NCBI RefSeq assembly: GCF_024360925.2
Contig: NZ_CP113517.1
Location: forward strand, 2,356,001 to 2,420,000
From: Methylomonas rapida
Lineage (GTDB): Bacteria; Pseudomonadota; Gammaproteobacteria; Methylococcales; Methylomonadaceae
Reading direction: 5' to 3'
DNA: 64,000 nt
Shown: in pieces, positions 1 through 64,000 of the stretch
How positions within the stretch are numbered: the stretch's first letter is position 1
Layout: each line of letters begins with the position of its first letter
The notes under the pieces: model-generated
What the model was told of the DNA's origin: nothing
What the model saw: only the letters and a program-made list of their open reading frames with translations
Database searches by the model: none
Made by a program: the position numbers and the translations under genes

Positions 1-464
1 GCACGGCTTGCGACATGCTGCCGGAAACCATTGGCCGCCTGGCGAAAATCCCCAACATCGTCGGGGTCAAGGAAGCCACCGGCAAACTGGAGCGCGTCAA
101 GCAGATCCGCGAATTATGCGGCGACGACTTTGCGTTATATACCGGCGACGATGCCACCAGCATGGAATTTTGCCTGCTGGGCGGCAACGGCAGCATTACC
201 GTTACCGGCAACGTTGCGCCAAAACTGGTACACGAAATGCTGTCCGCCGCGATGCAAGGGGATCGTGAAACCGCGGCCGCGATAGATGCCAAATTGCAAG
301 GACTGCATAACGGCTTGTTCATTCAGTCCAACCCGATTCCGGTCAAATGGGCGGTCGCGGAAATGGGGTTGATGGGCAGGGGTATCCGCTTGCCGCTAAC
401 CTGGTTAACCGAGGATTGTGTGCCAACAGTGCGCGCCGCGATGCAACAGGCCGGCGTATTATAA
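1..464 (+). CDS. dapA: 4-hydroxy-tetrahydrodipicolinate synthase, 3' part
   Basis: The reading frame is open from base 3, so the 5' half lies outside the window. The enzyme condenses pyruvate with aspartate semialdehyde, the first committed step to lysine and diaminopimelate, in the cytoplasm. The segment holds the GVKEATG motif with the Schiff-base lysine codon at about 69-71, followed by the conserved TGDDA and NPIPVKWA stretches near the C terminus, which agree well with proteobacterial DapA. The bamC gene begins 2 bp after the stop codon, the same order as in E. coli, so the two are probably co-transcribed. Confidence 0.95.
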   Translation, partial: TACDMLPETIGRLAKIPNIVGVKEATGKLERVKQIRELCGDDFALYTGDDATSMEFCLLGGNGSITVTGNVAPKLVHEMLSAAMQGDRETAAAIDAKLQGLHNGLFIQSNPIPVKWAVAEMGLMGRGIRLPLTWLTEDCVPTVRAAMQQAGVL

Positions 465-466
465 AC

Positions 467-1243
467 ATGCATAATCCACGCATCCTGCGCTCATTCGCCG
501 GTGCGGTGCTGCTATTGGGATTGTCGGCCTGTAGCACCATCAAAAGTTGGTTCCCGGACAAAGAGAGGGACTATCAATTCACCTCGGAGATTCCCGAGCT
601 GATCGTACCGGATGACCTGAAAAACAAAGGTTTGGCCAGTTTGGCCGCCCCGTCGCCTCGGGCCAGCGACACGGCGTCGGAAGCCGCGTCAAGCGCAGCC
701 GATGACAGTGTAGCCGAACAACAGACGGAAACCGGTTCAGCGGATCACACGACTCAGCAGGCCGGCACAGCAGATGAGCATGCCGAAGGGGTTGCGCCTG
801 TCGCCAGCGGTGCCAGCAGTCTTCAAGTCGATCAACCCAAAACCCAGGCCACTCGGATGGTGGGACGTGCGCTGAGTCGGCAAAAAATGGAAATCGTCGA
901 ACGTAACATCGACAAGGGTTATTTCTATGTCAAATTCGACCCCCATGCCATAGAAGTCAAAGACGACAGTATCTGGGACGAATTCACCTTCATGTTTGGC
1001 GACGACCCCAGCCAGGAACAGGAATACCGCATCACCGTCCGGCAGATCAGCGAACAAATGAGTGAAGTCACCATTCAAGACAGTGATGGTAAAACCCTTT
1101 CCAATGAAGTGGCCAATGCATTGCTCAAATTGATCACCGACGGCATCAATCAGTCTGTCGCTTCGCCCGCTGAAGATATGACCGAAGAACCATCGGAGCA
1201 GAATGCACCCGAAGAGGCAGCGCCCGAACCCTCTCCGCAATGA
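467..1243 (+). CDS. bamC: Outer-membrane assembly lipoprotein BamC (NlpB)
   Basis: A lipoprotein of 258 residues. The start at 467 was chosen because it gives a type II signal peptide (MHNPRILRSF followed by a hydrophobic stretch and lipobox LSAC) and lies 2 bp after dapA; the frame stays open upstream inside dapA. After the lipidated cysteine comes a low-complexity Ala/Ser/Glu-rich linker (about residues 55-125) and a folded region (about 130-235) with alternating beta-like segments. BamC is a peripheral subunit of the BamABCDE complex that folds outer-membrane beta-barrels. Sequence similarity to E. coli BamC is weak by eye; position after dapA and lipoprotein architecture carry much of the call. 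An acidic Glu/Pro-rich tail ends the protein. Confidence 0.8.
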   Translation: MHNPRILRSFAGAVLLLGLSACSTIKSWFPDKERDYQFTSEIPELIVPDDLKNKGLASLAAPSPRASDTASEAASSAADDSVAEQQTETGSADHTTQQAGTADEHAEGVAPVASGASSLQVDQPKTQATRMVGRALSRQKMEIVERNIDKGYFYVKFDPHAIEVKDDSIWDEFTFMFGDDPSQEQEYRITVRQISEQMSEVTIQDSDGKTLSNEVANALLKLITDGINQSVASPAEDMTEEPSEQNAPEEAAPEPSPQ

Positions 1244-1264
1244 AGGGTTTCGTAACAATCAAAA

Positions 1265-1296
1265 CAGTCCCTCGCCCGCGAGGAGTAGGGACTTTT
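1265..1296 (+). terminator. Probable intrinsic terminator after bamC
   Basis: Arms AGTCCCT (1266-1272) and AGGGACT (1287-1293) enclose a second inner stem CTCGC/GCGAG and are followed by TTTT. It lies 22 bp after the bamC stop and would end the dapA-bamC transcript. Confidence 0.5.
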
Positions 1297-1390
1297 ACGA
1301 TAACCTCCAATGAGAGGATTTCGGCCGGACTTACCGCCTGATTTCCGATATACCCTTACATAATTCGCTTTAACACTTTTTAAAATCATC

Positions 1391-4300
1391 ATGTTGACCA
1401 TTCCCGGAACCCCCGCCTTATCGTCATTTCGTATCGAAAAACTGCTCAGCCAATTGCAAAGTCTGGATGACAAGGTTCTGGCGGTTCGAGCGCGTTTCGT
1501 GCATTTCGTGCAGCTGGAGGGCGATTTATCTGACGCGGATCACGGCATGCTCGCCCGGTTGCTGGATTATGGTTATGCGGCCGATACCACGGAGCCGGAT
1601 GCCGAAGAAATCGTAGCTAAGTTATGGGTTGTTCCGCGTTTGGGTACCATATCGCCTTGGTCCAGCAAGGCCTCGGAAATTGCCGAGCGCTGCGGTTTGA
1701 CGGCGGTCAAGCGCCTGGAACGCGGCATCGAATATCGTTTTACCTGCTCTTCGGCATTGAGCGCGGATGCTTTGCATGAATTGTCGGCCTTGTTGCATGA
1801 TCGTATGACACAACAGGTGGTTTTCGCCGAAGCCGAACTGGATCTGTTTGCCGAGCACGAACCTCAGCCGCTGCAAACCGTGGCCATCATGGAGCGGGGC
1901 AGGGAAGCCTTGGTCAAAGCCAATACCGAATTGGGCCTGGCTTTGTCGGCTGACGAAATCGATTATTTGACGGACAGCTTTAGCCAATTGGGCCGTAATC
2001 CGACCGACGTGGAATTGATGATGTTCGCGCAGGCCAATTCCGAGCACTGCCGGCATAAAATTTTCAACGCCAGTTGGACCATAGATGGCGAAGAGCAGGC
2101 CAAATCGCTGTTCGCGATGATACGCAACACCTACAACGAAAATCCCCACAACATTCTGTCCGCTTACAAGGACAATGCCTCGGTGGTGCAAGGGCCGCAA
2201 GCCAAAGTTTTCATTCGCGACGCCAATACGCACGTCTACGGTTATGTCGACGAAGCAGCGCACATTCTGATGAAAGTGGAAACCCACAATCACCCGACCG
2301 CGATTTCTCCGCACCCCGGCGCCGCGACCGGTTCCGGCGGTGAAATTCGCGACGAAGGCGCAACCGGGCGTGGGTCGGCCACCAAGGCGGGTTTGACCGG
2401 TTTCAGCGTTTCTCATCTGAAAATCCCCGGTTTCACCCAACCCTGGGAAAGCGACAACGGCAAGCCCGATCGCATCGCCACGGCCTTGGATATCATGCTG
2501 GAGGGTCCGATAGGCGGCGCGGCGTTCAACAATGAATTTGGCCGCCCCAATATCGCCGGCTATTTCCGCAGCTTCGAACAACCCGTCGAGACCGGAGAAG
2601 CCAACCAATACCGCGGTTATCACAAACCCATCATGATCGCGGGCGGCATGGGCAACATCCGCCCGATGCTGGTCGAAAAACAACCGATTCCAGCCGGCGC
2701 CCTGATCGTGATTTTAGGCGGCCCCGCCATGCTGATCGGCCTGGGCGGCGGCGCGGCTTCGTCGCAAACTTCCGGCGAAAGCGCGGCGGAACTCGACTTT
2801 GCCTCGGTGCAACGCGAGAATCCGGAAATGGAGCGGCGTTGCCAGGAAGTCATCAACCACTGTAATTCATTGGGTGAAAATACGCCGGTTATCTCGATAC
2901 ACGACATCGGTGCCGGCGGCTTGTCCAATGCGGTGCCGGAGATCATCCACGATTGCGACCGCGGCGGCCGTTTTGAGTTGCGCAAGGTGCAAAATGCCGA
3001 CAAAGGCATGTCGCCGATGCAAATCTGGTGCAACGAGGCGCAGGAACGTTATGTCGTGGCTATCAAACCCGAATCGCTCGAACTCTTCGAATCCTTCTGC
3101 AAACGCGAGCATTGTTTGTACGCCGTGATCGGCGAGGCCATCGACGAAGAGCATCTGACGCTGAGCGATGAATGGCTGGGGGGCAAACCGGTCGATCTGC
3201 CGATGTCGGTTTTGTTCGGCAAACCGCCGAAAATGCATCGGGATGTGCAACGTTTACACAAAACCTTGCCGACACTGAACTTCGAATCGGTCGATCTGGC
3301 GGACGCGGTCAAACGGGTATTGGCATTTCCGGCCGTCGCCGACAAGAGTTTTCTGATCCATATTGGCGATCGCTCGGTCACCGGTTTGGTGGCGCGCGAT
3401 CAGATGGTCGGTCCGTGGCAAGTGCCCGTGGCCGACGTTGCGGTCACCGCATCCGGCTTTTCCGCCTATACGGGAGAAGCGATGGCGATGGGCGAGCGCA
3501 CGCCGTTGGCCTTGATCGACGGCCCAGCTTCCGGGCGCATGGCGATAGGCGAAGCCTTGACCAATTTGGCCGCCGCGCGTATCGGCACGCTGAACGATGT
3601 CAAATTATCCGCCAACTGGATGGCCGCTTGCGGCAGTCCGGGCGAGGATGCGGTTTTATTTGATACCGTCAAGGCGGTCGGGATGGAGTTGTGTCCAGCC
3701 TTGGGCATCGCGATTCCGGTTGGCAAGGACTCTTTGTCGATGAAAAGCGTCTGGAAAGATGAACAGGGCGAGAAAACCATGACCTCGCCGTTGTCGCTGA
3801 TCATCACCGCCTTTGCGCCGGTAGTGGAGATACGCAAAACCCTGACACCGGAACTGAAGCACGAAGATAGCGTGTTGCTCTTGATCGATTTGGGACAAGG
3901 CAAAAACCGCCTCGGCGGCTCGGTACTGGCCCAGGTTTACAATCAACTGGGCGATCGGGCGCCGGACTTGGATGACGCGGGATTATTCAAACGCTTCTTC
4001 GACGCCGTTCAAATGCTGAATGAAAAAGGCCTGATTCTGGCGTATCACGATCGGGCGGACGGCGGCTTGTTGGCGACGGTCGCGGAAATGTTGTTCGCCA
4101 GCCGTAAAGGCGTGGAGTTGGAGATCGCCGAATTGGGCGATGATGCCTTGGCGGCCTTGTTCAACGAAGAATTGGGGGCGGTGCTGCAAGTCAAAACCAG
4201 TGAGCTGGATCATGTCGCGCGCCTGCTGGATCAAGCAGGACTGGATGATTGCAGCTTCGTGATCGGCAAGGTAGTTGAGGGGCAGCGCTTGCGCATCGCG

Positions 4301-5269
4301 CATAATGGCCGGGAAATCTTCAGCGCGGATCGTGCCGCGTTGCAGCAAACCTGGTCGGAAGTCAGCTATCGCATGCAGGCCCTGCGCGATAATCCGGATT
4401 GCGCTCGTCAGCAATTCGAGCGCATCGCCGATGACAGCGATCCGGGCTTGTCGGTCACGTTGAGTTACGACGTCAACGACGACGTTGCCGCGCGCTTTGC
4501 CGGCCAGCCAAGGCCAAAAGTTGCGATCCTGCGGGAACAAGGCGTCAATGGCCATGTCGAGATGGCGGCGGCTTTCGACCGGGCTGGATTCGCGGCGATC
4601 GACATCCATATGACCGACATCATCAACGGCCGGGTCAGCTTGAGCGAATTTACCGGGCTAGTGGCGTGCGGTGGCTTTTCGTATGGCGACGTATTGGGTG
4701 CGGGCGGCGGTTGGGCCAAGTCGATTCTATTCAACCCGAAAGCGCGCGACGAATTCGCGGCCTTTTTCGCGCGCACGGATACCTTCGGTCTGGGCGTCTG
4801 CAACGGTTGCCAAATGATGTCGGGATTGAAAGACATCATACCCGGTGCCGAACATTGGCCGCAGTTCAAACGCAATCTGTCTGAACAATTCGAGGCACGG
4901 GTGGCGATGGTCAAAGTGCAAGCATCGCCGTCGATTTTCTTCCAAGGCATGGCCGGTTCCATGCTGCCGGTGGTCATTGCCCATGGCGAAGGACGCGCCG
5001 AATTCGGTTCGCAAAACCCGGCCGATGCCACAGTCGCGATCAGCTATGTCGACAACCGGGGTAATGAAACCGAGGCTTTTCCGGCCAACCCTAACGGTTC
5101 GCCGATGGGTATCACCGGACTGACGACAAACGATGGCCGTTTCACGATCATGATGCCGCATCCAGAGCGGTGCTTTCGCGCGGTACAAAACTCGTGGCAT
5201 CCCGCCGATTGGCAGGAAGACGGCGCCTGGATGCGGATGTTCAGAAATGCACGAGTTTGGGTGGGTTAA
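1391..5269 (+). CDS. purL: Phosphoribosylformylglycinamidine synthase (FGAM synthase)
   Basis: A full-length large-type PurL of 1292 residues that converts FGAR, glutamine and ATP to FGAM in de novo purine synthesis. The N-terminal linker region contains the conserved [12 protein letters not shown] segment (about residues 215-230), followed by the ATP-binding synthase domains with [12 protein letters not shown] and the Gly-rich [13 protein letters not shown] segment. The C-terminal class I glutaminase domain has [11 protein letters not shown], the nucleophile Cys at about residue 1137 in GVCNGCQMM, and HPERCFR. Length fits the single-chain proteobacterial enzyme, which needs no PurS/PurQ. It stands alone between a terminator and the stator genes. 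Confidence 0.98.
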
Positions 5270-5459
5270 ACGCGACTTCGGCGCGGATAAACCTCCTGGC
5301 GTCCTTGTCCCGCTTGCTGGAAACGTATGGTAATAAGGCCATCTTCGTGCAAGCTTTTGCCGAATTCATCGCGAGTTATTTTTGTTTTTCGTTTATGCCT
5401 TGTTTAGGCTATTCTGCCGGGTTTAGAACGTCGATGGTTTGGCGATAGAGGAAAATAAC

Positions 5460-6212
5460 GTGGATATTGCAACCGTACTCGGTTTTATAATTGGTGTGGC
5501 TTTGGTTGCGGCGGCGATTTTGACCGGCGGTAGCCTCATGCTATTCATCGATGTGCCGTCGATTTTGTTGGTGTTTGGCGGCACATTCGGGGTTTCGTTG
5601 ATGCGTTTGTCATTGGATGATTTCTTGCGGTCGTTCGCGGTGGTCGGCAGAGCGTTTTTCAACAAAAAAACCGATCCGGCGCTATTGATCGAAGAGGCTG
5701 TAACCTTGGCGGACTTGGCGCGTAAAAACGGCTTGTTGGCGCTGGAGTCTGCCGAAGTTTCCGATCCTTTCATGAAAAAAGGCATTAGTTTATGCGTTGA
5801 CGGCTATACGCCGGAATTCGTGCAAAATCTGCTACAGCAAGATATCGATCAAATGGTGAGCCGAAACGAGATAGGCCAATCGATGTGGAAAGGGGTTGCC
5901 GATCTGGCGCCGGCGATGGGCATGATAGGTACCTTGGTGGGTCTGGTACAGATGCTGGCCAATATGTCCGACCCGTCGGCCATTGGTCCGGCGATGGCGG
6001 TAGCCTTGTTGACGACCTTATACGGCGCGTTGATTGCCAACGTGTTCGCGCTGCCCATGATCGATAAGTTGGCTAGCGTCTTGAATTACGAAAAAACCAA
6101 CAAGGAACTGGTGCTGAATTTCATCACCAATCTCCAGGAAGGCACCAACCCGAAAATCCTGCGAAACCTGTTGAACACCTATATTCCCGAGAAAAAACGC
6201 CCGGAGGACTAG
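5460..6212 (+). CDS. pomA: Flagellar motor stator protein, MotA/PomA family
   Basis: A stator subunit of 250 residues in the inner membrane; with its partner it forms the ion channel that powers flagellar rotation. The GTG at 5460 is preferred because AGAGGAAA sits about 6 bp upstream; the frame stays open to a TTG at 5439. Four membrane segments are visible: near residues 1-20, 27-47, 145-170 and 180-200. The loop between segments 2 and 3 is cytoplasmic. The conserved DLAPAMGMIGTLVGLVQML stretch contains the Pro of segment 3. The short cytoplasmic loop and overall length resemble PomA (sodium type) more than E. coli MotA, but the coupling ion cannot be fixed from sequence alone. pomB follows 3 bp later. 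Confidence 0.9.
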   Translation: MDIATVLGFIIGVALVAAAILTGGSLMLFIDVPSILLVFGGTFGVSLMRLSLDDFLRSFAVVGRAFFNKKTDPALLIEEAVTLADLARKNGLLALESAEVSDPFMKKGISLCVDGYTPEFVQNLLQQDIDQMVSRNEIGQSMWKGVADLAPAMGMIGTLVGLVQMLANMSDPSAIGPAMAVALLTTLYGALIANVFALPMIDKLASVLNYEKTNKELVLNFITNLQEGTNPKILRNLLNTYIPEKKRPED

Positions 6213-6215
6213 CCG

Positions 6216-7097
6216 ATGGCCAAATGTCCAAAATGTCCGCCACCCGGCGCGCCGGCCTGGTTAGCGACCTTCGCCGACATGATGTCGTTATTGATGTGTT
6301 TCTTCGTCTTGCTGTTATCCATGGCCAGCATGGATGTGCAGAAATTCAAGCAGATTGCGGATTCGATGAAAAATGCTTTCGGCGTGCAGCGTCTGATCCA
6401 GGTCGATCAAATCCCGTTGGGTACCAGCGTTATCGAGCAGCATTTCAGTCCTGGACAAACGCAGCCGACGCCGCTGGAAGAAATTCAGCAATCGACGCAA
6501 CAGCAAACCGAGCAATTGGATGAGTCACCCGACACCATGGAACGGGCCAAGCAGCAAGTGATCGCGGAAAATCTGCAGCAAATCGCCGATCAAGCCGAGG
6601 AAATCAAGGATCGCCTGAAGGTTGAAATAGACCAGGGCCTGGTTACCGTGGGCACCAAGGGTTTCAGAATTGTCATTCGCATCAACGAAAAAGGCTCTTT
6701 CCCTTCGGCCAGCGCCATCTTGCAACCCGGTTTCGAACCGGTCATGGATAAAATCACGCAGTCGATTGCAGAATCGCACGGTAAAGTGATCGTAGCCGGC
6801 CATACCGACGACGTTCCAATCAAGACCGCGATGTATCGATCCAACTGGGAGTTATCCTCTTCCCGCGCCGTGACGGTCGTGCAATATATGCTGGAAAAGA
6901 ATCAAATCGATCCTCAGAGATTTTTGATCGAAGGCCACGCCGACACACACCCCTTGTTTCCCAATGATAGTCAGCAAAACCGCGCGGCCAATCGTCGGGT
7001 GGAAATCGTCATTGCTCAGGATGAGGCCTTACTGAAAGACCAAGATCCTTCGTTACGGGTCATCCAGACGGACAGTTTTCCAGACAAACCCCTTTAA
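6216..7097 (+). CDS. pomB: Flagellar motor stator protein, MotB/PomB family
   Basis: The partner of PomA, 293 residues. The N terminus carries one membrane helix (LATFADMMSLLMCFFVLLLS, about residues 16-36) with the essential channel aspartate in FADMM. A plug/linker rich in Gln and Glu follows (about 75-130), then an OmpA-like peptidoglycan-binding domain with AGHTDDVPI, a conserved SSSRA motif and NRRVEIVI. It anchors the stator to the cell wall. The 3-bp spacing from pomA indicates one operon; a PilZ-domain gene starts 14 bp downstream, suggesting local control of motility. Confidence 0.92.
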   Translation: MAKCPKCPPPGAPAWLATFADMMSLLMCFFVLLLSMASMDVQKFKQIADSMKNAFGVQRLIQVDQIPLGTSVIEQHFSPGQTQPTPLEEIQQSTQQQTEQLDESPDTMERAKQQVIAENLQQIADQAEEIKDRLKVEIDQGLVTVGTKGFRIVIRINEKGSFPSASAILQPGFEPVMDKITQSIAESHGKVIVAGHTDDVPIKTAMYRSNWELSSSRAVTVVQYMLEKNQIDPQRFLIEGHADTHPLFPNDSQQNRAANRRVEIVIAQDEALLKDQDPSLRVIQTDSFPDKPL

Positions 7098-7111
7098 GCT
7101 GGATATTTATC

Positions 7112-7699
7112 ATGTTCACCGCAAACACTGAGAGACGGCGATTTTTTAGAATCGACGATACCCTTTGCATTAGCTATCGCTTGATTGACCCAGAAACGGC
7201 GAGTGCTGGCCTCAAGGCAATGGAGCCGTTATCCCGCCAATTTTCGGTGGCCGCTACGCTCGATGTTTTGTCGCAAGAAGCGCAGCGCATCATGCTGAGA
7301 ATCGAAAAGCAAAACCCGGAATGGCTGGAGCTTTATCAAGTGCTCGATGCAAAAATCAATACCCTGGCGCAGGCCATGATGTTCGCCTGTAGCGATGTCG
7401 ACGCGCAAAATTGTCGGGATGTGAACTTGAGTGCGTCCGGCGTGGCTTTTGCACAATCCAGCCTTTTGGACATCGGGCAAAATTTGGCGATCGAAATGTA
7501 TTTGCCGTCGACGCTAGCGCTGATTCTCGTGTATGGCAAGGTCGTCAATTGCCAGGAGCTAGGAGAGGGCCAGTATTCGATCAGCGTCGACTATACGCAC
7601 ATCCGAGCAGAAGACCAGGAACTGCTGATCAAGCATGTCGTGCGCCGGCAATGGCAGCAATTGCAGCAAAACAAGATGCGCGCCGAGTCCCTGTCATGA
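7112..7699 (+). CDS. PilZ-domain protein, putative c-di-GMP receptor
   Basis: A soluble protein of 195 residues. It has the two signatures of a PilZ domain: an arginine cluster RRRFFRIDD close to the N terminus (about residues 8-16), and the DVNLSASGVAF motif (about 103-113), which fits the D/N-x-S-x-x-G pattern. In the family these bind cyclic di-GMP. A helical insertion of about 80 residues separates them, which is larger than in a minimal PilZ domain. The gene follows pomAB by 14 bp. A role in c-di-GMP control of the stator, comparable to YcgR, is a reasonable inference but unproven. Confidence 0.8.
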   Translation: MFTANTERRRFFRIDDTLCISYRLIDPETASAGLKAMEPLSRQFSVAATLDVLSQEAQRIMLRIEKQNPEWLELYQVLDAKINTLAQAMMFACSDVDAQNCRDVNLSASGVAFAQSSLLDIGQNLAIEMYLPSTLALILVYGKVVNCQELGEGQYSISVDYTHIRAEDQELLIKHVVRRQWQQLQQNKMRAESLS

Positions 7700-7718
7700 A
7701 CGACCTGTTGCAGCTGCG

Positions 7719-7925
7719 ATGAAGCAATACCGTGAAGATTGTTCATTTTGCCGACTCATGCGCAGCTTGGCCTTTACCGGGCTGGCGATGGGTTTGGGCG
7801 CGGGCGTGGCGTCTTTGTTTGACGTATCTCGAATTCAGATGGTTTACACCGGCATGATAGTCGCCGCAATCTTGGTTTTTGGCATACTCGGGTTGGGCCG
7901 AAACAAGACCGATGACCGAGGTTGA
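7719..7925 (+). CDS. Small two-helix membrane protein, function unknown
   Basis: A predicted protein of 68 residues starting MKQYREDCSFCRLMR, with a CSFC pair before the first of two hydrophobic stretches (about residues 16-34 and 40-58). The end is polar (NKTDDRG). It lies 19 bp after the PilZ gene and could be the last member of the stator operon. I do not recognise a family. The short CxxC at the membrane edge might bind metal or be redox active, but nothing else supports that. Confidence 0.5.
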   Translation: MKQYREDCSFCRLMRSLAFTGLAMGLGAGVASLFDVSRIQMVYTGMIVAAILVFGILGLGRNKTDDRG

Positions 7926-8393
7926 CGACGGTTTTAGGGAGGCCGCAGACCTAAAAATCCCGCGAAGCGGAAAGCTGCCGAAGGCAGGCCTGAATCCCCT
8001 CATACCGCCCCGAGCATCGCCGCCGTTGGCAAGAATAGCCCGAAAGGGGCGCAGCAAGGAGGCTGCGCGTTTCTCGCATAGGCTGGGATGCCCCTTCGAA
8101 AAACCCTTGGCAACGGCAAGACGCGCAGGTTCAAGGCGGTATGCGGGGTGTCTTTTCTTTTGGATACTTTTCTTTCGACTGCATGGATGCAGGAGTTAGG
8201 GCAACGCATGGAGCTGTTGCCGAGGACAAGCAAAGAAAAGTATCTCGCCTGTCGGTGCGAAAACCGACTTTAACATAGGCTTCGCGGTGCGTTTCCTTAA
8301 ATTGTAGCCTCAGTTTGAATGACATCCTTTGAAAGGAGGCGATATGATATTAGCGCCTTGCCAAAAAAGGTATTTTGAAAAGAGGCGTATCCC
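7926..8393. other. Intergenic region with inverted repeat
   Basis: About 470 bp between convergent transcription units without a convincing gene. It contains a perfect 13-bp inverted repeat, GATACTTTTCTTT at 8163-8175 and AAAGAAAAGTATC at 8232-8244, separated by 56 bp. This could be a transcript-end structure or a member of a dispersed repeat family; no second copy was seen in the window. Confidence 0.4.
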
Positions 8394-10319
8394 TTAGCCG
8401 AAGTAATTCAAATCGATTTTTTCCAGCGGCTGCCCGGACTGTTCCGGCGAAGATCGTCCCAATTCCAATAACAGGCCAGACGAAAGAGAACCGACTATTT
8501 TGGTGAGATCCGTGAGCTTGATACCTTGCTCCACCAGAAACAGCATGTAGGCATAACGTAGCGTTTCGGCATTGATTTGTTCTGGATTCCGCAGTCCGCT
8601 GTCGATCGCGGCGCAACAAAGCAAGGTTTCAATGTCTTCCAGGGTGGGCCAAGTGTTCACAGGGCCTTCCTGGGCGAGCAACTGCGCAACCTGCCGGGTC
8701 ATCATCAGGTTTCGACGGCCGGGAATCAGGATTAGCGCATTCTGCGTGTCCAGGTTGTCAGGCTGTAGCGAGACTATTTCAGACAGCGATAACCCGTTCA
8801 GCAACAAGCCAATGATCAGTTTGATATGCGGGTCCGCCGCCAGGTATAGCGCCAGGACTTCCTCATGCGTCAACGCCCTGGAAATGTTCGCCACGGGTAA
8901 GGCCTTGGCCGGTTCGTAGGCAACCCGGGATTGAGGCGGCGTAAGGTCTAACATCGGCTGCGCTTGATGATGAAGATGTATGCCGCCTAAATTCATCGGC
9001 GCCGGCGCCGGCATCGGCAGCGGTTCCCGATTCAGATAATCGATGATGATGACGGCGGATAACGCCAGTCCAAGACTGACCACGAAGGCCAATAAGGATT
9101 GTTGCAAATAATTCGGGCTGATCGGTTTGTCCGGCAAGGTCGCCCAGTCGACCACATCCACTTGCGGATATTTTTGGCGCTGTTTGACATCGATATCGAC
9201 CAGACGCTGCTTGGTGTCTTGTTGCAAGGTTTCCAGTTTCAGCAACTCCTGTTGCAGGGCTTGGTGTTCGGCAAATTGCTTGGTGTAATCCGCCGCCAGT
9301 TTCTTGTGGGCTTCCATTTGCTGCTTGATGGCGATCACCGCTTGCCGTGCCGCCGCATAATCGTTTTCGGCTTGTTGCCGGGCGAAGCTCTTGCCGACCG
9401 TGGCTTTTTCGGCAATTTTCGCTTCTATTTCCATCAGTTGTTCCCGCACCCGGCGCAGGCTGGGATTGAGTTCAATGTAATCGTGCGTGTATTGTCCTTC
9501 TATCGCGGCTAATTGATCGCGCAATTTCTCGGCCTGTTGCACCAAGACCGCCATCGATTGCGAATCGGTGTCGGGTACAACCGTCTCATTTCTGGAGATG
9601 GCAGCCAACACGGCGTCGAATTTGGCTTTAGCTTTGACTTCTTCCTCCATGGCCTTATTCAACGAAGCATTCAAGCCTTGCAGGCGCGCATGCGCCTGAT
9701 TATCCGCGCTTTCGGTGGACAGAATGTTGTTTTGAAGCCGAAACTGATCGATTTCGTTGCGTTTTTCCACGACTTGTCGATCGATACGCTGCAACTGCTC
9801 GTTTAATTCGGCGACGACTTTTTCGGTATTTTCCGCGATAAAGCCGGCCCGAACCTTCAGATAAGAATCTATCCAGGCATTGATCGCCAATTGCAGTATT
9901 TGAGGTTCGGGTCCCTCGGCTTGCAACTGCACCAAATTGGTTTCCGGCTGGGGTATCACCGCGAACAAGCTTCTCAACTCATCCGCGGACCAGGTCTTGC
10001 TGTTGAGTCGCAGCTGTTGCAGGCGTTCAGCGGTTTTTTCCAGAATCATGGCGCCAAGCAAAATCTGCTTCTGAATATTGACGTGTTGCACATCGGCGGC
10101 GGGACTGGTTTGATCGATGTCGGTGGCGGCCATGGTCAGCACCGTAGCGACGCTTTGATAGATGGCCGGCTGCATGAAAATGTAAATCTGCGATGCCAAA
10201 AGACAAGGTATGAAGATCAGCGAGAACACCAACCAGCGCCGCAAGCGAACCGAAGTGCGCCGGTCATGGCCGGCAAAGCGGTCCGCGGCATTTTGAAACT
10301 CGTGAGCTTGATATTCCAT
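8394..10319 (-). CDS. Wzz/GumC-like polysaccharide co-polymerase with degenerate tyrosine-recombinase-like C-terminal domain
   Basis: A protein of 641 residues. The first part has the chain-length-determinant layout: inner-membrane helix at about 29-49, a long periplasmic region with extended coiled coil (about 165-380), and a second helix at about 408-427 preceded by a Pro-containing segment (KPISPN), as in Wzz/GumC proteins that set polysaccharide length. A proline-rich linker leads to a cytoplasmic domain (about 480-620) that resembles a tyrosine recombinase fold: LTHEEVLALYLAADPH, LLLNGLSLSEIVSLQ, then ETLRYAYMLFLVEQG and KLTDLTKIVGSLS. The first catalytic Arg is Ser, the His of HxxR is Glu, and the final His and Tyr are missing, so it is probably not a recombinase. 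It replaces the tyrosine kinase found in some relatives. It stands alone, with no polysaccharide genes next to it. Confidence 0.75.
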   Translation of the reverse strand: MEYQAHEFQNAADRFAGHDRRTSVRLRRWLVFSLIFIPCLLASQIYIFMQPAIYQSVATVLTMAATDIDQTSPAADVQHVNIQKQILLGAMILEKTAERLQQLRLNSKTWSADELRSLFAVIPQPETNLVQLQAEGPEPQILQLAINAWIDSYLKVRAGFIAENTEKVVAELNEQLQRIDRQVVEKRNEIDQFRLQNNILSTESADNQAHARLQGLNASLNKAMEEEVKAKAKFDAVLAAISRNETVVPDTDSQSMAVLVQQAEKLRDQLAAIEGQYTHDYIELNPSLRRVREQLMEIEAKIAEKATVGKSFARQQAENDYAAARQAVIAIKQQMEAHKKLAADYTKQFAEHQALQQELLKLETLQQDTKQRLVDIDVKQRQKYPQVDVVDWATLPDKPISPNYLQQSLLAFVVSLGLALSAVIIIDYLNREPLPMPAPAPMNLGGIHLHHQAQPMLDLTPPQSRVAYEPAKALPVANISRALTHEEVLALYLAADPHIKLIIGLLLNGLSLSEIVSLQPDNLDTQNALILIPGRRNLMMTRQVAQLLAQEGPVNTWPTLEDIETLLCCAAIDSGLRNPEQINAETLRYAYMLFLVEQGIKLTDLTKIVGSLSSGLLLELGRSSPEQSGQPLEKIDLNYFG

Positions 10320-10482
10320 GGCGGTTACCTCTAACCGGGGTAATAAGCCGCTAGTTTAGCAAGCAACGCCCGAGGCTTAGGCAAAAAATTAAGGTGGCGC
10401 CTTGCTACCAGCGCGCGGGCCAATACATACAATAATCAGTTGGAGTCCGTGTAGGGCGGCATTAGCGACGCCGTATGAAAAG

Positions 10483-11955
10483 TCAAGGAGCCGGCTGAAT
10501 ACCTCGGGTCGTTGCCGGTTCGGCCAATTGCTGTTGTCTAAAATCGGCAAAAGCTATCAATTTTGCCAACAATTGCTCATCTGCGCCCTGGTGCTGCAAG
10601 GCTTCGACGGCCTGATAAAACCGGGTTAAATTGCCTGCCGCGTCGGGATGAAGCAGGCGTTGACGGCAGAAATCCCGCCAGATTGGTCGTTCGGCTGCCG
10701 TGAGCGTATCCGGATAATTTCTGCCCCTATAACGAAACAACATTTCCGGCAAACGGGCATCGTCAAAGTCTAACGTCAAGTTTGCCAATTGCTGCGCGGG
10801 CGTTTGGCGGATTTTTTGCATCGCAAGCTTGTCTTTTTGACTGAAAAAGCCACCGCTGTAGATCATCAAGTCAGGATCTTGAGGGCTGTCCGTATAGCCG
10901 CGGTTAAACACCGTGGCCAATTTGTTTTCCAGCTCCGGGCGAACGGCGGCTTTAATGGCTTCCGCGTGCCGCAAGCATTGCGCGATATTCAACGCCAGCC
11001 GCTCGGCATCCTCAGCGCGCACGACATTGAGCGGCGCCAACACCGGGCTTTTGTTGATATGCACGGTTTTGAGTGGGATGCGTTCCATGCCTTCTTCGGC
11101 CAAGGCATCGTTGGAAACAAAGACGCGTTGTTGAATTTCGCTTGCCGATAATTCCAGCAAGGCGGCGGGATCAGCCGACAAATCGTAGACGATGATTTCA
11201 TTGTTATTGCGCGGATGGGCGCAGATTGGCAAAACGATCGCCAAGCAATTTTTTTGCGCCGGGAAGCGTCCAGAGACGTGCACCAATGGCGTGAAACTGC
11301 CTAATTGCAGCAGTTTGAACGCGGCTTGTTTGGAACGATGCGCGAACAAGTAATCGTAAAGTTTGGGTTGGCGTTGCCGGATCAGGCGGGCGAGGGCGAT
11401 GGTGGCGTGTACATCCGACAGCGCATCGTGGGCGGCTTGATGCGAAATATCGTTGGCTTGCGTGATGGCTTCCAGGCGAAAACTGGGCGTGCCGTCTTCG
11501 CTGACTGGCCAGTTGATGCCCGCAGGACGTAAGGCACGGGCGGCGCGGGCGATGTCGATCAAGTCCCAGCGCGAATTGCCGTTTTGCCATTCCCGGGCAT
11601 AAGGATCGAAAAAATTCCGATACAGCAAATTGCGGGTGACTTCGTCGTCAAAACGAATGGAGTTATAACCCAGACTACAGGTGTCGGGTTGGGCCAGTTG
11701 CGCGTGGATGGTGCCAATAAACTCTGCTTCGCAAATACCTTTTTCATCGGCTAGTTGAGGGGTGATGCCGGTGATCAGGCAGGCTTCCGGATTGGGGAGG
11801 TAATCGTCCGCGGTTTTGCAATACAACATGACAGGTTCGCCGACGATGTTGAAATCCAGATCGGTGCGAATGCCGGCAAATTGGCAGGCCCGGTCGCGTT
11901 GCGGATCTGTGCCGAAGGTTTCGTAATCGTGCCAGAAATAAGTCGCCGTGCTCAT
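10483..11955 (-). CDS. sbcB: Exodeoxyribonuclease I
   Basis: A single-strand 3'-5' exonuclease of 490 residues acting in recombination and mismatch repair. It begins MSTATYFWHDYETFGTDP, with the DEDD exonuclease motif I (DYETFG); motif II lies in the GYNSIRFDDEVTRNLLYRNF region and motif III in HDALSDVHATIALARL. The SH3-like and helical ExoI C-terminal domains follow. The ATG at 11955 was chosen over an upstream in-frame ATG at 12000 because the family starts just before this motif and an AGGA lies 8 bp upstream. The next gene is divergent. Confidence 0.95.
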   Translation of the reverse strand: MSTATYFWHDYETFGTDPQRDRACQFAGIRTDLDFNIVGEPVMLYCKTADDYLPNPEACLITGITPQLADEKGICEAEFIGTIHAQLAQPDTCSLGYNSIRFDDEVTRNLLYRNFFDPYAREWQNGNSRWDLIDIARAARALRPAGINWPVSEDGTPSFRLEAITQANDISHQAAHDALSDVHATIALARLIRQRQPKLYDYLFAHRSKQAAFKLLQLGSFTPLVHVSGRFPAQKNCLAIVLPICAHPRNNNEIIVYDLSADPAALLELSASEIQQRVFVSNDALAEEGMERIPLKTVHINKSPVLAPLNVVRAEDAERLALNIAQCLRHAEAIKAAVRPELENKLATVFNRGYTDSPQDPDLMIYSGGFFSQKDKLAMQKIRQTPAQQLANLTLDFDDARLPEMLFRYRGRNYPDTLTAAERPIWRDFCRQRLLHPDAAGNLTRFYQAVEALQHQGADEQLLAKLIAFADFRQQQLAEPATTRGIQPAP

Positions 11956-12082
11956 CGTGTCATCCTGATTAGAGTAAGGTAATTGGGAATTTTTCCGCAA
12001 TCGAGCTTTTGCGGCTACCCGATCAAGGAATTTATTTTATAATTCAGGATTCAATTTTATGTGACCACCATAGGAAAGTGTT

Positions 12083-12676
12083 ATGAAAAAAACCTCGCTA
12101 TTTGTTTCGGCTGCTTTGCTGATGTTTACCGGCATGGTCAATGCCCACGGGCCGGTCAGAGGAAAAATGACTGCAACCGTCGTCATCGACGCGCCGGCCG
12201 TCAAAGTTTGGGAAGTCATTAAAAATTATAACGATATGTCCTGGCACCCCAGCATCAAAAGCGTCGAAGGCGGTAACAACGAAAAAGGCGCGGTTCGTAA
12301 GCTGACTTTGGCCAATGGTGGCACGATCACCGAAGAACTGAAATCGCATGATGACAGCAAAATGTCCTACAAATATAAAATCACTGATATGAGCTCAACC
12401 GGCACCATCAAACACGCCGGTCAAGACGAGGAAATTCCGGTATTGCCAGTGGGTAACTATGCCGCAGAACTGTCCGTTGCAGACAAAGGTGGCAAGGCCG
12501 AAGTGGAATGGGTAGCCACTTACTACCGCGCTTATGTCAACAACAACCCGCCTGCGGAATTGAATGAAGAAGCTGCTGACAAGGCTGTTACCGACGTGTT
12601 GACGACCGGCCTGAAAGCGCTGGACAAAAAAGTGGGTTCCGGTTCCGCCGAAGTCAAAATCGACCTGAAACGTTAA
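12083..12676 (+). CDS. Periplasmic SRPBCC-family protein, MxaD-like
   Basis: A protein of 197 residues with a Sec signal peptide (MKKTSLFVSAALLMFTGMVNA, cleavage probably after NA-HG). The mature part has an SRPBCC/START-type pattern: ATVVIDAPAVKVWEVIKNYNDMSWHP, then alternating strands and a long C-terminal helix with TDVLTTGLKAL. MxaD, from the methanol dehydrogenase cluster of methylotrophs, is a periplasmic member of this superfamily and is thought to help the enzyme pass electrons to cytochrome cL. The adjacent beta-propeller gene fits a periplasmic oxidation role. AGGAAAG lies about 7 bp before the ATG, and a TATAAT hexamer at 12038-12043 may be its -10 element, though no good -35 is seen. 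Confidence 0.7.
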   Translation: MKKTSLFVSAALLMFTGMVNAHGPVRGKMTATVVIDAPAVKVWEVIKNYNDMSWHPSIKSVEGGNNEKGAVRKLTLANGGTITEELKSHDDSKMSYKYKITDMSSTGTIKHAGQDEEIPVLPVGNYAAELSVADKGGKAEVEWVATYYRAYVNNNPPAELNEEAADKAVTDVLTTGLKALDKKVGSGSAEVKIDLKR

Positions 12677-12690
12677 AAATCCGTCCTATC

Positions 12691-12722
12691 ACGGTTTCCA
12701 TCGGCTGATGGAAACCGTTTCG
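12691..12722 (+). terminator. Probable intrinsic terminator
   Basis: An 11-bp perfect stem, CGGTTTCCATC (12692-12702) with GATGGAAACCG (12707-12717), a 4-base loop and a short T run. It lies between the MxaD-like gene and the beta-propeller gene and may attenuate read-through. Confidence 0.6.
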
Positions 12723-12744
12723 CATCTTCTTCCCAGCTAAAAAC

Positions 12745-13695
12745 ATGCCCAATAAATCGATTGTCGTATTGGCGTTGTTGTCTGTTTTCACCGGCAACGC
12801 CCATGCCAGACCTTATGCGTTTATCACGAATCAGCTGGATAACTCGGTTTCCGTCATCGATACCGAGCGCCAACAAGTGGTGGAAACGGTCAAAGTCAAC
12901 GGCAAACCCGCAGGGGTCGCTGTTAATCCGCAACGTCAACAGATTTATATCAGCACGCCGGAAGGGGGCGGTTTTGCGGTGATCGACAACGGTTCGTTCA
13001 AAGTCCGGAAAACCGTGAAGGTGGCCGGAGCATCGTTGGGTATCGCGGTCGACAAATCGGGTGAACAAGTGTTTGTGGCCGATTGGTATGAAAATACCGT
13101 TGCGGTTTTCGATACGCAGAATTTTGAAAAAACGGCGGTGCTATCGGTCGGTAAATCACCATCCGGCATGACCATCAGCCCGGATAACAAATGGCTTTTT
13201 GTTGCCAACCGGATAGACGATTCGGTGTCCCAGATCGATCTGAAAAAACTGACCGTCCGCAACACGACCAAGGTCGGCGCGCACCCGTTTGGCATTACAC
13301 TGGACAAGGATGGTAAACGGCTTTATACCGCGAATGTCGAAAGCAACGACGTCACCGTGCTGGATACTCGCCGCTTGAAGCGTGTGGCTACCATCAAGGT
13401 TGGCGCCAGGCCATACGCGGTAGCTCTGGCCAAGAACGACAGCCTGTTGTTCGTGACCAATCAAGACGATGGCACGGTATCGGTGATCGATACGGTAAGC
13501 TTGAAAACCCTGAAGGAGATCCAGGTCGGCGATAAACCAGAAGGCATCAGCACGCATCCGGACGGACGCTTTGTTTATGTCGCCAATTGGTTTGATAACA
13601 ACGTGTCGGTGATCGACGCGGACACACTGGAAGTCGTGAATACGATAAAAACAGGCGAGGGCAGTCGTGCCTTCGGCGAATTCATCAGCCCGTGA
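12745..13695 (+). CDS. Periplasmic YVTN beta-propeller protein
   Basis: A protein of 316 residues with a signal peptide (hydrophobic up to GNAHA, about residue 21) followed by seven or so repeats of about 42 residues, each with the pattern F-V-x-N-x-x-D-x-x-V-S-V-I-D-T and PxGIA/PYAVA. Such propellers are linked to PQQ-dependent catabolism and resemble the paralogue at 38182-39153. The function is probably binding or scaffolding in the periplasm rather than catalysis. It follows the MxaD-like gene in the same direction, after a hairpin. Confidence 0.8.
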   Translation: MPNKSIVVLALLSVFTGNAHARPYAFITNQLDNSVSVIDTERQQVVETVKVNGKPAGVAVNPQRQQIYISTPEGGGFAVIDNGSFKVRKTVKVAGASLGIAVDKSGEQVFVADWYENTVAVFDTQNFEKTAVLSVGKSPSGMTISPDNKWLFVANRIDDSVSQIDLKKLTVRNTTKVGAHPFGITLDKDGKRLYTANVESNDVTVLDTRRLKRVATIKVGARPYAVALAKNDSLLFVTNQDDGTVSVIDTVSLKTLKEIQVGDKPEGISTHPDGRFVYVANWFDNNVSVIDADTLEVVNTIKTGEGSRAFGEFISP

Positions 13696-13732
13696 TAAAC
13701 TTGCGCGCGATTAAACTCCACTTGAGAATGCT

Positions 13733-14020
13733 ATGGCAGAAACCGTTGAAGAATTGACCATTCGTTATGAAGATGGCGGCATCGAAACCGTCAAGGAATT
13801 GGACAAAAAAGTATTGAGTAAGGGGGCTTGGGCGACCGTGATTTATCGCTACCAGGATTGGGAGCCCAGTAAAAACCAATATAGCCAAGACAGATTCAGC
13901 ATCCGTCGTTACCAAAAACGCAACGGCGAATATCAACAAAAATCCAAATTCAACATTTCCAGCGAGAAACAAGCGTTGGAACTGATCGAAGCATTACAAG
14001 GCTGGTTGGCCGATAAGTAA
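13733..14020 (+). CDS. Conserved hypothetical protein
   Basis: A small soluble protein of 95 residues, rich in Lys, Glu, Gln and Tyr. It starts MAETVEELTIRYEDGG and contains WATVIYRYQDWEPSKNQYSQDRF in its middle, which looks like strand-turn-strand, followed by a final helix. No signal peptide, membrane segment or catalytic motif is visible. It lies 37 bp after the beta-propeller gene and is convergent with feoC. I do not recognise a named family. Confidence 0.6.
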   Translation: MAETVEELTIRYEDGGIETVKELDKKVLSKGAWATVIYRYQDWEPSKNQYSQDRFSIRRYQKRNGEYQQKSKFNISSEKQALELIEALQGWLADK

Positions 14021-14060
14021 GCGTTTCATTGGGGCAGGGCCGCATCGGCCGTGCCTCGTA

Positions 14061-14282
14061 TCAATCCACCCATTCATAAATTTCCGTCAGCAACGGATCG
14101 CATTTACAACAGCTGGTGCCACAATTGCTGCCAGCCGGAGATATGCGCACTTTGCCCTTGCTGATCCATTTGGCCAGCATGCCGCGCAAGGCATTGGCAT
14201 CGACATGAAAATGCAAGACCAAGTCGTTCAATGTGACTCGGCGTTTGTTCTGTAAGTATGTCCGTAAATCCGAAAGAATCAC
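14061..14282 (-). CDS. feoC: Ferrous iron transport protein FeoC-like regulator
   Basis: A protein of 73 residues with an N-terminal winged-helix pattern (ILSDLRTYLQNKRRVTLNDL, then LRGMLAKWISKGKVRI) and a cysteine cluster near the C terminus (NCGTSCCKCDP). FeoC proteins bind an Fe-S cluster through such cysteines and modulate FeoB. The GTG start at 14282 overlaps the FeoB stop codon (GTGA), which indicates translational coupling. Confidence 0.85.
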   Translation of the reverse strand: MILSDLRTYLQNKRRVTLNDLVLHFHVDANALRGMLAKWISKGKVRISPAGSNCGTSCCKCDPLLTEIYEWVD

Positions 14283-16588
14283 GATAAAACCCCTCTCTGT
14301 TGCCGGGAACCATAGAATCGCAATAAAGACAGCGCGAGCACGAACAGCAACGCCAGCAAACCAAACCACAGACTTGCAGTCGCTGGCTGCTCGGCGAATC
14401 TCATGCCTTGATAGAAAAGAGTGGCGGTAGTGTACGCCAGGAAAGTCGTCCAGCACACCACGAACAAAGCCCAGCCGGCGCTGGTTTCTTTATAAATGGC
14501 GGCCGTGGCGGCGACGCAGGGCGCATACAGCAGAATGAAAAGCAGATAAGCAAAAGCGCCAGCCTTCCCATCGAATTGATTTTGCATGACGCCGAAAGTT
14601 GCCAGTTTGACTTCCTGTTGTTCGGCGGCCGTTGCTACATCCTCGACGTTGGCAATCCCCAGGCCCAGGGGGTCGAGGACTTTATCGGCAATTTCCGCCA
14701 GATTGTCCGGTACCGTCTGACAAGCTGCTAGCAAGGCTTCCGCCAGATCGAAGGGCTTGTCGGTTTGTTCTTGAGCACCAGCCGCCATTTGACTATAGAG
14801 TGCGTCCAGCGTGCCAACCACGGCTTCCTTGGCCAGGACGCCGGTGAAAATCCCGACCGTGGCCGGCCAATTGTCTTCACTGATACCCATGGGGCTAAAT
14901 GCGGGCGTCAGCGCGCGGCCGATTTGGCTTAACACCGATTGATCACTATTCTCGCGACCAAAGCTGCCGTCGGTACCCAGGGAATTGAGGATATTCAGTA
15001 TCAAGACCATAGGTACGATGAGCTTGCCGGCATTGAAGATAAAGGTTTTCAACCTATCCCAAGTCTTGATGTAGATACCGCGCAGGGTAGGGAGGTGGTA
15101 GGTGGGCAACTCCATCAAAAACGGGGTGGGTTCGCCTTTCAATAAGGTATGGCGCATGATCAAGCCGGTCAAAACGGCAACCAAGATACCCAACAAATAC
15201 AAGCCAAAAACCAGGTTTTGTCCGCCAACCGGGAAAAATGCCGCGGCAAAAAGCGCATAGACCGGCAAACGCGCGCCACAGGACATGAAAGGATTCATCA
15301 GGTTGGTCAAAATCCGGTCGCGCGGATTTTCCAGCGTTCGGGTGGCGATAATGGCGGGCACATTACAACCAAAACCAACGATCATCGGTACGAAGGATTT
15401 CCCCGGCAAGCCAATCACGCACATGAAGCGGTCCATCACAAACGCAGCCCGGGACATGTAACCGGAGTCTTCCAGCATCGACAAAAAGATGAACAAAAAG
15501 CCAACGATGGGAATAAAGGTAGCCACAACTTGCACGCCGCCACCGATGCCATTACTCAACAGCACCACCAACCAATCCGGCCAGTTCAATGAAGTGAGCA
15601 GGGCGCTCATGCCGTCGACCAATAAGGCGCCGACCGCTTGATCGAAGAAATCGACGAAGGCGCTGCCGACATTGATCGTGAACATGAACATCGTGTACAT
15701 CACCAGTAAAAATACCGGTATGCCCAAGAAACGATTCAGGACCACCGCATCGATCCTATCGGTGGTATGGCGTGATACCTCATTCAGCTTGCATACGGTC
15801 GTTTGGACCAGTTTATTGACCAAGCCGTAACGAGCATCGGCGGCCAGAATGTCGATTTCGTCGTTCGTTTCCTGTTCTATGCGTTGCCGCAATATTTCCG
15901 CGGCGTTTTGTAGCTCCGATCCGGCCAGTCGCTTGGCCAGTGTGTCATTTTCCAACAAACGCAATGCCAACCAGCGCAGATCACATTGGGCTTGATGCTC
16001 GGTCAATAGTGGCTGTAACTCGGTCACAGCCCTCTCGATGGCAGGATGATAACCCACATTGAGTGCGGGAATGGAGGGGTGCTGACAGGCCTTGTCAATG
16101 GCTTGTCGCAATTCCTTGATACCTTGGCCGGTAGCGGCCGTCACGGCGATAACCGGGCAGGACAACAGGGAAGACAATGAGGTGAGATCGATTTTAATGC
16201 CGCGTTTTTTCACGGCATCCATCATATTCAACACCACGATCATCGGCACCCGCATTTCGATCAATTGCGAGGTCAGATATAAATTCCGTTCTATATTCGA
16301 GGCATCGATGATGTTGATGATCAAATCCGCTTCGCGGGACGCAACATAGTCGCGCGCCACTTTTTCGTCCAACGACACGCTGTCATCATCGGCCTCCAGT
16401 GAATAGGTGCCAGGCAAATCAACCACGGCGATGCGTTTACCTTGGAATTGATATTCGCCGGTCTTTTTTTCTACTGTGACGCCTGGCCAGTTACCGACAT
16501 GCTGACGCGAACCGGTCAAGGCATTGAACAGCGTAGTTTTACCGCAATTGGGGTTCCCAACGACACCGATAGTAAAATCAACGCTCAT
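14279..16588 (-). CDS. feoB: Ferrous iron transporter B
   Basis: An inner-membrane Fe(II) transporter of 769 residues with an N-terminal G domain: G1 GNPNCGKTT (about residues 11-19), G3 DLPG and G4 NMMD. This is followed by the GDI-like helical region and a polytopic membrane core with two Gate-type repeats, including GCNVPAI and CGARLPVYALF. The length is normal. It overlaps feoA by 4 bp and feoC by 4 bp, so the three genes form one operon, read leftwards. Confidence 0.97.
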   Translation of the reverse strand: MSVDFTIGVVGNPNCGKTTLFNALTGSRQHVGNWPGVTVEKKTGEYQFQGKRIAVVDLPGTYSLEADDDSVSLDEKVARDYVASREADLIINIIDASNIERNLYLTSQLIEMRVPMIVVLNMMDAVKKRGIKIDLTSLSSLLSCPVIAVTAATGQGIKELRQAIDKACQHPSIPALNVGYHPAIERAVTELQPLLTEHQAQCDLRWLALRLLENDTLAKRLAGSELQNAAEILRQRIEQETNDEIDILAADARYGLVNKLVQTTVCKLNEVSRHTTDRIDAVVLNRFLGIPVFLLVMYTMFMFTINVGSAFVDFFDQAVGALLVDGMSALLTSLNWPDWLVVLLSNGIGGGVQVVATFIPIVGFLFIFLSMLEDSGYMSRAAFVMDRFMCVIGLPGKSFVPMIVGFGCNVPAIIATRTLENPRDRILTNLMNPFMSCGARLPVYALFAAAFFPVGGQNLVFGLYLLGILVAVLTGLIMRHTLLKGEPTPFLMELPTYHLPTLRGIYIKTWDRLKTFIFNAGKLIVPMVLILNILNSLGTDGSFGRENSDQSVLSQIGRALTPAFSPMGISEDNWPATVGIFTGVLAKEAVVGTLDALYSQMAAGAQEQTDKPFDLAEALLAACQTVPDNLAEIADKVLDPLGLGIANVEDVATAAEQQEVKLATFGVMQNQFDGKAGAFAYLLFILLYAPCVAATAAIYKETSAGWALFVVCWTTFLAYTTATLFYQGMRFAEQPATASLWFGLLALLFVLALSLLRFYGSRQQRGVLS

Positions 16589-16818
16589 ATTTTTTCTATC
16601 ATCAAGACTGAAGCTTCGTTCTTACGTAAAGACAACGAAAAACCACGCAGTTTGATTTCGACGGGATCTCCCATGGGCGCAAAGCGCGTGATGGTAAATT
16701 CAGTACCAGGGGTTAAGCCCATGGCCAGTAATTTTTTTCGATAGGGTCCACCAGACTGGTCAAATCCCACAATACGGCCAGAATCGCCAGCCGTCAGCAT
16801 CTTTAATGACATCAGCAT
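16585..16818 (-). CDS. feoA: Ferrous iron transport protein A
   Basis: A small cytoplasmic SH3-like protein of 77 residues. It shows the family pattern KKLLAMGLTPGTEF and GDPVEIKLRGFSLSLRKNEASVLMI. It supports FeoB function. ATG at 16818 is used; an in-frame ATG at 16812 is also possible. It is the first gene of feoABC and sits just downstream of a Fur-box-like site. Confidence 0.95.
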   Translation of the reverse strand: MLMSLKMLTAGDSGRIVGFDQSGGPYRKKLLAMGLTPGTEFTITRFAPMGDPVEIKLRGFSLSLRKNEASVLMIEKI

Positions 16819-16847
16819 TTGCTACCGCCTTTAGCCAAAAGGTAATT

Positions 16848-16866
16848 AATAATGGTTCTCATTAAT
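16848..16866 (-). promoter_or_regulatory. Fur-box-like operator upstream of feoABC
   Basis: Read on the minus strand, the 19 bp contain ATGAGAACCATTATT, close to the Fur consensus (inverted GATAAT/ATTATC units). It lies about 30 bp before feoA, so repression of feoABC by Fur-Fe(II) is expected. Confidence 0.65.
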
Positions 16867-16923
16867 TGCCAATATAGCATATCAGCAAAGCCGAATAAAA
16901 AATAAGGTGCATTTCGGCACATT

Positions 16924-16951
16924 ATTTAACATAATATACATTATGCGAAGT
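16924..16951 (-). other. Chromosomal dif site, left junction of the prophage array
   Basis: Read on the minus strand, the XerC half is ACTTCGCATAA, the centre is TGTATA and the XerD half is TTATGTTAAAT. The centre and XerD half are identical to E. coli dif, and the XerC half differs at only two positions (E. coli GGTGCGCATAA). The outer bases of the XerC half are phage-derived: at the far end of the array (34767-34777) the arm reads AGTTCGCATAA, which was probably the host original. Integration has therefore rebuilt a complete dif at the left end, so chromosome dimer resolution should still work. Confidence 0.9.
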
Positions 16952-17354
16952 AGCCGGCGCCGGCGAAATCTGACCTGGTCAGGCCTTTGAAGCGTTTTCA
17001 AGGTAGATATCGCGACGCGCGTAAACGCGCATCGATGAAGCAGTAAGTCTCCAAAAGCTCGCGCTAAAAAGTCCTGTTCGGCTTCCGCCTCACTGTTTAC
17101 GCCCGGCTAGGGAAATGGCACGAAATAACTACGAGCGGGCTATTTTGCGCGAAAACGCAAGCGGTGTAGCCAATCCGTCAGGCGCTACAGCAAGGACGGG
17201 CTGCTAGCCCGTTAAGGCGCGAACACGATCACTCTCAAAAGGGTTTTTAGGGTGGAATGTATGCGGCGGAAAGGATGCGAGGCCCGCGGATCGCCGTGCT
17301 AAAGCTCGGCGATCCTCCCGAAGGTCTACGGTAATTAAGGTAACGTTACGTTAA
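16952..17354. other. Phage intergenic region, copy A
   Basis: About 400 bp between the att junction and zot without a gene. Several hairpins are visible: the palindrome GCCGGCGCCGGC next to the att site, ACGGGCT/AGCCCGT at 17196-17212 with a 3-base loop, and GGATCGCCG/CGGCGATCC at 17288-17315. In Ff phages the equivalent space holds the packaging signal and the complementary-strand origin, so one of these hairpins may serve those roles. Confidence 0.5.
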
Positions 17355-18458
17355 TTAAGGCTGTACAGGCTTAACCTCGGCTACTTGGGAAACCGGTAAT
17401 GTTTTTGCCGGCATGTCAGCCGAATGCGGGGATGATTGCAAGCCGACATAAGGATTGAAATGCAAATTCATCATGTGTTCGTGACATTGCTCCCAAGTGA
17501 CAGGGTAAGGCGTGGCTTGTTGTGTGTAGCATTTGCACGAGGTTTTAGTGGCAATGCAACCCGCTAAAACCGGAACGGCGGTCACCTTGAGCAACTCGGC
17601 ATAAGCAGGAGCCGTTTCAGGATGATTAGGAACGGCCGGCGTAAAGTCCGGCGTCTTGATCATCGGTTGTACGGCGGACGCGCCCCCCGCGCCCGCTCCT
17701 GCCGTCGCTGTCGCGGGTGTCACGCCCACCGCGGACGGATTGTCGGTAGACGCCGGCTGGATAGCCTGATTAGGGTTTGAAAATTCATTGATCCGGTGAT
17801 AAATCCGATAGCCAATAATGGCCAATACCAAGGCGCAAAAACACAACACATAAAAGCTCAAAGGCTTGCGCTTATTGAGCTTGGTGTGCAGTGATGCGGA
17901 CTTGTAAAGTTTAAAGATTTGCTTGGGGAGCTTATAAGGCCTGATGACCGCATCACCACGAGAAGTCACATTTTGCCGGCATTCGGGGAATTCGTATTCC
18001 GTGCGACCACGCCAATTGGCGACCAGATGAATATGACGACCTACCAGCAAACGCACATTAGAATGAAAGAGATGGGGGCCTTGACTGATCAGCCAAAAAT
18101 CAAGACCTTTATGCCGATGCGTTTCAAGCGCGGCAATTTCTTCAGGCAAGGCTGACGCGGAGTTGGTTGGACGCCAAACCCGCTGCACTTCGTCAAGAAC
18201 AATTAAACTGCCATCGGTGGCCCAATAAGGCCAATCTTCGACCAGGTAAATAACTTTGCCCTCATTCTGCATTTGCTCTAGATCGAAAGAGCGGCAATGC
18301 TCACAAAGTTCTGACGTACAAAAAACAGGTTCATGGGCCACTTTAAGATCAGGGATACCATGCACATAAATTTTGCGCTGAGAAGGCAAGCGAGTAAGTT
18401 CCTGAACGGTCCAAGCGGTTTTGCCGGCACCAGGAGTGCCAGTAATCAACGTAATCAT
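17355..18458 (-). CDS. zot: Zot-like assembly ATPase (gpI), copy A
   Basis: A protein of 367 residues, the same in sequence as the copy B protein described at 25822. It appears intact here and could complement copy B. Confidence 0.92.
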   Translation of the reverse strand: MITLITGTPGAGKTAWTVQELTRLPSQRKIYVHGIPDLKVAHEPVFCTSELCEHCRSFDLEQMQNEGKVIYLVEDWPYWATDGSLIVLDEVQRVWRPTNSASALPEEIAALETHRHKGLDFWLISQGPHLFHSNVRLLVGRHIHLVANWRGRTEYEFPECRQNVTSRGDAVIRPYKLPKQIFKLYKSASLHTKLNKRKPLSFYVLCFCALVLAIIGYRIYHRINEFSNPNQAIQPASTDNPSAVGVTPATATAGAGAGGASAVQPMIKTPDFTPAVPNHPETAPAYAELLKVTAVPVLAGCIATKTSCKCYTQQATPYPVTWEQCHEHMMNLHFNPYVGLQSSPHSADMPAKTLPVSQVAEVKPVQP

Positions 18459-18727
18459 AAAGGCCTCAATTTTTTAATAGCCATCATGGCGGCGCGGGTA
18501 GTCAAACCCGCAGCCAAAATGCCCAAGAACTGCCCTACCCCGCCCAAATTCAGCAATTGCAAGATAGTTGGATCGATCAAGGCGAACTTGGCTTGAGCCT
18601 GGGCAATAACAGACGAAGCAAAGGCAGTCAAAGCCGCATAAGAAATCAAGCCAAAGCCAAGGGATACCAGGACACGAGCGGCCAAAGTGCCGGTAATAGA
18701 TAGCAAAAAAGCTGCAATGGTATTCAT
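18455..18727 (-). CDS. gpVI-like minor coat protein (DUF2523 type), copy A
   Basis: A protein of 90 residues identical to the copy B gene at 26922-27194. The ATG overlaps the stop of the gpIII-like remnant (TGATG) and its end overlaps the zot start (ATGA). Confidence 0.8.
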   Translation of the reverse strand: MNTIAAFLLSITGTLAARVLVSLGFGLISYAALTAFASSVIAQAQAKFALIDPTILQLLNLGGVGQFLGILAAGLTTRAAMMAIKKLRPL

Positions 18728-20146
18728 CAATCACGTACCCCACCTAAAACAAACCAGCCAGCCATAAGCCAACCCACGGCAATCAAGACCGGTGCTAATG
18801 ACGATAGAAACTGACAAACCGGCGCGTAACTAAAAACCGCACCCGAGAGAAAGTGACCTGCTACAGCAACGTCGGCGGGGCAGCTGCCAGATCCCCAGCT
18901 TGTCGAAGTGAAAGAAGCGTTAACCGGGGTAGTAGTCAAGGTTTCAGGAGATTGAATGGTGCCAAGTTTCAAACAACCAACGGCATCAGGGTATTTATCA
19001 CAATCGGTCAACTGTTCGGATTCGACAGGTTTTGTTGATGTGTCGCTACCGTAGGCAATAGCCGAGGTTGAGGTTGTGGTAACACCTGTAACGCCATCCG
19101 TTATAGCTTGAGTTTGGGCAGAAGTTTTAGACACGTCGAAAGCATCACCGGCAGCGGTTGGTGCGATTGAATAGGTATCGGTTGTTGTAGTCACCGCCGT
19201 CATTGGGTGGCTGGTTGCCTGATCAAAATATGAGCGAGTCTCAGTTGTAGGCGGAGCCGTGACAGTGGAAGGATCAGCAGATTCTGCTTTGGGCTCTTCG
19301 TCAGTAGTCGGCGGAAATCCTTGTCCAATCAATTCATCAAGCAAAGACGGGATTTTTTGCTCTTTATTTGGCCCGTTTAATGTTTCGGCAATATCAGCCT
19401 CGAGAGTTTGACGGTTTGCAGGCTCATTGATGACCGATCCAACACACATTCCGGTAACGCTATCGTATGTTGACGGCGCTGTGCAGGTTGGGGCAATAGC
19501 GCATATCGCCTGTGTTTTGTCCCAATTAGACCCCGCAGGACACATAGTAGAATACGATATTATTCCCATGTAACCAATAAGGTTTCCACTAGAATAGAGT
19601 GAATAATAATCTTTTTGAGAGGCTGTATTACGAGAAGACCAGGCCGATGAAGAAAGGCTTAAGTTTGGAAAAACTTTTTTGAAGGCAGAGTTAAACGAAC
19701 CATCACAATAAAAAGGGCCAGAAGCAATATTTTGCGCTACGCAATATTGACCAAGAGGCGTTGTTGTAGTTTGTGGCTGAGTAGGGTCAGGCGTTGTAAC
19801 TTTTTCAAGAATTTCATTATAGACATAACTTATATCTATAACAGCAGCAACAGCAGCAGCACAGGCGAGTTTATTAAGCATACAACCGGCAGCAGCTTGA
19901 ATAATAGCTTGAGTGGGCACAGCCTTAGAAACCGTAGCCGCCACCTTTTTTCCGGCAACGGATAAATCAAAAGAGGCCAAACCTTTTGCGCCACCCGTAG
20001 CAGAGTTATAAACAGAGGGCTTAGGTTTTAGAACATCACTATAAGAGACATTTGCATCTTTATTGTTGAGAACATAAACACCGGAGCCATTGGGAAAAAG
20101 ACCCGACGCAAAAGAAGAAACAGGAATAATTAAAATAAAAATATAA
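18727..20146 (-). pseudogene. gpIII-like adsorption protein, 5'-truncated by IS1380, copy A
   Basis: The remnant matches copy B from the middle of the signal peptide (YIFILIIPVSSFA) to the C terminus. The IS right next to it replaces the start codon and the first eight or so codons; reading into the IS the frame meets a TAA almost at once. An internal TTG at 19980 could start a product, but without a signal peptide, so secretion and virion assembly are unlikely. Confidence 0.85.
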
Positions 20147-21814
20147 CCTGAATCCGTGACTTAAAAGGCCATCCACGGCCGCAACGCAATGATTTAAAAC
20201 GCTTATTCTGGGATAATACCGCTATTCTTCCATTCACCCGGCGAGTGATTCATGAAGCGGTTTATCCTGGAGCAATCTGAAACTGAATTTTATACCAGCC
20301 ATTCTGGATTAGCCTTGGTCGGTTTATGTTTGAATCAATATGGCCAGCTCAATCAGGCGCTGGAAAAAGGTATTCCGCTACGGCACGGTATTGCTCACGC
20401 CGATATTATCAAAAGCTATATAGGCACCCTTAGCCTGGGCAAAAGCGACTTCGAAGCCATCGAAAACCATCGCGACGACGACTATTTCAAAGCCGCGCTC
20501 GCCATTCATCAAGTACCCTCCAGCGCCCGCCTCAGACAGCGACTGGATGAACACGCCGACGCCTTATTACCGATCATTTATCAAAGCAACCTCGATTTTC
20601 TGGCTCACGCCCAGGTGCCGGTAACGCCGTTAGCCACAGGCCATGTCGCGTTGGATATCGATGTTTACCCCATGAACAACGAAAAAACCTGCAAAGAAGG
20701 CGTCTCCCGAACCTACAAAGGTTTTGACGGCTACGCCCCGATTGCCCTCTATCTGGGTAAAGAGGGCTGGTGTATTGGTAATGAACTGCGCGAAGGCAAG
20801 CAGCATTGCCAATACGAATTCCGCTATGCGCTGGAGCGCGGACTCGCCGCCGCGAAACGTTTGACGACTTTGCCTTTGTTGGTCCGGCTGGATGGCGGTC
20901 ACGACGCGCTCGACAATCGCATCGACTTACACGAAGCCGATCAGGTCGATTTCATCATCAAATGGAACCCGCGTAAACAAGATGCCGACGCCTGGCTGGC
21001 CTACGCCGAACAACACGGCCAGTGGACCACACCGCGCGAAGGCAAACGCGTGGCCTTGTTCAGTGTCATGGAGCAACACACTCGCAACGGTAAAACCTAT
21101 ACCTGTCGCCGGGTCATGCAAATCACCGAGCGCACCATCACGGCTCAAGGCCAAGCCCTCGTGCTACCGGATATCGAAATCGAAGGCTGGTGGACCAGTC
21201 TGCCGGTGGCCGATTACGACGATGCCATGGTTATTGCCCTCTATCGCGACCATGCCACCGCTGAACAATTCCACAGCGAATTCAAGACCGATCTGGATAT
21301 CGAGCGCCTGCCATCCGGCAAGTTTGCCACCAACGACCTGATCATGAGCCTCAGCGCCTATAGCTACAACATCCTGCGCTGGATAGGCCTGATCGGCTTG
21401 CTGGGCGAACAAAGCCCGGTCAGGCATCCTGCCAAGCGGCGGCGTATCAAAACCGTGATCCAGGAACTGATGTATCTGGCCGCGCGACTCATCCGTAGCG
21501 GGCACCGGCTGAAGCTGCGCTTTTCACAGAGCTGTCCCGGTTTCATCGCTTTTGAATCCACCTACGCCAAACTCGCCGCCGGCTAGCGACTGATCGCTCT
21601 GCCATCGATAGCACAACGCCGCAAATTCACAGTGGCTTGGGAATCCTGCGCCTAAAGTCCATCAAATTGAATCATGCAGGGAAAATATTCCAGATAATAC
21701 GCTGCATTTCTAGCCGTTAAACTCGATTGCCCGGACCACACTTTTAAATTCAGCGAATTTTGGAAGAGTATGACGAATAAAAGGTCTGGCAATATGTGGA
21801 GTCACGGATTCAGG
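20147..21814 (+). mobile_element. IS1380-family insertion sequence, copy 1
   Basis: A 1668-bp element with 15-bp perfect terminal inverted repeats (CCTGAATCCGTGACT). The flanks are ATATAA and TTTAAA, with no target duplication, unlike copy 2. Combined with the missing phage DNA on both sides, this points to a rearrangement after insertion or a non-standard insertion event. Confidence 0.93.
20252..21586 (+). CDS. IS1380-family DDE transposase, IS copy 1
   Basis: A transposase of 444 residues. The catalytic residues are probably the Asp in HVALDIDVYP, the Asp in LVRLDGGHDA and the Glu in EQFHSEFKTDLD, in the usual DDE order with the beta-strand insertion of the IS1380/IS4-related group between them. 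The gene starts 105 bp inside the left end. The protein is identical in all three IS copies of the window; the only difference noted is a silent base at 21110/29644/60389. Confidence 0.93.
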   Translation: MKRFILEQSETEFYTSHSGLALVGLCLNQYGQLNQALEKGIPLRHGIAHADIIKSYIGTLSLGKSDFEAIENHRDDDYFKAALAIHQVPSSARLRQRLDEHADALLPIIYQSNLDFLAHAQVPVTPLATGHVALDIDVYPMNNEKTCKEGVSRTYKGFDGYAPIALYLGKEGWCIGNELREGKQHCQYEFRYALERGLAAAKRLTTLPLLVRLDGGHDALDNRIDLHEADQVDFIIKWNPRKQDADAWLAYAEQHGQWTTPREGKRVALFSVMEQHTRNGKTYTCRRVMQITERTITAQGQALVLPDIEIEGWWTSLPVADYDDAMVIALYRDHATAEQFHSEFKTDLDIERLPSGKFATNDLIMSLSAYSYNILRWIGLIGLLGEQSPVRHPAKRRRIKTVIQELMYLAARLIRSGHRLKLRFSQSCPGFIAFESTYAKLAAG

Positions 21815-21919
21815 TTTAAATGAGCGCATGATAATTATGCCGGCCAAAAAAGCAGCCGCAACGGCGATCAAATCCGGCACCATGCCGGTTAATTGATCGG
21901 TAATAGCTTCTTGAATCAT
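21815..21919 (-). pseudogene. Truncated copy of the 188-residue phage gene, copy A
   Basis: Only the N terminus remains (MIQEAITDQLTGMVPDL, the membrane helix and MRSFK); the frame then runs into the IS and stops at 21710. The basic C-terminal domain seen in copy B is lost. The helix has Ala where copy B has Val. Confidence 0.85.
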
Positions 21920-21928
21920 AAAAAACTC

Positions 21929-21960
21929 CAAAAAAAAAGGCGGGGTTTTACCCCCGCCCA
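21929..21960 (-). terminator. Intrinsic terminator after the major coat gene, copy A
   Basis: On the minus strand a GC-rich hairpin GGCGGGGG/CCCCGCC with a TAAAA loop is followed by eight T. It sits 10 bp after the gpVIII stop. A strong terminator after gVIII is also typical of Ff phages. Confidence 0.85.
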
Positions 21961-21969
21961 TCAGCAAGA

Positions 21970-22167
21970 TTAGCTTGCGCCACGTTGCATGAGTTTGAAG
22001 GCAGCAATCGCGATAATGGCGATCAGGAACAAGCCGGCCACAGTAGACGCATCGGTTTTAGCATCTTCCAAGGCGGTTGAAACATCGGCAGGCACAGCAG
22101 CAAAAGCCGAACCGATAGACGCGGAAACCAAGGCGGTACCAGCGGCAATTTTTTTATTCAGTTTCAT
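21970..22167 (-). CDS. Major coat protein (gpVIII-like), copy A
   Basis: A protein of 65 residues, identical to copy B (31329-31526), with AGGAG well placed before the ATG. See copy B for the description. Confidence 0.9.
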   Translation of the reverse strand: MKLNKKIAAGTALVSASIGSAFAAVPADVSTALEDAKTDASTVAGLFLIAIIAIAAFKLMQRGAS

Positions 22168-22282
22168 AAGTAAAACTCCTAATTGGGATTGATAAAAACC
22201 ACGCTTTTTTTGGGTCGGTGTGCATGGCGTGAATAACACCGGATCGGGCCTGACGATCAATGAATAACCATCAGAATCGAAT

Positions 22283-22603
22283 TCAGGCACTTGCATTGGT
22301 TGCCGCCTTGGGCACGACAACCCGCAAATGCTTAATGTTGATTTCGGCGAGTTCGAGCGAGCCGAAGCGGCCAACCTGAAAAGCGTTATCGCCCAACAGA
22401 TATTTGCCCTTGGCAATCGGGCCTATCTTGTCGCGCTCTTCCCGGTTCTGGGTGAAGGCATGACGAATTTTGAACTGCAAGGGATAACGGCTTTGGTCGG
22501 TAAACATCAAAGCCGGTTGTTCCAGCGTGTAATAGACGGTGCCATCTTTGCGGCTAACCAACTGATCGGCTAAAAGGTCTTCTGTCTCGATTTCAATATG
22601 CAT
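22283..22603 (-). CDS. ssDNA-binding protein (gpV-like), copy A
   Basis: A protein of 106 residues identical to the copy B gene at 31642-31962. Confidence 0.75.
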   Translation of the reverse strand: MHIEIETEDLLADQLVSRKDGTVYYTLEQPALMFTDQSRYPLQFKIRHAFTQNREERDKIGPIAKGKYLLGDNAFQVGRFGSLELAEINIKHLRVVVPKAATNASA

Positions 22604-22628
22604 GGTTTTTCCTCAACGGGAGTGGTGG

Positions 22629-23816
22629 TTAGGCCGCTTTGTAAAACGGCGGGAACTGTTCGCCGAAATTGATTTCGACATAACGGATAAAGGGGATGAC
22701 TTCACATTGCAGGCCATCGCCTTTCAGGTTTTGCAGGACGGCGCGCGAAAGACCAACTTCGTGGAGCATTTCAATAGCACCCCAGAAAACGTTTTCAGAT
22801 GTAGCGGTACGCCTTGCTTCAATCCATCCATCGGCTTTAATAGATCGAAAAACACGATACGCGGACATGGCTTTACCGTAAGTGATCTTGCCGGAACGAG
22901 CGTTTACGGTGGGAAATTTGGCTTTTAATGCTTTCTCTATCTCTTCATCTCTAATGATTCTCATCTGTTTACCCTCTAACGCTTTGAATAGGTCTTGTGT
23001 GGCTTCTTTCCAATATTTTTCGGCGTTGAAAACCCTGGACAACGAAAATAAGTTGTTATCGATCTGTCGCCGCTCGAACCAACGGGTTTTCAAGCTGACT
23101 TCCCATCGCACCATGCCTTTAGCCCAATCGAGCAAAGCATCGGTGTAATGCTCGGAGACCTTGTCGCCACGCTTTTTGAGCTTGGCTAATTGGTTCATGA
23201 CTTCCAGGAGCTTGACGTAAACCTTGATTTTCTTGATACGGCTGTTGGACTTGCCGAAATAGGCGGTGCCGGCATAACCGGTACGGGCGCGGGTTTGGCC
23301 ATTACTGACATTCTGCAAGGCGTTGACGAATTGCAAGGCTTCGTTTTCCGTCTTGCACCAAGAGTGATAGGTAATATCGACCTGTTCAACCGACCAATGC
23401 TTTTGCTCTAAATACTCGATGAGATGCGGATAAGTATCGATCAACAAATGAATCATCTTTTCAGCGCAGTACCAAATATTGTCAGAACCGAACAGGTTAT
23501 GACCTTGGATGAGTTTGGCCGGGCTGGCTTTGATCTCGATGAAAAAGTCTTGAACATCGGCGTTTTTCTTGAAACTGTCGCGGAAGTCGAAAACCTTGAA
23601 GGCCATAGTCGAAAGACTGGAAGGGATGGACTCCCAGCGATGCGTCAAGGCGATTTCTTCGCCATGAGCATCAAGGGAGGATTCCAGCGGAATTTTCAAA
23701 TCAGAAAGGCTGATACGGGTTTTTTGCACTTCATGCAACACAGGCAAGCCGTTTTCGGTCAATCCGGATTCAAACACTTGGCGGAATGGGCAACGAAGGA
23801 CAAGCATGTCGATCAT
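22629..23816 (-). CDS. Rolling-circle replication initiator (gpII-like), copy A
   Basis: A protein of 395 residues identical to the copy B gene at 31988-33175. The start lies within the 167-bp-period duplication. Confidence 0.8.
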   Translation of the reverse strand: MIDMLVLRCPFRQVFESGLTENGLPVLHEVQKTRISLSDLKIPLESSLDAHGEEIALTHRWESIPSSLSTMAFKVFDFRDSFKKNADVQDFFIEIKASPAKLIQGHNLFGSDNIWYCAEKMIHLLIDTYPHLIEYLEQKHWSVEQVDITYHSWCKTENEALQFVNALQNVSNGQTRARTGYAGTAYFGKSNSRIKKIKVYVKLLEVMNQLAKLKKRGDKVSEHYTDALLDWAKGMVRWEVSLKTRWFERRQIDNNLFSLSRVFNAEKYWKEATQDLFKALEGKQMRIIRDEEIEKALKAKFPTVNARSGKITYGKAMSAYRVFRSIKADGWIEARRTATSENVFWGAIEMLHEVGLSRAVLQNLKGDGLQCEVIPFIRYVEINFGEQFPPFYKAA

Positions 23817-24127
23817 GACTAAAAATCAGTTATCGATACCAGAACGAGGACGTTCTTCGCATTCGTCACAGTGACAAACCAAACCACGCTTTAAGCGTTG
23901 GTCATGCAGATAGAGTTCCAAAAATGGCAAGAAATAGCCGGTCACTCGACCAACCACAAACGAAGGACAAGCATGTCGATCATGACTAAAAATCAGTTAT
24001 CGATACCAGAACGAGGACGTTCTTCGCATTCGTCACAGTGACAAACCAAACCACGCTTTAAGCGTTGGTCATGCAGATAGAGTTCCAAAAATGGCAAGAA
24101 ATAGCCGGTCACTCGACCAACCACAAA
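23792..24127. repeat. Direct duplication, period 167 bp, copy A
   Basis: 23792-23960 is repeated at 23959-24127. The unit covers the first codons of the rep gene and the last 50 or so codons of the small membrane-protein gene upstream. The same duplication is present in copy B (33151-33486), so it predates the tandem array. Confidence 0.93.
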
Positions 24128-24208
24128 GGCAATGACTAAACCGATAAAAATACCGGCCAGATAGGAACCCTGAACAGCAATATCAATAGCAGATAGGCAT
24201 TCGTTCAT
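23993..24208 (-). CDS. Small phage membrane protein with Cys cluster, copy A
   Basis: A protein of 71 residues identical to copy B (33352-33567). A start-less second copy of its C-terminal half lies just downstream because of the duplication. Confidence 0.65.
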   Translation of the reverse strand: MNECLSAIDIAVQGSYLAGIFIGLVIAFVVGRVTGYFLPFLELYLHDQRLKRGLVCHCDECEERPRSGIDN

Positions 24209-24495
24209 AGGTTGCTCTCCTGCCCTACTGATTCGGCGGACTGGACAGGAGAGCGGCCAACGTCCGCTATACCAGCTCTAAAAAATTGAATTTCCTGAAT
24301 GGATTTATCGACAAGCGATTGCAGTTTAGGGAAATCGATAAACAACAAGCGAATGCCATCCAGGCGGGAAATGTGAAGATCACAAATGGATTGACGAAAA
24401 GGAATGGGTTGTAACTTTTCTTCACACAAAGAGCGAAAACAGTTTTCAACAATGAAATCCAAGGTTTCTTTAATGGTTTTTTGGGGAATGTTCAT
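24205..24495 (-). CDS. Unknown phage protein, 96 residues, copy A
   Basis: Identical to copy B (33564-33854). It overlaps both neighbours by 4 bp. Confidence 0.65.
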   Translation of the reverse strand: MNIPQKTIKETLDFIVENCFRSLCEEKLQPIPFRQSICDLHISRLDGIRLLFIDFPKLQSLVDKSIQEIQFFRAGIADVGRSPVQSAESVGQESNL

Positions 24496-24866
24496 TTTGA
24501 AACCTCTTTAGCCCAGGCTTCGAACAGTTCAGAACCATTGTCAAAATAAAGATGAATCTCTTGCACCGTAGCACGCGCGTCCATAGTCAAGACATCGATA
24601 CAAGCAGTGAATAAATCGGAATCCAAACCGCGCAATCTGGTCAGGTCGAACGGGAAGCGATGGCCGTTATACAACCCCAGTAAAAACAAGCGAACCGTGG
24701 CGGCTTGGCCGGTGTCACGTTTAGCGATGATAGACAAGCGTTTCAACGATGGAACGCCAACAGATAAAACCGCTTTACGCTCGATTTCAAAATTCGAGAT
24801 TTGATTAAGGAAATCCGTAACAGCTTGAGGTTGTTCGGGAGTGTCTTGGTGATCGGTAGTGTTCAT
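24492..24866 (-). CDS. Unknown phage protein, 124 residues (DUF7673-like), copy A
   Basis: Identical to copy B (33851-34225). First gene of the leftward phage operon. Confidence 0.7.
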   Translation of the reverse strand: MNTTDHQDTPEQPQAVTDFLNQISNFEIERKAVLSVGVPSLKRLSIIAKRDTGQAATVRLFLLGLYNGHRFPFDLTRLRGLDSDLFTACIDVLTMDARATVQEIHLYFDNGSELFEAWAKEVSK

Positions 24867-24881
24867 CGGTTGGCCTCAATG

Positions 24882-24931
24882 ATTCTTAGAACTTAGAAAC
24901 GAGGCTTTTTTTACATTCTTAGAAATTAGAA
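24882..24931. promoter_or_regulatory. Paired operator-like repeats, copy A
   Basis: Two 17-bp direct repeats, ATTCTTAGAACTTAGAA (24882-24898) and ATTCTTAGAAATTAGAA (24915-24931), differ at one base and start 33 bp apart, about three helical turns. Each contains the dyad TTCTTAGAA. They lie between the divergent phage operon and the putative repressor gene. Confidence 0.65.
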
Positions 24932-24952
24932 GTCAAGAAAAAAGTAAACAGA

Positions 24953-25168
24953 ATGCAGAATATGAGAACTAAAGAACACGAGAACAAAGACATGCCAAGC
25001 AAACACATCGACGACAAAACATGGAGAAAAATTCAGGACTTAACAGTAAAAACTGTTATAGCAACCCAAAAACCAATCAAAGAAACAGAAGTACTAGCCT
25101 ATGTGATTAAGAGAGGCCTGGAAGAAGTGAATGTTGAAGAATTAAAAACATTAGGAAAAGACAAATAG
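24953..25168 (+). CDS. Putative phage repressor, ribbon-helix-helix-like, copy A
   Basis: A protein of 71 residues identical to copy B (34312-34527). Confidence 0.5.
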   Translation: MQNMRTKEHENKDMPSKHIDDKTWRKIQDLTVKTVIATQKPIKETEVLAYVIKRGLEEVNVEELKTLGKDK

Positions 25169-25255
25169 TCTAACGGATTTAACTGAGTGGATTGGGAAAA
25201 TAGAGATATATTAGAGAAAAACCATGTAACTGATAAAAAAAGACTTTCCTGAAAC

Positions 25256-25300
25256 TTTGGACCAAGAGTCCACTGGTTATAGTACGTGGACTCTCCCGGA
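25256..25300 (-). other. f1-like plus-strand replication origin, copy A
   Basis: The arms AGAGTCCAC (25265-25273) and GTGGACTCT (25286-25294) enclose a 12-base loop. On the minus strand the arm and its flank read GTGGACTCTTGGTCCAAAG, against GTGGACTCTTGTTCCAAAC in the f1/M13 origin as I recall it. The f1 gpII nick lies in the corresponding loop. The polarity agrees with phage genes being on the packaged strand. Confidence 0.75.
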
Positions 25301-25325
25301 CAGCTGGCAGGCTTCGAAAAGGGAA

Positions 25326-25418
25326 ACTTCGCATAATGCAGAATATATAAAAAAGCCCTGTTGGGAAGTCATTTTCCAACAGGGCTTTTATACATATTCT
25401 CGTCACATTATGCGAAGT
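25326..25418. repeat. attP hairpin and junction between prophage copies A and B
   Basis: ACTTCGCATAATG (25326-25338) and its exact complement CATTATGCGAAGT (25406-25418) bound a long imperfect inverted repeat. The inner arms pair through ATAT/TATA-rich segments and GCCCTGTTGG/CCAACAGGGC around an 11-base loop. Folded as single strand this makes a dif-like duplex with XerC and weaker XerD halves and a small bulge at the centre, the design known from CTXphi. The inner stem followed by TTTT could also act as a terminator for the rightward gene. Confidence 0.85.
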
Positions 25419-25821
25419 AGCCGGCGCCGGCGAAATCTGACCTGGTCAGGCCTTTGAAGCGTTTTCAAGGTAGATATCGCGACGCGCGTAAACGCGCATC
25501 GATGAAGCAGTAAGTCTCCAAAAGCTCGCGCTAAAAAGTCCTGTTCGGCTTCCGCCTCACTGTTTACGCCCGGCTAGGGAAATGGCACGAAATAACTACG
25601 AGCGGGCTATTTTGCGCGAAAACGCAAGCGGTGTAGCCAATCCGTCAGGCGCTACAGCAAGGACGGGCTGCTAGCCCGTTAAGGCGCGAACACGATCACT
25701 CTCAAAAGGGTTTTTAGGGTGGAATGTATGCGGCGGAAAGGATGCGAGGCCCGCGGATCGCCGTGCTAAAGCTCGGCGATCCTCCCGAAGGTCTACGGTA
25801 ATTAAGGTAACGTTACGTTAA
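25419..25821. other. Phage intergenic region, copy B
   Basis: The same hairpin-bearing non-coding stretch as at 16952-17354, with hairpins at 25663-25679 and 25755-25782. It contains no gene that I can support. Confidence 0.5.
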
Positions 25822-26925
25822 TTAAGGCTGTACAGGCTTAACCTCGGCTACTTGGGAAACCGGTAATGTTTTTGCCGGCATGTCAGCCGAATGCGGGGAT
25901 GATTGCAAGCCGACATAAGGATTGAAATGCAAATTCATCATGTGTTCGTGACATTGCTCCCAAGTGACAGGGTAAGGCGTGGCTTGTTGTGTGTAGCATT
26001 TGCACGAGGTTTTAGTGGCAATGCAACCCGCTAAAACCGGAACGGCGGTCACCTTGAGCAACTCGGCATAAGCAGGAGCCGTTTCAGGATGATTAGGAAC
26101 GGCCGGCGTAAAGTCCGGCGTCTTGATCATCGGTTGTACGGCGGACGCGCCCCCCGCGCCCGCTCCTGCCGTCGCTGTCGCGGGTGTCACGCCCACCGCG
26201 GACGGATTGTCGGTAGACGCCGGCTGGATAGCCTGATTAGGGTTTGAAAATTCATTGATCCGGTGATAAATCCGATAGCCAATAATGGCCAATACCAAGG
26301 CGCAAAAACACAACACATAAAAGCTCAAAGGCTTGCGCTTATTGAGCTTGGTGTGCAGTGATGCGGACTTGTAAAGTTTAAAGATTTGCTTGGGGAGCTT
26401 ATAAGGCCTGATGACCGCATCACCACGAGAAGTCACATTTTGCCGGCATTCGGGGAATTCGTATTCCGTGCGACCACGCCAATTGGCGACCAGATGAATA
26501 TGACGACCTACCAGCAAACGCACATTAGAATGAAAGAGATGGGGGCCTTGACTGATCAGCCAAAAATCAAGACCTTTATGCCGATGCGTTTCAAGCGCGG
26601 CAATTTCTTCAGGCAAGGCTGACGCGGAGTTGGTTGGACGCCAAACCCGCTGCACTTCGTCAAGAACAATTAAACTGCCATCGGTGGCCCAATAAGGCCA
26701 ATCTTCGACCAGGTAAATAACTTTGCCCTCATTCTGCATTTGCTCTAGATCGAAAGAGCGGCAATGCTCACAAAGTTCTGACGTACAAAAAACAGGTTCA
26801 TGGGCCACTTTAAGATCAGGGATACCATGCACATAAATTTTGCGCTGAGAAGGCAAGCGAGTAAGTTCCTGAACGGTCCAAGCGGTTTTGCCGGCACCAG
26901 GAGTGCCAGTAATCAACGTAATCAT
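25822..26925 (-). CDS. zot: Zot-like assembly ATPase (gpI)
   Basis: An inner-membrane morphogenesis protein of 367 residues that drives extrusion of filamentous phage. The Walker A motif is GTPGAGKT (residues 7-14) and the Walker B motif is LIVLDEVQRVW (Asp89, Glu90). One membrane helix lies at about 200-220. The periplasmic part has an Ala/Gly/Pro-rich linker (about 245-275) and a Cys-containing tail (GCIATKTSCKCYTQQ, then EQCHEH) typical of Zot-family proteins. It is the last gene of the morphogenesis operon and overlaps the gpVI-like gene by 4 bp. Confidence 0.95.
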   Translation of the reverse strand: MITLITGTPGAGKTAWTVQELTRLPSQRKIYVHGIPDLKVAHEPVFCTSELCEHCRSFDLEQMQNEGKVIYLVEDWPYWATDGSLIVLDEVQRVWRPTNSASALPEEIAALETHRHKGLDFWLISQGPHLFHSNVRLLVGRHIHLVANWRGRTEYEFPECRQNVTSRGDAVIRPYKLPKQIFKLYKSASLHTKLNKRKPLSFYVLCFCALVLAIIGYRIYHRINEFSNPNQAIQPASTDNPSAVGVTPATATAGAGAGGASAVQPMIKTPDFTPAVPNHPETAPAYAELLKVTAVPVLAGCIATKTSCKCYTQQATPYPVTWEQCHEHMMNLHFNPYVGLQSSPHSADMPAKTLPVSQVAEVKPVQP

Positions 26926-27194
26926 AAAGGCCTCAATTTTTTAATAGCCATCATGGCGGCGCGGGTAGTCAAACCCGCAGCCAAAATGCCCAAGAACTGC
27001 CCTACCCCGCCCAAATTCAGCAATTGCAAGATAGTTGGATCGATCAAGGCGAACTTGGCTTGAGCCTGGGCAATAACAGACGAAGCAAAGGCAGTCAAAG
27101 CCGCATAAGAAATCAAGCCAAAGCCAAGGGATACCAGGACACGAGCGGCCAAAGTGCCGGTAATAGATAGCAAAAAAGCTGCAATGGTATTCAT
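26922..27194 (-). CDS. gpVI-like minor coat protein (DUF2523 type)
   Basis: A very hydrophobic protein of 90 residues starting MNTIAAFLLSITGTLAARVL, with three probable membrane segments and a short basic end (KKLRPL). The position between gpIII and gpI and the GVGQFLGILAAGLTTRAAM segment match the DUF2523 proteins that play the gpVI role in other inoviruses. The ATG overlaps the upstream stop as TGATG. A TTG one codon upstream is a less likely start. Confidence 0.82.
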   Translation of the reverse strand: MNTIAAFLLSITGTLAARVLVSLGFGLISYAALTAFASSVIAQAQAKFALIDPTILQLLNLGGVGQFLGILAAGLTTRAAMMAIKKLRPL

Positions 27195-28639
27195 CAATCA
27201 CGTACCCCACCTAAAACAAACCAGCCAGCCATAAGCCAACCCACGGCAATCAAGACCGGTGCTAATGACGATAGAAACTGACAAACCGGCGCGTAACTAA
27301 AAACCGCACCCGAGAGAAAGTGACCTGCTACAGCAACGTCGGCGGGGCAGCTGCCAGATCCCCAGCTTGTCGAAGTGAAAGAAGCGTTAACCGGGGTAGT
27401 AGTCAAGGTTTCAGGAGATTGAATGGTGCCAAGTTTCAAACAACCAACGGCATCAGGGTATTTATCACAATCGGTCAACTGTTCGGATTCGACAGGTTTT
27501 GTTGATGTGTCGCTACCGTAGGCAATAGCCGAGGTTGAGGTTGTGGTAACACCTGTAACGCCATCCGTTATAGCTTGAGTTTGGGCAGAAGTTTTAGACA
27601 CGTCGAAAGCATCACCGGCAGCGGTTGGTGCGATTGAATAGGTATCGGTTGTTGTAGTCACCGCCGTCATTGGGTGGCTGGTTGCCTGATCAAAATATGA
27701 GCGAGTCTCAGTTGTAGGCGGAGCCGTGACAGTGGAAGGATCAGCAGATTCTGCTTTGGGCTCTTCGTCAGTAGTCGGCGGAAATCCTTGTCCAATCAAT
27801 TCATCAAGCAAAGACGGGATTTTTTGCTCTTTATTTGGCCCGTTTAATGTTTCGGCAATATCAGCCTCGAGAGTTTGACGGTTTGCAGGCTCATTGATGA
27901 CCGATCCAACACACATTCCGGTAACGCTATCGTATGTTGACGGCGCTGTGCAGGTTGGGGCAATAGCGCATATCGCCTGTGTTTTGTCCCAATTAGACCC
28001 CGCAGGACACATAGTAGAATACGATATTATTCCCATGTAACCAATAAGGTTTCCACTAGAATAGAGTGAATAATAATCTTTTTGAGAGGCTGTATTACGA
28101 GAAGACCAGGCCGATGAAGAAAGGCTTAAGTTTGGAAAAACTTTTTTGAAGGCAGAGTTAAACGAACCATCACAATAAAAAGGGCCAGAAGCAATATTTT
28201 GCGCTACGCAATATTGACCAAGAGGCGTTGTTGTAGTTTGTGGCTGAGTAGGGTCAGGCGTTGTAACTTTTTCAAGAATTTCATTATAGACATAACTTAT
28301 ATCTATAACAGCAGCAACAGCAGCAGCACAGGCGAGTTTATTAAGCATACAACCGGCAGCAGCTTGAATAATAGCTTGAGTGGGCACAGCCTTAGAAACC
28401 GTAGCCGCCACCTTTTTTCCGGCAACGGATAAATCAAAAGAGGCCAAACCTTTTGCGCCACCCGTAGCAGAGTTATAAACAGAGGGCTTAGGTTTTAGAA
28501 CATCACTATAAGAGACATTTGCATCTTTATTGTTGAGAACATAAACACCGGAGCCATTGGGAAAAAGACCCGACGCAAAAGAAGAAACAGGAATAATTAA
28601 AATAAAAATATAAATTAATGTAAGCCGAATATGATCCAT
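27194..28639 (-). CDS. gpIII-like adsorption protein
   Basis: A protein of 481 residues, the probable receptor-binding tip protein. The start at 28639 gives a signal peptide (MDHIRLTLIYIFILIIPVSSFA). The frame is open further upstream only because the IS supplies an extra start. The middle has a Cys-bearing segment (CPAGSNWDKTQAICAIAPTC, then GMCVGS), followed by a Thr/Ser/Pro-rich spacer (about 260-390), a Cys-containing C-terminal domain and a terminal membrane helix (LAPVLIAVGWLMAGWFVL). This layout is typical of inoviral gpIII. The ATG overlaps the end of the disrupted 25-codon gene. IS insertion 41 bp upstream probably weakens its expression. Confidence 0.8.
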   Translation of the reverse strand: MDHIRLTLIYIFILIIPVSSFASGLFPNGSGVYVLNNKDANVSYSDVLKPKPSVYNSATGGAKGLASFDLSVAGKKVAATVSKAVPTQAIIQAAAGCMLNKLACAAAVAAVIDISYVYNEILEKVTTPDPTQPQTTTTPLGQYCVAQNIASGPFYCDGSFNSAFKKVFPNLSLSSSAWSSRNTASQKDYYSLYSSGNLIGYMGIISYSTMCPAGSNWDKTQAICAIAPTCTAPSTYDSVTGMCVGSVINEPANRQTLEADIAETLNGPNKEQKIPSLLDELIGQGFPPTTDEEPKAESADPSTVTAPPTTETRSYFDQATSHPMTAVTTTTDTYSIAPTAAGDAFDVSKTSAQTQAITDGVTGVTTTSTSAIAYGSDTSTKPVESEQLTDCDKYPDAVGCLKLGTIQSPETLTTTPVNASFTSTSWGSGSCPADVAVAGHFLSGAVFSYAPVCQFLSSLAPVLIAVGWLMAGWFVLGGVRD

Positions 28640-28680
28640 GCCGCACCCGTAATAGCCATATAAACCGCAATTAAATAAAA

Positions 28681-30348
28681 CCTGAATCCGTGACTTAAAA
28701 GGCCATCCACGGCCGCAACGCAATGATTTAAAACGCTTATTCTGGGATAATACCGCTATTCTTCCATTCACCCGGCGAGTGATTCATGAAGCGGTTTATC
28801 CTGGAGCAATCTGAAACTGAATTTTATACCAGCCATTCTGGATTAGCCTTGGTCGGTTTATGTTTGAATCAATATGGCCAGCTCAATCAGGCGCTGGAAA
28901 AAGGTATTCCGCTACGGCACGGTATTGCTCACGCCGATATTATCAAAAGCTATATAGGCACCCTTAGCCTGGGCAAAAGCGACTTCGAAGCCATCGAAAA
29001 CCATCGCGACGACGACTATTTCAAAGCCGCGCTCGCCATTCATCAAGTACCCTCCAGCGCCCGCCTCAGACAGCGACTGGATGAACACGCCGACGCCTTA
29101 TTACCGATCATTTATCAAAGCAACCTCGATTTTCTGGCTCACGCCCAGGTGCCGGTAACGCCGTTAGCCACAGGCCATGTCGCGTTGGATATCGATGTTT
29201 ACCCCATGAACAACGAAAAAACCTGCAAAGAAGGCGTCTCCCGAACCTACAAAGGTTTTGACGGCTACGCCCCGATTGCCCTCTATCTGGGTAAAGAGGG
29301 CTGGTGTATTGGTAATGAACTGCGCGAAGGCAAGCAGCATTGCCAATACGAATTCCGCTATGCGCTGGAGCGCGGACTCGCCGCCGCGAAACGTTTGACG
29401 ACTTTGCCTTTGTTGGTCCGGCTGGATGGCGGTCACGACGCGCTCGACAATCGCATCGACTTACACGAAGCCGATCAGGTCGATTTCATCATCAAATGGA
29501 ACCCGCGTAAACAAGATGCCGACGCCTGGCTGGCCTACGCCGAACAACACGGCCAGTGGACCACACCGCGCGAAGGCAAACGCGTGGCCTTGTTCAGTGT
29601 CATGGAGCAACACACTCGCAACGGTAAAACCTATACCTGTCGCAGGGTCATGCAAATCACCGAGCGCACCATCACGGCTCAAGGCCAAGCCCTCGTGCTA
29701 CCGGATATCGAAATCGAAGGCTGGTGGACCAGTCTGCCGGTGGCCGATTACGACGATGCCATGGTTATTGCCCTCTATCGCGACCATGCCACCGCTGAAC
29801 AATTCCACAGCGAATTCAAGACCGATCTGGATATCGAGCGCCTGCCATCCGGCAAGTTTGCCACCAACGACCTGATCATGAGCCTCAGCGCCTATAGCTA
29901 CAACATCCTGCGCTGGATAGGCCTGATCGGCTTGCTGGGCGAACAAAGCCCGGTCAGGCATCCTGCCAAGCGGCGGCGTATCAAAACCGTGATCCAGGAA
30001 CTGATGTATCTGGCCGCGCGACTCATCCGTAGCGGGCACCGGCTGAAGCTGCGCTTTTCACAGAGCTGTCCCGGTTTCATCGCTTTTGAATCCACCTACG
30101 CCAAACTCGCCGCCGGCTAGCGACTGATCGCTCTGCCATCGATAGCACAACGCCGCAAATTCACAGTGGCTTGGGAATCCTGCGCCTAAAGTCCATCAAA
30201 TTGAATCATGCAGGGAAAATATTCCAGATAATACGCTGCATTTCTAGCCGTTAAACTCGATTGCCCGGACCACACTTTTAAATTCAGCGAATTTTGGAAG
30301 AGTATGACGAATAAAAGGTCTGGCAATATGTGGAGTCACGGATTCAGG
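28681..30348 (+). mobile_element. IS1380-family insertion sequence, copy 2
   Basis: A 1668-bp element with 15-bp terminal inverted repeats. It is flanked by the direct repeat TAAAA on both sides, the target duplication of a simple insertion. It differs from copies 1 and 3 at one noted base (A at 29644, silent). Confidence 0.95.
28786..30120 (+). CDS. IS1380-family DDE transposase, IS copy 2
   Basis: A protein of 444 residues, identical to the transposases at 20252 and 59531. Confidence 0.93.
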   Translation: MKRFILEQSETEFYTSHSGLALVGLCLNQYGQLNQALEKGIPLRHGIAHADIIKSYIGTLSLGKSDFEAIENHRDDDYFKAALAIHQVPSSARLRQRLDEHADALLPIIYQSNLDFLAHAQVPVTPLATGHVALDIDVYPMNNEKTCKEGVSRTYKGFDGYAPIALYLGKEGWCIGNELREGKQHCQYEFRYALERGLAAAKRLTTLPLLVRLDGGHDALDNRIDLHEADQVDFIIKWNPRKQDADAWLAYAEQHGQWTTPREGKRVALFSVMEQHTRNGKTYTCRRVMQITERTITAQGQALVLPDIEIEGWWTSLPVADYDDAMVIALYRDHATAEQFHSEFKTDLDIERLPSGKFATNDLIMSLSAYSYNILRWIGLIGLLGEQSPVRHPAKRRRIKTVIQELMYLAARLIRSGHRLKLRFSQSCPGFIAFESTYAKLAAG

Positions 30349-30368
30349 TAAAAATCAGGCGTCATTAT

Positions 30369-30710
30369 TTACCCCCTAGCCCGCATGCTTTTAATAGCCC
30401 AGGCGGACGCCCAAACCAAGACCACCATCCAAGACACCTCAACCACATCGGATAGCGTCAAGCCAGAATAGTTATGGTGATAACCGACCGACGAACAGGA
30501 CGGATAAGCGCGAGTAATGGAAACAATCACGGGCAATCCACCCGCAAAGGGTTGATAATTGAAAGTCAGATCGGCAGTCGTGCCGCTGATATTGGTAACG
30601 GCTACGCCACCCAATAGACCCGTATCAACCGCAATAAGACCGCGCGACAAATCAGCATCGGCGGCCTCCTGGGTTGTTGAATAACAATATCCTTCAAATA
30701 AACTAGGCAT
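30369..30710 (-). CDS. Inoviral membrane protein, 113 residues
   Basis: A protein with an N-terminal soluble part (EGYCYSTTQEAADADLSRG, beta-rich, one more Cys in YPSCSS) and a C-terminal helix (SWMVVLVWASAWAI) ending basic (KSMRARG). Proteins of this size and layout commonly precede gpIII in Pf-, Ralstonia- and Xanthomonas-type inoviruses; their function is unknown, perhaps a minor coat or virion-tip protein. It is lost from copy A. Confidence 0.7.
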   Translation of the reverse strand: MPSLFEGYCYSTTQEAADADLSRGLIAVDTGLLGGVAVTNISGTTADLTFNYQPFAGGLPVIVSITRAYPSCSSVGYHHNYSGLTLSDVVEVSWMVVLVWASAWAIKSMRARG

Positions 30711-30711
30711 A

Positions 30712-31278
30712 TTAATAGTTTTTGAATTTTCCAGTTCTTAACGATAAACGCGATTTAATTTGAGGATTGTTCTTTTGAAAATTCGATTCAAAATTCTTAA
30801 AGTATTCATCTGAATTTTTCTGGTGCTGTTGAAAACGGGATAGCTGTTTATGTGAAACACCGTATTTTGATTTGATTTGCTTAAAACTCTTTAATTCACG
30901 AACAATATTATTGGTTTTAGGCTTTTGATTAGTATTAGGTTTTTGTGTTTTTGCGGGAGCATTAAAGGCCGATGAACCAGGACGAGAATAATTAAAAGCC
31001 GCGCGTTGCCTTTTTTGCTGAATTTGACGTTTAACACCACCCGAACGATTAGCAATGTATTCTTGCTTCCAGGCTTTGCCATCGATATTAAAAAAGGCTT
31101 TATCACCGGCTTTATGAGCATTGCCGGCAGCGATTTTATATTGTTTATCGAACTCGGCGGCATAGGCCATTTGTTTAAATGAGCGCATGATAATTATGCC
31201 GACCAAAAAAGCAGCCGCAACGGCGATCAAATCCGGCACCATGCCGGTTAATTGATCGGTAATAGCTTCTTGAATCAT
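30712..31278 (-). CDS. Unknown phage protein: membrane helix plus basic domain
   Basis: A protein of 188 residues. The start at 31278 is preferred because GGAG precedes it and it lies beyond the gpVIII terminator; an in-frame ATG further upstream would sit inside that terminator. One membrane helix (about 14-33) is followed by a strongly basic, Gln/Asn/Lys-rich region that includes KTQKPNTNQKPKTNN. I know no inovirus equivalent. The basic domain might touch DNA or the membrane surface during assembly. Its base composition (A-rich in the sense strand) differs from the coat genes. It is truncated in copy A. Confidence 0.65.
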   Translation of the reverse strand: MIQEAITDQLTGMVPDLIAVAAAFLVGIIIMRSFKQMAYAAEFDKQYKIAAGNAHKAGDKAFFNIDGKAWKQEYIANRSGGVKRQIQQKRQRAAFNYSRPGSSAFNAPAKTQKPNTNQKPKTNNIVRELKSFKQIKSKYGVSHKQLSRFQQHQKNSDEYFKNFESNFQKNNPQIKSRLSLRTGKFKNY

Positions 31279-31287
31279 AAAAAACTC

Positions 31288-31319
31288 CAAAAAAAAAGGC
31301 GGGGTTTTACCCCCGCCCA
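31288..31319 (-). terminator. Intrinsic terminator after the major coat gene, copy B
   Basis: The same GGCGGGGG/CCCCGCC hairpin with eight T as at 21929-21960. It would set coat protein expression apart from the minor proteins. Confidence 0.85.
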
Positions 31320-31328
31320 TCAGCAAGA

Positions 31329-31526
31329 TTAGCTTGCGCCACGTTGCATGAGTTTGAAGGCAGCAATCGCGATAATGGCGATCAGGAACAAGCCGGCCAC
31401 AGTAGACGCATCGGTTTTAGCATCTTCCAAGGCGGTTGAAACATCGGCAGGCACAGCAGCAAAAGCCGAACCGATAGACGCGGAAACCAAGGCGGTACCA
31501 GCGGCAATTTTTTTATTCAGTTTCAT
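31329..31526 (-). CDS. Major coat protein (gpVIII-like)
   Basis: A pre-coat of 65 residues: basic start MKLNKK, a hydrophobic signal ending SAFA (residue 23), and a mature part of 42 residues with an acidic amphipathic start (AVPADVSTALEDAKTDAS), a membrane helix (VAGLFLIAIIAIAAFKL) and a short basic end. This is the standard Ff/Pf coat layout. AGGAG lies at proper distance from the ATG; the frame remains open upstream into the ssDNA-binding gene, but the Shine-Dalgarno and signal peptide favour this start. A strong terminator follows. Confidence 0.93.
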   Translation of the reverse strand: MKLNKKIAAGTALVSASIGSAFAAVPADVSTALEDAKTDASTVAGLFLIAIIAIAAFKLMQRGAS

Positions 31527-31641
31527 AAGTAAAACTCCTAATTGGGATTGATAAAAACCACGCTTTTTTTGGGTCGGTGTGCATGGCGTGAATAACACCG
31601 GATCGGGCCTGACGATCAATGAATAACCATCAGAATCGAAT

Positions 31642-31962
31642 TCAGGCACTTGCATTGGTTGCCGCCTTGGGCACGACAACCCGCAAATGCTTAATGTTGA
31701 TTTCGGCGAGTTCGAGCGAGCCGAAGCGGCCAACCTGAAAAGCGTTATCGCCCAACAGATATTTGCCCTTGGCAATCGGGCCTATCTTGTCGCGCTCTTC
31801 CCGGTTCTGGGTGAAGGCATGACGAATTTTGAACTGCAAGGGATAACGGCTTTGGTCGGTAAACATCAAAGCCGGTTGTTCCAGCGTGTAATAGACGGTG
31901 CCATCTTTGCGGCTAACCAACTGATCGGCTAAAAGGTCTTCTGTCTCGATTTCAATATGCAT
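31642..31962 (-). CDS. ssDNA-binding protein (gpV-like)
   Basis: A protein of 106 residues, beta-rich, with an OB-fold-like pattern (MHIEIETEDL, GTVYYTLEQPAL, YPLQFKIRH, LRVVVP). Its size and position directly after rep match gpV/helix-destabilising proteins, which coat new viral single strands and hold them for packaging. AGGA precedes the ATG. Confidence 0.75.
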   Translation of the reverse strand: MHIEIETEDLLADQLVSRKDGTVYYTLEQPALMFTDQSRYPLQFKIRHAFTQNREERDKIGPIAKGKYLLGDNAFQVGRFGSLELAEINIKHLRVVVPKAATNASA

Positions 31963-31987
31963 GGTTTTTCCTCAACGGGAGTGGTGG

Positions 31988-33175
31988 TTAGGCCGCTTTG
32001 TAAAACGGCGGGAACTGTTCGCCGAAATTGATTTCGACATAACGGATAAAGGGGATGACTTCACATTGCAGGCCATCGCCTTTCAGGTTTTGCAGGACGG
32101 CGCGCGAAAGACCAACTTCGTGGAGCATTTCAATAGCACCCCAGAAAACGTTTTCAGATGTAGCGGTACGCCTTGCTTCAATCCATCCATCGGCTTTAAT
32201 AGATCGAAAAACACGATACGCGGACATGGCTTTACCGTAAGTGATCTTGCCGGAACGAGCGTTTACGGTGGGAAATTTGGCTTTTAATGCTTTCTCTATC
32301 TCTTCATCTCTAATGATTCTCATCTGTTTACCCTCTAACGCTTTGAATAGGTCTTGTGTGGCTTCTTTCCAATATTTTTCGGCGTTGAAAACCCTGGACA
32401 ACGAAAATAAGTTGTTATCGATCTGTCGCCGCTCGAACCAACGGGTTTTCAAGCTGACTTCCCATCGCACCATGCCTTTAGCCCAATCGAGCAAAGCATC
32501 GGTGTAATGCTCGGAGACCTTGTCGCCACGCTTTTTGAGCTTGGCTAATTGGTTCATGACTTCCAGGAGCTTGACGTAAACCTTGATTTTCTTGATACGG
32601 CTGTTGGACTTGCCGAAATAGGCGGTGCCGGCATAACCGGTACGGGCGCGGGTTTGGCCATTACTGACATTCTGCAAGGCGTTGACGAATTGCAAGGCTT
32701 CGTTTTCCGTCTTGCACCAAGAGTGATAGGTAATATCGACCTGTTCAACCGACCAATGCTTTTGCTCTAAATACTCGATGAGATGCGGATAAGTATCGAT
32801 CAACAAATGAATCATCTTTTCAGCGCAGTACCAAATATTGTCAGAACCGAACAGGTTATGACCTTGGATGAGTTTGGCCGGGCTGGCTTTGATCTCGATG
32901 AAAAAGTCTTGAACATCGGCGTTTTTCTTGAAACTGTCGCGGAAGTCGAAAACCTTGAAGGCCATAGTCGAAAGACTGGAAGGGATGGACTCCCAGCGAT
33001 GCGTCAAGGCGATTTCTTCGCCATGAGCATCAAGGGAGGATTCCAGCGGAATTTTCAAATCAGAAAGGCTGATACGGGTTTTTTGCACTTCATGCAACAC
33101 AGGCAAGCCGTTTTCGGTCAATCCGGATTCAAACACTTGGCGGAATGGGCAACGAAGGACAAGCATGTCGATCAT
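31988..33175 (-). CDS. Rolling-circle replication initiator (gpII-like)
   Basis: A protein of 395 residues of the phage/plasmid gene II/X type. Features include RVFNAEKYWKEATQDLF, a middle region with YHSWCKTENEAL and TAYFGKSNSRIKKIKVYVK, and a C-terminal segment ending RYVEINFGEQFPPFYKAA. It should nick the f1-like origin at 34615-34659. Start: MIDMLVLR at 33175, or the next Met three codons later; neither has a clear Shine-Dalgarno, because the 167-bp duplication has replaced the upstream context. A remnant of the first codons is also duplicated upstream. Confidence 0.8.
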   Translation of the reverse strand: MIDMLVLRCPFRQVFESGLTENGLPVLHEVQKTRISLSDLKIPLESSLDAHGEEIALTHRWESIPSSLSTMAFKVFDFRDSFKKNADVQDFFIEIKASPAKLIQGHNLFGSDNIWYCAEKMIHLLIDTYPHLIEYLEQKHWSVEQVDITYHSWCKTENEALQFVNALQNVSNGQTRARTGYAGTAYFGKSNSRIKKIKVYVKLLEVMNQLAKLKKRGDKVSEHYTDALLDWAKGMVRWEVSLKTRWFERRQIDNNLFSLSRVFNAEKYWKEATQDLFKALEGKQMRIIRDEEIEKALKAKFPTVNARSGKITYGKAMSAYRVFRSIKADGWIEARRTATSENVFWGAIEMLHEVGLSRAVLQNLKGDGLQCEVIPFIRYVEINFGEQFPPFYKAA

Positions 33176-33486
33176 GACTAAAAATCAGTTATCGATACCA
33201 GAACGAGGACGTTCTTCGCATTCGTCACAGTGACAAACCAAACCACGCTTTAAGCGTTGGTCATGCAGATAGAGTTCCAAAAATGGCAAGAAATAGCCGG
33301 TCACTCGACCAACCACAAACGAAGGACAAGCATGTCGATCATGACTAAAAATCAGTTATCGATACCAGAACGAGGACGTTCTTCGCATTCGTCACAGTGA
33401 CAAACCAAACCACGCTTTAAGCGTTGGTCATGCAGATAGAGTTCCAAAAATGGCAAGAAATAGCCGGTCACTCGACCAACCACAAA
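33151..33486. repeat. Direct duplication, period 167 bp, copy B
   Basis: 33151-33319 is repeated at 33318-33486, the same event as in copy A. It separates the small membrane-protein gene from rep by an extra 167 bp. Confidence 0.93.
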
Positions 33487-33567
33487 GGCAATGACTAAAC
33501 CGATAAAAATACCGGCCAGATAGGAACCCTGAACAGCAATATCAATAGCAGATAGGCATTCGTTCAT
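33352..33567 (-). CDS. Small phage membrane protein with Cys cluster
   Basis: A protein of 71 residues with one or two hydrophobic segments (about 12-40), then LYLHDQRLKRG and a C-terminal CHCDECEE cluster that could bind zinc. It overlaps the upstream gene by 4 bp. No family is recognised; the membrane helix and position before rep do not match a standard Ff gene. Confidence 0.65.
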   Translation of the reverse strand: MNECLSAIDIAVQGSYLAGIFIGLVIAFVVGRVTGYFLPFLELYLHDQRLKRGLVCHCDECEERPRSGIDN

Positions 33568-33854
33568 AGGTTGCTCTCCTGCCCTACTGATTCGGCGGAC
33601 TGGACAGGAGAGCGGCCAACGTCCGCTATACCAGCTCTAAAAAATTGAATTTCCTGAATGGATTTATCGACAAGCGATTGCAGTTTAGGGAAATCGATAA
33701 ACAACAAGCGAATGCCATCCAGGCGGGAAATGTGAAGATCACAAATGGATTGACGAAAAGGAATGGGTTGTAACTTTTCTTCACACAAAGAGCGAAAACA
33801 GTTTTCAACAATGAAATCCAAGGTTTCTTTAATGGTTTTTTGGGGAATGTTCAT
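33564..33854 (-). CDS. Unknown phage protein, 96 residues
   Basis: A soluble, mainly helical protein starting MNIPQKTIKETLDFIVENC. No membrane segment or known motif is seen. It overlaps both neighbours by 4 bp (ATGA), so the three early genes are translationally coupled. Confidence 0.65.
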   Translation of the reverse strand: MNIPQKTIKETLDFIVENCFRSLCEEKLQPIPFRQSICDLHISRLDGIRLLFIDFPKLQSLVDKSIQEIQFFRAGIADVGRSPVQSAESVGQESNL

Positions 33855-34225
33855 TTTGAAACCTCTTTAGCCCAGGCTTCGAACAGTTCAGAACCATTGT
33901 CAAAATAAAGATGAATCTCTTGCACCGTAGCACGCGCGTCCATAGTCAAGACATCGATACAAGCAGTGAATAAATCGGAATCCAAACCGCGCAATCTGGT
34001 CAGGTCGAACGGGAAGCGATGGCCGTTATACAACCCCAGTAAAAACAAGCGAACCGTGGCGGCTTGGCCGGTGTCACGTTTAGCGATGATAGACAAGCGT
34101 TTCAACGATGGAACGCCAACAGATAAAACCGCTTTACGCTCGATTTCAAAATTCGAGATTTGATTAAGGAAATCCGTAACAGCTTGAGGTTGTTCGGGAG
34201 TGTCTTGGTGATCGGTAGTGTTCAT
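33851..34225 (-). CDS. Unknown phage protein, 124 residues (DUF7673-like)
   Basis: A soluble protein with the conserved-looking LFLLGLYNGHRFPFDLTRLRG segment (about residues 80-100, shown in part here) that I associate with DUF7673 proteins found on proteobacterial plasmids and phages. Function is unknown. It is the first gene of the leftward operon and faces the operator repeats. Confidence 0.65.
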   Translation of the reverse strand: MNTTDHQDTPEQPQAVTDFLNQISNFEIERKAVLSVGVPSLKRLSIIAKRDTGQAATVRLFLLGLYNGHRFPFDLTRLRGLDSDLFTACIDVLTMDARATVQEIHLYFDNGSELFEAWAKEVSK

Positions 34226-34240
34226 CGGTTGGCCTCAATG

Positions 34241-34290
34241 ATTCTTAGAACTTAGAAACGAGGCTTTTTTTACATTCTTAGAAATTAGAA
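34241..34290. promoter_or_regulatory. Paired operator-like repeats, copy B
   Basis: ATTCTTAGAACTTAGAA (34241-34257) and ATTCTTAGAAATTAGAA (34274-34290), the same pair as in copy A. They lie in the 86 bp between divergent starts and probably control lysogeny through the adjacent small protein. Confidence 0.65.
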
Positions 34291-34311
34291 GTCAAGAAAA
34301 AAGTAAACAGA

Positions 34312-34527
34312 ATGCAGAATATGAGAACTAAAGAACACGAGAACAAAGACATGCCAAGCAAACACATCGACGACAAAACATGGAGAAAAATTCAGGACTT
34401 AACAGTAAAAACTGTTATAGCAACCCAAAAACCAATCAAAGAAACAGAAGTACTAGCCTATGTGATTAAGAGAGGCCTGGAAGAAGTGAATGTTGAAGAA
34501 TTAAAAACATTAGGAAAAGACAAATAG
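34312..34527 (+). CDS. Putative phage repressor, ribbon-helix-helix-like
   Basis: A protein of 71 residues, very rich in Lys and Glu, transcribed opposite to all other phage genes. The core KHIDDKTWRKIQDLTVKTV, then TEVLAYVIKRGLEEV could form a strand followed by two helices, as in CopG/Arc proteins. An internal ATG (MPSKHIDD) would give a tighter 57-residue protein. The position equals that of RstR in CTXphi. The fold is inferred from pattern only. Confidence 0.5.
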   Translation: MQNMRTKEHENKDMPSKHIDDKTWRKIQDLTVKTVIATQKPIKETEVLAYVIKRGLEEVNVEELKTLGKDK

Positions 34528-34614
34528 TCTAACGGATTTAACTGAGTGGATTGGGAAAATAGAGATATATTAGAGAAAAACCATGTAACTGATAAAAAAA
34601 GACTTTCCTGAAAC

Positions 34615-34659
34615 TTTGGACCAAGAGTCCACTGGTTATAGTACGTGGACTCTCCCGGA
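34615..34659 (-). other. f1-like plus-strand replication origin, copy B
   Basis: The same hairpin as at 25256-25300, arms AGAGTCCAC (34624-34632) and GTGGACTCT (34645-34653). With two origins in tandem, rolling-circle replication between them would release a unit-length copy B genome. Confidence 0.75.
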
Positions 34660-34684
34660 CAGCTGGCAGGCTTCGAAAAGGGAA

Positions 34685-34777
34685 ACTTCGCATAATGCAG
34701 AATATATAAAAAAGCCCTGTTGGGAAGTCATTTTCCAACAGGGCTTTTATACATATTCTCGTCACATTATGCGAACT
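34685..34777. repeat. Right att junction of the array (attP hairpin half plus host dif arm)
   Basis: The same hairpin as at 25326-25418, but the last arm reads CATTATGCGAACT, with the final bases from the host. Host sequence continues from here. There is no XerD half to the right, so this end is not a functional dif, as expected after insertion by XerC at a single dif. Confidence 0.85.
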
Positions 34778-34883
34778 AATTTATTGAGGTCTCCGGTATC
34801 GCTGGCACACATTCAAAGCCTCTTTGTCTTCTAGCCGGTCTAGGCATACAATCAAGCCCATTTCATGAGCTCCGTATCCGACG

Positions 34884-36542
34884 ATGGATGACGACAAAAC
34901 CCGAATCAGACCAGCTACCGTCTTGAATGCCGGTATCGACGACGACCGCACGACCTTACTGCGTCCAATCCATGAAGCACTGCAGATCGATTTATTGGAT
35001 GCTCAGGGCAATCAAATCGGGCATTTTTCGCTATCGGCACCGATTAGCGTCGGTCGAGGCCAGGATAACGCGATTGTGATTTCACATGAGGTAGTCAGCC
35101 GGCATCATCTAATAATCAAAGCCGAAGCCGGCGCCTGGTGGGTGTATAACCTCAACAGCACCAACGGCGCCTATATTGATGGTCGCTTGATAGCCGACCG
35201 GGAACCCTTGCATTTGCCGGTGTTGATCGGTATCGGTGTCGGCGGTTTTTATCTTCGAGTCCTGCAACAGCAAACCGATGCAACCTTGGTTCCCACGCCA
35301 CAAACTTCAGCACCCTCCACAACAGAGCCTCTTCCCTCTGTGCACCGTACCCTTTCACAGAACGACATCGAAGCACGCTTGTTGGCAGAGGAAGCTCCAC
35401 CGGACATGGGTGACTACACCATGATGGCCCGACGGGTGATTCACCAAGACCGGGTAAAACAGGCAAAAAGCTATAAGAAAGTCATCTGGAGTTTGCTGGG
35501 CGTTTGTCTGGTTGTGGCGGGACTGGCTACCTATCAACATTTTGCACTGGAGAATACTCGCAAGCTCGCGTTGGATATGTTTTACGACATCAAAACCCTG
35601 GAGGTGAATCTATCGCAGGCCGACATCAAACTCGAAGAAAGCGCGACGGTATTGGAAGACACCCTAAAAGCCATCAATCAGGAAAAACTGCGCATTTCGC
35701 AGGAGCAATTAAAGACGCAACAAGAGCAAATTGCCGCGGAAAGACAGCGCATGCGTCTGGAACGGGAGCGGCTGGCCCAGATGAAAGCCAAGTATCGGCA
35801 ATATGTGGAAGAAGCCAACAGCATGCGCCTGAGGTTCCCAACCGATACGGAGTATGAGAATCAACTGATCGCCAAGGTTGCGCGCGATTTGGGCGAAAGC
35901 GAATTGGAACTGCCCGAGGACTTCGTGGGCGAAGTCCGCAAATACATCGGTTATTGGCAAGGCACTTCTCGACTACAAAATAGCATACGCACCGTTGAAC
36001 AAAACAATCTGTTACAGCCGGTCGTCGCTGCGCTGCAGAAATACGGCCTGCCGCTGTATTTTATTTATTTGCCATTGCAAGAAAGCAATTACGATATCCG
36101 CGCGATCGGCCCGGAAACCCGCTTCGGTATCGCCAAGGGCGCTTGGCAGCTGTTGGCCGGCACTGCCCAGGATTTCGGCGTTGCGCCGGGGCCGTTAGCG
36201 AATCTGCGAGAATTCGACGAGCAGGACGGCCGTTTCGATTTTACCCTGGCGACGCAAGCCGCCATCAAATACATCCGCAAGATATACGGCACCGAAGCCC
36301 AAGCTTCCGGTCTGTTGGTGATGGCAAGTTACAATTATGGCGACAACCGGGTCAGGGAGTTGATCAGGCAGATGCCGGACAATCCCAAGGAGCGGAATTT
36401 CTGGACTTTCCTGCAACGCTACGAATTACCCACGGAAACCCGGGATTATGTCTTCATGATTTTTTCCGCCGCCGTGATTGGCGAAGATCCGCAGCATTTT
36501 GGTTTTAAATTCAACCCGCCGCTGTATCCGTTCAAGTCCTGA
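34884..36542 (+). CDS. FHA domain - membrane helix - coiled coil - lytic transglycosylase fusion
   Basis: A protein of 552 residues. An FHA domain lies at about 35-125 (VGRGQDNAIVISHEVVSRHH, then NSTNGAYID), which in the family binds phosphothreonine. A membrane helix follows at about 200-222, then a long Gln/Glu/Arg-rich coiled coil (about 240-320). The C terminus is an SLT-type transglycosylase with the catalytic Glu400 in LQESNYD, then GAWQLLAGTAQDFG and ASYNYGDNRVREL. So the FHA part would be cytoplasmic and the muramidase periplasmic, which would let Ser/Thr phosphorylation affect wall cleavage. A transmembrane Ser/Thr kinase is encoded at 48500-50407. The start lies 107 bp from the prophage end. 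Confidence 0.88.
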   Translation: MDDDKTRIRPATVLNAGIDDDRTTLLRPIHEALQIDLLDAQGNQIGHFSLSAPISVGRGQDNAIVISHEVVSRHHLIIKAEAGAWWVYNLNSTNGAYIDGRLIADREPLHLPVLIGIGVGGFYLRVLQQQTDATLVPTPQTSAPSTTEPLPSVHRTLSQNDIEARLLAEEAPPDMGDYTMMARRVIHQDRVKQAKSYKKVIWSLLGVCLVVAGLATYQHFALENTRKLALDMFYDIKTLEVNLSQADIKLEESATVLEDTLKAINQEKLRISQEQLKTQQEQIAAERQRMRLERERLAQMKAKYRQYVEEANSMRLRFPTDTEYENQLIAKVARDLGESELELPEDFVGEVRKYIGYWQGTSRLQNSIRTVEQNNLLQPVVAALQKYGLPLYFIYLPLQESNYDIRAIGPETRFGIAKGAWQLLAGTAQDFGVAPGPLANLREFDEQDGRFDFTLATQAAIKYIRKIYGTEAQASGLLVMASYNYGDNRVRELIRQMPDNPKERNFWTFLQRYELPTETRDYVFMIFSAAVIGEDPQHFGFKFNPPLYPFKS

Positions 36543-36626
36543 AATACCATTGAGGCTTTGTACGCCATTGCCCCCCCGCTAACAGTTTTGGAAGATGGTG
36601 GTAATGGCGTCGAATGCACGAACAGT

Positions 36627-37433
36627 TTAGCCTCCACCACCCTTGCGCACCATCATGCCCTTGGAGGGGTTGTACCCCAGGATGGCCGCGCCGATGAACA
36701 CGAAAAACGCGGCACTGGTAAAGATCAAGGCCTGTGCGTTGAACTGCTCGTACAACGCGAAGCGGATCAATTCGACGGCTTGCGAGAACGGGTTGTATTG
36801 CGCCAGCGTGTACAAAATCTCGCTGGATTCCTTGATTTTCCATAGCGGATAAAGCGCCGTGGACATGAAAAACAGCGGAAAAATCACGAAATTCATCACG
36901 CCGGCAAAGTTTTCCAGTTGCTTGATGAACGATGACAACAACAAGCCCAAGGCCCCCAGCATCATACCTACCAACACCAAGGCCGGCAGAATCCAGACAT
37001 ACCCCATCAACGGCGCCTGAATGTCATACAACCAGGCAATCCCCAAGAAGGCATAGGATTGCAATACACCGACTGCGGTGCCGGCGATCAATTTGCTGCA
37101 CAGCAAAAACCAACGCGGCAACGGACAAACCATCAACATGCGCATGCTGCCCATCTCGCGGTCGTACACCATGGATAGCGAGCTTTGCATGCCGTTGAAC
37201 AACTGGATCATGCCGATCAAGCCGGGCGTGATGTACACCTCGTAGAGAATATAGGTTTCATACGGCGGACTGATCGCGATGCCCAACGCGGCGCGGAAAC
37301 CGGCCGCGAACACGAACAACCACACCAGCGGCCTAACCAGCGCGGAAACGAAGCGTTCGCGCTGGTGCAAGAAACGTAGCAGTTCGCGGCCTACGATGCC
37401 CGCCATCGCCCGCCAATAATGTAACACTCTCAT
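36627..37433 (-). CDS. ABC-2 type permease, PQQ-linked alcohol dehydrogenase system
   Basis: An inner-membrane protein of 268 residues with about six membrane segments, and the ABC-2 conserved regions in the ITPGLIGMIQLFNGM and PLPRWFLLCSKL segments. Part of a four-gene operon that runs binding protein, beta-propeller, ATPase, permease. Its ATG overlaps the ATPase stop by 4 bp. This gene set is known next to PQQ-dependent alcohol dehydrogenases; the cargo is not known. Confidence 0.85.
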   Translation of the reverse strand: MRVLHYWRAMAGIVGRELLRFLHQRERFVSALVRPLVWLFVFAAGFRAALGIAISPPYETYILYEVYITPGLIGMIQLFNGMQSSLSMVYDREMGSMRMLMVCPLPRWFLLCSKLIAGTAVGVLQSYAFLGIAWLYDIQAPLMGYVWILPALVLVGMMLGALGLLLSSFIKQLENFAGVMNFVIFPLFFMSTALYPLWKIKESSEILYTLAQYNPFSQAVELIRFALYEQFNAQALIFTSAAFFVFIGAAILGYNPSKGMMVRKGGGG

Positions 37434-38185
37434 GCTTTTGGACCTTTGTGCCCTGGAGGGTTTTGAGTCAATTTGTGGAATACCTCGCCCGGATCGGCGC
37501 TATTCGTGGCTTGCAATACCTCGGCCAGTTTTCCTTTGGCCTTGATCTGGCCCTGATGCAGCACGATCAGGCTGTCGTCGGCGGCGATTTCATCGATCAA
37601 ATGCGTGGCCCACAGCACCGCCAGTTGTTCTTGTTTGACCAGTTCATGTACGTGTGCAACGATGGCTTGACGGCTCGGCAGATCCAAACCCACGGTTGGC
37701 TCATCCAGCAACAACAAGCTGGGATGGTGCAACAAAGCGCGGGCGATCTCCACCCGCCGTTTGTGGCCACCGTTCAGTTGCCTGACCTTTTCTCCGCGCC
37801 GATCGAACATATTCAGCCTTTCCAATTCTTCCTGAATGCGCGCGTCGGCGGCTTTGCGTCCGATGCCGTGCAGGGCGGCGTGGTAACGCAGGTTTTGCGT
37901 CACCGACAAATCCGGGTCCAGCGTGGTCTGCTGGAACACCACGCCCAGCTTAGCCAGCGCTTGCAGGCTTTGTTTCTTGACGTCGTACCCGCACAAGGCG
38001 ATCCGCCCTTCCCTCGCGTCGTAAAGTCTGGTGATCAGCGAAAACAGTGTACTCTTGCCGGCGCCATTCGGCCCCAGCAAGATCGTGCATTCGCCGGTCG
38101 AGACCGTGAAATTGACGTTATCCAGGGCTTTTTTGCTGCCATAGGCAAAGCTCAAGCCTTGGACTTCCAACGCAAAATCCGTCAT
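37430..38185 (-). CDS. ABC transporter ATPase, PQQ-linked alcohol dehydrogenase system
   Basis: A protein of 251 residues with Walker A GPNGAGKST, an unusual signature region (RQLNGGHKRRVEIARAL, in which LNGGH replaces LSGGQ), Walker B LLLLDEPTVGLD and the switch His in WATHL. It energises the ABC-2 permease. It overlaps both neighbours by 4 bp. The ATPase of the PQQ-ABC family fits best; a general ABC-2 drug or polysaccharide exporter is the alternative. Confidence 0.88.
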   Translation of the reverse strand: MTDFALEVQGLSFAYGSKKALDNVNFTVSTGECTILLGPNGAGKSTLFSLITRLYDAREGRIALCGYDVKKQSLQALAKLGVVFQQTTLDPDLSVTQNLRYHAALHGIGRKAADARIQEELERLNMFDRRGEKVRQLNGGHKRRVEIARALLHHPSLLLLDEPTVGLDLPSRQAIVAHVHELVKQEQLAVLWATHLIDEIAADDSLIVLHQGQIKAKGKLAEVLQATNSADPGEVFHKLTQNPPGHKGPKA

Positions 38186-39153
38186 GGCTTGACCGCCACG
38201 CCCCAGGGATAGCGCCCAACGGCTACCGATTTGGTGACCTTGTGCTCCTCAAGATCGATGATCGAAATATCATTGCTGACGCCGTTGGTGGTATAGAGCC
38301 GTTTTTGATCCGGCGAAAACGCCAGATTCCAGACCCTTTGTCCGACCAGCAGGTATTTTTCAACCTGCAAGGTTTGCGCGTTGATCACCGCGACCCGGTT
38401 GGCCGGCCCCATCGCCACATAAGCGTAACGGCGATCTTTATCGATCACGACGCCGACCGGCTGAATCTGCTCGTCATTTACCCCTTGAACCTGCAGTTTG
38501 ATGGTTTGCAGGATTTGCTTGCTGGCGGTATCCAGCACCATCACGGTGCCGGCCATTTCCGAAGTTGCCCAGAGCTGTTGACTGTCGGCGGTAAAGCTGA
38601 CGGCGCGCGGACGCGGGTCGACCAGGGTATTTTCGACGATTTTGCGGCTCTTGGTGTCTATCCAGTGCAGCATGTTGGTGGTTTCCGACGCGCTGATCGC
38701 CCATTGATTATCCGGGCTGACCGCGATACCTTCCGGCTCGACACCGACCTTGATCTTTTCGACGGCTTTCTTGCTGGTGATGTCGATCACAGTGACTTCG
38801 CTGTCGTCTTCATTGGACACATACATCAGTTTGCCATCCGGGCTGACGGCGAAGGTTTCCGGGTCTTCGCCGGACGGCAACTTGCCGGTTTCCTTCAACG
38901 TTTCGCTATCGATGATCTTGATGGTGTCGTCGTCGCTGGTGGCGACAAACAGCGTCTTGCCGTCCTGGCTGATCGCGATGCCGCGTGGACGCTGGCCGAC
39001 AGGCGCGGTTTTGAGCAATTTTCCCTCCGCTGGATCGACCACGGCTATAGCGTTGTCTTTTTCCAGCGTGACAAACACGGTTTCGGCTTCGGCAAAACCG
39101 GCACATAGTAAGGCGGCCGCAAGCGCGGTGGGTTTGAATATCTGCATGGTCAT
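38182..39153 (-). CDS. Periplasmic YVTN beta-propeller, PQQ-dependent catabolism-associated
   Basis: A protein of 323 residues with a signal peptide (MTMQIFKPTALAAALLCAGF, then AEA) and repeated YVTN-type blades (TVFVTLEKDNAIAVVDPAEG; LFVATSDDDTIKIIDSETL; LYTTNGVSNDISIIDLEEH). It lies between the binding protein and ATPase genes, as in the PQQ-associated ABC clusters. Its paralogue is at 12745-13695. Confidence 0.88.
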   Translation of the reverse strand: MTMQIFKPTALAAALLCAGFAEAETVFVTLEKDNAIAVVDPAEGKLLKTAPVGQRPRGIAISQDGKTLFVATSDDDTIKIIDSETLKETGKLPSGEDPETFAVSPDGKLMYVSNEDDSEVTVIDITSKKAVEKIKVGVEPEGIAVSPDNQWAISASETTNMLHWIDTKSRKIVENTLVDPRPRAVSFTADSQQLWATSEMAGTVMVLDTASKQILQTIKLQVQGVNDEQIQPVGVVIDKDRRYAYVAMGPANRVAVINAQTLQVEKYLLVGQRVWNLAFSPDQKRLYTTNGVSNDISIIDLEEHKVTKSVAVGRYPWGVAVKP

Positions 39154-39156
39154 TCC

Positions 39157-40320
39157 TTATTTACAGTTGGTTTCGGGTTGATCGTAACCCAAGGTATCGA
39201 GTTCGGATTTCGGGTGCAAAAAGCCATCCAGTGGAGCCACCCCGACCAATGAGCGCGGAGCGGCCAGTAAAATCGGCTGCCTCAGCTGATTGTCCCACGG
39301 ACGGAACGACAAGGGCTTGCCCTTGTAACCTTGCAACGCAAAGGCATCGGATAGCATGTAATCCTTGATCGCCTGTACTTGGTTGGATTTGGCGCGAACG
39401 CTGGCCTCGCCGATTGCCCGTACCGCCAGGTAAGCAGCATAGTCTTCTTCCTCCATCCAGCGCCCCGCCTGCTCCTTGAAACGGTTTTGCAGCTGCACGG
39501 CGCCCCATTGTTCATGGGTCCGGTGCCAGGCCGTGGCGATCAAGCCTTGCGTGCCGATCACGGGACGCGGTAGCCAGGTGCGGTAATCCAGATACTCGCC
39601 GAACAGGCCTTGTTCGTCGGCCACCACCAATACGTCATAATCTTCGCCTTGAGTAAATACCGGCACATCGGATTGAGCGGTTCGGCGGGCATCGTAAGTA
39701 TTGTCCCAGGCTTTTTCCGCCACGATTTTCATGCCGAAACGTTTGCCGGCACGCTTGATCGCCGCGGCGAACAATTGATCTTCGCCAGTCGGCCCCACCA
39801 CCAGAAACCATTTTTGCCAGCGTTTTTTCAGCATGTATTGCGCCAGCGCATCGGCGCGCATCGCCCGGCTGGGCAATAGATGCAAGACATGATGACGGCA
39901 ATTCGTGCCGCGCAATTCGTCATCGCGACTTACGGCGTCGAACAGCAATTTATGTTGAGCGGCGGGTAAATCGGCCAGTTGATTGATTTGAGCGGCATTG
40001 ACATTCAACACGACCAGACCAATATCATCCCCCAGTTGGTTGAATGCCTGCATTAGATCGCCATCTATGGGCACCACGACTTTTTTCAGTTCATAATGCT
40101 GGCCAGTAAATTGACCGGTAGTGTTGTTATCGCTGATCGCCAATTCGGCGCCGAGCTGACCTTTGTTCTGAATGAAGGGGTCCAGGTTGGACAGGGCCGC
40201 GGGCACTGCCCTTTCCTGGGAAAGATAGGCAATTTTAATCATTTGTTTATCGGCGGCATTGGCAGTACACAGCCACATGAGCCCAACCAACATTAACAGG
40301 ACTGGAAACTTTTTAGTCAT
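39157..40320 (-). CDS. ABC substrate-binding protein, PQQ-linked alcohol dehydrogenase system
   Basis: A protein of 387 residues; the start at 40320 gives a signal peptide (MTKKFPVLLMLVGLMWLCTA, then NA-ADK). The mature part resembles periplasmic binding proteins of the branched-chain amino acid type (IKIAYLSQERAVPAAL, then the DNNTTGQFTG segment). First gene of the operon, 3 bp before the beta-propeller gene. The ligand is unknown; in this system a quinone cofactor or alcohol-metabolism product has been suggested but is not shown by sequence. Confidence 0.85.
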   Translation of the reverse strand: MTKKFPVLLMLVGLMWLCTANAADKQMIKIAYLSQERAVPAALSNLDPFIQNKGQLGAELAISDNNTTGQFTGQHYELKKVVVPIDGDLMQAFNQLGDDIGLVVLNVNAAQINQLADLPAAQHKLLFDAVSRDDELRGTNCRHHVLHLLPSRAMRADALAQYMLKKRWQKWFLVVGPTGEDQLFAAAIKRAGKRFGMKIVAEKAWDNTYDARRTAQSDVPVFTQGEDYDVLVVADEQGLFGEYLDYRTWLPRPVIGTQGLIATAWHRTHEQWGAVQLQNRFKEQAGRWMEEEDYAAYLAVRAIGEASVRAKSNQVQAIKDYMLSDAFALQGYKGKPLSFRPWDNQLRQPILLAAPRSLVGVAPLDGFLHPKSELDTLGYDQPETNCK

Positions 40321-40462
40321 TGTCGTCTGCAAGAATTTTTGGAAAACCAATTTTAACGGATAAATCTTGTGACAGCTTCCCGAATAATCCTGAAAGCCGC
40401 TATTGAAATTTGCCACCCAAGCGTTAATACTTAGCCCATTTCTCTGGTTCGGTCCGATCGAA

Positions 40463-40855
40463 ATGCCTGATAACAACGACTTTGATGATTTTGATGACCT
40501 GAATCATGACATAGAGCTTGACAGCCTGTTGTTGAACAAGCGCATTTCCGTGCGCTATCGCCGCAATGACATCAAAGCCATGATAAAAACCCACAGCCTG
40601 TTTTTTCCGAAGCTGTTCCGGGTCAATTTAATCGACATCAGTAGCAAAGGTGCCGCCGTGCAAAGCGATAACAAATTAAAACTCAAATCCCGCATTACGT
40701 TCTTTTTACAATTTGCCGATGGCAAACGCTTCACCATCAATGCGTCCGTCGCACATGTGCATTCGGCACCGCGTTATGGCTTGAAATTCGACCTGTATCA
40801 AGGCGAACTCGCCGAACATCTGCTCCATACCCAAACCGATTTGGAATTCGGTTAA
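40463..40855 (+). CDS. PilZ-domain protein
   Basis: A protein of 130 residues with an acidic start (MPDNNDFDDFDDLNHD), the Arg motif RISVRYRRND and the IDISSKGAAVQSD motif, which together mark a PilZ c-di-GMP-binding domain. The start at 40463 was preferred to upstream in-frame starts because the region before it has no PilZ character. It is divergent from the ABC operon and 16 bp before the MOSC gene. Confidence 0.75.
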   Translation: MPDNNDFDDFDDLNHDIELDSLLLNKRISVRYRRNDIKAMIKTHSLFFPKLFRVNLIDISSKGAAVQSDNKLKLKSRITFFLQFADGKRFTINASVAHVHSAPRYGLKFDLYQGELAEHLLHTQTDLEFG

Positions 40856-40871
40856 ATCTGGCGCTCATCAA

Positions 40872-41702
40872 ATGCCGATTCTCAGTCAAATCTTTCTCTA
40901 CCCGATCAAATCCTTGGCAGGCATCCAAGTCCAAAGCTGGCTGGTGGACAAAAACGGTTTACGTTATGACCGCAAATGGATGCTGGTTGATGAAGATGGC
41001 CAATTCATGAGTCAACGCCGCTTACCTCAAATGGCATTGATCAAGACCCGTATCGAACAAGACCATCTGATTGTCTCGGCTGCCGGCATGGAGGACATGC
41101 GTTTGGCATTGCAACCCGATGGCGGCGATGACATCGAAGTCATTATCTGGCACGACCGCTGCGCCGCAAAAATCGTTTCCAAACAGGCGGATGAATGGTT
41201 CAGCGAGTTCCTAAATACAAAATGCAGTTTGGTTTATCACCCCGACGGCAGCACGCGCCAAGTCGATCAACGTTACGCAAAGCGCGATGACCAAACGGCT
41301 TTTGCCGACGGATTTCCGTTTTTGATTACCGCTGAAAGTTCTTTGCAAGCACTGAACGAAGCCATGCCGTTCGCAATCGGCATGAACCGTTTTCGCCCGA
41401 ACTTGGTGATTTCGGGTTGCGACCGTTATGCCGAAGACAGCTGGCGCAGAATTCGCGTCAACGACATCGAATTCCGGCTGCCCAAACCCTGTTCGCGCTG
41501 TTCGGTACCCGGCATAAATCCGGATACGGCCATCAGTGACAAGGAAACGCTGCTTATGCTGAGCAGACTGCGCAAATGGGAAAACCGGGTATATTTCGGG
41601 CAAAATGCCCTGCACGACAGCCTTGGCGAACTCGCGGTCGGCAATGCTGTCGATGTTCTTGAAACAGGCAGCCGACAACCTCCCGTAAACGTGGAATTTT
41701 GA
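40872..41702 (+). CDS. MOSC-domain protein (YcbX-like, without ferredoxin domain)
   Basis: A protein of 276 residues with an MOSC_N beta-barrel part (LSQIFLYPIKSLAGIQVQSW, RYDRKWMLVDEDGQFMSQR) and an MOSC domain with MNRFRPNLVISGC and the cysteine-bearing PCSRCSVPGINPDT. The cysteine is thought to take part in sulfur transfer or binding of molybdenum cofactor. E. coli YcbX has an added ferredoxin domain that is absent here. Confidence 0.88.
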   Translation: MPILSQIFLYPIKSLAGIQVQSWLVDKNGLRYDRKWMLVDEDGQFMSQRRLPQMALIKTRIEQDHLIVSAAGMEDMRLALQPDGGDDIEVIIWHDRCAAKIVSKQADEWFSEFLNTKCSLVYHPDGSTRQVDQRYAKRDDQTAFADGFPFLITAESSLQALNEAMPFAIGMNRFRPNLVISGCDRYAEDSWRRIRVNDIEFRLPKPCSRCSVPGINPDTAISDKETLLMLSRLRKWENRVYFGQNALHDSLGELAVGNAVDVLETGSRQPPVNVEF

Positions 41703-41863
41703 AATCGTGGCGTTTCGGTAGCCCATTAACACAATCGAATATTAAGCAGAAGTTAAGCAAGCTTGATAAAAATCCCCCCAACTTCAAGACATACGAAGAC
41801 AGCGTCGGATACCGCAGGACTGGCTTCATTTTTTCTTTTTTAACTGAAAATCAGGACAACGAC

Positions 41864-42781
41864 ATGAACAAAAAATTATTGTTAACCGGCATCGGCGTGG
41901 CTTTATTGGCGGGTTGTACCACCAATCCCTACACCGGCCAGTCCAGCATCAGCAACCTGGGCAAGGGAGCCGGTATCGGCGCCGCCGTGGGTGCCGGCGC
42001 GGGTACTTTATTTGGCGGCAATGACTTGCAAAACGCGGGTTGGGGTGCGCTGGCCGGCGCTGCACTCGGTGCGGGTGTTGGTTATTACATGGATAAACAA
42101 GAAGAAGAAATGCAACAATCGTTGCAAGGCACCGGCATTCAGGTACAGCGCACGGCGGAAAATACCTTGACGCTGAACATGCCCAGCACCAGTAACGTGA
42201 CCTTCGCCTTTGCCAAGTCCGATTTGAGCTTCGAAGCGCAAAACGCTCTGAATTCCGTGGCGCAAGTACTGAACAACTACCCTGATTCAACCATCATGGT
42301 CGCCGGTCATACCGATGATGTGGGTTCGGACGCCGATAACCAACGTCTATCGGAAGCGCGAGCTACCAGCGTCGCCAATTATCTTGCTCAACGCGGCGTC
42401 AATCCGATACGGATTTCAAAGCAAGGCATGGGGGAAAGCCAGCCTAAAGTCCCCAACACTAGCGATGCCAACCGCGCGGTCAATCGCCGGGTAGAATTGT
42501 CCATCATTGCCAATCAAAATGCCGGCGCCAGTCAACAGCAGCAACAGCAACAAGCTCCGCAAGGCTATCAGCAGCCTCAAGGCGGCTACCCGCAACAGCA
42601 ATATCCGCAACAGGGTTACCCTCAACAACAGTATCCACAACAAGGCTATCCACAACAGCAGTACCCGCAGCAGGGCTACCCTCAGCAACAATATCCGCAA
42701 CAACAATATCAGTATCCACAGCAACAGCAGCCTTACCAGCAACAAAACTACCCGCAGCAAAGCTATCCTTATTACCGTTGA
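41864..42781 (+). CDS. OmpA-family lipoprotein with glycine zipper and YPQQ-rich tail
   Basis: A protein of 305 residues; the start at 41864 gives a lipobox (LLTGIGVALLAGC, Cys18). It has a glycine-zipper region (GKGAGIGAAVGAGAGTLFGG and a second one), then an OmpA C-terminal domain (TFAFAKSDLSFEAQNAL, AGHTDDVGSDADNQRLSEAR, NRRVEL) that binds peptidoglycan. The last 80 or so residues are repeats of YPQQ/GYPQQ (42530-42775). YiaD-like proteins share the first part; the repeat tail is an addition. Confidence 0.9.
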   Translation: MNKKLLLTGIGVALLAGCTTNPYTGQSSISNLGKGAGIGAAVGAGAGTLFGGNDLQNAGWGALAGAALGAGVGYYMDKQEEEMQQSLQGTGIQVQRTAENTLTLNMPSTSNVTFAFAKSDLSFEAQNALNSVAQVLNNYPDSTIMVAGHTDDVGSDADNQRLSEARATSVANYLAQRGVNPIRISKQGMGESQPKVPNTSDANRAVNRRVELSIIANQNAGASQQQQQQQAPQGYQQPQGGYPQQQYPQQGYPQQQYPQQGYPQQQYPQQGYPQQQYPQQQYQYPQQQQPYQQQNYPQQSYPYYR

Positions 42782-42799
42782 TAGCTAACGCACGGACCT

Positions 42800-42838
42800 A
42801 AAAAAGCCGGGTTGAGGTTTGTTCGACCCGGCTTTTTT
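42800..42838 (+). terminator. Intrinsic terminator, bidirectional
   Basis: The stem AAAAGCCGGGT/ACCCGGCTTTT with a loop of about 13 bases, T-rich on both sides. It serves the OmpA-type gene and possibly the convergent Hsp70 gene. Confidence 0.9.
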
Positions 42839-42944
42839 GTTGTCGTTTCCGCCGCGCTAGCCTGTTGGAAGCCCTCAGATTCGAGTTGCAAAAAAGCTAA
42901 AGCTTTTTCACTCCGGGCAATTCAACCGTGTGGATTGACCGCGA

Positions 42945-44783
42945 TCACTCCTCGCCGGCTCGCACGTCGAATTCGATTTTCCAGCGCTTGCCGTCGCGAT
43001 TGGAGACAGCCCTCAGCTCCAAGGTACCGACTTCGGTCACCGCCGAGGACAAATGCACCGGCACTATCTCGCCCGCCGAGCCGCCTTCTTCCGGCAGCGT
43101 GATTTCAATCTCGTCCAACTCTTCCAGCTCGTCTGCGTTCCAGCTTTCCAGCCGCGCCCCCACCGTGTCTTCACGGCGGGTTTTCGAGCCGAAGAACCGA
43201 AAACGCACGGGTTCACCGATGATCAAGCCAAATTCGTCATTCGGCAGCTCTTGCTCGGTACCCTCTTCCATGCCAAACGGCGCGATACACAAGGCTTCGA
43301 TTTCCGGCGGCAAACCCGGAACGGCCGGCATCGCACTTTCCACGCCAACATAATAAGACGCGGCGGTGCCGCCCTTGATGCGCACACCTTTGCCCTGACG
43401 GACGAAACCGTAATAAGCCGCGCCGCGCGCCACGGCCAAATCCAGATCGGCACCCTGCAGCAAACGGGCCTCCGGGGCCTGCTCGCCCTGCAGCCAGCCG
43501 TTCAAGATAGCCATCAATCGATCGGCCAGAACCCCGGCTTTCAATACACCGCCGTTGAACAACACCGCGGTGGGGTGCAGAAAGCTGGCGTTTTCCGCCG
43601 GCGTATGCCCCAGTTCCATGGTAGCGTCTTTTTGCCTGGATAAAAACGCCGCCAGATGACGGGTGATCCCGGCGTCCTGCGCGTAAGGAAGACCCGCCGA
43701 GCGCAAACCGCTACGCGGCCTGACCACTGGCTTGTCGCCAGCCGCCACTCGCGGCAAAAAGCCTTCGACCAGTATTTGGTTCAATTCGTCGCGGGTCAAT
43801 TCGGTGCGCAAGGTACCACCGATCAACGACGAACCCCGAGACGCCACGACCAACGGCATGCTGACAAGATCTGGCTGGTTGAACAATTTTTCCTTGGCTT
43901 CGCGGCAACCATGGGTCAAGGCCTGCAGTTGCCAGGATTCCAGTTTTTTCTGGCTTTCCTGTTCCAGTTTGGCTTTGACCGTGTAGGCTAGGGCCAAATC
44001 CATGTTATCGCCTCCCAGCAGGATATGATCGCCGACCGCGACCCGGGTCAGTTGCAGATTGCCGTCCTGCTCCGTCACCGCTATCAAGGACAGGTCGGTG
44101 GTGCCGCCGCCGACGTCCACGACCAGGATCACATCGCCGACCTTGACGTGATTACGCCAGTCGCCCTCGCTTTTTTCTATCCAGCTATACAAGGCCGCTT
44201 GCGGCTCTTCCAGCAGCACCGCCTGCCCCAAACCGACATGGCGCGCCGCTTCCACGGTCAATTCACGCGCCGCCGGATCGAACGAGGCCGGCACGGTGAT
44301 CGTTACATCCTGTTGTTGCAGAGGGTAATCCGGAAACTGATGGTTCCAGGCATCGCGCAAATGCTGCAGATAAGCCTTGGTCGCCGCGAACGGCGAAATC
44401 CGCTGCACGTCTTCCGGTGCCTCGGCCGGCAAAATGGCCTGCTTGCAATCGACGCCGGCATGGCATAACCAGCTCTTGGCGCTGGCGACCAATCTGATCG
44501 GGGTTTTGCTGCCCATATTGCGGGCAATCTCACCGACCAGATGCTCCGGTTTCGCGGTCCAGGGCAAGCTGGTTTCGCCTTCGCCGATTTCGGCGGGGTG
44601 AGCCAAATAGGTAAAAGACGGCAATTGGGCCTTTTCTTCTATCGTACCCGGACTCGTCAATTGCGGAACGGCCATGACCGTCAACACGACTTGATCGTCG
44701 GCCGCCGTCAAGTCGACATAGGACAATACGCAGTGTGTGGTGCCCAGATCGATGCCGACCGAATAACGCGCTGGGTTACTCAT
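42945..44783 (-). CDS. Hsp70-family protein
   Basis: A protein of 612 residues with the actin-fold ATPase signatures: phosphate 1 VGIDLGTTHCVLSY, phosphate 2 VILVVDVGGGTTDLSL and FNGGVLKAGVLADRL toward the end of the ATPase. The C-terminal part is shorter than DnaK's substrate-binding domain and has no EEVD-like end. This subfamily occurs with DUF2760 genes; its client is unknown. It overlaps the DUF2760 gene by 4 bp. It is not the housekeeping DnaK. Confidence 0.9.
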   Translation of the reverse strand: MSNPARYSVGIDLGTTHCVLSYVDLTAADDQVVLTVMAVPQLTSPGTIEEKAQLPSFTYLAHPAEIGEGETSLPWTAKPEHLVGEIARNMGSKTPIRLVASAKSWLCHAGVDCKQAILPAEAPEDVQRISPFAATKAYLQHLRDAWNHQFPDYPLQQQDVTITVPASFDPAARELTVEAARHVGLGQAVLLEEPQAALYSWIEKSEGDWRNHVKVGDVILVVDVGGGTTDLSLIAVTEQDGNLQLTRVAVGDHILLGGDNMDLALAYTVKAKLEQESQKKLESWQLQALTHGCREAKEKLFNQPDLVSMPLVVASRGSSLIGGTLRTELTRDELNQILVEGFLPRVAAGDKPVVRPRSGLRSAGLPYAQDAGITRHLAAFLSRQKDATMELGHTPAENASFLHPTAVLFNGGVLKAGVLADRLMAILNGWLQGEQAPEARLLQGADLDLAVARGAAYYGFVRQGKGVRIKGGTAASYYVGVESAMPAVPGLPPEIEALCIAPFGMEEGTEQELPNDEFGLIIGEPVRFRFFGSKTRREDTVGARLESWNADELEELDEIEITLPEEGGSAGEIVPVHLSSAVTEVGTLELRAVSNRDGKRWKIEFDVRAGEE

Positions 44784-45442
44784 AGCTCCACCTCGGCAGC
44801 GGCGATGATCCTGGCATTATGACCTTCGGTCAGTTTCGGCAAACGCAAGTCGGTCACTTGCCAGCCTTTATGCACCAGCGTACCGGTAAAAGGCGCTTCG
44901 CCAACGATGTTGCCCGTCAGACGGAATGAGGCGGCATCAAAGCCTTTGTTCAGTGTGACCCGGCTGCCCTCTTGATCCTGGCTGACCGGTGCCAAGGTGA
45001 AATGTTCCTTGATCACCTTACTGCAGCCTTGATGCACGACGCGCGCCGCCGCGCCGATGTCGGCATCGGAAAATACGCTGACGTCTTCCTTGATGAAATC
45101 GATGAAGCGGGCTTCTTTTTGCAGCAGACTCAACAATTGCAAGGCTGCATCGGGAGTGGCTTCTTTCAGGATTACGGGTTCCGGCGCCGGCGCCTGCACG
45201 ATTTTTTCGACTTCGACGATCTTCTCGACGATTTTTATTTCCGGCTCGGGCTTGACGACCGGCGCTGCCGGCACGGGTTGCGACACGGGTTCGGCGCGTC
45301 TGCAACGACGCATGCCCAGCACTACCGAAATCAGCACGACGATCAACAACAAGGCCAGCACGGCAACGGTGCCGGCCAGACAGACGTGCCACAAATCGAA
45401 CGTGGTGGGTCGCAAGGATAAATCAATGATATAGGTATTCAT
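44780..45442 (-). CDS. DUF2760 membrane-anchored protein
   Basis: A protein of 220 residues with one membrane helix (about 20-42), a Pro/Val/Glu-rich linker with KIVEKIVEVEKIV, and a C-terminal DUF2760-type domain (LLSLLQKEARFIDFIKEDV, then GAAARVVHQGCSKVI). In many bacteria it precedes the Hsp70 gene as here, which suggests a joint function at the membrane. Confidence 0.85.
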   Translation of the reverse strand: MNTYIIDLSLRPTTFDLWHVCLAGTVAVLALLLIVVLISVVLGMRRCRRAEPVSQPVPAAPVVKPEPEIKIVEKIVEVEKIVQAPAPEPVILKEATPDAALQLLSLLQKEARFIDFIKEDVSVFSDADIGAAARVVHQGCSKVIKEHFTLAPVSQDQEGSRVTLNKGFDAASFRLTGNIVGEAPFTGTLVHKGWQVTDLRLPKLTEGHNARIIAAAEVEL

Positions 45443-45454
45443 AAGTCAAGTCAG

Positions 45455-45841
45455 TTATTGTAGTTGGCCGGATTTTCTTGCAGCTTCTTGGTACATCAGT
45501 TCCTGCAGCAAATTGCGAGTGACCTGGATTCTCAATTTTTTCATATGCCGATCGGCCACGACGCCAGGCACCTTGACATCGATATAGACTTTGCGCATCT
45601 CGCCCAGGCTTGGTTCGCACGATTTAATGATCTCATCGGTGGCATGGCGGCTTTCCATCTTGGCAACTTCCGGTTTTTGCATCGCATCGACCACGCATTT
45701 TTTATAGATAAACTGTGCTTGCTGAATCTTTTGGATGGTTTCCTCGTTCAAACTGGTTTCATTCCACTCTTCTTCAGCAGCGTCTGCGGCGAAAGCCAAA
45801 TTGGCAGCTAACAGCAGCGCAGCGATTAATGAATATTTCAT
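45455..45841 (-). CDS. Periplasmic hypothetical protein
   Basis: A protein of 128 residues with a signal peptide (MKYSLIAALLLAANLAFA, cleaved before ADA). The mature part is helical with two Cys (KKCVVDAM, SCEPSLGEM) that could form a disulfide. The gene precedes DUF2760-Hsp70 by 12 bp and may form one operon with them. Family not recognised. Confidence 0.65.
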   Translation of the reverse strand: MKYSLIAALLLAANLAFAADAAEEEWNETSLNEETIQKIQQAQFIYKKCVVDAMQKPEVAKMESRHATDEIIKSCEPSLGEMRKVYIDVKVPGVVADRHMKKLRIQVTRNLLQELMYQEAARKSGQLQ

Positions 45842-46270
45842 TACTTAACTCCATGGCTTAAAAATCGTTTACAGGGGATTTTACGCGATGCGGCCAAAAA
45901 GCGACAACCAAGCGCGGCAGAGTCGCGCGTCCCCCCTTCACGGAAAGCCAGGAAATATCCCAACTCTTGAGCGTATTCAAACCAAACTGGCTTGGTTCGT
46001 CGACGAATGGACGCGTGAATACATCACGGTAAGCACTATGTAAAACGCTCATTACATCAATGATTTGTCACTTTTATCCTATTTTCACCGAACAACCAGA
46101 ATCGGTATCGGTGACTCGTTTTTTCATAAGTCTTGCATTACATCGGTGGATAAGACATTGGACAACCAGTATTATCCTCTACGCATCCCGCAGCTTTGCA
46201 ACCCGATAGTGAGAAGTGGCGGTGAATTTGAGTATTTCAACAGCCCGTTCATTCGTTTTTCGAGAACCCT
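45842..46270. other. Intergenic region before hppA
   Basis: About 430 bp between divergent genes. It presumably holds both promoters. I see no convincing gene, repeat or riboswitch. Confidence 0.4.
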
Positions 46271-48478
<2,208 letters not shown>

Positions 48479-48499
48479 AGATGCCATGACTTTCAGCCA

Positions 48500-50407
48500 A
48501 TGATCTTCCCTAACCTTGATACCTTGAATCCAGTCGCGGACGATGACCTGACCGTTCTGCCTCCCGAAACACCGGCCGGCGTTCGAAACCATAAACTTCG
48601 GCTTTCCGATCATTTGACGATTCTGGATTTGATCGACCAAGGCGGCATCGGCCGCGTCTCGCTGGCCTACGACGAAACCATAGGCCGCCGGGTAGCCGTC
48701 AAGGAGCTGCTGGATGAATATGCGCTGAACGATCCGGCCAACGCCGAAGTCACCAATACCTTCATCCATGAAGCCAAAATCACCGGCAAGCTGGAACATC
48801 CCGGTGTCGTGCCGGTATACGAACTGGGGAAGCGTAGCGATGGCCAGCCGTATTATGTGATGCGCTATGTCAAAGGCGAAACCCTGGAAAGATCGCTAAA
48901 AAAATGCGTGGCCACTGAAAACGAGACGGCTTTCGCCAGGCGCCTGAAATTACTCGACATACTGATCGCGGTTTGCGACACGGTCGCCTATGCTCATGCC
49001 AAGGGTGTGATACACCGCGACCTGAAGCCCGCCAACATCATCAGCGGCAGCTATGGCGAAACCATCGTGCTGGATTGGGGATTGGCGCAAGTGGTCGAAG
49101 ATCGCGACAACACCTATTTCTACCGGGAAGTGCTGACTCATCAACGCCACACCTTCAGCGACCAAAGCACGTCTGAAGTCATGGGCACCCCGGCCTACAT
49201 GGCGCCGGAGCAATTCCAGGGTTTTGCCAGCAAGGCCAGCGATGTTTACAGCCTGGGTGTCATTCTGTACCGCATCCTGACCGGCACACTGCCCTATCAC
49301 GGAACCCTGGAAGACATCAAAAACCAAATCGCCTCCCCGCAAAACTCGCCGTCGGCAAAGCAAGCCAATCCCAATGCGCAACCGGAATTGATCGCGATAT
49401 GTGACAAAGCCATGCACAAACAGGCTGAAGAACGTTTTGCCGATGCCGGCGAATTGGCCGCGGAATTAAAAGCCTTTCGCGAAGGCCGCATGGTCAACAT
49501 CTATGCCTATTCCAGGCAGGAGTTATTGCGCCGTTTTCTGAATCAGAACAAAACCCTGGTCGTGATGGCCGGTTTGTTGATGTGCACCGTTCTGGCGGGC
49601 GCCGGTTTCTCGCTTTATTACGCCAAACAAATGGAGCAGGCCAAACTCCAGGCCGAGGAATCCCTGGTCGTACTGACGGCTTTTGGTGAACGCTCGCAAC
49701 AACAGGCACGGGACATCGCGGCGGCTATCTCAACCCGCACAAGCCGTCTTTTTACCGATTTGAAACAAGCCGCGCGTCAAATCGATACGGCCGAACCGCA
49801 AGCCAACGAACCCTTGCTGACGCAATTGCATCGCCAATATCCCCGTTTCGAATCGTTTTCATTGCGTAACGCGGACGAAATCTCACTGTTATTCAGCAAG
49901 GACGGCGACGACGCGCAAACCGTCGAGCGGCCGATCACGCAATTCGAAAACCAGCGCCTGGCCTTGATTTACCGGGTGCCTGTTTTGAGGAACGGCCAGG
50001 TAATCCAGTATCTGGAAGCCCGTCTGTATCCGGAAAAAGTGTTGCCGGATTTCCTGCCGCTGAATACGCAATCAGATAAGCATCGGCGTAACATTTGGAT
50101 CATGCGCAACGACGGCCTGATCTTGTTTGATGAGTCGCCGCAATATATCGCCACCAATCTGTTCACCGACGTCGACAACTACCGCTCGCCGTCCCTGCAG
50201 GCCTTCGGTCGCCTGATGTTGACCGACGATGACAGCATCGGCTATTACTCCATCGGTGACGGCGACAGCGAAACCCACAAGATCGCCGCCTGGGATTCGA
50301 TCAAATTCGGCCCCGATCACAGCTGGAAGGTGATCGTCAGTTATGCCTATATGCAAAAAAAAACATCTCCCCCGTCTTCCTTGTCGGAAATGAATATCGG
50401 TGACTGA
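48500..50407 (+). CDS. Transmembrane Ser/Thr protein kinase with periplasmic sensor
   Basis: A protein of 635 residues. The kinase domain (about 40-330) has the Gly loop DQGGIGRVSLAYD, Lys68 in VAVKELLDE, the catalytic loop VIHRDLKPANII, DWGL in place of DFG, and GTPAYMAPEQ. A membrane helix follows at about 352-375, then a periplasmic region of about 250 residues with a PDC/Cache-like look (NIWIMRNDGLILFDESPQY). It has a Hanks-type kinase plus sensor layout without PASTA repeats. It could modify FHA partners such as the FHA-transglycosylase. Confidence 0.88.
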   Translation: MIFPNLDTLNPVADDDLTVLPPETPAGVRNHKLRLSDHLTILDLIDQGGIGRVSLAYDETIGRRVAVKELLDEYALNDPANAEVTNTFIHEAKITGKLEHPGVVPVYELGKRSDGQPYYVMRYVKGETLERSLKKCVATENETAFARRLKLLDILIAVCDTVAYAHAKGVIHRDLKPANIISGSYGETIVLDWGLAQVVEDRDNTYFYREVLTHQRHTFSDQSTSEVMGTPAYMAPEQFQGFASKASDVYSLGVILYRILTGTLPYHGTLEDIKNQIASPQNSPSAKQANPNAQPELIAICDKAMHKQAEERFADAGELAAELKAFREGRMVNIYAYSRQELLRRFLNQNKTLVVMAGLLMCTVLAGAGFSLYYAKQMEQAKLQAEESLVVLTAFGERSQQQARDIAAAISTRTSRLFTDLKQAARQIDTAEPQANEPLLTQLHRQYPRFESFSLRNADEISLLFSKDGDDAQTVERPITQFENQRLALIYRVPVLRNGQVIQYLEARLYPEKVLPDFLPLNTQSDKHRRNIWIMRNDGLILFDESPQYIATNLFTDVDNYRSPSLQAFGRLMLTDDDSIGYYSIGDGDSETHKIAAWDSIKFGPDHSWKVIVSYAYMQKKTSPPSSLSEMNIGD

Positions 50408-50500
50408 TCGATTGCCTTGGCCATTGCCGGACACAGCCAGTCGCGAAAATCTCTCTCAAACCGAACGAATCGCAAGACAAGCGCCGGATTTTCAAGGAAA

Positions 50501-51334
50501 ATGGCGGCTTTTCATTATTCGCTGCATCGCATGTACAAATACGACGGCCTGGTCATTCACCAAAGCCATGACGACGAAGGCATCATAGAAGTCGTCGAAA
50601 ACAACGGCGAACGCGCCCTGCACTTCGGCTCAACTTCCCGGCAAAGCAGCATGCTGCTGGCCGATCCCAACCGCCTGCATTCCTTGTATGCCAGAGCGAT
50701 GATGGCCGGGCTGTTGTTTCACGACCAGCCGCGCGAAGTGCTGATGATAGGCCTCGGCGGCGGCACCATCGCCAAGTTCATGCTGCACCAGTTCCCCGAC
50801 TGCCGCCTGAAAGTCGTGGAGTTTCGCGGCAGCGTGCTCAAAGTCGCTCGCAGCCATTTCGGCCTGCCCTTCGATCCACGCCTGAAAATCAAGATCGGCT
50901 GCGGCGCCCAACATGTGCGGCACGAAAGCCGCGAACAGGCTGAACGCTATGATCTGATGCTGATCGATGCCTACGATCATGCCGGCATGGCGCCAGAAGT
51001 GAGCAGCGAAAAATTTTTCGACAATTGCCGAACCTTGCTGAGCAAAGACGGTCTGCTAGTGATCAATTTGTGGGGCACCGACAAGGACATGTTCCAGCAA
51101 GTGACCTGGAACATGGGACGCATGTTCAATTGGCGCATCCTGTTTCTACCGGTACGTGGCCGCGGCAACGTGATCGGCTTTGCCTTTGGCGAGACCTTCC
51201 CCAAGCCGCGCATGAAGGACTTGAGCGAAAAAGCCAAACACCTGGAACAACAATACCAACTGGAATTTTCCACCTTTTTACAAGATTTCAAACGCAATAA
51301 TCCCAGCGTCATCAACCGAGTAATTCATAAATGA
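50501..51334 (+). CDS. Spermidine synthase-like protein
   Basis: A protein of 277 residues with a Rossmann methyltransferase-type core: [18 protein letters not shown], then LKVVEF and [11 protein letters not shown]. This matches the polyamine aminopropyltransferase family, but the catalytic Asp/Glu set is not complete by eye, so substrate is uncertain. An earlier in-frame start (50417) and a later one (50531, MYKYDG) are possible. Its end overlaps the ygiQ start by 4 bp. Confidence 0.75.
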
Positions 51335-53478
51335 TACACAACGCGCCAAACATCTTCGGCTACAAAAAATACTGGGCCCACCGCTTCGGTCCGGCGCCGG
51401 AACTGCCGATGAGCCTGGAAGAAATGCAGCAACTGGGCTGGGACGCCTGCGACATCATCTTGGTGACTGGTGATGCTTATGTCGATCACCCAAGCTTTGG
51501 CATGGCGGTGATAGGCCGAGTATTGGAAGCGCAAGGGTTTCGGGTTGGCATCATCTCGCAGCCGGACTGGCACTCGGCCTCCGACTTCAGAAAACTCGGC
51601 CAGCCCACGCTGTTTTTCGGCGTCACCGGCGGCAACATGGACTCGATGGTCAATCGCTATACCTCGGACAAGAAAATCCGCTCTAACGACGCCTATACGG
51701 CTAACGGCGAGGCCGGCAAGCGTCCGGACCGTGCCGTGAACGTCTATTCGCATCGCTGCCGCGAGGCCTATAAAAACGTGCCGATCATCATCGGTGGCAT
51801 CGAGGCCAGCCTGCGTCGCATCGCCCATTACGATTACTGGTCGGACAAGGTGCGCAAATCGATTCTGCTGGACTCGAAAGCCGACTTATTGGTCTACGGC
51901 AATGCCGAGCGCCAGATCGTCGAAATTGCCCATCGCCTGGCCAAGGGCGAAAGCATCCATGATCTGAAAGGCATCCGCGGCACCGTGCATTTCGTCAAGC
52001 AAGTGCCGCAAGGCTGGATCGAAAAAGACTCCACCGACATCGACAAGCCCGGCGCAGCGATCGTGCATCAGAATCCTTATCAGGAGATGCCGGCATGTGA
52101 CGACAAACCGGCTGTAGGGGCAAATTCATTCGCCCAACAGCCGAACGAACACGTCATCCAATTCAAACCCATCGCCAACAAAAACCGCGCGCAAACCGTG
52201 ATTAGGCTGCCCGATTACGATGCGGTCAAGGACGATCCGATTTTGTACGCGCACGCCTCACGCGTGATGCATGGCGAAACCAATCCCGGCAACGCCCGCG
52301 CATTGATCCAGCGCCACGGCAACCGCGAAGTCTGGATCAATCCGCCGCCGCTACCCTTGACCACACCGGAAATGGACGGCGTATTCGACCTGCCTTATTC
52401 CCGCCTGCCGCATCAGTCTTACGGCAAGGCCAACATTCCGGCCTTCGAGATGATCCAGCATTCGGTGCTGATCATGCGCGGCTGCTTCGGCGGCTGCAGT
52501 TTTTGTTCCATCACCGAGCACGAAGGCCGTATCATCCAGAATCGTTCGGAAGACTCGATCATCCGCGAGATCGAAACCATCCGCGATACCTCGCCCAACT
52601 TCACCGGCAATATCTCCGACCTGGGCGGCCCGACCGCCAACATGTGGCGCCTGGCCTGCAAGGACCCGAAAATCGAGGCATCCTGCCGCAAACCGTCCTG
52701 TGTCTATCCGGGCATCTGCCACAATCTGAACACCGACCAGACGCCGCTGATCAAGCTGTATCGTCGTGCCCGCGCCCTGCCCGGCATCAAGAAAATCTTC
52801 ATCGCTTCTGGCCTGCGTTACGACATCGCCGTGGAAACCCCGGCTTATGTGAAAGAACTCGTCACCCACCACGTCGGCGGCTACCTGAAAATCGCCCCGG
52901 AACACACCGAACAAGGCCCGCTATCGAAAATGATGAAACCTGGCATGGGCACCTACGACCGCTTCAAGGCCATGTTCGACAAGTATTCCAAAGAAGCCGG
53001 CAAGGAACAATACCTGATCCCGTACTTCATCGCGGCTCATCCGGGCACCACCGACGAAGACATGTTGAACCTGGCTTTGTGGCTGAAACGCAATGGCTTC
53101 AGAGCCGACCAGGTGCAGGCTTTTTTGCCGTCGCCGATGTCGATTGCCACGGCGATGTATCATTCCGGCAAGGATACCTTGCACAAGATCGGTCGCAACG
53201 TGCCGGACATCGCGATTCCGCGCAGCATGAAGCAACGCAAACTGCACAAGGCCTTTTTGCGCTACCACGACCCAAAAAACTGGCCGCTGCTGCGCGAAGC
53301 CTTGAAACAAATGGGCCGCGCCGATTTGATCGGCAACGGCAAGCACCACTTGGTCCCGAGTTTTCAGCCCAAAACGGGCGAAACGGCGCCGCAACCCTCA
53401 AAAATGGCTAAGCGCCCGTTCGCCACCAAGCATACCGGCGAGAATTTCAGGCCGCAAAAGAGGAGATATCGGGGTTAA
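51331..53478 (+). CDS. YgiQ-family radical SAM protein
   Basis: A protein of 715 residues. The N-terminal part ([21 protein letters not shown]) is typical of YgiQ. The radical SAM cluster motif CFGGCSFC has Cys385, Cys389 and Cys392. Other conserved parts include [13 protein letters not shown] and [13 protein letters not shown]. The C terminus is basic. Function in the family is not known. Confidence 0.93.
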
Positions 53479-53787
53479 TTAACCAAAAGAACGGTTTGTC
53501 CCCGCACTCCGCCGAAACCTTTGGATCACTGGCTTGCAGCAAAAAGATCGATTTCAAGTTGACCAATTGGTTTATCTCTGAATTCACTGTCATCCTTCGG
53601 CGTTCTTGCGTTACTCGCCTAGCGCATGATATAAGCTGACGGCATTCGTCACGTACCGTCCAGATATCGGAACGGCGCGACGTTCAACGAACCGGCACGG
53701 AGCTTGGTGAAGGAGCTTCGGAACCGGCTCAAATTACTCTGCCAAAATCGGGTAATGCCCTTCACCATCGAAGTAAGGAAGCGTTTC
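53479..53787. other. Intergenic region before the RHS gene
   Basis: About 310 bp with no clear gene. The frame of the RHS gene is open back to 53704, but the lipoprotein start at 53788 with TAAGGAAG upstream is favoured. Confidence 0.4.
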
Positions 53788-56700
53788 ATGAAAGCACAGG
53801 ATTTCTATCAAGGTTTGTTCGTCTTGTTTTTCGGGGTCTATTTAGCGGCCTGCACACCCAGTGCGACGCGGACCAATGCCTCGAATGCCGTTTCCGTTGT
53901 GCAACCCGTCGTGGTTCCCGGATTCGACGAACCGCTGATCTATCTCAATGCGGCGACAGCCGATTGGATTCCCCTGGTAAAACCGGAAATCCGGCCCGAA
54001 GCGACTGACTTGGAACGCTTGTCCCAATACTGGCGACTCAACCGCAATACGCCCTGGGAAGCCTCCATTCAGTTGAATTTAGGTTTGGCCTATTACCGCA
54101 GCGGTTATTTTAGCCAAACCTTCGACGCCTTCGAACAGGCGTGGACACTCAGCAAAGACTATCAGGAAGCTGAAGCGAAAGCCTTAGCCGACCGGGCCTT
54201 CGGCGAACTCATCCGCATGCATGCTCGCTTGGGCCACGCGGACCTGGTGGAAAGCTTATTGGCCTCCGTCAAAGGCCGCGCGTTCACAGGACCTGCCACC
54301 GCTGCTGTTGCCGGCGCCGAAGAAGGCTTGTGGATGATGCGTAATAATCCTGGCATCACTTATTTGTGCGGTCCAAAGGCGCTTTACTCCGTGCTCAAAT
54401 GGCAACAACCCGATGCGGAAGGGTTGCAAGTGCTCGATGCTTACCGTTCGGGCGTCAACGGCGTTAATTTGATTGAATTAGGCCAATTGGCCGAACAAGC
54501 AAAAATGCATTACCGGACGGTCTATCGTGCTGCCGGGCAAAATATTCCGGTGCCGTCCGTGATCCATTGGCGTGTCAACCATTATGCCGCCATCGTCGAA
54601 AAGCAAGGCGAGCTTTACCATATCCAAGACCCGACCTTCGGGCAAGACCTCTGGTTTACCGCCGATGCCATCAACGCCCAAGCCAGCGGCTATTTCTTAG
54701 TACCGGAAGGCGACATCCGGTTAGGCGGCGATTGGCAAGCGGCCCCCATCGCTCAAGCCGAGAACGTCTACGGCCAAGGTTATACGGCCAGCAGCGATCC
54801 AAACCGCACAACCACCTGCGATGCCAAAATATCCCAACAACCGTGCAACAACGTCGATCAACCGAATGGAACTGGCGGTGGCATGGCCTATTACGACGTG
54901 CATACCATGCTGGTTAGCCTGAATATCACCGATACACCGATCAGCTATAAGCCGCCGCTGGGCGATCCCATTCGCTTTACATTCACCTACAATCAACGCG
55001 AAGCCAGCCAGCCGGCCAACTTTACTTTCGGCAATTTGGGACCCAAATGGACCCACAACTGGTTAACCTACATCCAAGACGTGCCGACCAATCCGTCCGC
55101 CGTCGTCAATCGCATAGCGGCCGGCGGCGGCGCTATCGATTACGCACACTACAACACGGCGACCGGCGAATTCCAAAAAGGCGTTGCGGACAACGCCAGG
55201 CTCTACCGGGTTTCCAGCAATCCGATCGTTTACGAACGGCGGTTACCCGATGGCTCCAAAGAAATCTACGGTTTCAGCGACGGTGCCGTCAGCGGGGTAC
55301 GCCGGGTGTTCCTAACCGAAAAAATCGACCCGCAAGGCCAAGCCGTACAATTGACCTACGACGCGCAATTGCGCCTGACCGGTATTACCGATGCCGTGGG
55401 ACGAACGACCATTCTGTCTTATGAACATGGCACTAACCCCAAATTGATCACCCGAGTCAGCGATCCCTTCGGTCGAGAAGCGATTATCCAATACGATAAT
55501 AACGGCCGTTTAGCCAGCATTACCGACCCGGTCGGCATCGTCTCAGCCTTCGGCTACGACAGCGGCGACTTCATCAACGTCATGACCACACCCTATGGCG
55601 ATACCCGATTCGCTTATAACGGTAACGGTACCTCCAGAACCTTGATCGTCACCGATCCCTATGGCGAACAAGAACGCATCGAATACGGCCAATCGCTAGG
55701 CCTATCCGGCAGCGTGCCGGACATGCCGACCGGCAACATCCTAACCCTGAATGCTTACCACAACTACCGCAACACCGCCTACTGGGACAAACAGACCTAT
55801 AAAGACTACGGGCGGAATATGTCCAAAGCCGAAATTTCCCATTGGCTGCACACGCCGGACAGCAAAACCAGCGGTTTATTGGAAACCTTCAAAAAACCCC
55901 TGGAACATCGGGTGTGGTTCAACTATCCGGGACAAACCTCCGCTATAACGGAAAACAATATCTCCCAGGAAAACCCTTCGCGTCTTGGCCGGGTACTGGA
56001 CGACGGCAGCTCGCAAATCTTCATCCGCGAATTCAACGCCTTCGGCAAACCAACCCTGGAAAAAAGCCCGTTAGGCCATGTCACCCGCTATCTCTACGCC
56101 GACAACCAAATCGATCCGGTGAAAATCGTCAAATGGCGTAACGGCGTTGAAGAAACCGTGGCCGAATTCGAATGGGACGACCATCATAACCTGATCCGAG
56201 CCACCGACGGTTTAGGCCATAGCACCACCTTCATCTACAATGCCGCCGGTCAAATACTGACCCGCCGCAACGCCTTGGGCCATGTTACCCGCTACGAATA
56301 CGACGCGCTGGGCTATTTGGTCAAAGTAAGCTATCCGACCGGCAAAACCGAACAATATGCTTACGACGACATCGGCCGCGTCGTCGCCTACACCGATACC
56401 GGCGGCCACACCCGCACGCAAGACTACGACGGCTTGAACCGGCTGCTCAGCGTGGGTTATGACGACGGCACCGCGGTGGAATACACCTGGGACAAGCTGG
56501 ACCTGGTCAAAATTCGCGATCGCCTTGGCCGGGAAACTCATTACACCTACGACGCGCTGCGCCGCAAAATCAGCGAAAAAGATCATCTGGGCCGGGAAAC
56601 CAGCTATGCCTACGACGCCAGCGGACGTTTACTGACGGTTACCGATCCGTTAAACCACGCGACCCACTACGAATACGACATCCAAGGCCGCAAAACCGCG

Positions 56701-59073
56701 ATGATCGATGCCGACGGCCACAAAACCCGGTACGTTTACGAACAAAGCACGAGCCGTTTGGCCAGTATGATAGACGCCGACCAGGGGGCGAGCGACTTCG
56801 GCTACGACCGCTCGAATCGCTTGGTGGCCGTGACCGACCCCAACGGCCATGTCACCCGCTATCAATTGGACGAAGTCGGCAATACCTTGCAAACCGACAG
56901 TCCGGACAGCGGCTTGACCGCTTATGCCTATAACGTGCTCGGCCAAGCGGTGCAAAAAACCGACGCCCGCGGCATCCTCAGCCAATACCATTACGACGCC
57001 TTGAATCGCTTGACTGCAGTCACCTATGCCGACAGCAGCTACAACCTGCTCTGGTATTACGACGGCGACAACTACGGCGATGCCGTCGGCACCGAGCAGC
57101 GTCAAACCGCGATCGGCCAACGCACTGGAATGAGCGATCCGACCGGTCAAACCCAATGGCAGTATAACCGTTATGGCGACATCGCACGCCAGGATACCGG
57201 CTTGAGCGCGTTGGGCGGCAAAACCTTCAGCCAACAATTCGCCTACGACTATCGCTACGAACCGGGCCAAGGGCTGTTGACCCAACACGTCTACCCGAAC
57301 GGCCAAGTCTTCGACTACCAATACGACAACCACGGCCGGGTCGAGAGCATAGGCAGCACGGCGGGCGGCGGCAAAACTCCGGTTGTTTCCGGCGTCAGCT
57401 ACCATCCGGTCGCGGCCGACGGCATCGCCGCCTTCCAATATGGCAACGGCATTCATTACCAACGCCAAGTGGACGACCTGAGCCGGTTGGCCGAGCTGAC
57501 GCTGACCGGCCAACAAACGCTATTCCACCGGCAATGGCAGTACACGCCGGCCTCCGACATAGCCGCAATCAGCGACCTGCTCGAACCGCTGCAAAACCGC
57601 ACTTACCAATACGATGCCTTGCATCGCCTAAGCCAAACGGCCGGACCGTTTCCAAGCACATACCAATACGACGCCAACGGCAACCGCACCGTCCGAAATA
57701 GCGAAAACTATAATATCGACGCTGACAGTAACCGGCTACAGTCTATCTCTGATGCCGGGCTTAACAATGCCTTGACCTACGATGCCGCCGGCAACCTGAT
57801 CGAAAAAACTGCGGGTAGCGCCGGATATACTTACCAATACGATCCGCACAACCGGCTGGCCAGCATCGTAAGCGACCAGAGCCAAATTGCCGCCTACCAA
57901 TACAACGGCCTAGGCCAACGCGTAGTCAAACAAACCGGCGAAGGCAACGAGTACAGCCTGTACGATTTGCAAGGCCGGCGCATCGCCCAACTGAACAGCG
58001 GCGGCGAACTGCTGCACAACACCCTGTATTGGCAAGGACAGCCGCTGGCTCAATATCGAACCGACCCTGAAGGCGTTTACCGTTTTCTCTCCACGCAACC
58101 GCACCGGGATGCCGAGCTGAGTGTCGACATTAACACCCGGCGCATCCGTCTGCTGCGGGAAGACAGCAGTGTGTTGGATACCGTCATCGACGCCGCCTTA
58201 TGGCAGATCGATACCACCGGCGCAGGCACGGTCTACCATTTCGCCATCGGCCAAGGCGCGGACCAGGCATTGAAAGGCTGGATGCACCTGCCCGAAGACG
58301 GCAAAGGCTTCGCCCATATCATGGACAAAACCCAGGGCCATCCCCAGGAGTACCGGTTGGACGAACGCGAGCGCAGTTTAAACGCCTATTATTACCACCT
58401 CGACCACCTCGGAACACCGCAAGTCATCACCGACCAAGACCAAAATATCGTCTGGCAGGCGAGTTACGCGCCGTTCGGACAAACCGTGGTCACCAGCGAA
58501 ACCCTCGACAACGACTTGCGGTTTCCGGGGCAGTATTACGACCGGGAGTCGGGGTTGTATTACAACTGGAACCGGTACTATGATCCTAGCACGGGTAGAT
58601 ATGTCCAGAGTGATCCCATAGGACTGGAAGGGGGCTTAAATACCTATCTCTACGCGAATGCAAATCCAAACAGATATATTGATCCGACCGGAAATGTGGC
58701 TATAGCTGATGATGCCATCATCGGCGGAACCATCATTGTTGGGGCATGTATTGCTACCAATTGCACGAAACCGATTTCAGATGTGATTGAGAATACTATC
58801 GATGCAATTGGTGATATATGTAGGGATGACGATTGCCCGCCGTGTAAAACTGTAAGTGGCCGTATTGTCCCTGTCGGTACGATGGGGTACCGACCATTGG
58901 ATGTGCTGCCTGATGACGTGATTCAACATGGAGTTGCAGGGTCGCATCATAATATTTTCATTGCCAAGCAAAATCCAAATAATTGCCAATGTTTTTGGCA
59001 AAAACAAAAATATGTTCTGAAGCCCCATGAGTTGCCGCCTGATGCAATTCCTATAGAGCCGTTTGTGAATTAA
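53788..59073 (+). CDS. RHS-repeat lipoprotein with C39-like protease domain and C-terminal toxin-like region
   Basis: A protein of 1761 residues. The start at 53788 gives a type II signal peptide (MKAQDFYQGLFVLFFGVYLAAC, lipidated Cys22; shown here only to identify it is LAAC) and has AAGGAAG before it. A TPR-like helical part (about 80-180) precedes a papain/C39-like domain with Cys194 in LCGPKAL, His265 in RVNHYAAIV and Asp281 in IQDPTFG. The rest is a long YD/RHS-repeat shell, ending in the conserved hyperconserved core (PIGLEGGLNTYLYANANP, DPTGN at about 1632). The last 125 residues are variable and include a Cys-rich part and HGVAGSHHNIFIAKQNP, as in polymorphic-toxin tips. A small gene that may encode immunity follows 10 bp later. 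Confidence 0.88.
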   Translation: MKAQDFYQGLFVLFFGVYLAACTPSATRTNASNAVSVVQPVVVPGFDEPLIYLNAATADWIPLVKPEIRPEATDLERLSQYWRLNRNTPWEASIQLNLGLAYYRSGYFSQTFDAFEQAWTLSKDYQEAEAKALADRAFGELIRMHARLGHADLVESLLASVKGRAFTGPATAAVAGAEEGLWMMRNNPGITYLCGPKALYSVLKWQQPDAEGLQVLDAYRSGVNGVNLIELGQLAEQAKMHYRTVYRAAGQNIPVPSVIHWRVNHYAAIVEKQGELYHIQDPTFGQDLWFTADAINAQASGYFLVPEGDIRLGGDWQAAPIAQAENVYGQGYTASSDPNRTTTCDAKISQQPCNNVDQPNGTGGGMAYYDVHTMLVSLNITDTPISYKPPLGDPIRFTFTYNQREASQPANFTFGNLGPKWTHNWLTYIQDVPTNPSAVVNRIAAGGGAIDYAHYNTATGEFQKGVADNARLYRVSSNPIVYERRLPDGSKEIYGFSDGAVSGVRRVFLTEKIDPQGQAVQLTYDAQLRLTGITDAVGRTTILSYEHGTNPKLITRVSDPFGREAIIQYDNNGRLASITDPVGIVSAFGYDSGDFINVMTTPYGDTRFAYNGNGTSRTLIVTDPYGEQERIEYGQSLGLSGSVPDMPTGNILTLNAYHNYRNTAYWDKQTYKDYGRNMSKAEISHWLHTPDSKTSGLLETFKKPLEHRVWFNYPGQTSAITENNISQENPSRLGRVLDDGSSQIFIREFNAFGKPTLEKSPLGHVTRYLYADNQIDPVKIVKWRNGVEETVAEFEWDDHHNLIRATDGLGHSTTFIYNAAGQILTRRNALGHVTRYEYDALGYLVKVSYPTGKTEQYAYDDIGRVVAYTDTGGHTRTQDYDGLNRLLSVGYDDGTAVEYTWDKLDLVKIRDRLGRETHYTYDALRRKISEKDHLGRETSYAYDASGRLLTVTDPLNHATHYEYDIQGRKTAMIDADGHKTRYVYEQSTSRLASMIDADQGASDFGYDRSNRLVAVTDPNGHVTRYQLDEVGNTLQTDSPDSGLTAYAYNVLGQAVQKTDARGILSQYHYDALNRLTAVTYADSSYNLLWYYDGDNYGDAVGTEQRQTAIGQRTGMSDPTGQTQWQYNRYGDIARQDTGLSALGGKTFSQQFAYDYRYEPGQGLLTQHVYPNGQVFDYQYDNHGRVESIGSTAGGGKTPVVSGVSYHPVAADGIAAFQYGNGIHYQRQVDDLSRLAELTLTGQQTLFHRQWQYTPASDIAAISDLLEPLQNRTYQYDALHRLSQTAGPFPSTYQYDANGNRTVRNSENYNIDADSNRLQSISDAGLNNALTYDAAGNLIEKTAGSAGYTYQYDPHNRLASIVSDQSQIAAYQYNGLGQRVVKQTGEGNEYSLYDLQGRRIAQLNSGGELLHNTLYWQGQPLAQYRTDPEGVYRFLSTQPHRDAELSVDINTRRIRLLREDSSVLDTVIDAALWQIDTTGAGTVYHFAIGQGADQALKGWMHLPEDGKGFAHIMDKTQGHPQEYRLDERERSLNAYYYHLDHLGTPQVITDQDQNIVWQASYAPFGQTVVTSETLDNDLRFPGQYYDRESGLYYNWNRYYDPSTGRYVQSDPIGLEGGLNTYLYANANPNRYIDPTGNVAIADDAIIGGTIIVGACIATNCTKPISDVIENTIDAIGDICRDDDCPPCKTVSGRIVPVGTMGYRPLDVLPDDVIQHGVAGSHHNIFIAKQNPNNCQCFWQKQKYVLKPHELPPDAIPIEPFVN

Positions 59074-59083
59074 GGAAAATTGC

Positions 59084-59317
59084 ATGAACTATCCAAACGG
59101 ACAGAAAATGAAAGTTGGGGACAAGCTTAGGCTGTGGGAAGGCTGTGTTGGCGAGGTTGTTTGTTCGATAGATGATGAAGAGTATTCAGATAAGTTCACC
59201 AAGAAGGATTGGGAATATCTGGGGGAAGGTGTTCTTATAAATACAGATATTGCTGGATTGATTCACTACACAGAGCCAGAATCCAGTTTCCAACTGATGC
59301 AAAGGAAAAGGCCTTAG
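59084..59317 (+). CDS. Putative immunity protein to the RHS toxin
   Basis: A protein of 77 residues, acidic, without a signal peptide (MNYPNGQKMKVGDKLRLWEG). The composition and lower G+C content differ from the RHS gene. Position, 10 bp after the toxin-like end, is the main argument; no family is recognised. Confidence 0.55.
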   Translation: MNYPNGQKMKVGDKLRLWEGCVGEVVCSIDDEEYSDKFTKKDWEYLGEGVLINTDIAGLIHYTEPESSFQLMQRKRP

Positions 59318-59358
59318 GGCCTGAGCGTGGGTTTTTGGGATGATGGGTTTTGGGCAAG

Positions 59359-59425
59359 ATGAGAAATAATATTCGTTGGGTAATCTTGCTAGTGGTATTT
59401 GGATTCATAGGTCTGTTTTTTTATA
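59359..59425 (+). pseudogene. Gene fragment truncated by IS1380 copy 3 (left side)
   Basis: An ATG at 59359 opens a frame for MRNNIRWVILLVVFGFIGLF, a membrane helix, that runs into the IS end and stops at 59430 within it. It probably was the N terminus of a small membrane protein. Confidence 0.5.
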
Positions 59426-61093
59426 CCTGAATCCGTGACTTAAAAGGCCATCCACGGCCGCAACGCAATGATTTAAAACGCTTATTCTGGGATAATACCG
59501 CTATTCTTCCATTCACCCGGCGAGTGATTCATGAAGCGGTTTATCCTGGAGCAATCTGAAACTGAATTTTATACCAGCCATTCTGGATTAGCCTTGGTCG
59601 GTTTATGTTTGAATCAATATGGCCAGCTCAATCAGGCGCTGGAAAAAGGTATTCCGCTACGGCACGGTATTGCTCACGCCGATATTATCAAAAGCTATAT
59701 AGGCACCCTTAGCCTGGGCAAAAGCGACTTCGAAGCCATCGAAAACCATCGCGACGACGACTATTTCAAAGCCGCGCTCGCCATTCATCAAGTACCCTCC
59801 AGCGCCCGCCTCAGACAGCGACTGGATGAACACGCCGACGCCTTATTACCGATCATTTATCAAAGCAACCTCGATTTTCTGGCTCACGCCCAGGTGCCGG
59901 TAACGCCGTTAGCCACAGGCCATGTCGCGTTGGATATCGATGTTTACCCCATGAACAACGAAAAAACCTGCAAAGAAGGCGTCTCCCGAACCTACAAAGG
60001 TTTTGACGGCTACGCCCCGATTGCCCTCTATCTGGGTAAAGAGGGCTGGTGTATTGGTAATGAACTGCGCGAAGGCAAGCAGCATTGCCAATACGAATTC
60101 CGCTATGCGCTGGAGCGCGGACTCGCCGCCGCGAAACGTTTGACGACTTTGCCTTTGTTGGTCCGGCTGGATGGCGGTCACGACGCGCTCGACAATCGCA
60201 TCGACTTACACGAAGCCGATCAGGTCGATTTCATCATCAAATGGAACCCGCGTAAACAAGATGCCGACGCCTGGCTGGCCTACGCCGAACAACACGGCCA
60301 GTGGACCACACCGCGCGAAGGCAAACGCGTGGCCTTGTTCAGTGTCATGGAGCAACACACTCGCAACGGTAAAACCTATACCTGTCGCCGGGTCATGCAA
60401 ATCACCGAGCGCACCATCACGGCTCAAGGCCAAGCCCTCGTGCTACCGGATATCGAAATCGAAGGCTGGTGGACCAGTCTGCCGGTGGCCGATTACGACG
60501 ATGCCATGGTTATTGCCCTCTATCGCGACCATGCCACCGCTGAACAATTCCACAGCGAATTCAAGACCGATCTGGATATCGAGCGCCTGCCATCCGGCAA
60601 GTTTGCCACCAACGACCTGATCATGAGCCTCAGCGCCTATAGCTACAACATCCTGCGCTGGATAGGCCTGATCGGCTTGCTGGGCGAACAAAGCCCGGTC
60701 AGGCATCCTGCCAAGCGGCGGCGTATCAAAACCGTGATCCAGGAACTGATGTATCTGGCCGCGCGACTCATCCGTAGCGGGCACCGGCTGAAGCTGCGCT
60801 TTTCACAGAGCTGTCCCGGTTTCATCGCTTTTGAATCCACCTACGCCAAACTCGCCGCCGGCTAGCGACTGATCGCTCTGCCATCGATAGCACAACGCCG
60901 CAAATTCACAGTGGCTTGGGAATCCTGCGCCTAAAGTCCATCAAATTGAATCATGCAGGGAAAATATTCCAGATAATACGCTGCATTTCTAGCCGTTAAA
61001 CTCGATTGCCCGGACCACACTTTTAAATTCAGCGAATTTTGGAAGAGTATGACGAATAAAAGGTCTGGCAATATGTGGAGTCACGGATTCAGG
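59426..61093 (+). mobile_element. IS1380-family insertion sequence, copy 3
   Basis: A 1668-bp element with the same 15-bp terminal inverted repeats. The flanks TTATA (left) and TTAAT (right) do not match, so there is no simple target duplication. Gene fragments are cut at both ends. At the one differing base it equals copy 1 (C at 60389). Confidence 0.93.
59531..60865 (+). CDS. IS1380-family DDE transposase, IS copy 3
   Basis: A protein of 444 residues identical to the other two transposases in this window. Confidence 0.93.
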   Translation: MKRFILEQSETEFYTSHSGLALVGLCLNQYGQLNQALEKGIPLRHGIAHADIIKSYIGTLSLGKSDFEAIENHRDDDYFKAALAIHQVPSSARLRQRLDEHADALLPIIYQSNLDFLAHAQVPVTPLATGHVALDIDVYPMNNEKTCKEGVSRTYKGFDGYAPIALYLGKEGWCIGNELREGKQHCQYEFRYALERGLAAAKRLTTLPLLVRLDGGHDALDNRIDLHEADQVDFIIKWNPRKQDADAWLAYAEQHGQWTTPREGKRVALFSVMEQHTRNGKTYTCRRVMQITERTITAQGQALVLPDIEIEGWWTSLPVADYDDAMVIALYRDHATAEQFHSEFKTDLDIERLPSGKFATNDLIMSLSAYSYNILRWIGLIGLLGEQSPVRHPAKRRRIKTVIQELMYLAARLIRSGHRLKLRFSQSCPGFIAFESTYAKLAAG

Positions 61094-61158
61094 TTAATAT
61101 TTACCGGCTTTTCAGGCACTTTTGCCTGGATAATGAATAAATCCTGCATATTGGCCAT
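61094..61158 (-). pseudogene. Gene fragment truncated by IS1380 copy 3 (right side)
   Basis: On the minus strand, AAGGA and an ATG at 61158 open a frame MANMQDLFIIQAKVPEKPVN that enters the IS and stops at 61081. It seems to be the 5' end of a lost gene. Confidence 0.45.
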
Positions 61159-61190
61159 GATTCCTTGATATAGACAGAAATGTCACCACC

Positions 61191-63083
61191 CTATCCCTGC
61201 AATGCATCCAACTCATCCCAGCGTGCATAAGCCTGGGCGAGTTCGTCTTCGGTGGTTTTCAATCGTTCCAGAGCTTCCGAGACTTTATCCTGGCTTTGCT
61301 TGTAAAACTCGGCGCTGCCGATTTGCGCGCTCAGTTCGGCCTGCAAGGATTCCAGTTGCTCGATGCGTTCCGGTAGTTGCTCTAGTTCGCGCTGTTCCTT
61401 GTAACTGAGTTTCTTGGCCGGCGCCGATTTGGGCTTTTCTTTTTTGGCAGCTTCGGCGGCCACTTTGGCGGTAGCGACTTCGTCCTTTTTGTTTTGTTCG
61501 CTCAACGCAAACCAGTCGGCATAGCCGCCGATGTACTCGCCTACCCTGCCCTCGCCTTCGAACACCAATACGCTGGTAACGACATTGTCCAGAAATTCGC
61601 GGTCGTGACTGACCAGCAATAAGGTGCCTTGGTACTCGACCAGTTTTTCTTCCAGGATTTCCAGGGTTTCCAGATCCAGGTCGTTGGTCGGCTCGTCCAT
61701 TACGATCAGGTTGGCCGGTTTGGTGAACAAACGGGCCAGTAGCAAGCGGTTTTTCTCGCCGCCGGACAAACTCTTGACCGGCGAACGGGCGCGGGCGGGC
61801 GCGAACAAAAAATCCGCCAGATAGCTCATTACGTGGCGGCGTCCGCCCGGCAGGTCGATGAATTCACCGCCATCCAGCACGCTGTCGGCTACCGACAGTT
61901 CCGGGTCGAGCTGTTCGCGCAATTGGTCGAAATAGGCGATTTGCAAGTTGGTGCCAAGTTCTATCGTGCCCGTCGTGGGTTGCAATTGTCCCAACAGCAG
62001 CTTCAACAAGGTGGATTTTCCGGCACCGTTGTTGCCGATCAAACCGATCTTGTCGCCGCGATCGATGCGTATCGAAAAATCCTTGATGATGGTTTTGTCG
62101 CCGTAACTGAAATTGACATCGACCGCTTCGATGACTTTTTTGCCGGAAGTTTCGCCTTGGTTCAAACTCAATTTGGCTGTGCCCTGGGTGTTTCGGCGCT
62201 CGGCGCGTTCCGCCCGCAGTTTTTTCAGCGCCCGGACCCGGCCTTCGTTGCGGGTGCGGCGGGCCTTGATGCCCTGCCGGATCCAGACTTCTTCCTTGGC
62301 CAGTTTTTTATCGAACTCGGCATTTTGATTGGCCTCGTCTTCCAGCGCCGCCGCCTTCCGGGTCAGATAATCCTGATAATTGCCGGCCCATGACGTCAAC
62401 TGGCCGCGATCCAGATCGATAATGCGGGTCGCCAGTTTTTGCAAAAAAGCCCGATCGTGGGTCACGAACAGCACCGCGCCTGGAAACGCCAATAACTGCT
62501 CTTCCAGCCAGCTGATGCTTTCGAAATCCAGATGGTTGGTCGGCTCGTCCAGTAACAATACTTCCGGATCGATCACCAAGGCCCGCGCCAAGGCCACTCG
62601 GCGTTTCCAGCCGCCGGACAGACTGCCAACCTTGATATCCGCCGGCAACTGCAGTTTGCTTAAAACCGCTTCGACACGCGTCTGAAACTGCCAGCCATTG
62701 TCGGCTTCCAGTTTGTGTTGCACTTCGCCCAAGGCTTGCAGGGATTGTTCACTGCCGTCCATGTGCGTCAGCAGTTCGTGGTAACGGGCGATCAAACACC
62801 CCAACTCGCCAAAACCACCGGCCACGGCTTCGTAGATCGTATCGTCTTCGTCCAGAGTCGGCGTTTGCTCCAGCCAGGCTAGGCGCAATTCCGGTTGCCG
62901 CCAGATTTCACCATGGTCGGGCGAAATGTCGCCGGCGATGATTTTCATCAGGGTGGATTTGCCTTCGCCGTTGCGCCCGAGCAAGCCGACGCGTTCGCCG
63001 GCATCGAGTTGAAAGGCGGCGTTGTCGAGTAATGCGTGGGTGCCGAAGGCGATGGAAACGTTGGTTAAGCGGATTAAAGGCAT
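61191..63083 (-). CDS. uup: ABC-F family ATPase Uup
   Basis: A protein of 630 residues with two ATPase domains and no membrane part: first Walker A GRNGEGKST and signature SLSGGWKRRVALARAL, second Walker A GNNGAGKST and signature SLSGGEKNRLLLARLF, with DEPTNHLDF and DEPTNDLDL as Walker B regions. A Lys-rich linker and a C-terminal coiled coil (about 555-630) mark Uup, which acts on ribosomes or branched DNA. It overlaps the upstream cinA-like gene by 10 bp. Confidence 0.95.
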   Translation of the reverse strand: MPLIRLTNVSIAFGTHALLDNAAFQLDAGERVGLLGRNGEGKSTLMKIIAGDISPDHGEIWRQPELRLAWLEQTPTLDEDDTIYEAVAGGFGELGCLIARYHELLTHMDGSEQSLQALGEVQHKLEADNGWQFQTRVEAVLSKLQLPADIKVGSLSGGWKRRVALARALVIDPEVLLLDEPTNHLDFESISWLEEQLLAFPGAVLFVTHDRAFLQKLATRIIDLDRGQLTSWAGNYQDYLTRKAAALEDEANQNAEFDKKLAKEEVWIRQGIKARRTRNEGRVRALKKLRAERAERRNTQGTAKLSLNQGETSGKKVIEAVDVNFSYGDKTIIKDFSIRIDRGDKIGLIGNNGAGKSTLLKLLLGQLQPTTGTIELGTNLQIAYFDQLREQLDPELSVADSVLDGGEFIDLPGGRRHVMSYLADFLFAPARARSPVKSLSGGEKNRLLLARLFTKPANLIVMDEPTNDLDLETLEILEEKLVEYQGTLLLVSHDREFLDNVVTSVLVFEGEGRVGEYIGGYADWFALSEQNKKDEVATAKVAAEAAKKEKPKSAPAKKLSYKEQRELEQLPERIEQLESLQAELSAQIGSAEFYKQSQDKVSEALERLKTTEDELAQAYARWDELDALQG

Positions 63084-64000
63084 GAGTTTTGTAAGGTGCG
63101 TCTGATTAAGTCCAGGCTGAACAAGGCCGCCTGGTTTTGCTTGGTTTGGGCGGCGCCGGCCAAATTTTGTTGGCTATGAAAAACGCCGGTATCGGTCAAA
63201 AGGCAATTATAAAGGACTATGCGGCCACTCGGCCGGCGATAATCGTCCGCCGAGCCCAGATAAACCTGCACCAGCGCAAGATCGGCGTCTTGCTGTTGTT
63301 TCAGGCGATTGGCCAATTGTTGAGCGGCTTGAGCCATGTCGCCCATGGTTTCGGTGTTGCATAGCCTGCCGGCATGCTGCAGATCTTTCGCAATCGTCAC
63401 CGAGGCCAGCCATTCCCGGCCGTGACACTTGGCCGCCAGCATCCCGCCGCTGGCGGTTTCCAGCACCGCTAGCTTATGGCCGTTTTCCCTCAAATAACGA
63501 TCGACTACCGTCAACAAATCGCCGCCCGCTTCATCGGGCAGCCCGTCTATCGCGAACACATGATCGCCGATGCGCGTGGCGACCACGCGCGTCAAGCTTC
63601 GCATTTCTGTGAGTGGATGATTCGCAGGAAACGACAGTTTGGTCTGCACCTCGTCGACAGCGGCGCGAAAGCCCAGTCGCACGCCTTCAGGCAAGGTCAA
63701 ATCGTGCAGCGCTTGTTGAATGGTCGACTCGCCTATGCCTAAGCTGCGTAGAACCACCAAAGCATCAGGCTGCAAGCGAAAACGCCGCAACAATCGCTCA
63801 CGAAGCGCGCCGAACATGGCTTTCATTTCCGACGGCACGCCGGGCAAGAACACAAACCAGCAACGTTGGATTTGCAATGCAAATCCAGGCGCGGTGCCAA
63901 TCGGATTGTCTATACGTATCGCCTGCTCTGGAAAATACGCCTGCTTGCGGTTGATGGCCGGCATTTCGCGTTGCCGGCTGCTGAAATAAGCGGCGATTTG
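63074..64000 (-). CDS. CinA-family protein, 5' end outside the window
   Basis: The frame is open to the window edge; the visible 308 residues begin IAAYFSSRQREMPAINRKQA. The next part, FPEQAIRIDNPIGTAPGF and FLPGVPSEMKAMF, is typical of the COG1058 (MoCF-like) domain of CinA. The C-terminal part is like the PncC nicotinamide-nucleotide amidase domain but is changed in its usual active-site region (ETASGGMLAAKC where ESCTGGLLA is normal), so amidase activity is doubtful. Confidence 0.85.
   Translation of the reverse strand, partial: QIAAYFSSRQREMPAINRKQAYFPEQAIRIDNPIGTAPGFALQIQRCWFVFLPGVPSEMKAMFGALRERLLRRFRLQPDALVVLRSLGIGESTIQQALHDLTLPEGVRLGFRAAVDEVQTKLSFPANHPLTEMRSLTRVVATRIGDHVFAIDGLPDEAGGDLLTVVDRYLRENGHKLAVLETASGGMLAAKCHGREWLASVTIAKDLQHAGRLCNTETMGDMAQAAQQLANRLKQQQDADLALVQVYLGSADDYRRPSGRIVLYNCLLTDTGVFHSQQNLAGAAQTKQNQAALFSLDLIRRTLQNSCL

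What the first reader, a model, noticed from the sequence alone, without database searches (positions are those of the whole stretch)
25326..25418. Folded single-stranded attP resembling that of CTXphi
A perfect 13-bp inverted repeat containing the XerC half lies at the ends of a nearly complete 93-nt hairpin. Pairing puts an 11-bp XerC half, a centre with an internal bulge and a weak XerD-like half in one duplex. CTXphi uses just such a ssDNA hairpin for XerC-only strand exchange. The inner stem with T runs may be a terminator at the same time.
Basis: partly seen in the sequence, partly recalled or inferred. Interest (0 to 1): 0.75.

Follow-up and report, generated by a model that had tools for sequence, protein, structure and literature searches.

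The report
Folded attachment site of filamentous phage
A filamentous virus in a methane-eating bacterium carries a DNA hairpin that, if its single-stranded genome folds, imitates the host's chromosome-resolution site, apparently so that the host's own recombinase inserts the virus; similarly built hairpins occur in many other filamentous viruses.

Summary
Window 25326-25418 is a 93-nt hairpin (-33.2 kcal/mol on the phage-coding strand; 0 of 200 shuffles fold as well) whose 13-bp perfect outer arms each hold an XerC half-site. It joins two tandem copies of an inovirus prophage with no integrase found, and recurs at 34685-34777. The prophages sit in the chromosomal dif of a Methylomonas-like host. 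The junctions put the crossover at the XerC/central border on the coding strand, as CTXphi-type XerC exchange predicts. Comparison supports folding as single strand: 83 IMG/VR stretches have such facing arms, against 1 for the reversed control; in 108 of 109 distinct hairpins on contigs with a Zot gene the coding-strand arm has the long XerC-XerD spacer (8-13 nt), the other the short one (5-8); the linker covaries between arms; the three bases after the XerC half match dif (TGT) in 38 of 58 coding arms and in none of the 57 listed partner arms. New member of a known kind; breadth and strand polarity are the interesting part. Single-strand use and XerC catalysis are inferred. CTXphi details are recalled, because literature search failed. 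An empty site with both flanks was not found.

The parts
25326..25418 (-). folded attP hairpin at the junction between the two tandem prophages (attP regenerated)
25408..25418 (-). XerC half ACTTCGCATAA of the arm that recombined (5' arm on the coding strand); inferred XerC cut between 25408 and 25407
   Evidence: junction comparison; cut position inferred
25398..25407 (-). long spacer TGTGACGAGA, starting with TGT like dif TGTATA; GACG unpaired in the fold
25387..25397 (-). XerD-like half ATATGTATAAA, 7/11 to TTATGTTAAAT at spacer 10
25326..25336 (+). XerC half ACTTCGCATAA of the partner arm (not the one at the host junction)
25337..25342 (+). short 6-nt spacer TGCAGA of the partner arm
25343..25353 (+). 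XerD-like half ATATATAAAAA of the partner arm, 7/11 at spacer 6
25340..25400 (.). inner stem-loop (two 28-nt arms, 89% complementary, A/T runs on both sides of a G+C stem), terminator-like
   Evidence: not listed by the terminator scan
34685..34777 (-). second copy of the hairpin at the prophage/host junction; XerC half 34767-34777 reads AGTTCGCATAA on the - strand
16924..16951 (-). other host junction: full dif, rc = ACTTCGCATAA|TGTATA|TTATGTTAAAT; central region and XerD half from the host
16941..25407 (-). prophage copy 1 (interrupted by an IS, with adjacent loss of phage DNA); ends by the inferred cut
25408..34766 (-). prophage copy 2 (interrupted by the same IS at another position); ends by the inferred cut
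25822..26925 (-). Zot/pI-like assembly ATPase (PF05707); identical copy at 17355-18458
31988..33175 (-). rolling-circle Rep (Phage_CRI, PF05144); second copy at 22629-23816

Best explanation
25326-25418 is the attP of a filamentous phage without own integrase that integrates into the host dif by using host XerC/XerD. The virion-sense single strand (taken to be the coding strand, window -) folds so that two inverted dif-like half-site pairs anneal. This makes one duplex with an 11-bp XerC half, a linker with a bulge on the strand that is cut, and a degenerate XerD half, capped by a terminator-like stem-loop. XerC (with XerD bound) pairs the fold with dif and exchanges one strand, right after ACTTCGCATAA on the coding strand; TGT next to the cut matches dif TGTATA. 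Replication turns the joint into a prophage with a dif at the far end and the hairpin at the near end. The rebuilt dif can accept further copies, hence the tandem array; as double strand the attP is poor, so excision should be disfavoured. Shown by sequence: position at dif, crossover at the XerC/central border, strand polarity, fold, arm covariation. Inferred: single-strand substrate, packaged strand, XerC catalysis, XerD as non-catalytic partner, resolution by replication, origin of the tandem.
For: 1) Host dif: one junction reads ACTTCGCATAA|TGTATA|TTATGTTAAAT. In genus relatives a dif stands within about 60 bp of the same left flank in L165, L167, L173 and L174 (4 of the 11 loci other than the own one). 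By my count of its rows, 32 of the 37 genomes (own included) match in the dif part of the query. Cumulative GC skew of the window has a broad maximum at about 28-36 kb. One XerC and one XerD match pass the NCBIfam cut-offs in the genome. 2) Crossover: central region TGTATA at 16935-16940 and TGTGAC at the far junction, where XerC half AGTTCGCATAA is fused to phage TGTGAC on the coding strand. 3) No integrase among the 11 distinct phage/IS proteins scanned. 4) Survey: 83 viral stretches with facing XerC arms against 1 with reversed arms; 9 and 10 with both arms changed to TGCGC or TTCGT; 8 genome contigs (Moraxella, 2 Rodentibacter, Methylobacter, Actinobacillus, 2 Acinetobacter, Methylomonas). 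5) Polarity: long spacer on the coding-strand arm in 108 of 109 distinct hairpins, 58 of 59 Zot clusters at 60% and 21 of 22 at 40% identity. XerD-like half (7/11 or better) at spacer 9-13 in 55 of 57 coding arms and at 6-8 in 3 of 57; partner arm 4 and 53 of 57. 6) Covariation on 33 hairpins: score 0.433 against 0.169 shuffled (0/500), slid registers 0.05-0.10; all 4 linker pairs have changes on both sides. 4-nt linker paired 0.871 against a shuffle maximum of 0.737. 7) TGT after the XerC half in 38 of 58 coding arms; in 0 of the 57 partner arms listed (37 and 0 of 57). 8) On the coding-strand fold G-T pairs outnumber A-C 64 to 12.
Against: No experiment; the packaged strand is assumed. The right flank of the prophage was not found in any of the 12 loci, so an empty site with both flanks is not shown; 4 of these loci show no dif in the stretch and 3 have one 1.1-1.4 kb away. 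Many Zot-bearing relatives lack the hairpin: 20 of 237 family genomes have a Zot match (several are short or weak), and I found the hairpin whole in 3 (own, G129, G042), split over contig ends in G119, and not in the stretches searched of the rest. The three Zot-selected viral contigs L006, L007, L008 (56, 57, 74%) lack it in the DNA held. L139 (Moraxella lacunata) has equal spacers 7/7. XerC arms are not always matched: 18 and 27 viral stretches have one deviating arm. 33 loci with facing arms have no Zot; four of them (L071, L074, L087, L108) look like chance to me, most others were not classified. The G-T excess is partly biased, since the pairs came from a coding-strand fold. The XerC stem hardly varies (8 of 10 pairs never), and the number of further pair types is reached by 9 of 500 shuffles. 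Shuffles do not keep relatedness.
Confidence: 0.88

Rival explanations
1. VGJphi-like integration: the double-stranded replicative form recombines with dif by XerC at the 25398-25418 arm; the outer inverted repeat is incidental.
For: Product junctions would be the same (inference). L007, a Zot relative (57%), has an XerC half followed by TGTATA and a poor XerD half and no second arm, so one-armed sites may exist in this group.
Against: The recombining arm has its XerD-like half at the wrong spacing (1/11 at spacer 6, 4/11 at 7 and 8, 7/11 at 10); only 3 of 57 representatives have a 7/11 match at 6-8. The arm with a 6-nt spacer is not the one at the host junction. Linker covariation between distant arms and fixed strand polarity are unexplained.
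Confidence: 0.07
2. The hairpin is foremost an RNA or packaging element (bidirectional terminator after Zot, or the virion packaging signal), and the Xer half-sites are secondary.
For: The inner stem has a G+C core with A/T runs on both sides and lies downstream of Zot; f1-type phages have a terminator and packaging hairpin in such a region (recalled). mRNA and coding strand have the same sequence, so G-T bias cannot tell RNA from ssDNA.
Against: Does not explain XerC and XerD halves in both arms, the unequal spacers, or TGT next to the inferred cut on one arm only. The prophage ends lie exactly here, in dif. A double role of the inner stem remains possible.
Confidence: 0.03
3. Cruciform in double-stranded DNA: the hairpin is extruded from supercoiled replicative form and both strands fold.
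For: Both strands fold stably on their own.
Against: Both strands would be equivalent, but polarity is fixed in 108 of 109, G-T exceeds A-C on the coding strand, and the consensus fold gives -10.2 on the coding strand against -4.7 on the other (bias as named above).
Confidence: 0.02

Closest known systems
CTXphi attP of Vibrio cholerae (Val et al. 2005 and later work of the Barre group; recalled, nothing read here)
   Same: Filamentous phage without own integrase at dif; two inverted dif-like sites about 90 nt apart that anneal in the (+) single strand; XerC and XerD halves in one stem with unequal spacers; XerC border crossover; tandem prophages (all recalled for CTXphi).
   Different: Other host group, other sequence and inner stem, no toxin cargo seen, Rep of Phage_CRI type; mechanism not tested. 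The CTXphi sequence was not fetched or aligned.
VGJphi-type integration (double-stranded attP, XerC; recalled)
   Same: XerC border crossover at dif, degenerate XerD half.
   Different: Here the recombining arm lacks an XerD-like half at 6-8 nt and has a pairing partner arm.
TLCphi-type integration (XerD first; recalled)
   Same: Uses host dif and Xer proteins.
   Different: Here the crossover is at the XerC border, with host central region on one side and phage central region on the other.
Acinetobacter phage M02 (OQ693633.1)
   Same: Named phage record (6,243 bp, circular) with an unannotated stretch, 3888-3987, 96% identical to the L058 hairpin, between Zot and Rep; it matches the window hairpin at 73%, E 0.006.
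   Different: Acinetobacter host; other inner sequence; no integration feature annotated.

Membership tests
CTXphi-type folded attP (Xer-exploiting inovirus; defining features recalled) | filamentous phage gene set without own integrase | tested here: met
   Zot, Phage_CRI Rep, DUF2523, Phage_DNA_bind, major-coat-like PHROG; no integrase among 11 proteins scanned; two small ORFs (30369-30710, 33352-33567) not scanned
CTXphi-type folded attP (Xer-exploiting inovirus; defining features recalled) | integrated in the chromosomal dif | tested here: met
   two-flank empty site not found
CTXphi-type folded attP (Xer-exploiting inovirus; defining features recalled) | two inverted XerC/XerD half-site pairs that anneal in the coding strand | tested here: met
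CTXphi-type folded attP (Xer-exploiting inovirus; defining features recalled) | crossover at the XerC/central border | tested here: met
   junction sequences
CTXphi-type folded attP (Xer-exploiting inovirus; defining features recalled) | single-stranded genome is the substrate | tested here: inconclusive
   indirect only: polarity, covariation, TGT bias
CTXphi-type folded attP (Xer-exploiting inovirus; defining features recalled) | XerC catalysis needed, XerD catalysis not | not testable with these tools
   host has XerC and XerD
VGJphi-type double-stranded attP | XerC half, central region and XerD half in register in the recombining duplex | tested here: not met
   1/11 XerD match at spacer 6, 4/11 at 7 and 8
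TLCphi-type attP | crossover at the XerD border | tested here: not met
   junctions

The most novel reading that the evidence does not exclude
The folded single-stranded attP is not a Vibrio peculiarity but the integration module of a large, host-diverse set of Zot-bearing inoviruses (and of Rep-only satellites in Acinetobacter-like loci). It follows strict rules: the bulged, long-spacer arm is on the coding strand, the first bases after the XerC cut copy dif, the linker pairs by covariation, and an inner terminator-like stem is the cap.
Probability: 0.75. Interest if true: 0.68.

Novelty: new member of a known kind. Interest (0 to 1): 0.57.

Why it matters
Integration of single-stranded DNA through a folded site is an unusual way to enter a chromosome. 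These data give a sequence rule by which it can be recognised in many inoviruses, predict strand, orientation and end-points of dif prophages, and offer a natural covariation set to test which features of the fold XerC/XerD read. They also put the mechanism in an environmental methanotroph, away from pathogens, where it can be studied safely.

Tried and rejected
Rfam: 8 matches at E up to 1 around the hairpin, 7 to miRNA precursors and one to TD-1, all far below gathering scores. Terminator scan: none listed. BLAST of the window hairpin in phages: M02 and two records of one other Acinetobacter phage with partial matches; L059's hairpin has no match. CTXphi was named, not fetched, since its attP lies beside a listed toxin (recalled). 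chose, on contigs with several Zot ORFs, the weakest one by a script error; corrected, whose counts are used here. One search has the same error except for L039, and rest on representatives made before the correction; the correction changed the orientation of one hairpin only (L039: 107 of 109 became 108). One search failed on a script error and was rerun. In one search a loose scan found another dif-like site in 38 of 100 loci: on the coding strand downstream of Zot in 15, upstream only in 22, opposite strand only in 1; many upstream ones are an internal ATATGTTAAAA-type site about 2 kb from the hairpin, so this count is not used as proof of orientation. The loose arm scan also gave weakly folding pairs (-6.7 to -10.6) in L006, L008 and L042, taken as chance. 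The alignment of 33 was picked by hand from the 58 representatives printed to leave out near-duplicates.

Literature: all ten paper runs failed, as did look-ups by DOI (28, 37, 61, 70), PubMed id (74) and one PMC id. Of Roux et al. 2019 (PMC6813254) I saw passages only: 'Xer', 'attP', 'hairpin' and 'dif site' have 0 occurrences in its main text. I make no claim that this is absent from print.

Full report
What is in the window. Between 16941 and 34766 lie two tandem copies of an inovirus prophage with Zot (PF05707), DUF2523, a helix-destabilising protein, a coat-like ORF, a Phage_CRI Rep and a long ORF that by its place may be the adsorption protein, all on the - strand. The copies are 100% identical over 3209 bp and 99.9% over 3606 bp. 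Each is interrupted by an IS (DDE_Tnp_1_4); a third IS copy lies at 59425-61095. Host genus: contig G129:C178 of a genome of the same genus has the length (9845) and hairpin of JAQTYP010000094.1, Methylomonas sp. STC_4; genus of the window inferred from this.

The hairpin. 25326-25418 is the junction between the copies and recurs at 34685-34777. It folds as one hairpin on either strand, with 0 of 200 shuffles as stable; outer pairs have probabilities of 0.89-1.0. Other places of the window come near in stability when windows slide; what singles it out is its content.

Junctions. On the - strand one host junction reads ACTTCGCATAA|TGTATA|TTATGTTAAAT, a full dif (16924-16951); the other reads AGTTCGCATAA|TGTGAC (from 34777 down); the middle one ACTTCGCATAA|TGTGAC. 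So the crossover lies at the XerC/central border, host central region on one side, phage central region on the other, and the phage arm that recombined is the 25398-25418 arm. The left flank (with a gene that I read as feoA, no call) is conserved in the genus, and a dif stands within about 60 bp of it in L165, L167, L173 and L174; of the 11 loci other than the own one, three more have a dif 1.1-1.4 kb away and four show none in the stretch; the right flank was found in none of the 12. By my count, 32 of 37 genomes match in the dif part. The window's cumulative GC skew has a broad maximum at about 28-36 kb. One XerC and one XerD pass the NCBIfam cut-offs.

Relatives. The pattern of facing XerC arms is in 83 viral stretches; with the arms facing outwards in 1. 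Variants with both arms changed give 9 and 10, with one arm changed 18 and 27, some of the last on loci already seen; 8 genome contigs carry it. My re-scan of these loci, the window, L036, L037 and L039 gave 129 hits in 116 loci with a Zot ORF and 36 hits in 33 loci without. Hits without Zot were left out of the polarity count.

Polarity and spacing. Of 109 distinct hairpins with Zot on the contig, 108 have the longer XerC-XerD spacer on the coding-strand 5' arm (8-13 nt) and the shorter (5-8 nt) on the other; L139 of Moraxella lacunata is 7/7. By Zot clusters: 58 of 59 (60% identity), 21 of 22 (40%). In 57 representatives, XerD-like halves (7/11 or better) stand at spacer 9-13 in 55 coding arms and at 6-8 in 3; in the other arm at 6-8 in 53 and at 9-13 in 4.

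Covariation. On 33 hand-picked hairpins the structure scores 0.433 against a shuffled mean of 0.169 (0 of 500 as high) and 0.05-0.10 in slid registers; further pair types are reached by 9 of 500 shuffles. The XerC stem hardly varies (8 of 10 pairs never vary), so it says little; the linker (4 of 4 pairs) and the XerD/inner stem (10 of 13 pairs) show changes on both sides. The 4-nt linker is paired at 0.871 against a shuffle maximum of 0.737 (58 hairpins). Shuffles do not keep relatedness, so this is support and not a probability. G-T exceeds A-C 64 to 12 on the coding-strand fold, with the bias named under evidence against.

Which arm meets dif. The three bases after the XerC half are TGT, as in dif, in 38 of 58 coding arms; in the other arm none of the 57 listed is TGT, and 0 of 57. 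This is what XerC exchange at the coding arm, with pairing next to the cut, would select.

Reading. The parts fit a CTXphi-like route: fold the virion strand, bind XerC/XerD, exchange one strand with dif through XerC, finish by replication, and leave a dif for the next copy. What CTXphi does is recalled, not read here. Single-strand use, XerC catalysis and the packaged strand are inferred.

Limits. The hairpin is not universal among Zot-bearing phages: 20 of 237 family genomes have a Zot match, and I found the hairpin whole in three and split over contig ends in one. Longer stretches were taken from 18 of the 19 other genomes; of G097 only a short locus was scanned. Short and weak Zot matches make this denominator loose. 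Literature could not be searched.

Noticed in passing
L223:2517-6692 (also L130, L138, L070): L223 carries the hairpin three times, exactly 2040 bp apart; the two full units are 99.75% identical and hold a 406-aa Rep-like ORF and a 102-aa ORF and no Zot: they look like RS1-type satellites. L130, L138 and L070 also have two hairpins; only L130's ORFs were listed.
   Followed up: partly
for example L067, L075, L119: An internal dif-like site of the type TTCGTATAA|TGTATA|ATATGTTAAAA lies about 2 kb from the hairpin in many loci; its role is unknown to me.
   Followed up: no
window 20146-21816, 28680-30355, 59425-61095: The same IS sits at different points of the two prophage copies and once outside; copy 1 also lacks phage DNA beside it.
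   Followed up: partly
window 23792-24127 and 33151-33486: A 169-bp perfect tandem duplication beside the Rep gene in both copies, perhaps near the replication origin.
   Followed up: no
L139:3036-3139: Moraxella lacunata hairpin with equal 7/7 spacers, the only exception to the polarity rule.
   Followed up: no
L006 and L007: Zot relatives (56-57%) without the hairpin: L007 has one XerC half with TGTATA and a poor XerD half; L006 has a full dif in the opposite orientation to Zot, so other Xer routes may exist in this group.
   Followed up: partly
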